A DNA stretch of 64,000 nucleotides from Ceratodon purpureus (Eukaryota; Streptophyta; Bryopsida; Pseudoditrichales; Ditrichaceae): contig CM026425.1 in the NCBI GenBank assembly GCA_014871385.1, forward strand, positions 13,211,668-13,275,667, written 5' to 3'. The notes beneath the pieces were generated by a model that searched no databases, was not told the DNA's origin, and saw only the letters and a program-made list of their open reading frames with translations. Of this stretch, positions 1 to 64,000 are shown piece after piece (the stretch's first letter is position 1; each line of letters starts with the position of its first letter). The translations under genes were made by a program, and so were the position numbers.

Positions 1-152
1 TCCTGAATGACTTAGGAAAATCTTGTGCTTGGTCTTGTGGAGCATGAAAAAACTGTAAGAGACAATGTAGTTGGTGAAAGACTGCCTACAAAATCTCTAA
101 CATGCAACATATTTTATGAGTTAAACCAAACCCAGACACTTAAGGTGTTAGT

Positions 153-183
153 GTATATATATATATATATAGATATATATATT
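153..183. repeat. (TA)n microsatellite
   Basis: A near-pure TA dinucleotide run lies in AT-rich spacer DNA. Nothing else is visible around it. Confidence 0.8.
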
Positions 184-657
184 AAAAAGAGAAGCTAGCT
201 TAAGCTGTCCATCTGGTTATGGAATTCCATGCTTCAACTGTAGTTCATAACAGATGGCTTACCTCTTTCTCTCCACATGTGCACTTTCGGAAGGCCTTCG
301 CGAGTCAGCTGGCATGGTTGCCGCGGGGTGACGGCACGAGAATATGGATGGTACTTGCTGCTTATTATTCAGCAACACAACGCCATTTATATCGTCAGAT
401 ACAAGGTAAAACAACGATCGTTGATTCTCACATGACGACATGTTTACGTGTCTGGTTCATAAAAACAACTAAATCAAATGCCTAAGAGCAGAGCAGATCA
501 ATTCTCCGCCTCGCAAAACATCAACAAGGGGCAGTGGTCAACACATAGAGTGCTATAGCCTCAGATAAAGGAGCAGTGATCTCACTCAGGACTTCAAGGT
601 GTCGCTTGATGACACCACAATACAATATATCATAAGCGGAAGACCAACACACTTAAA

Positions 658-855
658 CTAGAGAGTGCGAAAGACAGGAGGATTAGACAGCGCTGCTACC
701 TCTTCTTCATCGGGCCTCACACTCCGAGCCCGCTTCCTTGAGTCTGAACATGAGTGAGAACCAAGAGCCCGCTTCCTGGAGTCCGAACATAAGTCAGAAC
801 CATGAGCATCAAGCTTCGGACCTTCAGAACCTGAAACGGTCATAACATTCTCCAT
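658..855 (-). CDS. Possible small nuclear protein or first exon, unrecognised
   Basis: This is a 65-codon ORF on the minus strand beginning with ATG at 855. The product carries two copies of a short CSDSRKRA-like block, basic and similar to a nuclear localisation signal, followed by an acidic patch. A TATA-like box on the same strand (896-904) lies about 45 bases upstream of the ATG, a spacing that would suit a short leader. A possible splice donor follows GAAGAAGAG near 700, so the ORF could be the first exon of a longer gene running left. I could not connect it in frame to the possible exon near 259-482, which has a good donor (GAG then GTAAGC). I do not recognise the family, and it may not be a gene. 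Confidence 0.3.
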   Translation of the reverse strand: MENVMTVSGSEGPKLDAHGSDLCSDSRKRALGSHSCSDSRKRARSVRPDEEEVAALSNPPVFRTL

Positions 856-895
856 CGGTAAAATCAAAGTACACAAGTACTACTAGATGGGGCGT

Positions 896-904
896 CCTTT
901 ATAA
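896..904 (-). promoter_or_regulatory. TATA-like box
   Basis: TTATAAAGG is read on the minus strand just upstream of the small ORF at 658-855. It is a plausible core promoter, by position only. Confidence 0.35.
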
Positions 905-3386
905 GCGCCACTGCCAGATAAGCTGATGAGGACATTCCACGCCATTAACAACCTATGCACAAAAACGAGAAACGAACGCAACGTCACACATACAGATTCT
1001 TCATGTTGTTATAGTAGCCAATCTTGAGCACGACGTGTACATTAACCCCCTTCGCAGGCAACCTGAAACTAGGATACCGACTTGGAAAAACACTCCTGGT
1101 AGCTCCTCCTCAACGCAAGACTCCAAGTACTCTAGCCATATCCTCCAGCGCGCAAAGCCGGCAATCCGATCCTCGACAATTTCTAACCCTATTCCACTTC
1201 CACACACGTCGAAGACTTTCAACTGTTCCTCCGAAGAAATAAAAACAATGAAAATTGCGAACTAAAAAGTCGGTATCGATCCGCTCACATGCAAGCGCAA
1301 CAATCGTACAGAAGTAGACATACCTGCGCCCCTCCTGGTAGTCCTAAAGATGGGTGCATACCGACACACACGACCAAATTCAGCTCCATTTCTTACAAGC
1401 AAACCCCCACCTTTCGATGATGAAACACACGCTCAATTTTAACAACAGCTCCTCCGTAACCACTCCAAAATGGTCCTGAATTCATATCTCGAGAGACTCA
1501 TGCACACATGTGCAGAAACATGTATCGTGGCTCTGCCCAACAAGCTAGGTCATGCACAGATGAATCAAAGAAGAAATATTTGTCAATTTTGCAGGTGCAT
1601 TCCTGACTCGACGCATTACCGACATTCGGCGTGATCGAAGCTTCTCGGCTATGATGGGTCATGAGTATCGTGATTCGTGACCCTATCGCATATTTTCATG
1701 TTTAAAGTATTTCTCTTTTTAAGTTCAAAATATATATGTTGATATTTGATGATTTCTATTAATCTAAACTGGCTTCTGAGATTGATTTTGATAACTTTTT
1801 ATAAATGTTAAAAGGGATAGAATATAAACATTAGATGTGGGTGAAGGAAATTAACCTCTAAACTTCATGAACTATGTTTCACCAAAAATTGCTCAAGAAT
1901 TGCTATTTTTAATGTAAAAAGCATGAATGAGTACCAGATCATTATTTTTCAATTCTATTTGTAAGATCTTCAATTAGATTATTGTAATAGATAGTTCAAA
2001 AAAATTCATCATGATTAATCGTAGAGATAAGAAGATTATAGCAATTGAAATTTGAAAACAAACTTTTTTGACACAATTTTTAAATAGGTTGACAATCTTT
2101 AACTCTTTTTCCCTTGGGTTTTCTACATTATGGATTTTGGAGGTTTTATTGCATGACAAAGACGACTAGGTTGGCTAATTGTATTTAAACATTTATACAC
2201 GAAAGACAGTGTAGCATGTTAAAAACTATTTTTAATTACATTGAATACATAAGGATACTGATTCATATTTCTTTTCTGGAAATTTTATTATTACTATTTT
2301 ATTTCTTTTTTGAGGTAGAAATTTTATTATTTCATAAAGTCCCAATTCAAATGGTTTAAGTAAAAATTGATGTCAATCCTTTTATTAAAGAAAAGAAAAA
2401 ACCTAAAGAAAACAAATTTTCTAATTTTTATAAAGAAAATAAGTTCTTTTGATAAATTGCCCAAAATGGTGAGAGAACTTTGATCTTTTGTGGAATAAGA
2501 ATTTTGTACTAATAGAAGTTTTTTTCTTGGAAACGCAAAAAATGATGACATTAATCGTTAAAGGACTAAGCAACCACTTTTGGATTAGGCCAGAAATAGA
2601 AAATCCAGTAAAATGCCCTAGAAGGGTCGGATTTGAGAAAAAAGAAACAACATGGGTAGATGATGTGTTTCTACAGTGATGTTAGTGTTTTCTATAGTAC
2701 TTTGAGCAGCGTTTCAAATAAACTTTCAATACATTGTGCATTGAAATAAAGATCTATCATTGTGGATTTTTTTTCGCATTTGGAAATATCCCTCCGTCCT
2801 TTGTGGGTTAAGTATCTATAAGAAAAATCTCAAAGAGTATTGATGTATTTAACATGAATGCCCAAATTGGCCACTAGACACAAAATTCCACTTTGAGCAC
2901 CAAAACTATTTTTTTAAATGTCTAATTGAAAACAAATTAATTCCCCTCAAAGTTCTTGTTAAGGCAAACATTCACAAGAAAAATCAAAAATCTTATCTAA
3001 AATTGACATTACAAGTAATTGCCCAAACTTTCAAAAAGTCCAAATGTGGACAATTTTCTCTATAACCACTTAAAACAAAAAAAAAAACGTAAAGATCTGA
3101 ATACAAACCAAAGAAATGGTTTAGATTGGCAGTGCAGGGTAACCTAGAGCTCAAGATTTGCACACAAACCATAGATATGGAGTCGTTCCGCGAGGTGCGT
3201 TCTTTGATCTACGAGCACGGGAGAAAACGGAGATTCAAGTTCTTACTTTCAGAGTGTTGCCTGAAACATTTAAAGTGTCAGCCAACAAAGATTTCAGTGG
3301 AGGTACATACCAACTAAATTCAAGTTTACAACAACCATACCACAGATGAAGCTGAGATCTATACGTTCTGGTTATGGTTCACGTAC
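905..3386. other. AT-rich spacer without recognisable genes
   Basis: Only short ORFs without domain signatures occur. From about 1700 to 3100 the sequence is strongly AT-rich with homopolymer runs. I see no RNA gene or mobile element boundary. Confidence 0.6.
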
Positions 3387-3552
3387 CTTATCTCGCAAAT
3401 GCTCCAATATTTTGACTTCTACAAGAGCTTGCTGGTGGAAGCGCCTCTTATTGCGAATCATTTTTACAGCTCTCAATACCTTGTGCTTGTGGTCACTGCA
3501 CTTAATAACTTGTCCGAAACTGCCCTTGCCCAATATTCCCAAGACCTCGTAC
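3387..3552 (-). pseudogene. Isolated exon of a DYRK-family protein kinase
   Basis: One exon encodes the start of a DYRK kinase domain. It has the glycine-rich loop LGKGSFGQV, the beta-3 lysine in RAVKMIRNK, and the family-typical stretch [18 protein letters not shown]. It is bounded by a good acceptor (GTGCAG at 3553) and donor (AAG then GTACGT at 3386), so it descends from a spliced gene. DYRK kinases are dual-specificity kinases that autophosphorylate on tyrosine. The catalytic loop, the activation-loop YxY and all later exons should lie at lower coordinates on this strand, but none is recognisable between 1 and 3386. No N-terminal exon is seen to the right either. The simplest reading is a gene fragment. 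Very long introns reaching outside the window cannot be excluded. Confidence 0.6.
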
Positions 3553-3599
3553 CTGCACACAAGTTGGACGTGGTCCACCACGTTGCTATTCTGCAATTA

Positions 3600-4460
3600 T
3601 CAGGCTGCACCTACATCAACCTATAATGGAAAGATGATTTCCACTTAAGACTGCTTCCACTACCTACGTCAGTCGGAATCCGGAAATGCGTCGATTATCT
3701 TCTACGCAGTTTTACTCCAGTATTCTCAATCCACAGAAGAAACAATCAGTTGTCCTCAACTTGCAAATCCACCCTTCATCTTCAGATTCAAGGCGTGTCA
3801 TCGCCTGGTTAATCACCGACCGTATCTGTGCTTCGGCACCAGTCTGTCACACAGGTAGATCTGATTTCTCCCCCGCTCTACCTGCCGTTCCTCGTCTGTC
3901 AACACATCGCCGATGTTAGGTGTACGGGCGGTTTCATGAACATTCTAGAACCTAAGCTACGACAATTCCATCCCAACAATCCCCAGCTCCCAGCAAAACA
4001 AAACAAACCCATTTTCCTTACCATAATTACCGCAACTTACTATGACTCAGTTGAAAGTTATTCTCGGTTGTAAGTTATTCTCTACATCCAAAGGCAGCCT
4101 TCAACTCTCGGAAGATCACTTCAGCAACCAATATTAGCATAACAGTGTTGTCGTAAAAGTGTTGTCCGTAACCTCCATACAGACAATGCTTACAGACGCG
4201 TCAACATGCTTCTGCCTTGCCTTGCCTTGACCTTCACGCTGGTATATGCGATGACATGTCCAGGTAACATCGTATTCGTCGACAGTTCAGTGACGGCTAT
4301 TCCGACATCTTCTTTTAGCCCTCATGAGATACATAAATCAGCATCTAGATTTTAGTCCAATTCAACATCCGCTCCTTCTTCATGTCAAGTTGTTTTCAGT
4401 GATCAGGTTTTGGAGTTTGGTTTGTCTTGAGGAAGTTGTTAACTAGAGGGGTCATCGGTA
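3600..4460. other. Spacer, no gene recognised
   Basis: Short ORFs only, with no domain signature or splice-supported exon. The right end probably holds the promoter of the F-box gene that follows. Confidence 0.5.
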
Positions 4461-4577
4461 GCGTGGTTGAGCTATCTGTGTATGAACAGCTTGCATTGCA
4501 CTGAGTGTTCTTCAACAGCTGCTTCTCGCTGTGATTGTTACCAGACAGTGGGCATAGCGGAAGGAGAGGCAGAGAAG

Positions 4578-5822
4578 ATGAGCGGGTTCGGGACGGCGGG
4601 GATCGCGTGGTCTGAGCTGCCAAAGGATGTCCAACACAAGGTGCTCATGAACTTGGGTGTTCAGTATTTGTGCCGAATGCGATGCGTGTGCAGGGAATGG
4701 CGCGATGTCATTCATCGCCGTGGCATGTACGATGTGGCCAAGAGATCGAAGGAGCCTCACCCGGTGATTTGCTACTTGGAGTCATCCTATCCGCTTCGTC
4801 TGCAATGCACTGCTTACGATTACGAGGGAAGAATGTGGAAGAAGATGAACAGCTTTCCTTCTATACCTCGGCGTTATCTCACGGCAATTAACAGTCGTAT
4901 GCGCAACTACTACTACTGGCCGCCACTAGAGATCGGGCTTCATTCCGTGGGAGGACTACTGTGCTTACACTGTTGGAGTATCCGTCGGGGTCATGTGTCT
5001 ACGCATGGTGTGAGTTCCTGGACGGTGTGGAATCCTTTTCGAAATAGATGGAAGAAGCTTCCGCTCTGCAAGTATGAAGTCAGCGGCCAACAAGATCTAT
5101 TTCCAGACTCCTTCGTGCATGCTTTTGTCTCAGATGAACGAACCAAGGCGTATAAGATCTTGATGGGTCTGCATTATCACTTCAACGACTTTGAAGGCCC
5201 TCAGCAAAACTTGACGACTAAGATTTATGATTCCAAAACAGGGATATGGACAGATGGAGTTGAGCATACCCTGGGGGTTAAACTCTACGATCTATCTGGC
5301 ATCAAGGGGGTGCATTACAACGCGTCCGATCTGGTCTACTTTGTAGCCGAACTTTGGCCCGACGGTGCATTTGGACCAAATAGGCGGGCAAGCGTGTTCT
5401 TCGGTTACAGCATCGGAGAAGATGAATGGTACGAAGAGCCGGTTATTAACTCAACTTATCAAATTCCGATTTTTGAGTGGGACGGTCGCCTGATGAAAGT
5501 CGACAATGCAGTGCTTGGCTATGAACATTATTTCATAGAGTAGGAGCCTGTGAGTGAAACGTGGAAGGACACTGGCATAAAGATGCCGGAGAAAATCGGC
5601 AAGGTGTTTCACCGCAATTTGGGAGGAATTTTAATAGTCGCAAGTGGGAACCATCTCGTTGTTACCGGCGTCACCAATAATCGTGAGTTCCGGATCGCAG
5701 TGTACAAGAGAGCAGAGAATTCCTGGAGGATGCCTCCCACCGGAAAATTCACTTATGAGCTGATGTATTTTCTCGTAAAAGGGCTTGTACTATACATGCC
5801 TAGCTTAGATTGGAGACCTTGA
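4578..5822 (+). CDS. F-box protein, interrupted by one in-frame TAG
   Basis: The N-terminus carries an F-box: WSELPKDVQHKVLMNLGV, then LCRMRCVCREWRDVI. It is followed by a region of beta-propeller type with repeated W/Y-rich strands such as WTVWNPFRNRWKKLP. F-box proteins are substrate receptors of SCF ubiquitin ligases and bind SKP1 through the F-box. I place the start at ATG 4578 because the F-box begins about 10 residues later; an upstream in-frame ATG at 4467 is possible. A TAG at 5541-5543 ends the first ORF after about 321 codons. The same frame then stays open to 5822 and encodes more propeller-like sequence (SETWKDTGIKMPEK and NHLVVTGVTN). The gene is single-exon like many plant F-box genes. 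It is either a recent nonsense allele or a protein missing its last blades. Its target is unknown. Confidence 0.75.
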
Positions 5823-5829
5823 TTCGGAT

Positions 5830-6370
5830 GTATGCAGTTGTTTTATTTTCTTAATTAGGAGTTCCTTGAACCCCTTCAATTAAGGATTCCGAGGATTCGG
5901 AAGAGTGGTTTTTGTAGAAATGATCAGCTAGTTCTCGATTGTAGCGAAATTAGTACAGAGTAGCCGTTAGACAGTACGAGTGGGTTCAGTCGCACCAAAA
6001 TTTTGATATAAAGAACGCCACAGATTGCGAGTTTGTAAGGTTGGAGACTTGCAGCTGATCTCTTTGAGCAACCAAGGTTCTGCTCGAGGCACCTGAATGT
6101 GAGCTATGTAATATAATCGGTTTCAAGGTACAAGGAAACATGGAACGATTCCAGACCAACTTCGTAGTTTGCTCTAGAGCGATGCCAATTTCACAATATG
6201 AATCATTCAGCTTATGTCCTTTCAGCAAATTCATTTTGATTCATTATTTGAAGATGAAAAACCCACACTTGCTAGGTTTTAACGAATACATGATAACCAT
6301 AGTTTACAGAACACAATGGAATATCTTCATGGTCAACAGTGTAAACTCCATCTTTGTAAAAACAATTATC
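5830..6370. other. Spacer, possible 3' end of the FMO remnant
   Basis: No gene is recognised. The missing last exon of the minus-strand FMO fragment would be expected here but is not evident. Confidence 0.4.
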
Positions 6371-6383
6371 ATGTGCACCCTAC

Positions 6384-6985
6384 CTTCAGAGTTTGGGCTT
6401 CTTTCAAGAGCAACTCCTCCGGTAACCATCCGGATCGCGGTCTGAATTTTTTTTTCTCTCGTCTAAACCTGTCCATCTCACCCCTCCAAGCCTCCATCGG
6501 AGCACTCCCAGTTTGATCCGCAAGCCAGTTATCATAATCATACTGCAACAAGAGAGCACAGGCAACACTTTAAATTACATTACCACTACTACTACTGAAG
6601 TTAGCAACTGCTCTTGAAATCTTAATTCTATTATCAAGAATAACTAAACATGGACCAAAATTCTAGGGAGTGTTTCTCGCTTAATGAATTCATGATTGGA
6701 AAGAGTATTTTCTCACCTGGAACCACTTTGTTGTGCCCCATCGTCCATGAATTTAGTATCATCAAAATGCAACTTTTACACACCATAAACTTCACAAAGT
6801 TCATCTGCATGAGTGAAATACAGGCGATGTGTCGTGTACTTAGCTTTGCCGGAAGCTTGGAGCTCTGCGTTAGATTTCTGCACCGAGTTTGTCATCTCTT
6901 TCGGTGGAGGTAAATCTACATTGCCAGAGAGAGCCATGGCTATCCACCGTGATTGCATCTCAAACATCCGGAACAAAGTTGCCAC
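6384..6985 (-). pseudogene. 3' exons of a flavin-containing monooxygenase (FMO GS-OX-like), truncated
   Basis: Two adjacent exons on the minus strand match the C-terminal end of plant flavin-containing monooxygenases. Exon 6985-6791 (65 codons) encodes MFEMQSRWIAMALSGNVDLP, the usual 'Q..W.A..LSG...LP' block. Exon 6542-6384 (53 codons) encodes YDYDNWLADQTGSAPMEAWR, the 'YNDWLAEQ...P..EEWR' block. Both are phase-consistent with acceptors CTGTAG and GTTGCAG and donors GAA/GTTTAT and AAG/GTAGGG. Family members oxidise S- or N-containing substrates using FAD and NADPH. The upstream exons with the FAD (GxGxxG) and NADPH sites should lie to the right. The composite transposon begins 0.5 kb away, and nothing FMO-like follows it on the far side (50051-64000). 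I therefore call this a 5'-truncated remnant. Confidence 0.65.
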
Positions 6986-7048
6986 CTACAGGAGATTAAA
7001 TTTCATAAATTGGCACAAAAGATGACATATTCTGCAAGGATATTTGAG

Positions 7049-7092
7049 TTGATAATTAATCAAAATGAATCTGATGATTAATCAAAATGAAT
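7049..7092. repeat. Short tandem duplication
   Basis: The motif GATTAATCAAAATGAAT is repeated twice, about 20 bases apart, in AT-rich DNA. Confidence 0.5.
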
Positions 7093-7474
7093 TTGTCAAT
7101 ACTTGTGTAACTTAATATGAGTTCAAAACGAATTTTGATTCATTTTTTCAGATTTTTTTTGATAAATAAGCTTGGCACATTGCTGCTACTTCAGTAAACG
7201 TCATATTGGTTAGATTGATCAATTCCCATGATTTAGGCGACTGCAAATAGTGTGACTGTGGAAATAGAGAGAAAACCATCGTGGAATACTAGTGCAGGTA
7301 CACATGGTTAACATTTGCAATAAACTTTGGAGATAATAAATGTTAAATTGAAATTAGAAAACAATAGAAGAAAAGGACTTGGACAAGCGAATAAAGAAAA
7401 TATGTACAAAAGATAAAGACATGTTCAAAAAGAGAAAGGAATGATGTTCTAATCAAGGTACCCAAACCGAGATC

Positions 7475-7483
7475 CAACTGACT
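7475..7483. repeat. 9-bp target-site duplication, left copy (outer MULE)
   Basis: CAACTGACT directly precedes the left terminus CCCTGACTATAATCC. The identical nonamer follows the inverted right terminus at 50042-50050. Nine base pairs is the usual duplication size for Mutator-like elements. Confidence 0.85.
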
Positions 7484-7643
7484 CCCTGACTATAATCCTC
7501 GCCCTCGTCTTAATGGCGTTCGCTATTTCTGTTCCCTTCCGCGGCGGTCCTGCGAGACAGGGCCGACGTCGCGAGACCCTTCTTTCGCTCCAGAATTCTT
7601 TCCGTCGCTCCCCCCCTCTCGCGAGCCGTGCCCGGGCTCGGGA
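7484..7643 (+). repeat. Left terminal inverted repeat of the outer MULE, distal part
   Basis: This is the outer half of the left inverted repeat. It is split at 7644 by the 3.5-kb insertion and resumes at 11167. It matches the reverse complement of about 49880-50041. Confidence 0.85.
7639..7643. repeat. 5-bp target duplication CGGGA, left copy
   Basis: CGGGA precedes the 3.5-kb element and recurs at 11162-11166. The intact right inverted repeat at about 49880 shows the empty site with one copy, confirming an insertion. If the boundary is drawn differently, a 9-bp duplication with one mismatch (7637-7645 and 11160-11168) is also possible. Confidence 0.75.
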
Positions 7644-8701
7644 TGTAGCACGACGTGGTATCCGTATTCCTCCGGAAGGCACTTAATTCACACTAAATAC
7701 CCTCCAAAGTAAACCACTCCGTGTTCGTTCCCACGAAGACCTATAGTTTTCTTCCTTTTAGATTTTAACGGAAATCACCACCCGTGTCCGACCGTACGCC
7801 GTCTTACAGACGGTTGGACAAATCCGGTAGTTTTTGCCTCGTTCCTATTTTCCGGCTTTTTAGACTAGTGGCCGGTTCCCACTGATCCGTCTATCCTTTC
7901 AAGTGGCTGGATTTTCCACCGTCCCGTGACTTATAGTGGCTGGACACCCCACTGTTCCTATCTACCACCCGAGAAGTGGAGTAATAATCCTTCCGTACGG
8001 CTAGGGACCGGTCCGGATAACTACTCAGTGCCGGTTACGAGTACGGAAATCATACTACAATGACATCACCTTACGGCTGCACGGTATTCTACTATACTAT
8101 CTCCCTTCCGGATTGGTTCGCAGTAAGACATCCGGCTTTTATCCCATCTACAGGAAGCGACCGGTCCGTTTCCGGATCCCGGTGTACACACGGCTCTCCG
8201 TGTCCTTGAGACTACCAGCCCTGCTGCAATACGTCTCTCCTTCCCTACGGGCTCCTTCCGGGACTGGAAACCGTCAACACTCGACGCTTGACACCTCCCC
8301 AGTCTCTCCGGGCGCTCTCCTGACCTTCCTACTGTTCAACACTCCTCCGGAACACTACTGAAGACAATAGAACCACAAACCATACGGCAACGGACCCGTC
8401 AGCAGCCGGTTGACACAACAAATCCAAAAGTATATTCTTAATTGCAACAACAAAACGGCGTACAAAAACAAGGCCCCGGCCTTGGAAAAACGTCTATCTT
8501 AAATACTAAAACCTATCGGTTCCTAAAGCGACCAAGTGGCCCACCGAGATCCAGAAATTCCGGATCTTGGATCCGGAAATCCCGGACCGGTGGCCGCCTT
8601 CTATTCCTAGTTACTGCCGCTATCTATCCGGATTGGCAGCCGGGTGCACTGGAGCCCCATCGTTAGTCGCTGCCATTTAATCCGGTCCTTATCCTAAAAT
8701 C

Positions 8702-10570
8702 CTACTCCTTGTGCTTATCGAGCCGGGGACTGTGCCGGGTTCCGTCCAACCGTTCCTTCTTCTGTACCCGCTTCAGTTTCTTCAACGGGGGGTCTTCTTC
8801 CGGAGCCGCAGATGCTGACGGCTCACTGGACTTCCGGGATCGTTCTGCTTGAGCTGCCGGGGATGGAGATCGTGCCGCCACCGGAACTGCGCTGAGATCC
8901 ACCTGGAGCGTTTCCGGAGATCCCTGTACCGGTATAAAATCTGACGGTGGTGGTCTCTGGTCCGGTTCCAAGGGAATGTTTCCGGGGTTAACAGTCTCGA
9001 TTCCATCCAAGTTGGGTAGAGTGTGCAGACTGCTCAAGGTGTCCGGAATAGGATCCTCCAGCGGGTGTCCTATCTCCTGTTGGGCGGGCCGGATGGCCGA
9101 CCGTATCGGAGAGGCTGGAGGTGGCAACGGTGCCGGTTCCCTGGTTGGGGACGGTGGTCTGGGATCCTCTTGATTTGCCGGTGGCCCTGATGACGGACCG
9201 GCCTCTGCGTAACCGAGGATTTCCACCAGGTTCTTCATCATCATCCATGTGTCCCTCATCACCTGTGTCCGGTCGTGCATGAACTTTATAATATTCTTCG
9301 TAGTCGGATCCGGTTGACGGGTCAGGAAAGCCTGGTAAACGGCGCACTGATTGGCCACATCTACCGGAAGAGCTAAAGTGGCCTTGATCTCAGCGACCGA
9401 CCGGATGGCCTCGACTGCCCGGTCACGGGCGTCATTGAAATCCTTCCGGGCATCACGCACCTCCTCCTCGAGCTTCCGATTCGTCTCCCGGTACTTCGCC
9501 AGCCGGTCCATGTGCTTCTCCTGGAGACCGGCCAAGTCCCGGTGCTTGCGAAGAATGTTCAGGCAATCCTCCAACCGGTCCGAACCCGTAAGGATCATTA
9601 CTTCCCTAGCCAACCGGCCCTCCGCCTTCCTAGTCGACTGTAAGAACCGGGCATATGTCGTTGCCTGCTCCGATAGGTTAACTAAGTCCTGGTACGGATC
9701 TCCGGTGTGCTCCGGTGGTCCGGTGGGCTGTTGGATCTCCGTGTTCAGGGTTCGCTTGGCCGGTGCGGGAGTCCGAGGTGATCCGGACGGCTGTCCCTTT
9801 TCCGGGCTAGGACGGGGTCTCTTAGCCGGCGTGGGGGAGACCTCAATAACATCATCATCGTCTTCCTGTTCGGACACTTCTTCCGGCTCATCGAACTGCT
9901 GATAGCTTAAGAGCTCATCGTACTCCCGGACCTCTTCAGCACTCAACAGTCCCTTAGTACGGTAGAGGTGAATGAGGAAAGACGGAAGGCAGGTGGCCTG
10001 CTTCTTGGTCTTCCGGAGATTGGCCACCTGTCGGTCGACTATCGTCTTCATCATGACCCCCCAGTCCACCGTGAATTCACCGATCATGGCCCCAATGAAA
10101 ACGGACGCCCACTTGTTGGTGATCCGTTTGGGCTTTTCCGGATGGAAAATAGGGTTCATAAACCCTACTACTCTCCGGGCCTCCGGATCAGCAATGTCAT
10201 CCAGCCCCCATCCTTCTCTCGGGTCTCCGGTCCCCTTGAGGTACTGATGTACGAAGTCCCGGGGCTCCGGCGTCGAGACCTCGCCTCCGGAGTTCTTGAA
10301 CCCATACGTCTCCCTCCAGAGTTGTGCCGTCCACTTATCCGGCTCTCCCCGGATGGTTCCTCGATGCTCGGGATTCTTGACGAGGATCTCCTGGGCCGGA
10401 AGGGCATTCTTCCAACCCCATGCCTTGTCCAGTAGGACCTCACAACCCATAGACTCTAAGGCGGTCCGGAGGAGCTCCTTCTCCTTCTCGCCGGCCGGTA
10501 TCAACGGCACGACCCGTTGTACCCTGAACGACTGTCCTTCCGCCGCCGGTTCCTTCCCTTTCCTACCCAT
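8702..10570 (-). CDS. 622-residue transposon-associated protein (putative plant transposon protein-like)
   Basis: A single uninterrupted ORF starts at ATG 10570. The N-terminal third has a helical region ending in DWGVMMKTIVDRQVANLR and then LPSFLIHLYRTKGLL. This resembles the 'putative plant transposon protein' family found as accessory ORFs in plant mobile elements (block 'W..I...I......R...LPFPSLI..LC...GV'). Next come an acidic stretch, a proline/serine-rich linker, a coiled coil (roughly residues 300-400, rich in KLEEEVRDARKDF-like heptads), a second proline-rich region and a basic tail (PPLKKLKRVQKKERL) that could be a nuclear signal. I see no catalytic motif. It may be a structural or DNA-binding protein. 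The assignment rests on pattern similarity only. Confidence 0.6.
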   Translation of the reverse strand: MGRKGKEPAAEGQSFRVQRVVPLIPAGEKEKELLRTALESMGCEVLLDKAWGWKNALPAQEILVKNPEHRGTIRGEPDKWTAQLWRETYGFKNSGGEVSTPEPRDFVHQYLKGTGDPREGWGLDDIADPEARRVVGFMNPIFHPEKPKRITNKWASVFIGAMIGEFTVDWGVMMKTIVDRQVANLRKTKKQATCLPSFLIHLYRTKGLLSAEEVREYDELLSYQQFDEPEEVSEQEDDDDVIEVSPTPAKRPRPSPEKGQPSGSPRTPAPAKRTLNTEIQQPTGPPEHTGDPYQDLVNLSEQATTYARFLQSTRKAEGRLAREVMILTGSDRLEDCLNILRKHRDLAGLQEKHMDRLAKYRETNRKLEEEVRDARKDFNDARDRAVEAIRSVAEIKATLALPVDVANQCAVYQAFLTRQPDPTTKNIIKFMHDRTQVMRDTWMMMKNLVEILGYAEAGPSSGPPANQEDPRPPSPTREPAPLPPPASPIRSAIRPAQQEIGHPLEDPIPDTLSSLHTLPNLDGIETVNPGNIPLEPDQRPPPSDFIPVQGSPETLQVDLSAVPVAARSPSPAAQAERSRKSSEPSASAAPEEDPPLKKLKRVQKKERLDGTRHSPRLDKHKE

Positions 10571-10770
10571 TCCGCTAAGTCCTCCTCTCCGTCACTCCGG
10601 TAACACCTGCACGCACGATCCTCACCACAATCTCTCGCCTAACGGAAACACTTCCGTCTCACCGTCTCTCTCCTACCGTCTAACCCTAACTGCGCCCACC
10701 GCCTTAGAGCGCAAGGACCCGTCGTGCCACAAAATGACAAAGAGAAAGGAAGAGCATGGCGGTCCTTCCT

Positions 10771-10779
10771 CCTTTTATA
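10771..10779 (-). promoter_or_regulatory. TATA box for the 622-codon ORF
   Basis: TATAAAAGG on the minus strand lies about 200 bases upstream of the ATG at 10570. The element therefore appears to carry its own promoter. Confidence 0.5.
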
Positions 10780-11119
10780 CCTGCCCTCGCGCCCACCCGT
10801 TCGTAGCTCATCATGACGGACGGTCGTAGCCCCTCATCATTGGACGGTCGCGACCGGCGGCGTTTTAAATGGTTGCAGCCATTATCCCCGTGTGCGTTGT
10901 ACCTTTTGGTGGTTATCCTTAAGTCTGCCGGGTCAGGGCTCTGTCATATGGACTGTACCCGTCTCTCCTCCAGCGCAGACGACCGGATCTCACCCGGCTG
11001 GCCTTCCGGTCACTTATTTATTCAGCCGACCGGCTTAACCGGTTGTTTTACTTATAGGCGTTGTACTTCCGTATTTCTAACATAAAATTTTAAATTTTTT
11101 TTATCATTTTCCTACCGGA

Positions 11120-11161
11120 ATTTGTATTCCGGTGTGTCAACCGTGGAAATCACTTTCCACA
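11120..11161. repeat. Terminal hairpins of the 3.5-kb element
   Basis: Two inverted repeats sit at the right end: ACCGGAAT/ATTCCGGT and GTGGAAA/TTTCCAC. They could form stem-loops at the terminus. Confidence 0.5.
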
Positions 11162-11336
11162 CGGGATGCCACGTCGGACCCCGTCTCGAAGCCCTCCCTG
11201 CCACGTCCGCATCCTCCACCTTGTCTCGTCTCGGAACCCAGAAAGACGAGACACCCCATGCATGGGCTGTCTCGCGAGACAGCCTCATGGTACCATGGCC
11301 CATGGGCATGCATACAGATTTTCTTACCTTTCCGGG
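11162..11336 (+). repeat. Left terminal inverted repeat of the outer MULE, proximal part
   Basis: The inner half of the left inverted repeat resumes after the 3.5-kb insertion. It matches the reverse complement of about 49722-49880. It contains a local palindrome, CATGCATGGGGTGTCTCG, and several GTCTCG words. Confidence 0.8.
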
Positions 11337-11715
11337 GCTTTCCTCTCGTAGGACTGAGACGTGGAATAAGTCGCGTCTCGGTTTCCCGCTCGCGATTCCC
11401 AGGCGGGAGTTTGATGTCTCTAAGTGCTCTATCGATTTCAAATTCTAGGGTTACCCGCCGTCTCGCCAGGCCCACACGAGTGGCATCGGTGTCTGTCTAC
11501 GGCGGACCCATTTCGGTGCCCTCCCTGTGTCTTGCATGTTCCCGCGATGCATCGTCCGATACCGCTCGTCTCTTTGGCCGTGTCGATGCCGAACCCGTGA
11601 ACGCGAGACCGAAGGTGTCTACAGGAGTGGCATCGGCTTGTACCGCAGCTGTTTGCGGGACAAGCGCAATTTGTTGTGATGCGTGACGCGTGATATCCCG
11701 AGAGGTGCGGTCGGG

Positions 11716-14700
11716 ATGGAGACCTTGCAAGAGGACGTCGCGAGACGAATCCTGAAGGACGATCTTCCGCGAGACAATGGAGCGACCGTGGCTTCTCATT
11801 CTGTCGACGTGAAGGTGGAGGTAGACACCTCCTGGATTGGACCGTGGGAGACAATCTACATGCAGAAGAACGGTCACATTCTGCAGGGATACCGAGACGC
11901 GGTACAGTTCCCACCTCGCGGTCCCTTCACGTTCAAAGACATCAAGTGGGACTTCCGCCCACCGAATTCGTATCCTAATGTTGTCGAATACTGTAGACGG
12001 AACGTCCCGGAGTCCGGGCTTCGAATCGGGCGCTCCGAGGGTGATGTCTCGGAGAAAAGGTATCATGTTGCTTACATTCCGTAGGAAAGAGTGGAGGAGT
12101 TCGTCGAAGGCGAAAGCAAACGAAGGTCCGATGTCAAGACAAGATTCTTGAAACGACCCAAGGGGAAGCCGCCTGGTCACGAGCCGAGACACAATACTGG
12201 CCTTCATACTTTCTGGTTTGTTCATTTCCGAAACCGAATACTTCTGGGTAACGTTTTGTATGTTCTTCTATCTGTATATACGTGATGTCCGCGTCTCGAT
12301 GTTCTTTGATAACGAGACAGCATTCGCGAAACGGGTTCCGAGACAGTCGATAACGGTTCGCTAACTTGTTATTGTATTTTCGGCACAGGTACGAGTGCCA
12401 GTACGGGCCAAAGGACTTGTCCGACAAGGTCCTCACAATTACTCCCAAAATGGAGACGAAGAAACTAAAATACAACGTCAAGGGCAAGTTGATTCCCAAC
12501 GGGCGTGGGAAGGGGAGGCCCAGAATTGGCGCTGCTGCGAGTGGAATGAGCATCAAAAGAGGATGCGTGTGCAGATTCCAGGTGAAGCAGCTCTACTACC
12601 TCCGAGACGTGGTCGAGATTGTATATTATAATCCGAGACACGAAAATTCTGCATCGCTAGTGGTCCACGGCGACGTCCTACCCGGCGAGCGTGGTCGTTT
12701 CGAAAAACAAATCCCGGCGGAGCTCCGGAATTGGGTACTGTCGAGCCTCCGGTCTGGCGTTTCCAGTAACAAGATTCTTTCTACCCACCGTGCCGAGGTG
12801 ATGCGTCTCGTAGCCGAGGGTGTTCCGCTTGAACGATGTCACTTTCTACGGGAGTGGGATGTCCGAAACATCGCCAAGGAATTGAGGAGAACAGAGTATC
12901 AGAGAGACGACAACGACGCCGAATCCGTGAAGATGTGGGTGGAGGCTAACCCGAACGATGTTTTTTTCTACCGTCTCGTTAAGAAAGGCACTGTCTCGGG
13001 AACTCTCACATCTACAAATTTCTTGTTTGTCATCGGCATCCAAAACGAGTTCCAGTTCAAGATGATGCTACAGCACGGCCACGAAAGTATTGTCTCGATG
13101 GACGCTACGTTCGGAACAAATCATTGGAAGGTGAGGCCCATATATTTCGACCTTGTCTCGTTCAGTACTCATTTCGTTTTCCGAGACATTGACATCTGTC
13201 TCGCTCTTGCAGTATCCCCTGTACACTCTGATGGTGTTCGACAAGTGGCGGAATGGAGTCCCGGTTGCTTTCATTGTCGCACAATCCGCAAAAGAGAAAG
13301 ACATCACTCCCTGGCTCACCGCAATCAAGCAGAAGCTAGTTTCAAAGATGCCAGAGTGGCTACCGAGTGCATTCATTGTCGATGATGCATTAGCTGAGAT
13401 AAACGCCATAATGTACGTATTCTGATATCTCTTTCTACGTATTGTCTCGTGATTTGCCGACTCGCAAGCTGTCTCGTGACATACCGTTCTACACAGTGTC
13501 TCGTGATTCCCCATCACGCATACTGCATCTCCATTTCTGTCCCTCTGATATGTCTCGTGCGTTTCATAGGTTGGTATGGCCGAAGATTAAAGTATTCTTA
13601 TGCCTCTGGCATGTGAGGCGGGCCTGGCAAAAGAACGCCTGTGCCAAAATTAAAGGAATAATCACCATAGCGTGGGCGCTGCGGGAAATAGGAGCGCTCA
13701 TGTACATCGAGGAGTCTCCCGATTCGAGGTTGTCTGTCTTGGACTACGTGAAGGCTAGGTTCGCGAGACTGAAGACATTGGTGTCCGGCGCTGCTGCATT
13801 CTGGGCGTACATTGAAAAGTACTGGATGATAAAGCCCGAAATGTGGGTGACAGGGAACAGGCACATACCACATGCTGGTCAAGACACTAACGCAGGGATT
13901 GAGTCATATCATGGACACACAAAGGCCACTCTGAAGGCCGAGAAGAGTCGGTTGGATGGAAGGCGTCTCGATTGGCTCATTCACGAGCTCACAAACGACG
14001 TCGTAACGAAATACGACTACAACCAGTACATGAAGGAGAATGGCTTCATAACGAACAAGAAGGCAGAGCAGATCGTTAGAAACTCCATTATATCGGCGAA
14101 CAAGATCCCGGACTCCTCTGTCTCGCTGCCGTCTCGACCCAGTGACCCCGCCATAGTCACGTCGTCCAAGCGAGCCCACATTAGATACGCCGTGTACAAC
14201 CCCGATACCAAGTGGGCTGTTTGCGAATGTGTATGGGCCCAGAAAGGAAATCTTTGCAAACATCAGCTGAAGGTTCTTTGGGTAATGAGGCCTTACCTTG
14301 CCGACGGGACGATTGTGAAGGTCTGCGGGACACTGTACGGTACCAAGCTAGGCGGTGTCTCGGCTCTCCGAAATCCCCCGGGACCGGGAATTCCAAGCGA
14401 GACTGAAAGCGGACCGTCGCAGGATGTCCCCGAAGACTGGAATGCCAACAGCGAGACACAGGAAGTGCCCACGGTCGACCCTCCACCGAGACAAGAAGAC
14501 GACGTGGCAAGAATGAAGCGCATCATAGACCAAACGGGAAGAGAAATCACGGAACGAGCTGCGAGACACTACGTCATTCAGAAGCACTTGGCGGCGGAAT
14601 TGGCAGAGATGAATACGAGACACGCTGCCATGGAAACGAGGATTCTAGCCGGTCTCCTTCATCCAACGGAGCGAGACGCCCCAAGATTTGAGAGGAATGA

Positions 14701-14788
14701 CTCGAACAAGCCGAACTCGCTGAAACGGAATAGGGATTTCCTCGACGGGGGACGTGTCGGACGTCCGCCCAGATCCACGCAGGAGTGA
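11716..14788 (+). CDS. MULE transposase of the outer element, four exons, one in-frame TAG
   Basis: Exons are about 11716-12215, 12389-13130, 13213-13412 and 13570-14788, all phase-consistent. Exon 2 has a FAR1/WRKY-GCM1-like zinc-binding region (YECQYG, CVCRF, then HENSASLVVHG). The DDE core follows: MDATFGTN (first Asp), IVDDALAEI (second Asp), CLWHVRRAW (CxxH) and NAGIESYHGH (Glu). A SWIM zinc finger, CECVWAQKGNLCKH, lies near 14217-14262. The C-terminus is predicted coiled coil plus a basic tail. This order is that of MuDR/FAR1 transposases, which cut and join element ends in the nucleus. I chose ATG 11716 as start. A TAG at 12082-12084 interrupts exon 1, and the frame stays open on both sides, so the gene is likely inactive unless that segment is spliced. 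It converges with the Ulp1-like gene. Confidence 0.8.
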
Positions 14789-14853
14789 CCCCACGTCCCT
14801 GTCTCGGATTTCTATAGTTGGTGTGTCTCGGATCGAGACAGCAGGATCTCTAC

Positions 14854-14862
14854 CTATAAGTA
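14854..14862 (+). promoter_or_regulatory. TATA-like box before the small ORF
   Basis: CTATAAGTA lies about 113 bases upstream of ATG 14975, with a pyrimidine-rich leader between them. Confidence 0.4.
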
Positions 14863-14974
14863 TACCCGCCACCACTCGTACTTTCTTTTATTTCTGCTGG
14901 TGTTGAGTGGGATTCATAATCACGGGGTACCAGTTTTTGTAGTTCGCGTTTGGCGTACAGTTTGGGTTCGCAGA

Positions 14975-15361
14975 ATGGAGTCCATGAACGTTAACTTCTT
15001 CAATGGGAGGGAAGACCCGGTCCCAGGAGTTCATCCAGAGGGGCTTGTCTCGAGTGCCACAGACTGCTCTGATCTCGAGGGATTGGAGGCCGACGCTTTA
15101 GAGGTACTGGAGCAATTGTTTTTGGAGGCATCATATGATATAGCATTATCGTCTCGGAGAATGAGCTGTGCGAAACGGAATCAGGTGGACGTGTACCGTG
15201 AACCGAGACAATACCTTGGCGGGCAGTCCCGAACACCAACTGTCTCGAGACGAGACGGGGTCGACTACGAGTCCCTTACGTACGTCGGCATGTGTCTCAC
15301 CCCTTGGAACCCCACTAGGTCAAGGAGGATGTTAGGACCATCAGCATTCGGTAAACTGTAG
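14975..15361 (+). CDS. Small ORF of the outer MULE, 128 residues, unrecognised
   Basis: This ORF begins MESMNVNFFNGRED and follows the transposase on the same strand, with its own TATA-like box at 14854. The middle is acidic and leucine-rich (DLEGLEADALEVLEQLFLEA), probably helical. The C-terminal part is basic with several arginines. Plant MULEs often carry extra small genes (for example mudrB in maize or vanA/vanB in VANDAL elements), but I see no sequence link to those. It lies between the transposase and the 3' end of the Ulp1-like gene. It may be an accessory factor of the element; the function is unknown. Confidence 0.45.
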   Translation: MESMNVNFFNGREDPVPGVHPEGLVSSATDCSDLEGLEADALEVLEQLFLEASYDIALSSRRMSCAKRNQVDVYREPRQYLGGQSRTPTVSRRDGVDYESLTYVGMCLTPWNPTRSRRMLGPSAFGKL

Positions 15362-15816
15362 CTCTAGATTGTGTTGTAGCGAATTTTTTGAAGTTCTGTC
15401 TCGGATAGAAGTTTAGGAATTATCGATGCTCTTTCATGCGCAATGTAGACAAGTATCGTATGTAAAAGAATCTTCCGTTTTCTAATTATACGTCACACGG
15501 TTTCCCGTGGAAAATTTTGTACAAAAAAATTTCTTCTTTCCTCTCCGACCCCTGGGAGCCAAGCATCCCACATACGAGACACTGAGCTCTCAACTACTCA
15601 CAGCGAGTCCACTACAAACGAGAGGCGAGACAGTCACTCCCCTTCCTTGGACTGTCTCGGACTATACCATTCATCTATACACTGTCATTGTGTCCTTCAA
15701 CTCTGCACTACATCTCTACAACTCTACGTCTCGCTCCCATCCCCAAAACTGGTACTATGTACTGAGCAGTCCTGTACAAGTCTCCTGCCTGTCTCGCCCC
15801 AAAAGAAAAACGCAGT

Positions 15817-18800
15817 CTACAGCCGTTGTCTCGCCGAGCCTGAAGGAGAGTGCATCATCTTCTCGAATTTCTCACGCTTAGACTTCCTGGACTTGGTGGC
15901 GCTTCCGAGCCTCGTCTTTGTGTCTTCCTCCTCCTCAGAACCTGGTGCTCGTGGTTCACGGATGTGGAACGCATCCACGGTGTACCCGGTCCGAGACATC
16001 GCAGGCGAAATACCGAACACTTGGACCCCGCCTTTAACTGTGACGTAGTCCGGGACAACGATATCCACCTCCATCAGGTTAGGCAAGTCCTGCAAACTAG
16101 TCCTGCAGATCCTCGGTCTTGGTAATCTGTCGTCCGCACGGGCTGTCTCGATGTACAGCTGCTCAATGAACCACAACTGCATTTGCTGCCCAGTCCATTT
16201 CAACCACCGCTTCTTCTTCATTTTCTCCGCAGGCTTCGGGAAACGACAAGCATATCCACGAGTGACCATGTACTGCCAGAACTGGAAACTCATCGCGTAA
16301 CTGCACTCCCATGACTCCTTCTGGTTCGGAGCCTTGAGCGAGACACATCCGCGAGACACTACCTTCCACCAGTCCTGCGATCCCGGAACAATTCCCCTGG
16401 AGCTCGCCCACGCGATGTGCACCAACGTGACGAAGTTGTCTCGAGCCTCCGTGTCGTGTATGTGGAGGAGCGATCCAAGGTGATATGTCGTGTCTTGCTC
16501 CACAACAAACAGGGTCCAGTGATCCTTATCGCAATAAGGGATCACCAACGTGTTCTCCCGGCCATTGCAACCTGAGAGCCACCGGATTCCGAAACTCCCC
16601 AGCCATTCCCAGTCCCCGTTGCACTCCAGGATGTGCGCAGCCAAGACAGTATTGACGTTGGATTCTGCCACCACATACTGTCTCGCGACGTGGTCCGGCG
16701 ATCTAAAAACCAAGTGCCGAAGGAGGAGGTCCATGAATGGCCCAATCATGCACGCCTGTGGTCTGAGTACGCACTCCCACTCTTGGACCAGGACAGGGAT
16801 CTTCACGGCAATCCGTGGGTCGTTACCAAAGTAGATGATGTAATCCCCGTATTCCGTCTCGTCCACATGCCCTTGCCTGAAATACGAGACAGTGATCATG
16901 TTAGATCCGAGACAGGGTACGACTTGGACAGCGCTATAGGAACATGATCTCGGGACACCACGAAACATTTTCAAGAATAAAAAACATGGACACAACGAGC
17001 CTAAACATACCATGACTAATAAAACATGCCATTCACGAACTTAAGAACTTACTTGAAGCAGCCAACGTGGAATGGAATCATCAATACGCCAAGCACTGCC
17101 TTCCAATCCATCTGTACTCCCTTTGAGACAAGCTCCGTCTTGAAATCCTTCGGGGGCTCCAATGTGTTCGGAACAGGCGTGGCAGGGTCCATGAATTTAA
17201 AAATCCAGTGGCTCCCCGGTTTCAATTTACTCGGCGGTATTGGTGCGCCAAAGTCGAGGTCCCAAATCTTGAGTCCTTCCTCTCGTGACCCAATTCCAGA
17301 GGACTGTCCCTCGTCTGACTCGGGCTCCTTGTCCTCCTCGACCACTGTCTCGGACGCCGCCACTGCGTCTAGTAAAGACACAATATTGCAACCCCCGTTA
17401 ATTAATGTCCCTCTAGACACTGTATGATGAGTTGGTGTGCAAGAAAGTAATTGCGAGAATCCGAAACAGTCCATCTGGGATGCAGAGGGAATGCCATCGC
17501 CCAATGGCAGGGAACTGAACCCGTCTCGCAATTCTTGGGTCCATGTTCCGGGACACTCACCTCTGGGTTTCGCGGCTGCCACTGTCTCGAATGAGGCAGT
17601 CTCCTTTCGCGGGCTCTCGTACCGGCGAGGCGAATCCACGGAGGCCAGGTCAACAACCTCATTCATTTCGTTGTGGTATGGAGATGAAGGGCTCGCTGTC
17701 TCGGTCCCTTCCGACTCTTGTATAGGTTCGTCGACAGGTATCTGGTGACCATGAACGTTCAAGTGGCCGTACACCAACCTGTCTCGCGAAACCCCGTCAA
17801 CAGCCGTCTCGGCAGCGGACCACCGGTCTTGAGCGACACCATTCAAGAAAGTGCGCACTGACAACGCACTGCGCAAACCAGAGGCCCAGGCCGGCTCTGC
17901 AAACAGGGTCCACGCCGTTAGCTTCGAAACGACTGAACTGTTTCCGAGACATTCTTACTACAAGACATCAGAACATGGCCTCTGTGTCGGATATGAACTT
18001 ACCATCCGCGAGAGGGATCCAACGGAGATCTAGGTCCTCCCGTCGACTTATTGCTCGCCGCAAAATCTTCAAGCACTCTGGGAATACCTCTTCCGAGACG
18101 GGCGCCGTCAACTGCCACGCCGTCATGAAGGATTCCGTCTCGGAAGCTGCAAAGTCTTCCAGTGCCCGAACCTGGACTGTCAGAAGCCACGCCTGCAGGG
18201 CATCCGAGACACCGCTCTGGAGGGACATGCATGCTGCTGTAATGGCGTCCGACGTCTCCGTCTCGGCGACTGGATCAGCAGCGAATAGTGTACTCCCAGC
18301 GGCCTGAACGAGACACCTCGCTGTGTCTAGAGCTCCAGGCGAAGACAACTTCTCCTAGACACTTTTGTCCAGTGCTCCTTGCAGTGGGTCCGCTGAGCTG
18401 TTATACCATAGCACGAGGAAAATATGATGGGCCCGTGTCGTTTTTTTTTTTTTTAAATTAGGTTGAATTGAATAAAGTACCTCAGGACGAAAAAATAAAA
18501 ATAAACAAGTACACTATACTGACCTGTACCAAATATTGTGGACGAGGAGGAAAACGCGAATGATCTTTGGCTCCAGACCTACTCCGATTGGCAGCGTCCA
18601 TCTCGTACCGAGTGCCTTGACCACGTCTCGCGCCTCCGTTTCGTTGTGCTTCCAGGGCATGGGAGGTAGCCTCTCCAAGACAGCGGAGTTCTTCGCGCAT
18701 ATGTGGTACATGGGATTCCAACCCCATGACACTTCCTCCAACTCCCCAGCCTTCGACTCCTCCCACGCTGCAACCCTGTCCGCGATGAATTTCTCCTTCA

Positions 18801-19891
18801 GACTGGCGTTATGAAGGCGCTGGGCATCTACGGCCTCCTCGTGTTTCTTCCAGTCGTGGACATTGACGTAGTAGTCCATGGAGGCGTTCGCGAGACGGTC
18901 CATCTCTGTCTCGGACATTTCCTCGGTGTCCAACACTTCAGAAAGATCTGCCGCTAGACCGCTATCTCTCTCGGAGTATAGAGAATTCTGCAATTCAGAG
19001 AGTACGGCAGTCCTCCCCCGTTAGCAACCTTGAGGCACAGATTTAAGTGCAGACAAGTATGAAAGATAGACGAAAAAGAATTAAAATATCGCAACACATT
19101 AACGACAAATACAAGTTATTATAAAATAAATAAGTTGAGAACTCCAGGGAGGAGATGTCGTACCTTTCGATTCAACTTCTGGAATCGGAAGTAGGTAAGC
19201 GAGATGATTGTCTCGCGCCCCTCCTTCTTCAAGAACTCCCCCAGTCTGGTCCGAAGAGTTCCCCTGTCCCACGTGTGGAACTCCCTCTCCTCCCCAAAAA
19301 GCCCGTAATCCATTAGGATGGTGAGGCCCGTGTGTCCCAAGCGTGTCTCGGGCTAGCGAATTGGATGTAGTGTGAACAGGGACTCCGCTGCCTCTTGAGC
19401 CTCCTCCACAACCTTCTCCTTGTCTCGCATTAAGGCGGACATTGGGCTCAGGGGAACCTCCATCGGGGCCTCGTCGACCACCATAGCCTCCGCTCCAGTA
19501 TCCTCTGTGTGGACAGTGGGAGTGAAGACGGGCGTATCAGAGCCGTATCCGGGACGTATCCGAGACGTATCCGAGGCGTATCCGGCTGTCTCGTCCCGGA
19601 TTGGGGATGGCGGTTTCTCGTCCGATGGTTTCGGTCGCTTCGCTGCTGTCGTGTTTGTCTCGCTCCTTGCCGCTGGGACCTTCTGTGCCGGGGTTGTCTT
19701 GCGTTTGTTTTTCCGAGAGTTAAACTCCCTGTCCTCGGGTTCCTTCACCGGCTTATAAGCCCTCACAGAAATATCTCGTCCTTGTTTGTCTCGCTGTCGA
19801 GGAGGGAGTCCTGCCCGAGGAACAACGACAAACGTATCAGGTACAGTTCCCGTGGCGTCGTCTTCGCCTGCAGATGTGTCTCGCCGGGGCG
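15817..19891 (-). CDS. Ulp1/C48 cysteine-protease-like gene of the outer MULE, 3' part
   Basis: Exons on the minus strand are about 19891-19164, 18987-18524, about 18370-18003, 17896-17053 and 16876-15817. The last exon carries a Ulp1-like protease core: His in DKDHWTLFVVE (near 16519), Asp in LLHIHD (near 16453) and Cys in SWECSYAM (near 16304), the order of C48 peptidases. Ulp1 enzymes remove SUMO, and Ulp1-like genes ride in plant MULEs (Kaonashi and related). The 5' part lies at 35056-35758, beyond the inserted second MULE, and the reading frame continues when that insertion is discounted. In-frame TAGs occur at 19353-19355 and 18355-18357; the latter may fall in an intron. The gene is thus split and decayed. 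It could be an anti-silencing factor like VANC rather than an active protease. Confidence 0.7.
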
Positions 19892-19903
19892 GTGAGGGGA
19901 TGA
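19892..19903. repeat. 12-bp imperfect target duplication, left copy (central MULE)
   Basis: GTGAGGGGATGA borders the central element and recurs as GTGAGAGGATGA at 35056-35067, with one mismatch. Collapsing the two copies keeps the Ulp1-like gene in frame. Twelve base pairs is longer than the 8-11 usual for MULEs. Confidence 0.6.
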
Positions 19904-19915
19904 GGGAAGCTTGTA

Positions 19916-19975
19916 CGTGAGCGGAGAGCGCAGAGCGGAGAGCGGTGAGCGCAGATTTGGAGAGCGGAGAGCACA
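19916..19975. repeat. GAGCGGA heptamer array, left end of central MULE
   Basis: About eight heptamer-like units (GAGCGGA, GAGCGCA, GAGCGGT and variants) occur just inside the terminus. They are mirrored in inverted orientation near 34990-35040. Such subterminal arrays are typical binding sites for transposases. Confidence 0.7.
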
Positions 19976-20092
19976 GAATGAGGGACAGAACCTAAAAATA
20001 GCACTTTTTTTACTAAAAATAAAATATAAAATTAGAAGATTCGAATATTTTTAGTGTATTTTTGGAAATATACCGATTTTAGTAATTTAGAT

Positions 20093-20109
20093 GACCCTAT
20101 AACCGTGGA
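20093..20109 (+). repeat. Inner inverted word of central MULE, left
   Basis: GACCCTATAACCGTGGA is repeated in inverted orientation at 34937-34953. It may be the inner part of a partly eroded long inverted repeat. Confidence 0.55.
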
Positions 20110-20880
20110 CTAATTACAGTATTTTCATTGAATTTGTAGTTCATATTCTCCTTTCTTGGTGATTAAATTTTTAACGTGCACCAATTACTATGCTCCAGCT
20201 CCTTCTAACTAGTTCAGGCGTACAGTAATTCCCCTTATCTCCTTAAATTTATATGCAAATTACTACTTAAAATGTATTGGTATTGAACCTCTGAACAGGG
20301 ATCAAGTAACATTTAATTTCGTAATATTTTCTTAACATTGCTAGAATTCATCCACCATAGTCTACATGCCTTTCTCCTTTTTTTTCTTTTTTTTTAAATT
20401 TTTTTGATATTTGTCTTGTATTTTTTATAAAATTTTCTTTATTCTATCTATCTTGTTAGAGGGGTCAAAAGCCTCCTTGCATTTGATTCTCTCCTTCATT
20501 TTATTTTCACAATCATTTTATTTTCACATTCAATTTGTTGATCTCCTTCATATTATTTTCAACCTTCATTTTAAATATTGCTATTCTTTTCTTTAATCTT
20601 TTTAATTTCAATTTATATAAATGTCTTTTTTTTTTTAATTTTTTTTTTTTTTTTTCATTCTTTATTTTTTGAAGAAAAATTTAAATGCTAAATGACCTCT
20701 GCTAAACCTTCATCTTTTTCCATTCGGTTTAAGAGGATGACAACTTTTAAATGAATGAATAGCCGATTTTCAAGGGCGCCAAGCATCTTCTTCAGGGATA
20801 TTTAAGATAGGAGTAGGGAATGTCTCTGCCTCTTTTGTATTGGTGTTATGTGAAGCTCTTTTCCGTAGTGCGGGACAGCA
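20110..20880. other. AT-rich subterminal region of central MULE
   Basis: Homopolymer T runs (around 20380-20400 and 20620-20660) and AT-rich DNA. No gene is seen; it probably includes the promoter of the ORF at 20884. Confidence 0.5.
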
Positions 20881-20883
20881 CCT

Positions 20884-21336
20884 ATGGAAGACGTCAGAGA
20901 TATTGTTGTTTCACTCGCTGACGATGTTTGTCCATTTCAACCATATGTTGAGGTGGAGGACGAAGAAGAGGTGATGGCCAACAGCCAAGGGCGTCCGTCG
21001 ACATCGGATGTTGCGGTACAACCGGATGTAAGAGCTGACCCTCCACGTTCAGAAAATTCGGATGAAATCATAGTGCTAGAGAAGGACGCAGATGTGCCTT
21101 TGCAACCACATGCATACTCGAAGGTTGGAAAGATCCCAAGGGGAACCTATTCCAGGGAATCAGTGAATCGGAGGCGGGGAGGTGGGCCATTGCTGAAACG
21201 ATCATTCCAAGGACATTTGCCAAGTGTGGGAACGAAAGTGAATGCGAATGTAGTTTGTCCTGTAGTACAGTCAGCGGCTGGCAGTCCTGCTGATAGTGTA
21301 GTGGGCAACCCTAAACGTGTTAGGTTCGAAGATTAG
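20884..21336 (+). CDS. Small acidic protein ORF of central MULE, 150 residues
   Basis: A complete ORF runs from ATG 20884. The N-terminal half is acidic (VEVEDEEEV, then NSDEIIVLEKDAD); the C-terminal half is basic and glycine/arginine-rich (NRRRGGGPLLKRSF) and ends in NPKRVRFED. It converges with the transposase gene on the opposite strand. No known domain is apparent. Its acidic-then-basic layout would suit a small nuclear accessory protein, but that is a guess. It could instead be the first exon of a longer transcript. Confidence 0.4.
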   Translation: MEDVRDIVVSLADDVCPFQPYVEVEDEEEVMANSQGRPSTSDVAVQPDVRADPPRSENSDEIIVLEKDADVPLQPHAYSKVGKIPRGTYSRESVNRRRGGGPLLKRSFQGHLPSVGTKVNANVVCPVVQSAAGSPADSVVGNPKRVRFED

Positions 21337-21590
21337 GACATCTAATAACAAGTATATGTTTGCCTTAATAAAGGCTACATGTCAGGGGATACGAGGTATA
21401 TAGTGCACTTCTTCAAGATACAATGTATTGAAATAGAATGCAATCAATGTGAACGCCAAAGCCTTTAATATAATGAAAAAGTCAATACAGCTTCTCAATA
21501 GCTGACTTAGTATATGGTATATTACTAAAATCATTCACTACGTGACAAATGGCCATTGTGGAAATGGAAGTTCTAAAGTAGGAGGGCTAC

Positions 21591-24500
21591 CTACTTCTTC
21601 GCCAAGGGGTGACGCAAGATTCCACCCTCTAAGAGTAGCTTGACCTCGTTGAAGCTGAAGGTAGGCGCATGGATGAAAAGCTCCGCTTCGGGATCACGGT
21701 TGCAGACCTTCAAGAATATGTAGTATAGGTGCTTACAATACGTGAACTGAGTCTTGCCACGGAACGTAGTCATTGTCTTCTTGAATGCTGGGCAACTGCA
21801 ACCAGGGTAAGAACTGATGGTAATCTGGTACCGTGTGATGTGTGGAGCGACGCCGGAATCCAGCCGAATGATGCAACCGTGACCCGGCTCAGGTATCATG
21901 GTGACGGAACGGAGGCGCGCTTTAAGAGATTCGGAGGAGCCCATGGAGAGTCGCTGCGCTTGATTGAGACGAGTGGCAGTGCGCTTCACCATCTTGCCGT
22001 CTCTCTTCCCTGGGTAGCGGTCAGCGTCTGCAGGGACTGGCACCGAGCTGAGATTTGCAGGGGGCAGGGCAGAGGAGAAGAGGCGTCTTGGGGAGACCGG
22101 TTTCTTCTGCGGAAGTTGAAAGCCCGCTGCTTCGAGGGCAAGAATCTCAGTAAGTTTTAGGTTAGTACCTAGTTTCACTGGCCACACCTCTGGAATGGAG
22201 GGGAATTCCTGGTCCTTTGAGTAGTGTGCTACCCACTTGCGCTTAGAGCCTTTCACGCAACGCTCAATATCGTCGGAGCAGAAGAAGAACTCAGTCTTCT
22301 CCACTAGGTTCCTGCGATAGTTAGTCCAGAGCCCAGTGTAGGTCGGTGCAGCTGTGCAATGGGGCCCCCTGACGATTCTCTTTGTGCACTTCTTCTTCGT
22401 TTCAGCTCTTTGGGCCCAGCAGCACTTCGCAGAAAGTTTGTGAAGTCTCGAAATGTTTCCTAGGTTAGGGCTAGGAAACCAGTATCAAAAACATGAAAAC
22501 AGAGTGCAGAGATAATACCTCGGTCATGAATCCCCCCCACTAGCGGAAGCGGTGGTGCCAGAATGACAGCCACTGATCGAGTTTGATGAGCCCGCTCTCG
22601 CCAACGACCCCGGTGGATGCCCACCATGCTCGCAACGCGTGGTACAGAGTTTCCGCCTCTGCCATGCTGGTCGCATTCTTGTACTGAGTGCACATCTTCT
22701 TGTGCTGTTCTCAGAGTTCTTCGGGGAAGTGCTTCTGCGTATACGCCACCATGTTCTGAGTCCAGTGGAACAAGCACGACCGCTCCCGGTCCTCCATTGG
22801 GTCCTCTTTGTTGCCATTGCCGTAAAGGATCCGCACTGCATTCCAATTGGCCTGTGCGTTATCCGCCATGAACCCCTTGAAGTTCGACGCTGCAACGCCA
22901 TTGATCTCCATGACCAGGTTCAGGTTTTTCCAGAAGACGAGCTGGGCGTCCGTGTCCTCGGACTGCATGTCGCAAGTGGCGATTGTCATCACGCGGCAGT
23001 AGGTGGCGTCGTACACATGGCACGCCATCGTCGACCAATCTTTGACGCGTTTGACATGGTCGAACATGATCCATGCGTTCTCCAAATCGCCACCAGCTTG
23101 CATACGGCTGACCAAGTCGACACCACTGCCCGGCCCGACCTCCGACATCTTGAAGACAAAGACTTTGTCACGCATCGATCCCTGTCCAGGAAACCTATTC
23201 TCCTGGACATACGCCCAGAGACTGTTACCACGGAGCTTGGTGATACCGTCCATGATTCCGTACCTTACGAATTTTTTGAAGGTGGCAACTTTGTTGCGGA
23301 TGTTGGGCGATGCCATGTCTTTGCATCGATCCAGAACAGGAACCAGCTCCTCCATCGTCAGTTTCCTCGGTGGTGCATCCTTGGGCTGTAGAAGGTAGCT
23401 CCCGATGAGGAGTTTGCTCGCCTCCAGGACAACGGCGCTCTTCGTTGCTTTGTTGTTCATCTCTACCTGCTCTTCTATTAAGCTACTAATCTCTGCTTTA
23501 GAGTCTCTGTAGTCTCCTACTTTCACTGGATGATCATGTGTTCCTATGTGAATACACGCTCTAGTCTGATTCGGTTTGCCCACAACGTAATAAATCTTAG
23601 CCTCGCATGTAGCTACACATGATGGAGGTTCTTTACATACCTTGCACACTAGCGTCGAGTCAGATGGAGGAGGCTGGTCCATGACAAAAGCTTGCAGGGT
23701 ACAGCCTTCGAACTCAGTCTCGTTGACCTCGAAGATCTTGGGAACACGCTTGAGAAAGTCACACTCCTGGTTGCTGCACCGGAGCCATCCGACGCAGGTG
23801 GAACTTCGAAAAGAGAGTCCGAAGTCGTTTTTGATGTTTGTTGTGATGGTCTTGGTCCACAAGTGTCCGTCGTATCGTATGTCCATTCCCTGCATAGACT
23901 TGGCGGCGAGCTTAGAGGAACCTGCAGCAGCTGGGGGCAACTCAAAAAGAACTGGACCATCAAACTTCGCAGGCAAGTACTCTACTCTCTCGTGTCTAAT
24001 AGTGGAATAGTCTATCTTCTTCAAAATGTTTTTGGACCCACGCGTCTTAGCAATCTCTTTAAGGAGCGGAACAATGCTAACTGTGACCTGGGACAATGGA
24101 GGAGACACATTGGAAGGAGGAGCATCTGCGTGGACCTTAGGCACCAACTTGACGGGACTGACTTCGTCATCAGAAGAGAGAGATATGACGGTCGGAGGAG
24201 GTTTCTCAACATCTGAAGTCTCGGTACCAGGCTCGACTTTGACTTTGACATCACGAGGTAAGGGAGTCTGAATTGTGCAAGTAGAAGAGCGACGGGGGGT
24301 GAGGATCTCAGTGGATGCAGCCATAAGAGAATCAGTAAGACCGTAGACTCTATAGGATCCAGGGAGGAGTCTCCACTGCAACATGTTGTTCTCATCTCTC
24401 ACTGAAGGTTGCCCGAGGGTGTGGGTAACCTCGGCAGTAACGTCATCGAACATCTCCTCCTCTATACTGATGGAATCCTCACGAAAATGGAATCTGAGAC

Positions 24501-24597
24501 TGAGGCGAAGAGAAGACACTGTAGCTAGACCATCGTCATCTACGCGAAACCTTAGAGGGATGCCCATGCCTTGGGCGTACAGACAAACCATCCCCAT
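21591..24597 (-). CDS. MULE transposase of the central element, with in-frame stops
   Basis: The first long exon starts at ATG 24597 or slightly upstream and ends near 22519. The last exon runs from about 22463 to 21591. The N-terminal part has a cysteine/histidine region of FLYWCH/WRKY-GCM1 type (RCSNQECDF, CKVCKEPPSC, then CIHIGTHDHP). The core shows a first Asp in HVYDATYCRV (near 23010), a second Asp in FMADNAQANW (near 22860) and CLFHW (CxxH) near 22775. The C-terminal exon has a SWIM finger, CSCPAF...YCKH, near 21730-21790. Together this is the MuDR-type order. A TGA at 22711-22713 and a TAG at 22540-22542 lie in frame, so the copy is probably inactive. It is clearly diverged from the outer element's transposase. 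Confidence 0.75.
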
Positions 24598-25394
24598 ATT
24601 CGCAGGCAACTCAGAGATACTAGAGGAAGAACGGAGAAGAGTGAGTGTACTAGCCAAGCAGTATCGCGAGAGCAAAGTGAGAGGAATGATGCATCGCTGT
24701 TGATCATTTTATTCAAATTGGAATGTCCATGTAGACGACTAGGTAATGATTTATTCAGCTACGTAACGAATGTATGATTTAAGAGAGACGGCGCTAACTA
24801 ATTATGATGTTGCTTTTTGCAGGCCCATAAATATGTAGGAAGATTTTTAGAATATTGCTTCGCGTATTTGAATGGTGGAGCAGATTCTATATTTTATGGG
24901 GTGTGATTGGATTAAAAAGAGCCGTCTACTCTTTCTGCATTTAAAACAATAAATATATAGAATTTGAATTAATCAAATTCATGCATTAGATATATATTTA
25001 TTGGACTAATGCAAGCATATGATTTATTCAAATTCTATATTTTATTCAGTGTTAGAGTTCCTCAATATTCAAAATAAATTGCTGGACAGACAGACTGTGA
25101 GTGAGATTAGAGTGAGCCGTCACTTGCATCCATATTTAATACAAGTATTCCTGTGCTTAATTCAAATCTTTTAATATTTTGTGGGCTTGGTTTATTCTCT
25201 TCAAATATAGATTGATCTCATCAGCTTTAATTCAAGTTGCAATTTATTTATAGTTTTCATTAATTCAAGTAGGTTTAGAATATGGGAAGTATTTAGGGCT
25301 GAGTCAGGGGGGTTGCAGGTTTGGGATACATAAGTAAGAGGGAAGTTAGGAGGAGAGCTATATTGTGAGGAGACTTCTCTCGTTAGTTAGACAT

Positions 25395-28300
25395 ATGAAG
25401 GAGAGTGGAGGGTCAGCTCCCTCGACTTATGTCACTCCTAGGCGTAGAAGAAAACCAGGTGGTACAGATTTTACTAACAGGAGATCGAGGAAGAGGAGAG
25501 AATTACGTAGGAAGTCAAAGTCGAAAGGCAACCTCTTGAGTGCACCTCTGAAGGTTCGAGGAGCTGGGCTGCCTGTGGCAATTAAATTTTGTAGCATCCG
25601 TAAACTCATTCTAGAGTCCATAGTAGAGGCGGAAGATGAGGTTTTAGAGGATACCGCGGTTGAGCATGAGGAGCATGAAGTAATTAGGAGCGAAGAGGAA
25701 CATCTGGAGATGACGGAAGAGCTAGGGTTCAATTGCAGTCCGACTTTGGAGACACCGCAACCTTCTTTCGGATTCAAGGAGTGTTCAACAAGAGGGACAG
25801 ATTCTCAGTCAAGTGACCATGCTCATACGGATGTGGTAAGTTTCATAATCCACAAATTTGAAAATGCTAAATGTAAATTATGTATTTTGGTAGAGTTATA
25901 TTTGGTGAGAATTAATGTCTTTGCTGCAGGTTCGTTGTTTTACTGTTTAGAATAGTGAAGCTGCATTAAACTGAACGGTTGTTTAAAATAATAGTGGAGT
26001 AGTAATTCTCGTCTTAGTCGTAAACATTTGCGCAGACTGGCGACTGCTTTAGGATTGAGCAAGATGTTATAGAGGAGAAGACGCCAGAAGTGGATACGGG
26101 CGAAGAGTCAGATCATGAGACGTTGAGAAAAGTCGCTAGGAGAGCGAGACGCCAAATTATGGAGGCGGGCGAAGGTGGGGAAGCAGTTGCTGCTATACGA
26201 GCGGGGCGAGGGCACCCTGGAAGTCCTACTGAAACTAGTGGGGAGGATAGTGATTCGGTCGACATTGCGGTAGGTCCAGGAGAAGAGGACATGGATGACG
26301 GGTCGGCCCGAGGGAGAGGTCGAAGGGGTGAGGTGAGGGGTCGAGGGAGGAATAAGGGTCAAGGTGGGAGAGGGAAAGGCTCTTCGGAAGCCCCAGTTCA
26401 GCATTCAGCCGCGGCCCAAGCAGAGATCCTGAAGCAGATGGAGGGGCGAGGAGCGGCGCGTGAGGAGGAGGAGATGGCGAGTGAGCAAGGTGCCTCAGAC
26501 CGTGGCCCTCCAACAGATGAGGTGAGGTTTCGTGTTTGCCTGCGATTGATGTTTAGATCTTGGGTTGTTGCGGTTGAGCGTGTCAGTGGAAAGAGAGAGA
26601 AGGATTAAGCCGCGAGTGCTGCAGTCGCAAAGGCCGTGAAGTAATTTGTGAGGTAGGAGATTTTGAATGCGGGGGTGGCTGCTCCGAGCTCATTTTTCGA
26701 GGCCATGGCCAAGGCCGTCGCGGTCCCATTTCGAGCTGCAGAGGGCGACATTGCAGTAGCAGCCCCGGGGGGAGGAGCCCCCGCAGCACCGCATTCGGAG
26801 CCGACACTCCCCCATGAGGAGGGGGAGGAATCGGGGGCTCACTCCCTTACTGCTCCGAGCTCATTTTTCGAGGCCATGGCCAAGGCCGTCGCGGTCCCAT
26901 TTCGAGCTGCAGAGGGCGACATTGCAGTAGCAGCCCCGGGGGGAGGAGCCCCCGCAGCACCGCATTCGGAGCCGACACTCCCCCATGAGGAGGGGGAGGA
27001 ATCGGGGGCTCACTCCCTTACTGCTCCGAGCTCATTTTTCGAGGCCATGGCCAAGGCCGTCGCGGTCCCATTTCGAGCTGCAGAGGGCGACATTGCAGTA
27101 GCAGCCCCGGGGGGAGGAGCCCCCGCAGCACCGCATTCGGAGCCGACACTCCCCCATGAGGAGGGGGAGGAATCGGGGGCTCACTCCCTTACTGCTCCGA
27201 GCTCATTTTTCGAGGCCATGGCCAAGGCCGTCGCGGTCCCATTTCGAGCTGCAGAGGGCGACATTGCAGTAGCAGCCCCGGGGGGAGGAGCCCCCGCAGC
27301 ACCGCATTCGGAGCCGACACTCCCCCATGAGGAGGGGGAGGAATCGGGGGCTCACTCCCTTACTGCTCCGAGCTCATTTTTCGAGGCCATGGCCAAGGCC
27401 GTCGCGGTCCCATTTCGAGCTGCAGAGGGCGACATTGCAGTAGCAGCCCCGGGGGGAGGAGCCCCCGCAGCACCGCATTCGGAGCCGACACTCCCCCATG
27501 AGGAGGGGGAGGAATCGGGGGCTCACTCCCTTACTGCTCCGAGCTCATTTTTCGAGGCCATGGCCAAGGCCGTCGCGGTCCCATTTCGAGCTGCAGAGGG
27601 CGACATTGCAGTAGCAGCCCCGGGGGGAGGAGCCCCCGCAGCACCGCATTCGGAGCCGACACTCCCCCATGAGGAGGGGGAGGAATCGGGGGCTCACTCC
27701 CTTACTGCTCCGAGCTCATTTTTCGAGGCCATGGCCAAGGCCGTCGCGGTCCCATTTCGAGCTGCAGAGGGCGACATTGCAGTAGCAGCCCCGGGGGGAG
27801 GAGCCCCCGCAGCACCGCATTCGGAGCCGACACTCCCCCATGAGGAGGGGGAGGAATCGGGGGCTCACTCCCTTACTGCTCCGAGCTCATTTTTCGAGGC
27901 CATGGCCAAGGCCGTCGCGGTCCCATTTCGAGCTGCAGAGGGCGACATTGCAGTAGCAGCCCCGGGGGGAGGAGCCCCCGCAGCACCGCATTCGGAGCCG
28001 ACACTCCCCCATGAGGAGGGGGAGGAATCGGGGGCTCACTCCCTTACTGCTCCGAGCTCATTTTTCGAGGCCATGGCCAAGGCCGTCGCGGTCCCATTTC
28101 GAGCTGCAGAGGGCGACATTGCAGTAGCAGCCCCGGGGGGAGGAGCCCCCGCAGCACCGCATTCGGAGCCGACACTCCCCCATGAGGAGGGGGAGGAATC
28201 GGGGGCTCACTCCCTTACTGCTCCGAGCTCATTTTTCGAGGCCATGGCCAAGGCCGTCGCGGTCCCATTTCGAGCTGCAGAGGGCGACATTGCAGTAGCA

Positions 28301-31300
28301 GCCCCGGGGGGAGGAGCCCCCGCAGCACCGCATTCGGAGCCGACACTCCCCCATGAGGAGGGGGAGGAATCGGGGGCTCACTCCCTTACTGCTCCGAGCT
28401 CATTTTTCGAGGCCATGGCCAAGGCCGTCGCGGTCCCATTTCGAGCTGCAGAGGGCGACATTGCAGTAGCAGCCCCGGGGGGAGGAGCCCCCGCAGCACC
28501 GCATTCGGAGCCGACACTCCCCCATGAGGAGGGGGAGGAATCGGGGGCTCACTCCCTTACTGCTCCGAGCGCTCTTTTCGAGGCCATGGCCAAGGCCGTC
28601 GCGGTCCCATTTCGAGCTGCAGAGGGCGACATTGCAGTAGCAGCCCCGGGGGGAGGAGCCCCCGCAGCACCGCATTCGGAGCCGACACTCCCCCATGAGG
28701 AGGGGGAGGAATCGGGGGCTCACTCCCTTACTGCTCCGAGCTCATTTTTCGAGGCCATGGCCAAGGCCGTCGCGGTCCCATTTCGAGCTGCAGAGGGCGA
28801 CATTGCAGTAGCAGCCCCGGGGGGAGGAGCCCCCGCAGCACCGCATTCGGAGCCGACACTCCCCCATGAGGAGGGGGAGGAATCGGGGGCTCACTCCCTT
28901 ACTGCTCCGAGCTCATTTTTCGAGGCCATGGCCAAGGCCGTCGCGGTCCCATTTCGAGCTGCAGAGGGCGACATTGCAGTAGCAGCCCCGGGGGGAGGAG
29001 CCCCCGCAGCACCGCATTCGGAGCCGACACTCCCCCATGAGGAGGGGGAGGAATCGGGGGCTCACTCCCTTACTGCTCCGAGCTCATTTTTCGAGGCCAT
29101 GGCCAAGGCCGTCGCGGTCCCATTTCGAGCTGCAGAGGGCGACATTGCAGTAGCAGCCCCGGGGGGAGGAGCCCCCGCAGCACCCTTTTTTCGAGGCTCT
29201 TTTTGATTTGTTAAATTCGGTAGTCTTTGCTTTATATTTTTTATTTGCTGTTATGTGTATTTTTCTTATAATTTGATTTTCCTTTGTATTGTAGGAGCTG
29301 ACAGAGCAATTCACTGCAAGTGACTTTGATGGCCCAACTCCAGCAGAAACTGAGGTAAGTTGTTCGACTTTGCCTTTTGGATTGAACATAGCATTATTTG
29401 TTGAACTTCGATAATCATTTGTTTTTTTTTCTTCTCAAGGCTTAGATGGGAATCTGACAATGTCTTTGTTATTTTTCTCTAGGTATTCTCAGATGCACCC
29501 TTGTCCATCAGTTCCCCGACCTCCGTGATCAATGTTTCCGACCTCTCAGATTCATTTGATCAGCCCCATTTGTGTAGGTGTGATTTAGGAATCCCCATTA
29601 GGAGAAGTTTGGGGTCTCCAACGGGCCTTTTCCATGCTTTCCGTGCCAAAGTTTTGGGCATGCCCGTGCACTTTACCTGCTGGCACCAACTGTGCCAGCA
29701 GGTCGCCAAATGCTGCCAGCAGTGCCAGCAGTTGGCATTTGGGGGGTCCAGCCAATCGCTTCCCTTCCCCACCCCACCCCACCCCACCCCCCCATTGGAC
29801 AATACAAGCAATAATGACACTGTCACCGACCGTGTGCCCACTGCTGTCACCCCATTGGACAGTACCGGATCCTGTAGTCAGCGGATCCTGTAGTCAGCGA
29901 ATCCTGTTGTCAGCGGGGCGAATTTTGTTGTCAGCGGGCAGAATATCGACCAATGAGATTTCGAAGAGAAGTGTCAGCGGGCAGGAAGCTCACCTAATCC
30001 GGGCTGTCTTACAAGGCCCGTTGGAGACCTGATTTTTCCCCTAATGCGTAGGTGTAGGTAGTGGACCTCTTGAGGTCCACTCTCCTCAGTACATGCCTAC
30101 GTCTCGTGTCTATGAGCCTACATCCCCTGGCTACATGCCTACCTCTCCAAGACTTGGGACCCCGCCTATGTCTCCACCTTCTCCATCCTCGCCCATTAGA
30201 GTGAGGAGGCCAGCCCATGTTGTCTTCGCCCTCCCAGCGATATTGCCATGCCCTGTCCAACAAACCAGGCGATTTTGGAAGAGGCGCCGTCACTGGAACT
30301 ATAGACAGGCTAGGGAGTATTATAGTCGTGCACGACGCACATAGTGGCCTAAGCTCTATTTATTTCTGCTGCAGCTATTTGTGTTCTCAAATGATATGTA
30401 CCAGTCTGAGAAGTAATTCTTATATTCTACATTATTGTTTTTGATTTGCTTACGATCAATATCTTTGAATAAACTCTAAAAACGTTTGACCTTTGACAGG
30501 TAACTCAAACACAGGATCAGTTGCCAGCGCCATCTTGTCCTACTGAATTGACGAATGCAGTGGACAGTGAATTGGAACACAGAAAACATTTCAAAGCGGA
30601 CTCTACAACCGTCATCAACGATCTCCGAATACTCCCAAAGACGAAGTCCCGTATCCTCGTACCCCTCTGCAGGATGCAGTCAATGGCAAGAGTGCGACCT
30701 GTAGGAGAAATGGGAGTTCAGCATTTGGAGCGAGAGTTTGTCAATGGATATAAAGATGGTGACCGGGTCATGTACATTTCCATGTACAACCACGAGGAGA
30801 AGACAGCGGAAGTCACGCCTGAGATCAAGGCTGACTGGAGCCCTTGTTGGCAGAAAGTCAACGATGCTTTCGAGGATGAGCTCTTAGCCGACCCGGACTG
30901 GAAGGAGTTCTCCGGGAAGATGTTCTATGTCTGGGAAGGTAACCATCGCCTTGTCGCATGGTATAGACATATTAACAACCATCACTTTGATGATCCAGCT
31001 TGGCACATCTCCGTGCATTGCATTGTTCTTGACCCACGCGGTCATGTGGGAAACCTTCTTCATGCCATGCACGACATCAACTGGTAAGCATTTGTTCTAT
31101 ACTTCTTGTCCTCACTTCTTGAAAGCTGCTTGAACCTGCACTACACGGCTTTTACTAACTACATATCCTCATGCAGGTCTACAGAGAATGATCACGTGAA
31201 GAGTAATCTCCCTGCAAAACTCTTTCGTATTCGCTCTTTTGGTGTGATGAAATTGGAGGAATTCAAGGATCTGCTCTCACCGGCGGAGTATCAAATATGT

Positions 31301-34300
31301 TTGAATCACAAGCCATCAATTCCTGGATGGTTTACTTTGCCAACCAAAATCTTCATCACATTTCTTTATCGTGTAAGCACTTCTTCTTCGCCCCCCCCCT
31401 AACGCTTCTAAATGTCATGAATTGCCATGCTCTTTACACTCAGAAGTTGATAATTTTATTTTCCAGAGAGAAATCGTGGCTGCTTCTGACGAAGCTGCCC
31501 GGACCTACAAGGAGAAGACACCCATAACAGAGCAAACGGCGGCAGGGGTATGGGATGCCATGTCTGCCGCTTCGTCCAGCATGGTCGACCACATTAAGAA
31601 GAAGGACTTCACCAAGTACCTCGCCATTGCCAATCCCAAAAACGGTGATGACTTCCTCGCAGAGGTAAGTTTCTTCACATCTCTACTTTACTTTTGAATA
31701 AGTAATTTAAACACTAACCTTCCCGTTCATGTAATGTTCACTTCCCAGATCAATCGGCATTACAGTGAATTCTCCAAGCCGGAGATGACAGTGGAGAAGC
31801 TTCAGAAGATTGTTCCTGCAGCTGTTGATGCAAAGTTCAAAGCGCGTTGGCTGAGGTGGTGGAACTCCTCACCAAGTGCACGACAATCTTACAGATTTTT
31901 ACCCCTGGAGTTCAAGGAGGCCGACTTCGACCCTTGGTTGAACAAGGCAACATTCTGGGCTGGGGTATAGTTCCTTCAAACTTTATAAAAAATACTAAAA
32001 CCACTTCTTCTTTGCACCACGTCAATATTTATCTCACCGACTTTTCCTTTCTGTCACAGATAGAGGATGCTGTTACCCGGGAGTTTGATGACATCTGCAA
32101 GACCGAGAACCTTGTCATCAAGTGGAAGTCCTTCCCGGGACTGTTAAGGCCAGACGCATATGTGGAGAGTTGGCGAATTCTCCTCTGGGAAAAGGCTTTC
32201 CCCGCATTTATTAGTACCCGCGCAGAAAAACCTTTTGATAAGAAGTCTGATTTCTCCACTTATCCGAGAGCAGCAGATGTTGTCAAGCGTGTGACATACC
32301 GGTAGGACATTTATGAACTTCGACTTTGTATAGTTTTCCCTTTTCGCATTTCTTTATTGTCAATAATATGTTTCTGATACATGGCAGTTGAATTTTATTA
32401 GGTACTTCAAGAGAGAGCTGGTTCCAAAAGGTGCAATTGACCCTGAGAAGTTCCCTTCATACTTCGCCTCGTGGATTCAGAAAGGTTCTGATCAGTGTAT
32501 CTATACTCCTCTGCAGCTGAGGAGGTACAGCTCTCCGCACCTAGCCGCTGGTTGTTGGTACCTCGATTGTATTCGAGGTTTCGTTGTTGACTCTGAAGCG
32601 GAGCTCAAAGCTGAGCTTGACGGGGGATCAATAGCCATCGACGATTCTGGAGACGGTTCTGATGAGGCAGAAGGCCTCCAGGATCAATCATCTGCACCTC
32701 CACCGAAGAAAGGGCGGGGGCGGCGACTGCGAAAGCTGGGTGCTACGTCCCAGGGCTCTCAGGAGACTGGTGCAGAGTCCTCCGCACCGGAGAAGGGCGC
32801 TGCCGTTCCATCTCCTGTGATTGTCGTTCCCAATCCGTCCCCTACTCCTGCGCCTTCATCGGTCAGTGCATCCGCTATCACCAGAGGTCTTCTGGAACAA
32901 AGGAAGGCCAGACTTCTCCCGGCAAGCACCTCCTCCGCAGGAACTCTCCATTCCACTGGTGTTTCTATCATCAAGTCATCCGTGACCCCGTTACTGGTTC
33001 GTAACATGGAGCTCAAAGACAAGGGTGGCCATCCGGATTGGGTGAAAACTCTAGACTTCGTGCGCAAGGTATGATTCTCTTCTTACATAATTCGATATTA
33101 CATACACTTCAATTAATTTCATACAGTCTAACCCTATAGCGTTGTTTCTCCAGTTTGGACGTGGCCGCCAGAACGAAGTTCCTGAGCGGTGCCAGGTTGA
33201 GAATCATCTGGGAGTCGACTTGATCATCGTTGACATCCCTGAGAATCTTCCTGTCCCTCTCGTTTCCGATCCTCGTACCGTGATTCCTCCTTGGAACTCC
33301 CGTGAAAAGGATTATGTGTACGACATTTTCTATTTCGCAAGTCTTTACTTGCAAAATGATGGCGCTCTGTGCATCATCTACAACAATGATCAAGCGTTGG
33401 CTACGGAGATTCTTGAAGAAGCTAGCGCCACTAAGTTCGTCCTTTACAAAGACTGGTGGGGCTTTAATGAGCTCGGCCTGACTTCTCCTACGAACCCCGG
33501 AAACCTGGTAATTTCATCCTTTACTTTCCTTCAGTTTACTTAGTACTATCCCATCCGTTTATTCATTCTGACATAATTTGGTTGATTGCAGACTAATCGG
33601 TTCTGGATCCGGGTCTTCGTTCGTGGTGGCGAGCCGCCATCTAAGTTCTCCTTTCAAACGAAGAAATCCCATGTCATACATGGCGACCTCAACATTACCG
33701 AGAGTGATGCGATTTTCAACTTTATCGACGTTGATTCTCAGCAAATGAATGGGGATGTTCCATGGAGAGGGCCAAGGGAAAAATCCCCTGGGATGATGCA
33801 GAGCATAATTGGAGAGCTCTCGAAGCCCGGCGACATAGTCCTGGACTGGAAGGCAGGAACAGGTAACCGTTCTTACATGTTTCTATAGAATTATTTCTCT
33901 GATTCCTTCCTCAGTTTCTCACGTCTTCACCTTGCTTTGAGTTGCAGGGGCCTCTGTCAAGGCTTGCCAGGCTATTGGTCGTCATATTATAGCTTTTGAG
34001 GATGACGAAGCCATATTCAACGCCCTTCTCAAACCGTATATGGCAGCAAAATCTCCCATGGGCCCCCCTAAACATCCTAGACCGGCAGCAGCAGAGGAAG
34101 CACCAGCAAAGAAACAAAGACCCACTAAGTATTGTAAGTCTTACTCTAGAATTTGTATGTTTCGTGCAATGCATCTAGTATTATTTCTGTACGCAAATTT
34201 ACCTATTCGATCTAACCACTTCTGGCTTTCTATTGCAGAGTAGTTGTGACAACACCGCCAAGTGGGCATAGAGCCGTGTTCACTCCATCGTGGCGTCTTA

Positions 34301-34512
34301 ATTCCAGCCCGGTTCAGCCTTTTATTCTTCCGGACTATGCAGAGGGCTTAGCACAAGCGCTTCAATGTGGTGCACTTAGATATGTTCCTAGTCGGCCCAC
34401 TAATTTTGATCCCAGGGCCCTTCTATTTGTCGATGAAGAGGCTGTAGAAGGAGAGTCTGAGTCATCGGGTTCTGAGAGTGGAAGTAGCGACTGTAGCATC
34501 TTCGAAGTTTGA
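25395..34512 (+). CDS. Long spliced gene: tandem-repeat region, ParB-like and DNA-methyltransferase-like domains
   Basis: Phase-consistent exons are 25395-25835, 26036-26521, 26657 to about 29184 (tandem repeats), 29295-29354 and 29483 to about 29573. After the MITE-like insertion come 30500-31083, 31177-31372, 31467-31664, 31749-31964, 32060-32301, 32402-33068, 33154-33507, 33592-33862, 33948-34133 and 34241-34512. The N-terminus is basic then acidic. Near 30930-30960 a ParB-like signature appears (YVWEGNHRLVAW, compare G-HR--A of ParB/sulfiredoxin folds). Near 33830-33990 a SAM-binding motif appears (DIVLDWKAGTG, then CQAIGRHIIAFEDDEA), typical of N4-cytosine/N6-adenine DNA methyltransferases. 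The usual catalytic (D/S)PP(Y/W) is replaced by VDIPEN near 33230. The C-terminus is acidic/serine-rich. ParB plus methylase fusions are known in bacteria and phages. It may be one gene or two; the junction at 29573-30500 is unresolved. Confidence 0.6.
26681..29184 (+). repeat. 171-bp coding tandem array, 14.6 copies
   Basis: Fourteen complete 171-bp units and a final 110-bp unit follow one another, each exactly 57 codons, so the frame is kept. The encoded unit begins APSSFFEAMAKAVAVPFRAA and ends with EEGEESGAHSLT. Copies look identical except the twelfth (start 28562), where the first bases differ and the unit reads SALFEAM. Such homogeneity points to recent expansion or conversion. Confidence 0.95.
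29574..29581. repeat. 8-bp target duplication, left copy
   Basis: GTAGGTGT flanks the MITE-like element; the second copy is at 30048-30055. Confidence 0.65.
29582..30047. mobile_element. 466-bp MITE-like element
   Basis: It is flanked by the 8-bp duplication GTAGGTGT. Near its ends are inverted copies of GGTCTCCAACGGGCC (about 29611 and 30015), with terminal similarity GATTTAGG versus GCATTAGG. Internally it has a CCAGCAG/CTGCTGG-rich palindromic stretch and a short direct array of TGTAGTCAGCGGATCC-like units near 29872-29940. It has no coding capacity. An 8-bp duplication suits hAT-type MITEs. It sits inside or at the edge of an exon of the long gene. Confidence 0.6.
30090..30152 (+). other. 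Three RNA-polymerase-II-CTD-like heptads
   Basis: In the frame of the open stretch 30051-30344 the product reads YMPTSRV, YEPTSPG, YMPTSPR in direct succession, followed by a serine/proline-rich segment. The consensus Y-x-P-T-S-P-x is that of the Pol II CTD (YSPTSPS). Whether this exon joins the long gene could not be settled from splice sites. Confidence 0.55.
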
Positions 34513-34936
34513 AAGAGGCCTCGCTCTATCATTGTTTCCATTTAATTTGATTTGATTTCAGTGGAGTTCATTACATACTACATTGTCTACTCTATTGCAT
34601 AGCACTAAAATATTCATGGTTCTCATTTCCAGTTTATACTCGTGTATACCTTGCCTCCTTTATGTTCTATGAAAGTTGTTTTTTTCCTTGTGCATTTACA
34701 TAATCCTATTAAAGAATTATTTGTTTGATCTAAAACTTAACGCCTGATCATTGTATCTTGCCCAAACCCATGATAAATCTAAAGGAATGTATGCATGACG
34801 TCATCATGACATCAGCCCTAATTTGTATCTTTGAGAACAAACGTAATAAATTCTTACCAGAGATAACCCTAAATTCCACGGTAATATACTCTTTTTCTAA
34901 AAAAAGTGTCAAAATTAAGCCTTAATTTAGTAATTT
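34513..34936. other. 3' region of the long gene and AT-rich subterminal DNA
   Basis: No ORF of note. Probably the 3' UTR of the methyltransferase-like gene and the right subterminal region of the central MULE. Confidence 0.5.
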
Positions 34937-34953
34937 TCCACGGTTATAGGGTC
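34937..34953 (-). repeat. Inner inverted word of central MULE, right
   Basis: Inverted partner of 20093-20109, read as GACCCTATAACCGTGGA on the minus strand. Confidence 0.55.
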
Positions 34954-34989
34954 TACTTTGCTTTTGAAAATTTTCCTAATTGTCAATTC

Positions 34990-35044
34990 TGTGCTCTCCA
35001 TTCTGCGCTCACCGCTCTCCGCTCTACGCTCTCCGCTCACGTAC
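34990..35044. repeat. Heptamer array, right end of central MULE
   Basis: CTCTCCG/CTCACCG-type heptamers are the reverse complement of the GAGCGGA array at the left end. Confidence 0.7.
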
Positions 35045-35055
35045 GAACTTTCCCC

Positions 35056-35067
35056 GTGAGAGGATGA
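35056..35067. repeat. 12-bp imperfect target duplication, right copy (central MULE)
   Basis: GTGAGAGGATGA, partner of 19892-19903. Confidence 0.6.
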
Positions 35068-35758
35068 TAGGGACAACAGCAGGCGTCGGTGCCGTCTCGG
35101 GATTGGCGATGAACGGGGGCCTACTATGGGGTCTTCGCTCCACCACGGGCGAGTCCGAGGCCTCAAAGTCACTGTCTGCCTCTGCCTCGGAATCTGAATT
35201 GTTGAGCACCATATCATAAGTCCTCACAGCCAACCTATCAGGGACAGTTTTTGTCTCGGCCTTCATGGGTTTCATCGTCTGCTTCTTCGGCGATCTACCA
35301 CTCGGACCACGAATCGCAGGGACGCCTTGTTGGAATTTAACCGGCTCACCTCGACGCAACATAGCCTGTGTCTCGTTCACGTAGTCCCTCACCAACTTCT
35401 GGGGCGAGACACCCGCTTGCAGCTTGTCAATGGTAACGTTCTTCTCAAGCAGATTCGGGTACATCTTCTCCGGGATGACGTTACCGTTCGCGTCGACATT
35501 TAGGGGGCACCCGTGCCACCTATGAGTATTCAGACGCGTCTTCTGAGCACACATGGGCTCCCCGTTCTTGCCACGGCATTCGTGCTTGCAGCAGAACAAT
35601 CGACGTCCTAACATCACCGGCGCGCTATGACACTCCAGGAGCAAACTCTTCCACTCCTCCCCTGTGTAGTGTTCCGTAAACAACTTCTTGTCGCTTTCGT
35701 GGACCTCCGTGACGCCGTCGTCCGTGATCTGGAGGTTCCTCCTGTACTCGGGAGCCAT
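35056..35758 (-). CDS. 5' exon of the outer MULE's Ulp1-like gene, with a zinc-binding region
   Basis: This exon starts at ATG 35758, just after an acceptor (TTTTAG). The product contains a compact Cys/His cluster, FCCKHECRGKNGEPMC and then HRWHGCP, like the zinc-binding regions of FAR1/GCM-type DNA-binding proteins. A positively charged hinge and an acidic serine/aspartate stretch (NNSDSEAEADSDFEASDS) follow. The open frame runs into the inserted central MULE at 35055. It resumes in the same frame at 19891 on the far side of the insertion, where the protease-bearing exons follow. I therefore treat both parts as one gene. A Cys/His DNA-binding head joined to a Ulp1-like tail would suit a protein that recognises specific sites on the element. 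That role is inferred. Confidence 0.6.
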
Positions 35759-35759
35759 G

Positions 35760-36560
35760 TCTCGCTAACTTGAACCTAAAACAAACAGGAGCGGAGGTTA
35801 GTAACCTGGATGCAAAGTTTATAAGGCCTTCCGAGACACAGACACAGGGGCGAGACTGCGAGACAGCTGCAAAGCAAAAACCGTGCACATCAAATTCGGC
35901 AGAAACTATGGACGACAGGTTGGAGCCTCTACGACGGATCGTTGTCTCGGCGAAACATGAACGACGAATCGGGACAGAAATTAAGATTCTATGCACAAAA
36001 TTGGTATCCTCCGGAACTCCCTCCCAATTCCAACGCGAGACACTCCTGTAACGGGGGCGACATCGTCGTCCTCATTTCATTTCGACATTAGCAGCGAGCC
36101 CACCCACAACGACCGCAGACAAGATACACCTGAACACTATTCCACGAGACATGTCTATCCTAAACCCTAAACCCCAGAACGTCGTGACGTATGACTTCAA
36201 AACCCTAAAACTAATCTCTGTGACAAACTCCGGCAACAAAATCGCTCTCGTCTCTCCGGAACACCATAAAAACAAACACATAGAAGATGATGAACGTATA
36301 CATACCTCGATTGTCTCAGCGAAATCGCCTCTGCACTCCTCCTCCGAGCAAATCGCACAAACTCCTGGATCGCGGCTCCAGCAACAGACTCCGACTCCTC
36401 AGTTCTCACAACACTCTCAAACTCTATCACAACACTCTCCGCCCATGAAAGCGCCTCTCGCACAACACTCTCCACCTCACAAACACTAAGCGGAACACAT
36501 CTAACAATGGCGCGAGACAGCGGAGAAGGAAACGGAGAGAAATTGGCAGAGAAATTAGCA
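35760..36560. other. Outer MULE regulatory or non-coding segment
   Basis: The segment is rich in CGAGACA words. It probably holds the promoter and leader of the minus-strand Ulp1-like gene. I see no convincing coding exon. Confidence 0.4.
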
Positions 36561-36665
36561 AACTTCGACAACGCGCGCATATAAACCCTCGCACCTCCTC
36601 TCGAGGGAACACTCTCACCACCCCACGAGACAACTCTCCCAACTCTCCTCAGGCAATGGCATAAA

Positions 36666-36881
36666 ATGAGTCCGGTTTTCCAGGAGGCTGCCAATTTATA
36701 CACAGAGCAGGGGGGAGACGCCATCATCACACCTACTAAACCTCAGAAACTAAAATCGAGGAAAAGGCTGCAAGAGACGACGCATGATCTCCACCCACAG
36801 AACCCCATCATCACCTCAACACCCGAAACAGCTCCGACGAGACAGACTGAAAGCAGAAGTGGCAGGAGAGAGCAGAAGTGA
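36666..36881 (+). CDS. Possible small ORF of the outer MULE, 71 residues
   Basis: The ORF begins MSPVFQEAANLYTEQGGD and becomes basic and threonine/proline-rich toward the end. A TATA-like word CATATAAAC (about 36576-36584) lies some 85 bases upstream on the same strand. It is close to the right end of the outer MULE and points toward that end. The Gypsy element is inserted 42 bases after its stop. I recognise no domain; it could be chance. Confidence 0.3.
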   Translation: MSPVFQEAANLYTEQGGDAIITPTKPQKLKSRKRLQETTHDLHPQNPIITSTPETAPTRQTESRSGRREQK

Positions 36882-36918
36882 CACCCACGAAAATGAGACA
36901 TCATACCCTAAAACGTGG

Positions 36919-36923
36919 AAGGT
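36919..36923. repeat. 5-bp target duplication AAGGT, left copy (Gypsy)
   Basis: AAGGT precedes the left LTR; the second copy is at 49678-49682. Confidence 0.9.
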
Positions 36924-37358
36924 TGGTAAAGGGAGGATTTACCAACTAAACCCTAGCCTTCACAATCCCATCAAAACCCAACAAAACCCAACTAAACTAA
37001 GTGCTCCAAACACTCATAGGTTGCTGGAAATGTACAATACAAGTGCAAAAAGAGGTCAAAACTGCATAAAATGGGTCAAAACAGCCCCAAAACCATAGTA
37101 CAGCAGTTCCTAACAGCTCTCAGACCTCTCTGACTCTACCTGCTCTAGTGTAGAATGATTACAGGAAACCCTAACCTTGCCTCTTAAACCTCCTGAACTG
37201 GCGGAAGTCATCCAGTCGGCTGGTGACAGAGTTCATCCAGTCGGCTGGTGACAGAATTCATCCACGTCGACTGGATGACTGTCTAAGGTAAGGATGAAAA
37301 CTGTAAAGAGACTAAGGGAAACTAAGGGAAGGGGAGATTGGGGAATCTCCGGTTAACA
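36924..37358 (-). repeat. LTR of Ty3/gypsy element (3' LTR in element orientation)
   Basis: A 435-bp LTR, TGGTAAAGG ... GGTTAACA. It is nearly identical to the LTR at 49243-49677. Just inside lies a purine run on the minus strand (GGAAAAAGGGGATAA), the likely polypurine tract. Confidence 0.95.
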
Positions 37359-37542
37359 TTATCCCCTTTTTCCGGTAGTTCTGTCCCCAGAACGTGGTAG
37401 ACGGAGGAAAACTGAGAAATGAGAACCAGCCTAGAGAAACGTAAAATTTCTAGGCTTAATCAAAATGTCAAAAAAATGCTAGTGCCCCCAAAAAAAACTA
37501 AAAAAAACATGAAAGTCGCAGTCGAAGGAGTCGGGCCGTCAG

Positions 37543-40500
37543 TCAGTCGGCTGGTGTACAGTCGGCGGCGCCTCGGTCGGGTGCAGAAGTCGGGTCGTCG
37601 GTGTCGAGCCAGGGCTCGAAGGTCGGGTCGCGCGCCTCAAACTTGGACAACCAAAGGTGCTGACGATCCAAGTCGGCTCTGTAGGCAGTCAACACAGTCT
37701 CCAAATCCCGCTGCTTGGTAGCAGCATAATCCCTCACAGCACGGCTGAGTTCCCGGGGCTGAAGGGTGTGCAACGCTAGCTCCGTCTTCAACTGCTGATT
37801 CTCAAGTAAGAGAATGTCAGCCTGTTGGAGACGGGCGCTGAGTGTAGACTCTAGCTCCAACCTACGAATCGATGGTGGAGCTGGTGTTGCGACCGGGACG
37901 CGGGCAGCCAGGTCGGCCTGTAAGGCCTGTACCTGTTGCTGAAGGTCGGTATGATCACTAAGCAACCTAGTATGAGTTGCTGTAAGAGTGTGTAGAGCAG
38001 AATCTCGGGCGGCAATCAGCTGGTGAAGCTGATGGATTTGGAGGTCACGGTCGGCCACTGCCGTGGCCACCTGCTGCCGGCTGTGCTCAAGTTGCTGAGC
38101 GGCGGTACGGGTCTGGACCAAGGCGTTGGCGATGGTCTGAAGGTTGTGAAGAACAACCTGGAGGTCTGGGGTCGGAGCACAGCCGAGTGGAGGTGCAGGA
38201 GGCGAACCCGGAGGTGGAGCCTGGTGCTGCTGAAGAGGTTGAGTCGGGTCCGCATGTCGGCGTGGTGCGGGAGCTGTCGCAGACGAGTGGTCAACACGAG
38301 CAGAAGGAATCGCAGCGTCGGTGTTGCCGTCAGTGGAAGGCTGCGCTGGAGCCGCCCTTGGAGCCGTGGGTCGAACCTGGTCACAGTAAACGGTGAGGTC
38401 CCTGGGTGGTAGTGCAGGCATGAACTGAGGGGGCGAAGCGCAGTCCACTGGAGCTGAGGCTTGGGTGTCGGCGCCGGAGACAGCGGTAGTTGGCTGCACT
38501 GATGCAGCAGCCCAATCCACTGTATGCTGTGAGGGGGGTTCTGATAGCAGAGAGAGTGGGTCGGGTGGAGTACCGGTGGAGCTGCCCAGCTGAATGATAG
38601 ACTTGGGTGTCGCAGCGGCCGCAGCCAAAGGAGCACCCGGAAGATCGGGCTCAGAGGATACCTCCCGATACCGGCGTGGAATATTGCGGGAGCGGAGCGG
38701 GTACCTGCAACTTGGCGATGCTGGAATGTCATGGGCAGCAGAGCGTCGGGGCGGGGTCCGCTGGGTCGGAGAGGAGCTCTGGAAAGCTGGCTGGCGAATG
38801 TGCTGTCCGTGTCGGACGAGTCGGCGGGTGGGACGGCCGACATCAGAAGAACCCTCCTGTGACCGGGAAGTCGGGTCGGTGTCCGCTTGGTCGGCCGAGG
38901 TACTTAGGGTCGGGCGGTGACCATCGCCACTGGTCCGATCCCGGAGCTGGGCAGCGGTAGGGTGAATGGGCGGTGGACTAACGGGGATGCCCTCGTGGCT
39001 ACCATCCATCGTGTCGTAGCTAGATTCCACTGGTGGCGGGTCGGTGACCTCCTCTCGATCTGGAAACCAGTAGGATAGGATAGCATCGATGACAGCAGCG
39101 CCACGAAGTCGACGTGGCTCCCCCGGCTGAGAGTGGAGGTAGATTAAATGACGGCGCAGATTGGCCAGGACAAAATAGGACCAGTCGAAGGTGCGCTGTC
39201 GACGGCCGGCCTTCTCTGCTGCCAAGATGTGCTCGACCAGATCGTTGCTGACAAAAAGGAACCGCTTCTTGAACCCGATGGCGTCACTTAACGCCCGCAC
39301 ACGTACCTGGTAGGCGTCCGGTAATGCTGTCACTCGGTTACCATCATGTGCATGATCGGCCTCCGTCAGTCCGAGCTGTGAGTAACGCTCATGGAATCCA
39401 AAGCCTACCTTCTGACCAAGTAAGCTGGTGCCTTCCTCGAACCCCAAGGCAGTGCGGATCACATAGGCTGTGATCTCGACTGGTTTGCCCCGAACCATGG
39501 AACGGATAGTCTGCTCACCGGGAGCTCGTCTGGTGCCTCGGGGCTGCGGAGTATACTCAAAGCCATCCACAAAATCCAAGACTAACTCAGGTCGAGGGTC
39601 GGGCCAATGGAAATTGTAAAATACCTGTAGACTCGTGTCGGCAGCCCAATCGTCATCTGCTAAGGCTCTCCATGCTTCCCACTGGGTGTGGGGTTCGAAT
39701 GTAATGTCGAGTCGACGATGGAGGTTCCGTTGGATGCGGACAGTCTTCGGAATCCGCGCATCGAGTGCTGTGAACTTCCGCTTGGCGCCTCGCCTCTGGT
39801 CGGGGGGTGTCGGGTCGGTGGCTGTGGTCGGGTGTGTAGCTGCCGCCAGAGCCGCAGTCGGCTGGTTGGATGCAGTTGGCGGGGCAGTTGGCAATGTCGG
39901 CTCGCGTAGAGGGACTGTAACTGTTGCCATAGTCTCAGTCAGCTGTGTGGGGGCAGGGGGCAGGGCAGGTACCAACAGCGGCTCCGGTGGAGGTTCAGCA
40001 ACTCCCGCCATAGGGGGTGTGTCGACTGGATGAGAACTGGGGCCGCCAATCTCCATCGACTCAGCGCTGCCTGCTCGAGGTAGCCCACCGCGAGAAAAAT
40101 AACGTTCCAACGTCCCCCGGGTAGCCCGTCGGCGAGGCCGTGTGCAGTAAGCACGACGAGACAACTGCGTGACTTGTGGCGGAACAGACGTGGGACAGTC
40201 GAAAAGCTGTGAGCAGTGGACCGGAAAGTCGAGACAATCCGAGGAGGTACCTGAAGGTGAGGCGGTGGCGGCGCTGTAGGCTGTCTGGAGGTTCGTGGCG
40301 CACGGAGGTTCTCCAACCGAGGGCGGAAACTGCGCAGTCGGTTGAGCAGGCACATGCAACTTCGGAGACTCGGAGTGGCGGCAAAACAATGAGCACGATG
40401 TGGGGGCGCAACTGAAAGCAGCTCCCCTGTGGTGCTGAGCAGCACCAGACGCGGGTAAGCCCGGCTCGGGCTTCACAGAAACCGCAAACCCTGGAAAAAC

Positions 40501-43500
40501 CCTAGAAGTCGAGGGTGTAGTAACCCGAGGAGCGGCAGTAGCGGAAACACGACAACCGGTTGAAAGACCATGAACAGGGGACGCTGGAAAAGTAGAGAAC
40601 AAAGAAGGAATAGGACCTGAGGGCTGCGGAAGCAGTCGCTGTTTGTGGCGTGAGCGAGGGAGCTCGAGCGCCGGAGGTCGTGGTAACAACGGCGCTAGGG
40701 TTTCCGGAGAAGGGCCTGTCTCGGACCGAGCAGATGCCGAGTTCCCATGCGGTGTTGCGCCCCGAAGATCACCTGGAGGACCTGAGCAGGTGCTGCGCGA
40801 GGTGGTAGTGATGCAGGCTGCTCGGTCTCGACTACTGTCGGGTCTGCGGAGAAGGATCGGTGGGTAGTCCGGAGCGCTCGCAGACGGAGGAAAATGGGGT
40901 TGCGGAGGGCGCAAAAGGGAGCAATCCAGAGCTGCAGGGGCAAGATGACCCGAGGGGCGCTCCACATGACCTAACCCTAACTCAATAATTGCTGACTGAG
41001 GCGCTGGACGAGGCTCAGATGGGGGCTGCCTCTCCAGAGTCGGTGAAGTGACTTGATGATGTAGTCGCTGAGAACGCTCTGTGGGTAGGAGTCGGCCTGC
41101 GGTAGGCAGTGGGAGAACCTCGACTCCTAAACAGCGAATGGAGAGAATGTCGGATGGGCCGGCTGGGCTGGCCATAATATCAGTGCTGGCGGAGGCGTGA
41201 GACTGGATAATTGTTGGTGCAGGAGCTGTTAATCGGGAGCAAGCTACTGAAACTGGCGAAGAGCTTGGATTGTCGGAAGCAAAATGAGGAGAAGTAGGCT
41301 CGTTGGAGAGTATAAGATCCGGGTGCTCGGGGTCAGTATCCTGTGCGTTGTCGGCTGGTGACGTAGCTAAGCCACGTGGCAGCTGCTTAGGCCCGATAGT
41401 GACTAACTGGTTTTCAGAGTAAAACCGGTACGGCTTAAGTTTGTTGATGTTGACAATAATCGGGTTGGGCTCAAAGTGGGCTTCCGTGACCAATAATGCT
41501 GTGTTGTTGGGAAGTCGGTACTGCACCCGATATGGCCCAAACCAGCGACACTTGAATTTCCCTCCATGTTCCTTCTCACCTTTCGGGTACCAGAGGACAT
41601 GGTCCCCCACTTGAAAATCCTTCTGTCTATAATGCTGCTGGCTCCACAGTGACCGGCTCCACTGTCGACTGCCCGACTGTTCCTGTGCCACCAGTCGATG
41701 ACTGTCTAACTGCTCCAAGTCCGCTGTGCGGGCCTGTAAGACCCTAGTTGTAGTATAGTCGATGTCACCGTCTGTCCTACGTGTAGGTACAGTATACTCT
41801 GTGGGCATGAGAGGGTGCAGGCCATAAACTAACTGGAAAGGAGTGTAGCCAGTGGTGACCTTGAACGCTGTCCGATAGGACAGTAGAGCGGTTGGCAGGT
41901 GCTCATCCCAGTCGGTGCGATTGTCACTGACCAACTTTGTCAATAGCCGACCCAGAACCTTGTTGGTCGACTCGGCCTGTCCGTTACCCTGGGGGTAGTA
42001 CGTGGTGGACGTCCGATGCTGCAGCAGGAAATGCTGCACTAAGTACTCAATCGCCTCGTTGATGAAATGGGTCCCTTGATCACTGACGAGGGTCAGAGGG
42101 CAACCATAACGGGTCAAAATCTGTTCGTACAGGAACTTGGCAGTTACAGCCGCCGTATTTGTGCGCAGCGCCTTAGCCTCCACCCATTTTGTCGCATAGT
42201 CGGTGGCGACCAAAATGTACCTGTTCCCTGTCCGAGCTGCTGCCGGCTTGATAGGGCCTACAAAGTCGAGGCCCCACTTCATGAATGGCTCTGCAGGTAG
42301 GCTGGTAACCAATTGGGCCAGCCCTGTGTTGGCGAGCCCCCCGACCCGCTGGCACTTGTCGCAGGCTCTGCAGTACTCTGAGACGTCCTTGTGCAGGGTC
42401 GGCCACCAGTAACCAGCATCAAGAATCTTCCTGGATGTAATATCCTGGGAGAAATGGCCACCTGCACAGCCGTCATGCATCTCCTTCATCACTGTCTCCG
42501 CTTGTACAGGATCCAAAACTCTTCTTAGGACCAGGTCCTGGCCCTTCTTGTACAAAACGCCTTCAACCAAGGTATACGGTAAGGCTCGGAGCAGCAACCT
42601 CCGCTTCTCATCCTTGGTCATAGTCGCAGTCGGCTCGCCAGTTCGCAGATAGTCGATCACGTCTTGCAGCCACTCCGGTTTGACATAAAATAGCCCTGCG
42701 TCTGGAAGTTGATCTGGCACGCCTGTGGGTGGCTCTCCATTGGGAAGTCGGCTGAGTAAGTCGGCTGCGCCATGTGTCCGACCCGGCTTGTACACCACAG
42801 TAAAATCGTATTCCTGAAAAAGCAACAGCCAACGTGCAATGCGCCCCGACACTTGGGGCTTGTTAACCAAATGAACCAAGGCCATGTGATCTACATAAAA
42901 AACCAGCTTGTTACCCAACAGATAATGACGGTATTTAGTCAAGGCATACACCATAGCTAATGCTTCCTTTTCTGTAGTAGTATAATTTCTCTCAGCAGAA
43001 TTGAGCAGTCGGGATGCATAGGAGATTGGCTGGTCACACTTCCCTGTCTGGTTTTGAGCCAGCATAGCTCCAACAGCGATATCAGAAGTGTCGGTGTGGA
43101 CATGGAATTCCAGATCCCACCTAGGTGCGATCAGTATGGGTGCATTAGTGTACCGTTCTTTGATCTCCACCCAGGCATCTTCACAGCGATCGGTCCAGTC
43201 GAACTCCTCAGTTTTTCGCATCAGTCGGGTGATAGGCTCCATTATGTGAGCATAGGACTTGATGTAGATGCGGTTGAACTGAGCAAATCCATTGAAAGTC
43301 TGGATGTCGGCTGTGCGTCGGGGGCGTGGCATCTCCTGAACGACCTCGATCTTCTTTGGGTCGGGCATCTTCCCTGCCTTAGAAACGACATGGCCTAAAA
43401 GGATACCTGAGGCCACCAGAAATGCGCACTTCTCAGGGTTTAAGCTGATGCCATACTCCCGACACTTCTCAAAGCAGAGCCGCAGTTTGTACAAGTGATC

Positions 43501-46500
43501 GGGGATGTCACTGTAAACTGTGAAGTCGTCAAGGAACAGCTTCATGAAAATTCCCAGGTACTCCTTGAATGCCTTGTTTACAGCTCGCTGGTAAGTCGGG
43601 GGTGCATTTGTCAGCCCAAATGGCATAACCAGCCAAACAAAAGCCCCCCATTCAGTGATGAAAGCTGTCTTGTGTCGGTCCTCCGGAGCGATGCTAATCA
43701 GGTAGTAACCCGACCGACCATCCAGGAAGGTGTACAGCTCGTAACCTGCCACAGCATCCAACACTTCCTCAATAAAGGGCAGAGGATAAGGGTCCTTTTT
43801 AGTGGCAGCATTTAGTTTTCTATAGTCAATGCAAATGCGTAATTGACCATTCTTTTTAGGCACAACAACAATGGGTGAGAGCCAAGTCGCCTCTTCGACT
43901 GGAACGATGAACCCTGCTGCCAGGAGTTTATCAATGTCCTGTTTGACGATGCTGGCATAGTTAGGATTCATCCTGTATCTGGCCTGATGAATCGGGGGAA
44001 CATCCTTCTCCAGCACAATCCGATGTTGCGCCACTGACGGAGGGATCCCCTTCAGGTCCTTGTATGTCCATGCAAACACGTCAGTGTACTCTCGCAGTAA
44101 GTCTTCTGCTGCCTGTGCTAATGCTGGTTCCAGTTGTGTACTGATCTTCAGAATCTTCGGTTCCTCCTCAGTACCGACATTAATCTTCCTCAACTGCTCT
44201 TCTTCAGTCAAGTTCCATCCTGCCACCTTCATCTCTCCCAACTTCTCCCGTACTGGTGTCTCATCGACCGGCATCTCGCCCTCTGAAAAGGTATAAAAGT
44301 GGTCGGGGTAAGTAGCAGTGTCGGAATCATGAAGAGTCGGGGGCGCTAAGTCGGCTCTGTCCAAGTCGGCTCGTAAGTCGGCTGCGGCAAAGGCGGCTTG
44401 GCGGTGGTCGGCTCGTTGTAAGTCGGCCTCGCCAGGTAAGGGTACTCTTAAATTCTCAGGCAGGGTGATAGTCCTGACTCCGAATAAATCCTCCTCGGTC
44501 TGTAAAAAACGATCCTCCTCTTCATCAGTGAGTCCCTCAGCTAAGTTATAGCACACCAGCACCTCTGGCAATTTGGGCAGGGGGCCCGTCCTCTGATTGA
44601 TAGAGATAGTCTTGACAGTACCATTGCCTCGAATAGTCACCAACTTGTTCCCCCAGTCGTGAGTGACCTTTGCATCAATGAGCCAGGGTCGACCCAGCAA
44701 CATACTGTAGGCTTCATTGACCTCCTTGTTGCGAATGACGGTCAGACTGATGTTGTACGGAATGCCGTGGATGTGAATACGGACGTTCCGGATCAGGCCG
44801 ACTGGTTCCACCACTGCCTGGTCAGCCATACGCAATCGATAGGGCGCTGGAGATGGATCCTTGAGTCCGAGTCGAATCCTTTCCTCCTCTGTAATGAGGT
44901 TGACTCCAGAGCCTCCATCCAGCAGCACGTTCTCCAGCGTTGACTGCCCGACCTGCACAGAAATAACCGGAAGACCCCGATCAATATCCACTGCTCCAAC
45001 AACAAGATTAGGATGTACCTGCGAGTCGGTGGAACGCAGCTTTGGTACTGAAGTCGACGTCGGGCGTGCAGTCGGCTGTGGCATCTTCAATAGCACAGGG
45101 GACTGAGTCGAGTCGGCTGGTGTCTTAGGCGGACCATGAAGTTGAGGAAAAACTTTGGCCCTGACATATTCCGTAAGGTTGGGGGCCACTTCCAGCAGTT
45201 CCCCTAAAGACACTGTGATTGGTGTCTGCAAGATCTGTCGACTGACTGTTTTGGCCAATGCCTGCGGCTGTGAACTGATCGGCTCCTCCGTGGCTACCTC
45301 CAAGGGCTTCTTGGGTGTCTCCTGTAGACAGTCGGGGTCGGGGAATCCGACCCAGTCTCCGTCTAGAACTGGCCCGTCAGGAGCATTGGTCTCCAAGTCG
45401 GCTGTGTTGGCCTTCTGCAGTGCCTCTTCAGCCTGTCGGGCCAGCTCGTTTTCTCGGTTAATCTCCTCTGTGAAAGCGATGAATTCCTTCCTAAGGCGCT
45501 CTTCCTTTTCCCAATCAGCTTGGGTTTTTGGCTGCCGAGGCTCAGGTTCCTTCACTTCCTTGTCCTCGAGGGGCAGTCCAGCTCGTTCGCGAGCTGCTCT
45601 GGTCAATATCGTGGCCACCTCCGGGTCATCGATCTCCTGCAATTCCACACTGTTGACACCTACAGTGTTAGTTCCTTGTTTTTCGGCAGCTAATAACTGC
45701 TGAAACTTCAAACGTAAATGACAATTGCGCATCTGATGATCAGTTCCTAGGCAAAGGAAACAGCCATCGATCCTGCCCGATCCTCCATTCTGGTACCCGC
45801 CTGGTCGGCTGGTGACAGGTCTCCCAGAGCCACTGGTCGGCTGTGTAGTCGACACTTCATGGACTCCGACGGTAGGCTTCCCTTCAGACCTGGGTAACCT
45901 ATTGTTGGGGTTGGCCGGGTTGACAAAGCAGTTAATGTCTTCATGCCCAAATTTCTTACAACACGTGCAAAACCGTCGGTTTACAGTCTCGACTCCTTCT
46001 GTCTGGGCTGAGGTAGCGGCTGCTCGACTGGTAGTCGACTCCGTCTTCTTAGCTTGAAAATACAGCTTCTTACCCGAGGCGTCGGTGCAGTTGGTCTCAC
46101 AGCGTCGGGCTAACTCCTTCAACTCAGTCAAGGTGTTGGCTGTAGATCCACTGGTTGTCACCTTGAGATAGTCAAGCAACCCTGCTCTGAAGTAGGTGAG
46201 CTTGAATCCTTCGCCCACATCAGTCTGCAGACACTTGACCAGCTTCATAAACCGTTCGTAATAATCCTGAACCTTCTCCCCTTCACCCTGCTTGAATGTT
46301 CGCAGCGTCATATAGACCTGCTCATCAGAATCCTGCTCCCGATAACGCAGCTTGAACGCTTCCTTTGCCTCCTCCCATGTGCAGTAAGGGTGATGATCCA
46401 GCCAGTCATCAAACCAGCGCTGGGCTTTGTCGACCAGGGTCGTCCCAAACAGTGTGATGATTACTGTCTCATCAGTCTCACCATTAAACCAAGCACATTT

Positions 46501-48105
46501 GTCAAAATACCTGAGATGAGCGTCGGGGTCATTTCCCTCCTTGTAAGCCCTGTACGGTAACTGCTTCCTCTGTGCACTGACCGGCGGTCGGGGTGGTGCT
46601 GAGGTGAAGTCGGTTGTTCGTACCGGGGGCAATGTGCGGGAAGGTGCTGCCGATGGTGTTGGATAATGTACTGGAAAGTGAGAACCAGCTGGGGCAGTGT
46701 GTGAACCTCCGGGAATGGCGGCAGTATTGTAGCTGACAGGGGCGGCAAATGGTGGGACAACTGTAGACCGCCCCACGTGGGTAGCTGCATGGATAGGATC
46801 CGCAAAAGTCGGTTCTGCCATTCTTCCAGGATACCCGGCTGACTGGGTCGGCTGCGCAGATTGGTACACGTCACCGGTAAGGTGATCCACGTATCCTGGG
46901 AGTCGATGTGCGGTCGAGGAAGTCACGGCCGGAAGTGGTCCAGGTACAGTTTTATCCACCGTCACCTCTGGTCCTGAACTGGATAAATACGGAGGTCGTG
47001 CAGCAGTCCCCACAATCTGTGCCTGCTCTTGCCACCTTCGCTGCTCCTCCCACAGGTCCTGCAACTGTGCTAGTTCCTGTTTCTCCCGTTCGAGCCGTTC
47101 TTGTTCCTTCTGCTGGGCAGCAAGCTGTTGGGCTGCCGACTGTTGTGCTGCCAGTTGCTGAGCTGCTAACTGTTGAGCTGCCTCCTGTACCCGTCTGTTG
47201 AACTCCACCTCTAGCGAAGTACGATGTTGCTCTGGCGGCCACTGCGGCTCTGTATGCCAGTGATGCAACGACGCTACACCCGAAGGTGCAGTATGCTGCA
47301 AGGCTTCAAGCTGCTGGAGGTACTTGCCTGAGTCGGGTCGACTGTGAGTGTGTGTTGGGTGGTGCTGACGGGCCCGTTCACGTTTGGCTAACAGGTCGGC
47401 TCTGAATGCTTCAACTGCCTTTCGGTCCTCCTCTTCCTGCTCCCATTCTGACTGAAGCCTGAACTCATCCAGGAAGTGCATGTTCTTACCCAGGCCACCT
47501 TCTGTCGGGTGTACAAAACCCTGCTCCTGAGCTGATCGACTCTTCGTTTCCTCCAACTTCTGCTTCAGGTTCTGGAATGCAGCTGGCAGTGTCTCTAGAG
47601 TTTTTGGCAGGCGTACTGGCGATACAGGTTGGCTGCGCAGTTGAGTCGGCTCGGTTTCCAAGTCGACTCTGCCAGTGACTGTACTGGGCCACTGGGTCGG
47701 CTCTGCAAAAACTTCCTGCGTCTGTCGTCGCTCTTCACGGAAGGTGTTGTAGTCATCAACGGTAGTAGAGAAGTCCCTCCTAAATGACGCTGTTCGCTTC
47801 ATGTCCTGGTACCTCCAGGGAACGCTAGTCGGGTCTGGCTGCCGACTCAGCCTATCCCCTTTTTCGAACTGTGTCTCCCCTCCAAATCTGCTCTCCCTCG
47901 TCCTCCCATCGGATGATGACATGTCGTGTTCCACTTCCATGTCGATAAGCTCCCCGACCTGTTTAGCCGCACTGCCCTGCGAACTAAGTCGGCCCTGTCC
48001 TTCTGCTGGAGTCGGCTCTATCGTCCGCTCCTCCCGTTGCATGTAGCGTCTGTAGCGCTCCATAGCTTGTCTCTCTCTCAAGTCAGGCTGGTCACCGTCC
48101 TCCAT
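37543..48105 (-). CDS. Gag-pol polyprotein with accessory C-terminal region (Ty3/gypsy)
   Basis: One ORF of 3520 codons. In order: a glutamine-rich N-terminus; a retrotransposon gag core (about residues 510-640); two zinc-knuckle-like Cys/His motifs (about 718 and 785); an aspartic protease (LLDGGSG, about 1060); a reverse transcriptase with FLDD (about 1527); an RNase H (about 1670); and an integrase with its HHCC finger (about 1880-1920) and D, D, E residues (WGLDF, VSDQG, then ESTNK). A further 1300 residues follow. They contain proline/serine-rich DNA, a helical region like plant transposon accessory proteins (about 2780-3020) and a C-terminal coiled coil. Gypsy elements usually end soon after the integrase or a chromodomain, so the fused accessory part is unusual. 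The element appears whole. Confidence 0.9.
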
Positions 48106-49242
48106 GGATGTGACTGCTGGACTGCACCAGCCGACTGTTGCCTCCCTGATGTCTGCAGCTACTGCTCTGCTTTAGGTCTGGTCAGCTCTGCTTGGCTTCC
48201 TCCAGGCTCCAGTCAGTCAGCTACCCTTTCTTTATATCTGCCACTTTAGCACTAACTGACCCCAGCAAGTCGGCTGTGTGGTCGGGTTAGTAACAACAAG
48301 CAGTTTCCCAGCAAGTAGAAATGGATTACAGCAATTCACTGCATCACTGTTTTAGCTACTTCTATCCCCTTTTTCGCACTGCACTGATCTTTAGAAGTTC
48401 AGTCCAGTGGTTGCAGCTGTGATTAATTCGGACAGAAATTCCCCTTCTGCCAAATATTCTCAGCAGCTGTTTTCAGTCAGATTGGACTCGTTCTGCCCCC
48501 CTCAGGTACAGGTGCGAAGTCTTCAACTGACATCCCAAAACGAAGTCTCACAGTCGACTGAGGTCCCGAATCGAGATTCGCACAGTCGACCGAGGTCCCA
48601 AATCGAGGTCCACAATTCAAATTTCAAATTTCAAGATCCTAAATTTTCGGATCTGAGGTTTTGAATTTCAAAATGCTAGAATTACGGGTTACTTACCTTT
48701 CACCCCTTGTACAGTTGGACTTCAGATCTGACGTACAGCCGCCCTATCCCCTTTTTCGAGTGGTGAACAGCCCTCTGTTCAAACGGGTCGACTGCCTGAA
48801 ATCCTGGTCCTTCAATCTTCACAGCACCTGCGCCCACCAGCCTGCAACAGAACCGATCCGCTGCTACTGCTCCCTGGACACGTGCTGGACTGCATCTGTC
48901 GGTGCACCAGTGTTTCCTATCCCTGAAAACACCTGAAACTTTCTGCTTCACTGTCCCCCTCTACTGCAACAGATCACCTCCCGATTGGTTCCTGGACCTC
49001 TGCCAGTGGCTGGGCAGCACCTGCCGACCCGATCTACCACTACAGTGACTACAACTAACCCACCAGTGACTGTTCAGCACCTCGGAATTTCAGTGACAGC
49101 ATCTCAGCACCCCTCTAGACTCCCGACAGTAACTGCTGCACCTCTGCAGACCCGATTTCAGTACTTCAGGACCTCTAAAGTGTGTGGAACAGCCTACAAC
49201 AAGCAGGAGATCACATGGTACGAACTAAAGCATGGTCGCCAA
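48106..49242 (-). other. Gypsy 5' leader between LTR and gag
   Basis: Untranslated leader of the element on the minus strand. It contains two copies of a polypurine-tract-like word (CGAAAAAGGGGATA on the minus strand) near 48363 and 48745; a third lies just inside the ORF near 47853. Confidence 0.7.
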
Positions 49243-49677
49243 TGGTAAAGGGAGGATTTACCAACTAAACCCTAGCCTTCACAATCCCATCAAAACCCAA
49301 CAAAACCCAACTAAACTAAGTGCTCCAAACACTCATAGGTTGCTGGAAATGTACAATACAAGTGCAAAAAGAGGTCAAAACTGCATAAAATGGGTCAAAA
49401 CAGCCCCAAAACCATAGTACAGCAGTTCCTAACAGCTCTCAGACCTCTCTGACTCTACCTGCTCTAGTGTAGAATGATTACAGGAAACCCTAACCTTGCC
49501 TCTTAAACCTCCTGAACTGGCGGAAGTCATCCAGTCGGCTGGTGACAGAGTTCATCCAGTCGGCTGGTGACAGAATTCATCCAAGTCGACTGGATGACTG
49601 TCTAAGGTAAGGATGAAAACTGTAAAGAGACTAAGGGAAACTAAGGGAAGGGGAGATTGGGGAATCTCCGGTTAACA
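49243..49677 (-). repeat. LTR of Ty3/gypsy element (5' LTR in element orientation)
   Basis: 435 bp, nearly identical to 36924-37358. It is followed by AAGGT at 49678-49682. Confidence 0.95.
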
Positions 49678-49682
49678 AAGGT
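49678..49682. repeat. 5-bp target duplication AAGGT, right copy (Gypsy)
   Basis: Partner of 36919-36923. Confidence 0.9.
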
Positions 49683-49721
49683 CATTCGACAGGACGTGAC
49701 GAATTCTGTCCGTCTCGGATG

Positions 49722-50041
49722 GATGAAAATCTCCATGCATGCCCATGGGCCATGGTGCCATGAGGCTGTCTCGTGAGACAGCCCATGCATGGGGTGTCTC
49801 GTCTTTCTGGGTTCCGAGACGAGACAAGGTGGAGGATGCGGACGTGGCAGGGAGGGCTTCGAGACGGGGTCCGACGTGGCATCCCGAGCCCGGGCACGGC
49901 TCGCGAGAGGGGGGGAGCGACGGAAAGAATTCTGGAGCGAAAGAAGGGTCTCGCGCCGTGGGCCCTGTCTCGCGGGACCGCCGCGGAAGGGAACAGAAAT
50001 AGCGAACGCCATTAAGACGTGGGCGAGGATTATAGTCAGGG
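49722..50041 (-). repeat. Right terminal inverted repeat of the outer MULE
   Basis: An uninterrupted 0.32-kb copy of the terminal repeat, reverse-complementary to 7484-7643 plus 11167-11336. It serves as the empty-site reference for the 3.5-kb insertion. Confidence 0.9.
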
Positions 50042-50050
50042 CAACTGACT
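50042..50050. repeat. 9-bp target-site duplication, right copy (outer MULE)
   Basis: CAACTGACT, identical to 7475-7483. Confidence 0.85.
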
Positions 50051-50221
50051 TCTAGATATGATTTACTTTCGTCAACTTTCATCACCCTAAAGTAATGGTA
50101 AGTCGTGGCTCCGGACTATTTTACGGGGGCAATTTCAAAAGTTGGAATGGGAGGTGGCTTTCTCAGGTTGGCGACAAGCCCTCCTGGAAAATTGCGCCAT
50201 CTTTTAAACTTCTTTCGCTTC

Positions 50222-50285
50222 TTATGCGCCATGCCTGCCTTCTTTTGCGCCATGCCTACCTTCTTTCGCGCCATGCGTGCCATAG
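50222..50285. repeat. Short imperfect tandem repeat
   Basis: Three units of about 20 bp carry GCGCCATGCCT or a close variant. Nothing suggests a gene. Confidence 0.6.
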
Positions 50286-50289
50286 CCGG

Positions 50290-51700
50290 GTCGTCTTATA
50301 TTGCTATTAAAACCCAAATATTGTTTGCTCCATAAACCTCTTCTATATAAATTGATATTAAACAATCTTTTGCTATATTAAATCAATGCAATGCTTAAAA
50401 ACTGATACATCAATGTATAACAACTGGAGTATTTAGAAAGCATTAAAATAAACAAGTTATTACAAATATTAAAACAAGCAAGCAATATTCATGTGTGTCA
50501 TTAGACAAGTAGGCCCTTGGTGTAATAAAATATACCATTTCTACCATATGTAAATATTAATACGTGGGCCAAAACAAATACCAAGAAAAATCATATGAAG
50601 TATGCATACTTCTATTTTTATTTAAACCAACATGTACTTTTAATATTTAAATAATAATAATACAAATGTACTTCTAAAGATGTTGGAATTGTTCTACTCG
50701 TATTAAATATTACACTTTAAATGTTAAGTATGCATGTTTTCAATATTAAAACAAAACAAATCTCTATGGATACTTCTCTAGGGGAGAGGAGGGGGGTTGA
50801 TGATGTTAGTGGCAATTGATAAGTATCATGTGTCACTCACCTCATTAACCCCAAAAATAAAGGTTGGTGACATTAATAACTTTTTTTAATATGCAATTTG
50901 GAATCTACTCATAAAATATAGCAAGTACAAAAGCATGGGCATGTTTACATATTATTTATACAAACATTCCACCTTATAGATTATTGAGAAGTCTCGTAAT
51001 ATTTAGACTTTTATTTAAAATTTATTAAAGTATAAATTTGTTTTTCAAAATAATATATATATTAATGAAATACATTTGAATAAGTTTTATTCACTATGCT
51101 AAGTCTTTAGGATCAACAATACACCAATGTTTAGAAGATGGAATTCCTCTCGGATTACAAGTGTTTGCATCCAATTGATTCGTTGACCTAATAATTATCC
51201 ATTTCTTGTTAGTTAATGCAACTCCTAAATTGTAGTTATCTAATACATCTCCTCGTGTATTAATCTCCAGAGTACCGTGTACATATTTTTCACTCATGAT
51301 AAATAACCCTACACCATTGTTCGTTCTAAATTTGTATATCATTTGAAACAAACCAAATTCTCCTCCGTGTAGTTATCCTTGAATGAACCATTGATAATTA
51401 ATGACTCAAAATCATCTATATCAATGCCCGGGGGTTTCACTTAGAAAATTTTATCAAACAACATGCGGCATAATATAGGGAGGTATTAAATCATGGTGTC
51501 AAAAATTTAAAAATATCTTTGAGGTAATATAGGGTGTATAAATGGCTTGACACTCAATTATAAATAATATACAAAGGTAAATAATGGGTCATATTCATTT
51601 TATTTTTTTCTAAAATATCCCCCATGATAATGATATGATGAATTAATTTTGTTAGAGCCAATTATTACTGTGCAATCTTTGCAGAGATGGATGGAAAATG
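50290..51700. other. AT-rich host spacer
   Basis: No gene is recognised. An 85-codon minus-strand ORF (51094-51351) has no signature I know and may be chance or an old exon. Confidence 0.5.
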
Positions 51701-51739
51701 GGTTCAAGCTGTCGAGTTGTGGGCCCCCCTCCTTCCCCT

Positions 51740-51830
51740 CTCCTCACAATCTCTCCTTACAATCTCTCCTTACAATCTCTCTTTACAATCTCTCCTTACA
51801 ATCTCTCTTTACAATCTCTCCTCACAATCC
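51740..51830. repeat. 13-bp pyrimidine-rich tandem repeat
   Basis: About six to seven units of TTACAATCTCTCC (with a CTTTACAATCTCT variant) are followed by a CT-rich stretch to about 51900. Its position just before ATG 51933 would fit a transcribed leader or a promoter pyrimidine patch. Confidence 0.8.
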
Positions 51831-51932
51831 CTCTTTTCTCTGCTCTCCCCTCTTCTCTCCTCTTCTCTTTCCTCTCGCTTATCTCGCTCCTCTCACTTTT
51901 TGTTTTTCTTTCGATTTTCTTAGCTCTTAGAG

Positions 51933-52112
51933 ATGGCGCGGTCGCAGACGGAGCTGGAGATGAAGAGCTTCTTTGGGGACGTGCGGTTCATCGAAGTCAT
52001 TTTGGAGAGTGAGGCTGAGGAGGAGTATTGTTGGATTCTGAAGGAGAATATTGTGTACTCCAAGGACTTCACCATGATCTGGAATTATGAAGCGGACATT
52101 GTGTTTTCTTGA
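51933..52112 (+). CDS. Possible 59-residue protein
   Basis: A short ORF starts at ATG 51933 and ends at TGA 52110-52112. The product begins MARSQTELEMKSFFGDVRF, is acidic in the middle (LESEAEEEYCW) and ends WNYEADIVFS. Its GC content is clearly higher than that of the AT-rich surroundings, and it follows a pyrimidine-rich leader with a 13-bp tandem repeat. These points suggest a real small gene or a gene fragment captured from elsewhere. I do not recognise the family. Confidence 0.4.
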   Translation: MARSQTELEMKSFFGDVRFIEVILESEAEEEYCWILKENIVYSKDFTMIWNYEADIVFS

Positions 52113-54390
52113 CTTGTCAACATCTCCAAGTATACTTCGGAGCCGCCCTCCGCAGAGCTAACCCGTATTTGGGGGTCTTTTAGAATTAGCTTAGCCTAGC
52201 TTTGGTATAGCTAGAAATGAAAGAGCTGATTTGTCTTTATTGTGCTCCAGCCGTGCGGCCAATATTATGTACAAGTTTTATCATCGATTAATGGAGGTGC
52301 ACAATTTTATCTGAGATCCTTGTTTGGTTTCACATTATTATTATACCATTGCAAGAGTATCCTGTTCTTATTTCAAAACAAATGTCCGCAGAATCGATTT
52401 ATCGTGACGTCAGTCCTAATTTTTGTATGTGAAAGAGATGATATTTACACGTGAGACATCTTATTGATTAAGATTTAATCATTATATCTTTATTTGAGGT
52501 GACATCTCTCGATAAATGTTTAAAAAAATGATCGTTAAATGTGAGGTCTTAGGTCATCGCAAACCCTGGACTGCCCCTAAAAATTTCCATTTACATCCAA
52601 GTTACAATAAATTTAGGGACTGTAAAATTAGGCCCCTACTGAATTTACAAGTAATGATATGGACACTAAGAACAAGGTCAATTAGAAAATTAGGTAACTG
52701 AAAGATCCATTTAATTAGTCTAGCCCATCAAAATATCCCCTAAAATATTCTCTCTGGTCGCACGTGATATACATCACCCCCTAAAAAGTGACCCCCCCCC
52801 CCTCCCCCCGAGTATAAATGTGAGGTTGAATATAACAGTTCTTGCTAATGTGCATCTAAGCAACGTTCGTTGGATTTTCTTTGAGTCCAATGCACAAATA
52901 CTGAATGGCACTAGCTTGTTTACCAAAATAATTGTTGATTTGTGTTCCCAAATTTGACATAAGGGTTTTCCAAATATTTGATGCACATTCATTACTTTTA
53001 AAATTAAAAAATCTACAAAAAATAATTTATTAAAATCCTCTAAAATTTATAAGTTTTTCTTTATATGTTCTTTATAAATATGGCTTTATCTTTAATCCTT
53101 TAAATTAGTTTTTACCGCATTTTATTGAGCTTTAGGCCATCATTTTAAAATATAAATATTTAAAAATAAAATTGTGATAATAACTTAGTTTTAAATATTT
53201 GTTTTTTCTTAAATCATTCTACTTACATCTTTCATCCATCAGGATTTATTTTAAACTTTTACATTTTGTTATATATTTTAAAAACATTTAAAGAATTACA
53301 TCTTGTATTTATTACTAATTGATTTGTAAGAATTAATATACATTTAATATGTTTTTTTGAATTATGTCCTAAATTTATTAATCACTTCCACTGTACTGTT
53401 AGGTTTTTATATACACTCATTTGTATTTTTCAAGAAACTTATTTCATAGTAATAATCAATATTCTATCTTAAATGCTTCCATTGTATAGTTTAAATTTTT
53501 CAAGGGTCTCTTTCACTATTGTTTATATTTTAGTTGGCTTTTTATATATTTTAAATTTTCACTTTGATTTTAATAATTGTAATGTTAATTCAAAGGGATT
53601 ATGGGTTGAAGGGTGTAAGATTATTCATGCGCTCAGCAGTCTGCCTAAAGATTTATGCCGTAGAGTCCACTGCCCACATGTGACACATGCATTTTTTTCC
53701 TTGATGATATTCAATTACTATTAGCCCTCCGTTCGGTTACATATCAAATGTCATGGTGCCAGCCTATACTGACCAGGCTACTACGGAGTCAAAAATAACT
53801 ATCAAGTTTAAAAATTTTGTATGTAGATTCTTTCAGTCATTACATACATGTCAACCTTTATTTCATAAAATTCTGATATGTAATGCAAAAGTTATGAAGG
53901 GTTGAAGGTTCCAAATCTCAACTCGGGCAGCATAAAAAAAACTCATTTTTATTTTATTTTAAATAAATTAAAATATCATCATTTTCTACTGATTTATATG
54001 CACATAGGAAGCTTTGAGCCATGCCATTTGGATGAAGTTTTGTAAAAGATATGAGAAGTCATATTCTGCAACTCTTCATCAAAAATAACTCAAATCTTTG
54101 AATGCCTACTTTGCAGTAGGTGTTAATTTTGAGTTGTGATATGGAACGATATCCCCTTCTACACATCCTCTAGCGTTAGACAAATAGTCATGACTTTTGT
54201 TTTAGTAATTTCTATATTTAGCTGTGTTTTATATTAGGTTTGGCCATATGGTGGTGTTGTTTCATAATACAAAATTATTAGTCTTGATGTAGACTGATAT
54301 AAATTTCTTTCATATACATGTGGAATATAGAGAGCTATCTTGTGGGATGAATCCAATAGTAGAGTTGATGAAGAGAGTTTTGATCCACCA
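52113..54390. other. AT-rich host spacer
   Basis: Very AT-rich with a C-homopolymer patch near 52790-52810. No gene is recognised. Confidence 0.5.
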
Positions 54391-54397
54391 AAAATGG

Positions 54398-54994
54398 CTA
54401 ACGAGCTGTTGAAATAGGCTTCACCAATTTATTGCCTTTATATATGTTTTGCCATTTCATGATTGCATTGTTAAACTTTTTATGCTCCCAATATGGTTTG
54501 GTATCCTTTGAGAAACTATTTGGAATACTTGAGTACATAATGTGCAGGTCTACATTTTTAGGTAAATTTAATTCTTTCACTGTATTTTGATATAAAGCAT
54601 TAATGGGTGAAATTCAACTCATTCAGTTTTTGATTTTGTGAATTCTTTACAACCTTCCAAGACTATATGGAATTGTGATATACAATCTATTTTGAATTCC
54701 CTACAATTCCATAAACCCAATAACTCTATACATTCTGATTTATTAACAATTTTGCTAAGATCGAGATATTTTTTACATTTTTGCCCTTCCTCTATGAATC
54801 TAGATAAATACTTTGCACAAACTATGGCAACAATGTGTATACTGACCGCACTCAAATAGTACATCATGGTCTCTTTGAAATGCACGTTCAAAAATATTAT
54901 GCTTTAAGGTGAACTGACATGGAATAACATACATTATTTTGTGACCGTGTACTATGTGCAATATACATGCATCCTTTGGCGCCAACTCCTTCAA
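54398..54994 (-). pseudogene. Decayed coding-like stretch, family unknown
   Basis: Three minus-strand ORFs lie close together in different frames: 54994-54800, 54891-54619 and 54580-54398. They have protein-like composition, for example KDTKPYWEHKKFNNAIMKW and LLGLWNCREFKID. Their density in otherwise ORF-poor AT-rich DNA suggests an old broken gene or transposon remnant. I cannot name it. Confidence 0.3.
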
Positions 54995-57900
54995 AACCTA
55001 GTTGAATAAGATTGTCCTTTTTATTGAATTCCATGAAGTTAACTTATTTTTTTCTAAATTTCACTTGTTGTAGTCTCTTCCTTCATCTCTTTCCCTTTTG
55101 AGACCAATGATCGTGAAGAAGAGGCCATGATGAAAAAATTAGAGAAATTGCTAAAATTAAGATGAATATATAAAATAATTTGTAAATGATAGAGTTTATA
55201 GAAGTTAGAAGATAATTGGTGACAATTTATAGTCCAATTGAATACTATTTTTAAAAATTAAAATATTTTAAGAAAATTTTCATTATTTTACGGGACCAAA
55301 TGAAATCTTAGATAAATCCTAGCACATGACAATTCACGAGCTGACCGTAAATCCCCATCAATCAACTGCACTTAACAAACAAAACTCCATTAACATTACA
55401 ATTTTATTATCACTTCAGGAAACATTACATTATCCTGTTGTTTTTCTATATCTCCCTCCGATACTCTGCCCTCTGTGTTCATCTCTCTCCCTTCTTATAT
55501 CCCCTCAGTTCGTTCTTGGCATGCCTTGCACCAACTAGTCTTCGACGGCAGTTATTTCCTATTTTTGGCTAACTAACTATTAACCTCCCGGTGCATAATC
55601 ACCATCCAAATTTATGACGTCGTCACAACCTACATCCAGCTGGACTCCTTCAGCATTGTTGTCTCGAACGTATTGATTGGAAAATATTTTGTTCAACATT
55701 TCCTCCCAAGGGTCTTGATTGTTTTTACGATCAGGAGTCTGCAAATGTTCCAAATGAAAATAAAACTTAAGCTTTGATCGATTGTGTGGCTTAGTGATCC
55801 TTGATCCATCTGGAGTGCTCAAAGAATACGATCAAATATAATACGATCAAATATAATACGATCAAATATGGATTTTTATTAATATAAGACGAATAATTTG
55901 GATTATTTTTATAAGATTTTAGAAAAAGATAAAGACAAACAATTTTATTTTTTTTAAAGATGAAGAATCTTTTTGTATAAATATATATTACAAATACATA
56001 TCAAATACACATTAAATACATATTAAACATATAATTAGAAGTTTATCCTAAATTAAAAATGATTTCATATAAATTGTGATTGAGGCATTTAGCTTACAAA
56101 AAAATGCTTAACATCCTTAAGTACTGGCGGAAGCTCAAGCAGGTGGTTTGAAATACATATGGTTGGCTCAAAAAGCCCTCATAATTTAATACCTATCGTC
56201 CATCCTAGTGCCTAATGAATATTGAGAAGGAAACTCATATCGAGAAGCATATGCGATAAAAGGATCTATAGGGATATTAGTGAAGTGCAACAGTTGAGAA
56301 TCCTTTGATGAAGTCATATATAAGCCTTGAGGATAACAATGTTGGTGTAAATGGGGTACTAAGTACGATGAAGTTGAAGTGGCAACCAACATAGTGCTTA
56401 TGCTGGACTTTATCCACCCTTAGATTCCACCATATCCTTCTCTCAATCCTACCCAATTCTTTAGCCCCATCCATTCACTTATGGATTTTTACATAACTCC
56501 TGGCTTTTTTTTTGGTGTATGTTTGTGTGAGAAGTTGAAGACCAAGTTGACTCAAAGCAGCTAGAACATTATCATCTTCTTAATAATTTGTATATTCACA
56601 CTGCCAAGTACACATTTCAAGTCACCTACATTCTTGATTAGGGTTTATGTTCTTTTTGTTGCAATACCATATTGTAATTCATTCAATGCCACTATGAAAT
56701 ACGTTTATGTTGATAATGAATTAACTACACTACATCAACACCATAGACCTAGTGATATGGAAACTTGGTTTGTATTTGCCATCTTTCATCTCAAATCATT
56801 CCACTGCGTTTTAAGACTCACTGTAATCTTTCATTAGTAACCCATAAAGCATTCTTTCTTTTTTTGTGCAGAGGAAATAACCTAAAAGAAAAGAGTTCAA
56901 CGAATAGCATTTGGCTTGTGTAAAATATTTCATAGTGAAATATAAAAAAACTAAATATTAAAAGAAACTATTGTTTTGGAATAGAAGGGTTTAGGGTTTT
57001 AGCACAAAAGGTTAATTAAATGAATTGATATATTGTAATCCACATGTTGTGGAATATATTGAAGGTTATCAAAATGATTTCATATATTTCTTTTACATGA
57101 AGGCCAATACAAATGACCTTAGTTGCCCAAATTAATTTGAAGAGTTTTAGTGGACATAGATATTGATGTATAATATTTCATTTTCACATTATAATCCATG
57201 TATATTTTGGGTTTAAGGCATTTTATGATTCACATTAGTATTGATTCACCTACCTAATTTAACCTTTATTCAGTAGGACATGATCATTGAGCATTTGTTT
57301 CAGATAATCCGCTCAGGATAGTAGATCGAAAAGGAAAACACAAATACGACATCACCAACAGACCCCATAAGCCCAAAAAACTCAAGAATAGAGGATTGGT
57401 GAAGACGAAATCTCAAAAGTGTTCATGGCAAATTGATGTCATTGTAACTGTGTTAGAGAATTCCATCTTGATTTGATCAGAACTCTTTGCAATGAAGTGC
57501 ACTTTAAAAATGCATAGGACAAGCTTTCAAAGGATCTTGATGTGTACATATCCAAATTCCGCTTTATATATGGAAAGGAAGAACGTGTTATGCTCCAATT
57601 CAAGCAAGTGTATGTGCAGAGGTTGCGAAGGTGTGAGTTTTACAACAAAAACCAAAGCCATCTTAACCTTTTAATACAAAATTTATAACTTTCGGACTTA
57701 CAGCCCTTGGCTCCATAGCCCTCTCACAAGTCGACTTACATCCCGCCCTCCACCGCTTCTCAGATGGACATGCAAGCTCACAAGAACACAAGCGTTAGCC
57801 TTGAAAAGAGCCGCTAAACTTGGAGAAATGAGAGCGTATAGGATTTACAGAAGAAATGAGACCGTCCGGGGTTTGTGGAAGAATTTGAGTGTCTGAGTGT

Positions 57901-58290
57901 GTGGGTGAACTAGAACGCTTGGGATTTGTAGGAGAAAAGACAACGCATGGGGTTTGTGGGAGATGCGAGTGTCAGCGCCGGCCTCAAAGCACACACAGAC
58001 TCAAACCTACAGTGGAAGACGACCTAACAGATACACTTCGAGAGACAACCTAATAAAAAACATCTTCTTTGCACAGATATCATCCAACGCTGTTATTGTA
58101 GGAACAACGAGGATTTGCATTGGAAACGTGACAGAAACGTAGTGAATAAAAAATTCATCCAAGGAAACTTCATCAATTATAGATGGAAGTTAAACTTAAA
58201 ACTACGAATACTTATTTCCTAAAAAAATCAAATTTCAAAAAATTACTTTTTGTAATGCTAGACACCAAAATTTGAGATTAACTAGTTATT
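54995..58290. other. AT-rich host spacer
   Basis: No gene is recognised. A minus-strand ORF at 55580-55822 (acidic C-terminus, DPWEEMLNKIF) could be a remnant of a transposon-associated MYB-like protein, but the support is too weak to call. Confidence 0.4.
55828..55870. repeat. 14-bp tandem repeat
   Basis: About three units of AATACGATCAAATAT. Confidence 0.7.
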
Positions 58291-58603
58291 TGACCGAGAG
58301 GTGATGAAGCTGCCCCTAAAGTATAAGCAAGAGTACAAATGGGTCCGGAACCTTTGTAAAGCTGAAACACTTTTACTTTTTGGGTTCCAGCACTACCGGA
58401 CGAATGAGAAGCGCATACCACCGTGTGATGCAATCATCCAAAAGGTCGACCGTGACGGGACTGCGCCTATAACCATGGGGCCCCATAACCGCAGAAATCA
58501 GTTCCAGAGAGCCCGCGAGAAAGAGAGAGAAAGAGAGCGGGAGTGGTCTGAGTATGAGTTTGTCAATCCCTTGCTGCCCATTTCCGCCATAGCCGACTTG
58601 CCC

Positions 58604-58682
58604 TACCTTTGCCCTGCCTTGCCTCACTTTGCCCTGCCTTGTCTTGTCTTGCCTTGCCTTGCCTAGCCTTGCCTTGCCTTTC
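58604..58682. repeat. (CCTTG)n-like microsatellite
   Basis: An imperfect GCCTT/CCTTG repeat, probably in the promoter or 5' UTR region of the ALY/REF gene. Confidence 0.75.
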
Positions 58683-58684
58683 AC

Positions 58685-59006
58685 TCCAATACTGCCGTCA
58701 ATCTACTCTGTGGTTCTGTTTCCAAGCGTCTCTCTAGGATTTTATCGTCATCGACTTTCAGGTGTCTCAAGGTGTCTTCGGCGAGCGAGCGAGGGACTTC
58801 TCCGACTTCGGCTTCTGCGAGTATTGGCGCCGGGTTAGGTTTTACTTCTCCCGCGGCTGCTAGTGATCGGGGTTTCGGTAGCTGCCTGGGACGGCCGGCG
58901 GTGTCGGATTGCCGGTGGTTGTGGGGGTCTAGGGTTTCGAGGTTTCGGAGGTATTCGCTGCATCGGGTTCGGTGTTTCCGAGGGTTTCGGTTGACGGGAA
59001 GGCACC
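58685..59006 (+). promoter_or_regulatory. 5' leader or promoter-proximal region of the ALY/REF gene
   Basis: GC content rises sharply here relative to the spacer. No TATA box is obvious. The region leads directly to ATG 59007 in a good context (GGCACCATGAC). Confidence 0.45.
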
Positions 59007-61413
59007 ATGACGAGCGCGTTGGACATGTCGCTGGACGATCTGATTAAGACGAACAAGAGCGCCACCCGCGGTGGGAGGGGTGGCGGGCGGGGCGCCGGTG
59101 GTGCGCCCCGGCGCGGAGGAGCGAGCGGCGGTGGTGATGGGGACTACCCCATGAGCAAAGCAGCAGGGCCAGCCCGCAGACAAGTGAGCCGGGCGACCGC
59201 CCGGCCGACGCCTTACGCGAGTGCAAAGGCAAGCAAAGAGGCAACCCCTTATTCACTCGTATTTAGTGGCAATGGCAGGCATTTGAAAGAGAGTCGGTAG
59301 GGATAAGGAAAACAAGAGATACAGAACAGAACAGAAGAGAAAAAAGGAAAGTACAGAACATTGCACATGCAGTTTTTTATGAGGCACAGAGGCCATTGAG
59401 GAATCGGTATCGTGAGAGTGAGGAAAAGCGTCCTTGTGAGGTTTGATGGTGTGAGCAACGGGCCGAGGTGTGATAAGGAAGCCGTGTACTGTATCAAGGG
59501 AGCAGGGGGTTTGGTGTTTTGGATATGTGAGGATGAAGGGTGGAACATCTGTGTGGGAGGCCCTCGTGGACGTGCCGTGCCGTGGGCTGTAGTTCATCTT
59601 CGGCTGGAATGCTGGGGGCCTACTATGATGATGATGAATTTCCATACAATCACAGCGGTGTGACACGTTCATGTTGAGCTTCGCAGTATTGTGGTGGGCG
59701 GAGGTATCCATATCTGCAGTTGAGTCGGATGTGGCTGGCCTCTTGTTGTAGTCGTGCGGCGTTGGTAGTGTAGGAGTTGTGTGTGTGTGTGTTTGCGCAT
59801 TGATGTGATTGGCACGGCGGTGGGGGGGAGGGGTTTGTGTGTGTGTGAGAGAGTGGTGATGCTGATGGAGTTGGTGGGCGGTGCGAACCGCCGATGGTGT
59901 GTTGTGGTTGTGAACAGCCAGCACGGCGCGCTCCGGAGTCGGCGTGGCAGCACGACATGTACAACGGCGGAGGATTTGCGCCGGCAGCAGCGGCAGGCGG
60001 GAGGGCGATGAGCGGCGGGGGGATCGAGACGGGGACGAAGCTGTATATCTCGAACCTGGACTACGGGGTGTCGAACGACGACATAAAGGTGAGCGGTGTG
60101 ATGTGGTGGTGGGTATGGGAGTTGCGAGTATGAGAGCATGGAGGGTGATGATGGGCACATTATGGTTTAGAGTGGTTGAATGTGGTATGTCCTGATTGGC
60201 GGATGTAGGATTTGATTGTTTCGACTGCTGGCGAGGAATTCGGATGGAGGAGAGTGGTGACATTGGGTCGTTTCGTTAGACGCGAGGTGGTTGTGCTTTG
60301 GGTGGAGTAGTGATTTGGCTTGGGAGTTAATGACTTTGGTTTGTTTGTTGGGGGTTGGCAGGAGCTGTTTTCGGAGGTGGGGGATCTGAAGAGATGCTCG
60401 ATCAACTACGATCGGAGTGGTCGTTCGAAGGTGAGGTTTGCGCTGTCGGTGTGGAAGGTGCAGTAGTGGATGTGGGGTTTGGTTTGGGATCACATGAATG
60501 GTGTGGGGCATTGGTGGTGGTGTTAGAAGATGCGGGAGTGAATGGTGTGAATATGTTGGTCATGGATGCAGTTGATGTGTATTGTTGGTACAGTTTGGGG
60601 GATATTGGTTATGGAGGTTTGTTGTCATTGTGGTTGTGGTTGGCTTACGAGTGGCGGGTGTTATGTTGGTGGACAGGGGACTGCGGAGGTGGTATTCACG
60701 AGGAAGCCGGATGCGGTGGCGGCGGTGAAGAGATACAACAACGTGCAGCTGGACGGAAAGCCGATGAAGATCGAGATGATTGGCACAAACCTGAACTCGG
60801 CCCCCGTTCCAGCTGCCCGGACGAATGGAGCGATGACGATCATGGCAGGGCGGGGACGGACCGTGTCATCACAAGCGTAAGTGTCGCCGTTTTTGCATGG
60901 TGAAGTGGGGTGTGCTTATGCTTGTGTAGACTCCGATTAAGAGCGGTTCGATGGTCTTGTGGACTTGAGAACTTAGAGTTGGTTTTGTCTATGACGTGGT
61001 TATGTCGGAATGGTCTGCTTTTGGGTTTGGGGGCTTGTATCTATTGTTCAGAATAATGATTGGTATCTGCGTTCAACATTTACTGATTCCGGATTAGTTG
61101 TAGTGTAAGTAGTCCGACAATAGCGGGTTATTTTTTTGGAAGTAGTCGCTTGTGTTTTGGGGCTATATAGTAGGCGGGCACTGATAGGGCTTGGTGTATG
61201 TGCAGTTTGCCATTCACTCGGGGTCCAGGATCAGGCGGTGGCAGAGGAGGAAGTGTCGCATTCAGGGGAAGGGGTGGCGGCAGGACTGTAGGCGGTGCCG
61301 GAGGCAGGGGTGGTAGAGGGGGCGGGAGGGGTGCTCCCAAAGAAGATAAATCAGCGGAAGATCTGGATAAGGACCTAGAGTCGTATCATGCGCAAGCCAT
61401 GGAGACGAATTAA
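59007..61413 (+). CDS. ALY: ALY/REF mRNA-export adaptor (THO/TREX component)
   Basis: Five exons are consistent in phase: 59007-59183, 59918-60088, 60362-60430, 60677-60876 and 61206-61413, giving 274 residues, a normal length for plant ALY proteins. The N-terminus has the conserved UAP56-binding motif (ALDMSLDDLIKTNK) and an RGG-rich segment. A single RRM follows: KLYISNLDYGVSNDDIKELF (RNP2) and then AEVVFTRKPDA (RNP1 region), ending GKPMKIEMIGTNL. A glycine/arginine-rich linker and the second UAP56-binding tail (SAEDLDKDLESYHAQAMETN) close the protein. It links spliced mRNA to the export receptor in the nucleus. All introns are GT-AG; intron 1 is GT-microsatellite-rich. It is complete and appears functional. 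Confidence 0.95.
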
Positions 61414-62419
61414 GGTTATGTGCATATGGAATGTAGTGTGGCGGGTCTTAAGAATCCGGCACATGGAATCTTGGTTAGGATTTAATTATGACTAGGAAAT
61501 GGTAGTGTGAAGTTTGGGCATATCGTAGGCAGCGAAGCATAACCCAGGGACATGTTACTTTTGTTTGTGGTTATGGCCTGAGCTGGAGCAGTGCGAAGTG
61601 TATGGTCGTGTGATCGGCCCATCTAGATGATACAGCTGGCTGTTTCCTGGGCATCATGTGATAGTCAGGTTTGTAGAGATTATGGTTTTTGATGTAATTT
61701 CTTTTTTTAATCACAAGCCATTTAGGATTTTGTGCACCTGTGATGATTCAAACTTTCGCTATGGTGGTGCAGTTCCAGTTGAATGTTCACTGAAGCGCAG
61801 CATTGGATGCATGTAATTGTCGTGTAGGGCGAGAACAGTTCTCAGATATCATCTGTGTAGGCAGCCACTGATGGCCCGTTAGCTGAGCTTTTCTGCTTTC
61901 GTTGTTCCGTCGTGCGTTTAATTGCATTCCGCTGCTCTGCTTAATACCTGGTATTTGGAAACTTTTTTGAGACTTCCGTATCGTTTGACTGTTATTATTG
62001 GTATTGTACAACAAAGTAAATGTGATGCATCAAGGATATATGGATGTGATTGCTTAGTAATGATGTTTTGCCGAATAGATCGAATGATGTGCCTTTAAAT
62101 CTAAAGTCTCCTCGAAGTTGACCAATCTGACTATATATCACGCAATCACTTGTCTTCCTCTCTACGTTTCCAGATTTGAGATTAGTATTGTTTAGAATTC
62201 TTCTCATGCAAAGTCCAACGCTCTAATCTCTTCAACTTGTATCTTCAATGTGTTGATCACTTTTATATAGTACAGGTTAATATAGTGATTATCTGTTTCT
62301 TTAACTTTGTTTTCAACTCAATTGATCTCCAATCGACTGTAATCTGCTGCTTTTACCCGAACGAAGACAGTTTGATGTCTGGGAAAATGAGAGCTCTGGA
62401 AATTTGACATGATTTCTAT
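61414..62419. other. Intergenic region between convergent genes
   Basis: Contains the 3' UTR of the ALY/REF gene and probably that of the minus-strand gene that follows. No further gene is seen. Confidence 0.6.
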
Positions 62420-64000
62420 TCAGTAAGGTGATTTTTTGGGAGGTGTAGCTGCTCTCCGCGCCCTCTCTGCCTCTTTTTTTTCTTCCTCTTCTCTTTCTGC
62501 TAAAATTTCTTCATGAGTTTTCTTTGTGTGTCCCAAGTAATTCACCTTCTCGTCATCCTTGGACATTAATTTACCTGACAAAATGCAGATTGAGAAAAAT
62601 CAAACACAAAACCTTCTGTTCTCCATACGTCCACAAGTTTCAACAGTTTTGCATTTGAACTCTGCCAATGCAGCGAACTTATTCTTGTACAATCAACTCG
62701 TTCAAAAGTATTCTATAAACCACTCAAAAAAACATAACAAATTGTTTTTCAGATCCCCATAATTGAAACTGATAACGATGACAAAGTTGAAGTGAGAGTG
62801 AGAGTGTGGTATACTCGGAGGAGGCTCCAATCCAGCCGCCTTCGCCTTCTCGGCTTCCTTCAATTCTTCTGCCAGTTCTTTCAAAAAATTCATCTTGTTG
62901 TTCAGTTGCTGTTCCATCCCACACCCAAATACAACCGGCATGAATTCATGGATCCATCACTACCTACAAACCTTCCAATCAAGAGCTATGCAAAAATCCC
63001 CCAACTCCTTCAATTACAAACACAATTTCGACGCATTCAAATCCCTCATACTGACCGAGAGCAACAGGATGAGTCTGTTCTGCACTTTCACCAACGTATC
63101 CATCTGATGCGTGAAGCCTCTATCTGCCTGCAAGATTGACAAGAACAGGAAGTGTTGTCAGAATATATATATAACTAGGCTAAGTTGATGGATTAGATCA
63201 CTGTTCAATCATTGTTTTTGTGCAAGGAGGTTCAGATCATCAGCTTACCAGGCCCTCACACCCATAGTGAAGCTTGTCCACCAGCTTCGCCGTGCCTTCA
63301 ACGATGAGTTCCAGTGGGTAGGAGTTTTTCCGAGGTTTGAATTCGGAGAGCCGACGGACGTTCTTCTTGGTGTTGTCGGCCAGGCTATGAACTTGACTGA
63401 TTCCCAAGGATTCTCTCCTCTGGTAAGCCTGCCGTTTCCATTTCCAATTTCATAAGTGCCAGTACATTGTGTGCATCTCTAGGTTTGAAGCCATGGACAA
63501 CAAAAAAACTGAAGTGCATTAAGCATTTATGGTGCATTGATAGATTTGTATGTAGTCTGGGCGTTTTTCGGATTACTTACCATGGGAATCTCTGCGGTGT
63601 TTCGTAGTTGGGAAAGACTTGTGTGGAGCTCCTTCTTCACTTCTTGGAGGTAGGCAACTTGTTTCTGTTGGAACAAGAACTGACTGTACATCGCTCTCAT
63701 ACTGTCCACGTCCATCACCATTTTGATCTTCCGGATTTGTCTTAGCATCCTTTTTTGCAGGTCGGGGCCTATTTCAGCCCTCTTGCCAGCGAACCAAATC
63801 GTGATTAACTGCAGGACACAGATCACCCTGCGTTTGTTATATATGTTGGTTTTTGAAAATTTTCTAAACAAAATGCAAATGGAAAATTATGTTTTAAGAG
63901 GTGACTGCATATGGATGCAAATTACAACAGAGTGCAAAGCCTCACCTACTTCTTCGAGCTCCTTTTTTGCTTGCAGGCGCGACTTGTTACCATCGAATAC
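62420..64000 (-). CDS. Coiled-coil protein, C-terminal exons (partial), family not identified
   Basis: Six phase-consistent exons on the minus strand: 64000-63950 (continues off the window), 63808-63581, 63419-63249, 63127-63056, 62908-62815 and 62574-62420, ending at TGA 62420-62422. The product is almost entirely helical and charged. Examples are RAEIGPDLQKRMLRQIRKIK, LQEVKKELHTSLSQL, MNFLKELAEELKEAEKAKAA and a final EEILAEREEEEKKEAERARR, with a PPKKSPY tail. This is the pattern of a long coiled-coil or cytoskeletal scaffold protein. All donors and acceptors follow GT-AG and no stop interrupts the frame, so it is a live host gene. It converges with the ALY/REF gene. I cannot name the family; microtubule-associated proteins are one possibility. 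Confidence 0.7.

Follow-up and report, generated by a model that had tools for sequence, protein, structure and literature searches.

A 64,000-nucleotide stretch of the genome of the moss Ceratodon purpureus (contig CM026425.1; hereafter the window) contains a mobile element in which an intron-rich gene appears to join a ParB-like domain to a DNA-methyltransferase-like domain. Does this gene belong to the element, and is its product the active epigenetic enzyme that a reading of the sequence alone had proposed?

Structure of the ParB-methyltransferase gene

Ten plus-strand exons between positions 30500 and 34512, joined at GT-AG boundaries, give one continuous reading frame of 1061 codons, uninterrupted by stops (Table 1). 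The introns are short (84-107 bp) and have 35% GC, against ~50% in the exons. Database relatives back the intron positions: P0004 and P0020 are contiguous across intron 1 and P0026 across intron 8, with conserved sequence on the flanks of both introns, while P0031 spans the exon 7/8 junction. The exon at 30500 starts after a splice acceptor, both here and in relatives, implying that further coding exons lie upstream. Exon A was found in nine of ten further copies of the element that were fetched from the genome (c1-c10, ranks 2-11 among the listed matches to the left end), at 58-99% identity, and is absent only from c7. Exons A, B and D are all in phase 0, so that in-frame joining is possible. 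We rejected the 171-bp tandem repeat as a requirement for the gene, since among the ten fetched copies it was matched only in c1 and c5. The MITE-like insertion has inverted arms at 29596-29629 and 30013-30046.

Table 1 Features of the element and its gene (positions within the window)
Feature	Position	Strand	Remarks
Left target-site duplication	19892..19901	+	10 bp; 9/10 identical to 35056-35065
Whole mobile element	19902..35055	.	15,154 bp; sits within an older minus-strand ORF
Left terminal inverted repeat	19902..19983	+	partly GAGCGGA short repeat, 7-bp period
Transposase-like ORF, second part	21591..22484	-	SWIM-like C-x-C...C-x-H pattern by eye
Transposase-like ORF, first part	22711..24708	-	D, D, C-x2-H pattern by eye
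Exon A	25395..25835	+	probable first coding exon, phase 0
Exon B	26036..26521	+	probable second exon, phase 0; charged, poorly conserved
171-bp tandem repeat	26679..29184	+	14.7 copies; open in one frame; candidate exon or intron
Exon D	29295..29354	+	possible small exon, phase 0
MITE-like insertion	29582..30047	.	upstream part of cargo gene; 8-bp duplication GTAGGTGT
Exon 1	30500..31083	+	predicted ParB/sulfiredoxin-type domain (KMFYVWEGNHR); 21 relatives; fold model and structural matches
Exon 2	31177..31372	+	
Exon 3	31467..31664	+	
Exon 4	31749..31964	+	
Exon 5	32060..32301	+	
Exon 6	32402..33068	+	linker, partly low-complexity
Exon 7	33154..33507	+	DIPENLPVP in the region of methyltransferase motif IV; aligns with DPPYNL in DpnA and in phage phiD12
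Exon 8	33592..33862	+	motif X-like PWRGPREK; start of motif I (DWKAGTG)
Exon 9	33948..34133	+	remainder of motif I region (GRHIIAFEDD)
Exon 10	34241..34512	+	C-terminal tail; acceptor uncertain
Right terminal inverted repeat	34975..35055	-	pairs with left terminal inverted repeat
Right target-site duplication	35056..35065	+	10 bp; 9/10 match with the left one

The methyltransferase domain has lost DPPY

Homology of the gene product to methyltransferases is virtually certain. Pfam recognises a beta-class N6/N4 methyltransferase domain above its cut-off (E 1.9e-7), and the motifs follow the order IV before I, the latter being the S-adenosylmethionine (SAM) site. Motif IV of active beta-class N6/N4 DNA methyltransferases reads [DNS]PP[YFW]. 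Here it reads D[I/L]PE, not DPPY, in all six database relatives covering it and in five of the six other genomic copies, the exception being c8, which has DILE along with three stops in exons 2-6. Two alignment programs place D[I/L]PE opposite DPPY; the first proline is thus changed to isoleucine or leucine and the aromatic residue to glutamate, with the aspartate and the second proline kept. Motif I is retained, as D[WV][KN]AG.G in five of five covering database relatives and as GRHI.AFE in the single relative covering that part, and exons 7-9 show dN/dS values of 0.21-0.36 in the five copies where these could be computed.

In our view, a motif IV without DPPY makes binding without ordinary base methylation likelier than plain N6-adenine or N4-cytosine methylation, and its conserved loss would, going by the residues, speak for binding or a changed chemistry. 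This replacement of the tetrapeptide typical of the enzyme class runs against the active epigenetic enzyme put forward in the sequence-only reading. An active enzyme would have to tolerate D[I/L]PE while methylating N6-adenine or N4-cytosine in the element's own DNA, for expression or protection. The intact motif I, the aspartate and second proline of motif IV and the purifying selection on exons 7-9 all argue for such an enzyme, and activity of this kind is predicted for a comparable Ectocarpus protein by the authors who described it (PMC12477816). Since the first proline and the aromatic residue are replaced in every covering relative and in all but one of the other copies, we consider it unlikely, judging from the motifs.

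A predicted ParB-type fold in exon 1

Searching domain by domain succeeded where the full-length protein search gave nothing: exon 1 returned 21 relatives, while none of the 7,995 candidates scored with the full-length protein reached an E value of 1. Every ParB sequence profile tried on this protein was negative, and PF02195 had no match across the C. purpureus genome, the same profile being positive in 10 of 14 control genomes. An alignment of the ParB exon confirmed no relatives in viral contigs (viral_contigs, 14 pattern matches) or genome contigs (genome_contigs, 53), and comparison of the exon itself with phages gave four records with a best E of 0.5, which we took as no match.

A first fold model, made without an alignment, had a pLDDT of 41 and was discarded. 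Compared with viral structure models, the exon 1 model gave a long and mixed list with a best E of 3.9e-4, to a phage chromosome-partitioning protein. Foldseek also returned unrelated proteins, at low probability. The modelled structure makes a ParB/sulfiredoxin (Srx)-type fold quite likely for exon 1. The two domains named in the sequence-only reading have therefore fared unevenly, the methyltransferase being recognised by a Pfam profile and the ParB fold through structure prediction, with ParB sequence profiles negative.

Nuclease and nucleotidase activities occur among ParB-family domains, and nicking of DNA is described for one Bacillus cereus ParB-methylase (PMC5512222). By analogy, the ParB-type part could nick DNA or load onto it and so help to move the element, through its ends, target choice or repair, with no part in silencing; we think such a helper role quite unlikely.

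The element is a probable Mutator-like transposon

Positions 19904-19983 align with 35053-34975 at 82.5% identity over 80 bp (E 2e-13). The GAGCGGA short repeat within these terminal inverted repeats raises the score of the alignment. As the sole cause of the inverted repeats, a GAGCGGA-type repeat was rejected, since these ends are found again at many genomic sites, flanked by proper duplications. A DNA search of the 362-Mb genome with the left end found at least 40 places at 94-100% identity, from 1,482 first-look candidates. The start of most of the listed matches, query base 10 or 11, sets the edge of the element at 19902. Six elements in which both ends could be located (the window, c1, c3, c4, c5 and c10) are 13,422-16,524 bp long, and a 10-bp duplication was found at all six elements measured, perfect in four and 9/10 in the window and c3. 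When flanks were swapped between elements as a control, a similar match appeared in 1 of 30 pairs. Joining the window flanks with one copy of the duplication leaves the minus-strand ORF open with no inner stop, an outcome with a chance of one third.

Target duplications of Mutator-like elements (MULEs) are ~9-11 bp, and the element has both a 10-bp target duplication and long terminal inverted repeats. By eye, the transposase-like ORFs show D, D, C-x2-H, E and SWIM-like residues; Pfam gives no match to the transposase, so MULE is the best label and not a proven one. We regard the element as likely to be a DNA transposon of Mutator-like (MULE) type, ~13-17 kb long and present in many copies. 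The sequence-only reading is supported in that a spliced gene with ParB-like and N4/N6 methyltransferase-like parts is carried by an element of MULE type.

The first transposase part is 96-98% identical in other copies carrying it, and 99% in c1. The two transposase-like proteins of the window have no similarity to each other by BLASTP, and a search of viral_contigs found no relatives of the transposase. In the window, the transposase is interrupted by two in-frame stops, the first part ending at the first of them, and lacks ~0.7 kb that other copies have between these parts; some other element copies have no stops in the transposase parts compared. With its transposase broken, the window copy is unable to move by itself. 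It could be mobilised by other copies, and could still be a source of the cargo gene.

The gene travels with the element under selection

Exons of the ParB-methyltransferase gene were found in seven of the ten further left-end copies, all ten exons in c1, c3, c4, c5, c8 and c10 and exons 1-6 within the fetched stretch of c2; they are absent from c6, c7 and c9 within 20 kb. In these seven copies the gene lies between the transposase and the right side, in constant orientation. The window has the transposase on the minus strand and the gene on the plus strand, and the two are likewise on opposite strands in the other copies carrying both. A DNA search of the genome with exon 1 found at least 40 places at 96-100% identity, from 786 first-look candidates. 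Among the matches listed, ranks 3-10 have transposase sequence within 4 kb upstream in seven of eight cases, the eighth (L031) having none in the 4 kb fetched upstream of its ParB exon. Six places, including the window, are common to the left-end and ParB-exon lists (the best 40 matches in each), with the two features 9.6-11.7 kb apart.

Compared with the window over exons 1-10, dN/dS is 0.19 in c3, c4 and c10, 0.22 in c8 and 0.27 in c5; c1 gave 0.67 at a dS of 0.010, and for c2 the ratio was not computable. Values of ~0.2 in diverged copies indicate that the gene has long been maintained by selection, although five of the six other whole copies now have a stop in it. Recurrent linkage together with dN/dS of 0.19-0.27 marks an element gene and not a chance capture, and we have very little doubt that it is an integral part of the element. 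A host gene is thereby rejected within the C. purpureus genome, on the linkage in fetched copies and on selection; a host gene family unlinked to MULEs, which the sequence-only reading had considered as the contrary case, does not agree with linkage of 7/10 from the left-end side and 7/8 from the ParB-exon side. That the gene is a passenger of host or foreign origin, captured in the style of Pack-MULEs and without function for the element, is very unlikely: gene capture by MULEs is known (PMC13317346, PMC6431247) and many fetched copies contain stops, but place and orientation are constant in the seven copies, dS near 1 is combined with dN/dS near 0.2, and the same architecture is described on unrelated brown-algal transposons in a paper that also cites cases from green and red algae (PMC12477816).

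Gene and transposase differ in divergence. Relative to the window, dS of the gene against that of the transposase is 0.905 against 0.114 in c3, 1.090 against 0.116 in c4, 1.025 against 0.137 in c8 and 1.088 against 0.087 in c10, and in c2 the gene is saturated at a transposase dS of 0.167; in c1 and c5 the two are not discordant. Measured in 600-bp steps, identity over the left 4.8 kb is 90-100% in copies with full-length blocks, apart from one block of c2 at 83%. It drops at ~24.7-25.9 kb and, in the diverged copies, stays at 65-75% for the greater part of the gene, returning to 92-93% in the last block of c4 and c10. Selection of copies through the left end biases the set towards similar left halves, but it is no reason for the right halves to be old. 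The far greater divergence of the gene than of the transposase in five of seven copies suggests, from the sequence comparison, that gene modules may have been exchanged between element lineages.

Twelve close database copies from another lineage show 116 distinct changes from their consensus. Of these, 75 are compatible only with C-to-T or G-to-A, and 16 only with the opposite direction (p 4.6e-12, with uniform codon use assumed), an excess as expected for methylated, decaying repeats.

Relation to known systems

The closest counterpart is the Ectocarpus transposon Sola1-1_Ec32, for which a gene with ParB-like and N4/N6 methyltransferase parts is described, together with cited relatives in green and red algae (Iyer 2011; Petroll 2025) (PMC12477816). 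As described there, it too is a large DNA transposon whose accessory gene and transposase occupy opposite strands, and the accessory protein has 1104 aa, compared with 1061 codons here before the upstream exons are counted. The broken transposase of the window also has its parallel in the giant elements of the Ectocarpus genome, whose transposase genes are reported there as often broken. The likeness is one of description: the Ectocarpus element is a Sola1 transposon of a brown alga, whereas ours is MULE-type, has 10-bp duplications and resides in a moss. This does not support the undescribed system for which the gene had been put forward as a candidate. The architecture is already known from algal transposons, and here it occurs on another superfamily, in a moss genome.

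VANC, encoded by the VANDAL MULEs of Arabidopsis, strips methylation from members of its own family; its targets lie in tandem repeats, some of them in introns of VANC21 (PMC5735166). Both cases involve a MULE-encoded accessory protein, tandem repeats in introns or coding parts and fast divergence between related elements. Unlike the protein described here, VANC is presented in the passages concerned without mention of a ParB or methyltransferase domain, and hypomethylation, shown for VANC (PMC5735166), would be inferred in our case. Inverted repeats set the present element apart from the VANDALs, which are classed as MULEs of the non-TIR kind (PMC13317346). DNA-methyltransferase-type proteins are also encoded by retrotransposons, as described for the DNMTs of Symbiodinium and Klebsormidium and the Dam-like enzymes of DIRS elements (PMC5890265); those are C5-cytosine or Dam-like enzymes, whereas here a beta-class fold is combined with a ParB part on a DNA transposon.

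The ParB-methylases and beta-class methyltransferases of phages and bacteria (DpnA, CcrM, the phage phiD12 enzyme) share the domain make-up and the order of motif IV before motif I. Similarity to them is clear in motifs X and I, and the longest matches to phages reach ~24-26% identity; they have DPPY, in contrast to the D[I/L]PE, the spacer of several hundred residues and the many introns found here. The bacterial and phage ParB-methylases, as described, are the likely source of the architecture (PMC5512222). Our literature search, in which the motif itself was not a query, found no MULE-borne ParB-methyltransferase gene and no D[I/L]PE change, and searches of the literature on N4-cytosine in Marchantia or bryophytes gave nothing that would tie this gene to the N4-cytosine enzymes of liverworts.

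A proposed role against silencing

Taken as a whole, our reading that the gene encodes an accessory protein serving the element, in a role related to silencing, has about an even chance of being right. The protein would be produced from the element and act on element DNA or chromatin. Its ParB part would recognise DNA or spread on it, and its methyltransferase part would bind SAM and DNA; jointly, the two may let copies stay expressible or mobile where the host would silence them, a role like that of VANC in VANDAL MULEs.

A more specific version of this accessory role is possible, if somewhat unlikely in its entirety. The gene may be an exchangeable anti-silencing cassette, in which one transposase half is kept and long-diverged versions of the ParB and methyltransferase-fold gene are swapped. 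The catalytic tetrapeptide would have changed once and then been kept; what began as a methylation enzyme of bacteria or phages would now be a pseudo-enzyme that binds DNA, senses SAM and protects the element family to which it belongs, its target specificity evolving by module exchange.

ParB-methyltransferase accessory genes thus ride a MULE-type element in a land-plant genome too, and the many copies and purifying selection make it likely that the gene matters to the element. Given the conserved D[I/L]PE, it becomes a testable question whether a methyltransferase fold is used by a transposon without ordinary methylation, and the sharply unequal age of the element's two halves is a natural experiment in which the evolution of such cargo can be followed.

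Sequence context of the central element

The 15,154-bp MULE-type transposon at the centre of the window interrupts an older minus-strand ORF, the two halves of which have CpG ratios (1.01 and 1.02) above those of the central element's own genes (0.74–0.81). The Ulp1-type (C48) protease-like ORF nearby, for which Pfam gave a match at chance level only, may be part of the older element that served as insertion site for the central one. The second transposase-like gene showed no similarity to the central transposase in BLASTP, and the F-box gene is probably a host gene.

Features of the central element and its surroundings
Feature	Position	Strand	Remarks
F-box gene	4443–5543	+	Pfam 5.6e-10
629-aa ORF	8702–10591		between the two repeat pieces
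Second transposase-like gene, two ORFs	12354–14788	+	weak SWIM match, E 0.15
Ulp1-type (C48) protease-like ORF	15817–17040	−	H-W, D, Q, C order, by eye
Older ORF, two halves	35066–35764 and 19353–19901	−	interrupted by central element
171-bp tandem repeat	26679–29184		14.7 units, nearly identical; one frame open
Open frame, basic proline-rich peptide	30045–30344	+	stop shortly 5' of exon 1
Ty3-type retrotransposon	36924–49677		3542-codon open frame flanked by direct repeats

Two pieces separated by 3.5 kb (7484–7645 and 11162–11323) match, at 97.5% and in inverse orientation, adjoining stretches of one repeat (49725–50041), which suggests that the intervening sequence, including the 629-aa ORF, is an insertion. 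The Ty3-type retrotransposon is a young insertion, since its direct repeats (36924–37358 and 49243–49677) are 99.8% identical.

Repeats and a short frame upstream of exon 1

The frame preceding exon 1, the ParB/sulfiredoxin-type domain exon of the ParB-methyltransferase gene, could give rise to a short isoform. Among ten further genomic copies of the central element that were compared, the 171-bp repeat is present in c1 (13 hits) and c5 (2 hits) only. According to PMC5735166, targets of VANC, the anti-silencing protein of Arabidopsis VANDAL MULEs, include tandem repeats within VANDAL introns, with which the 171-bp repeat may be compared.
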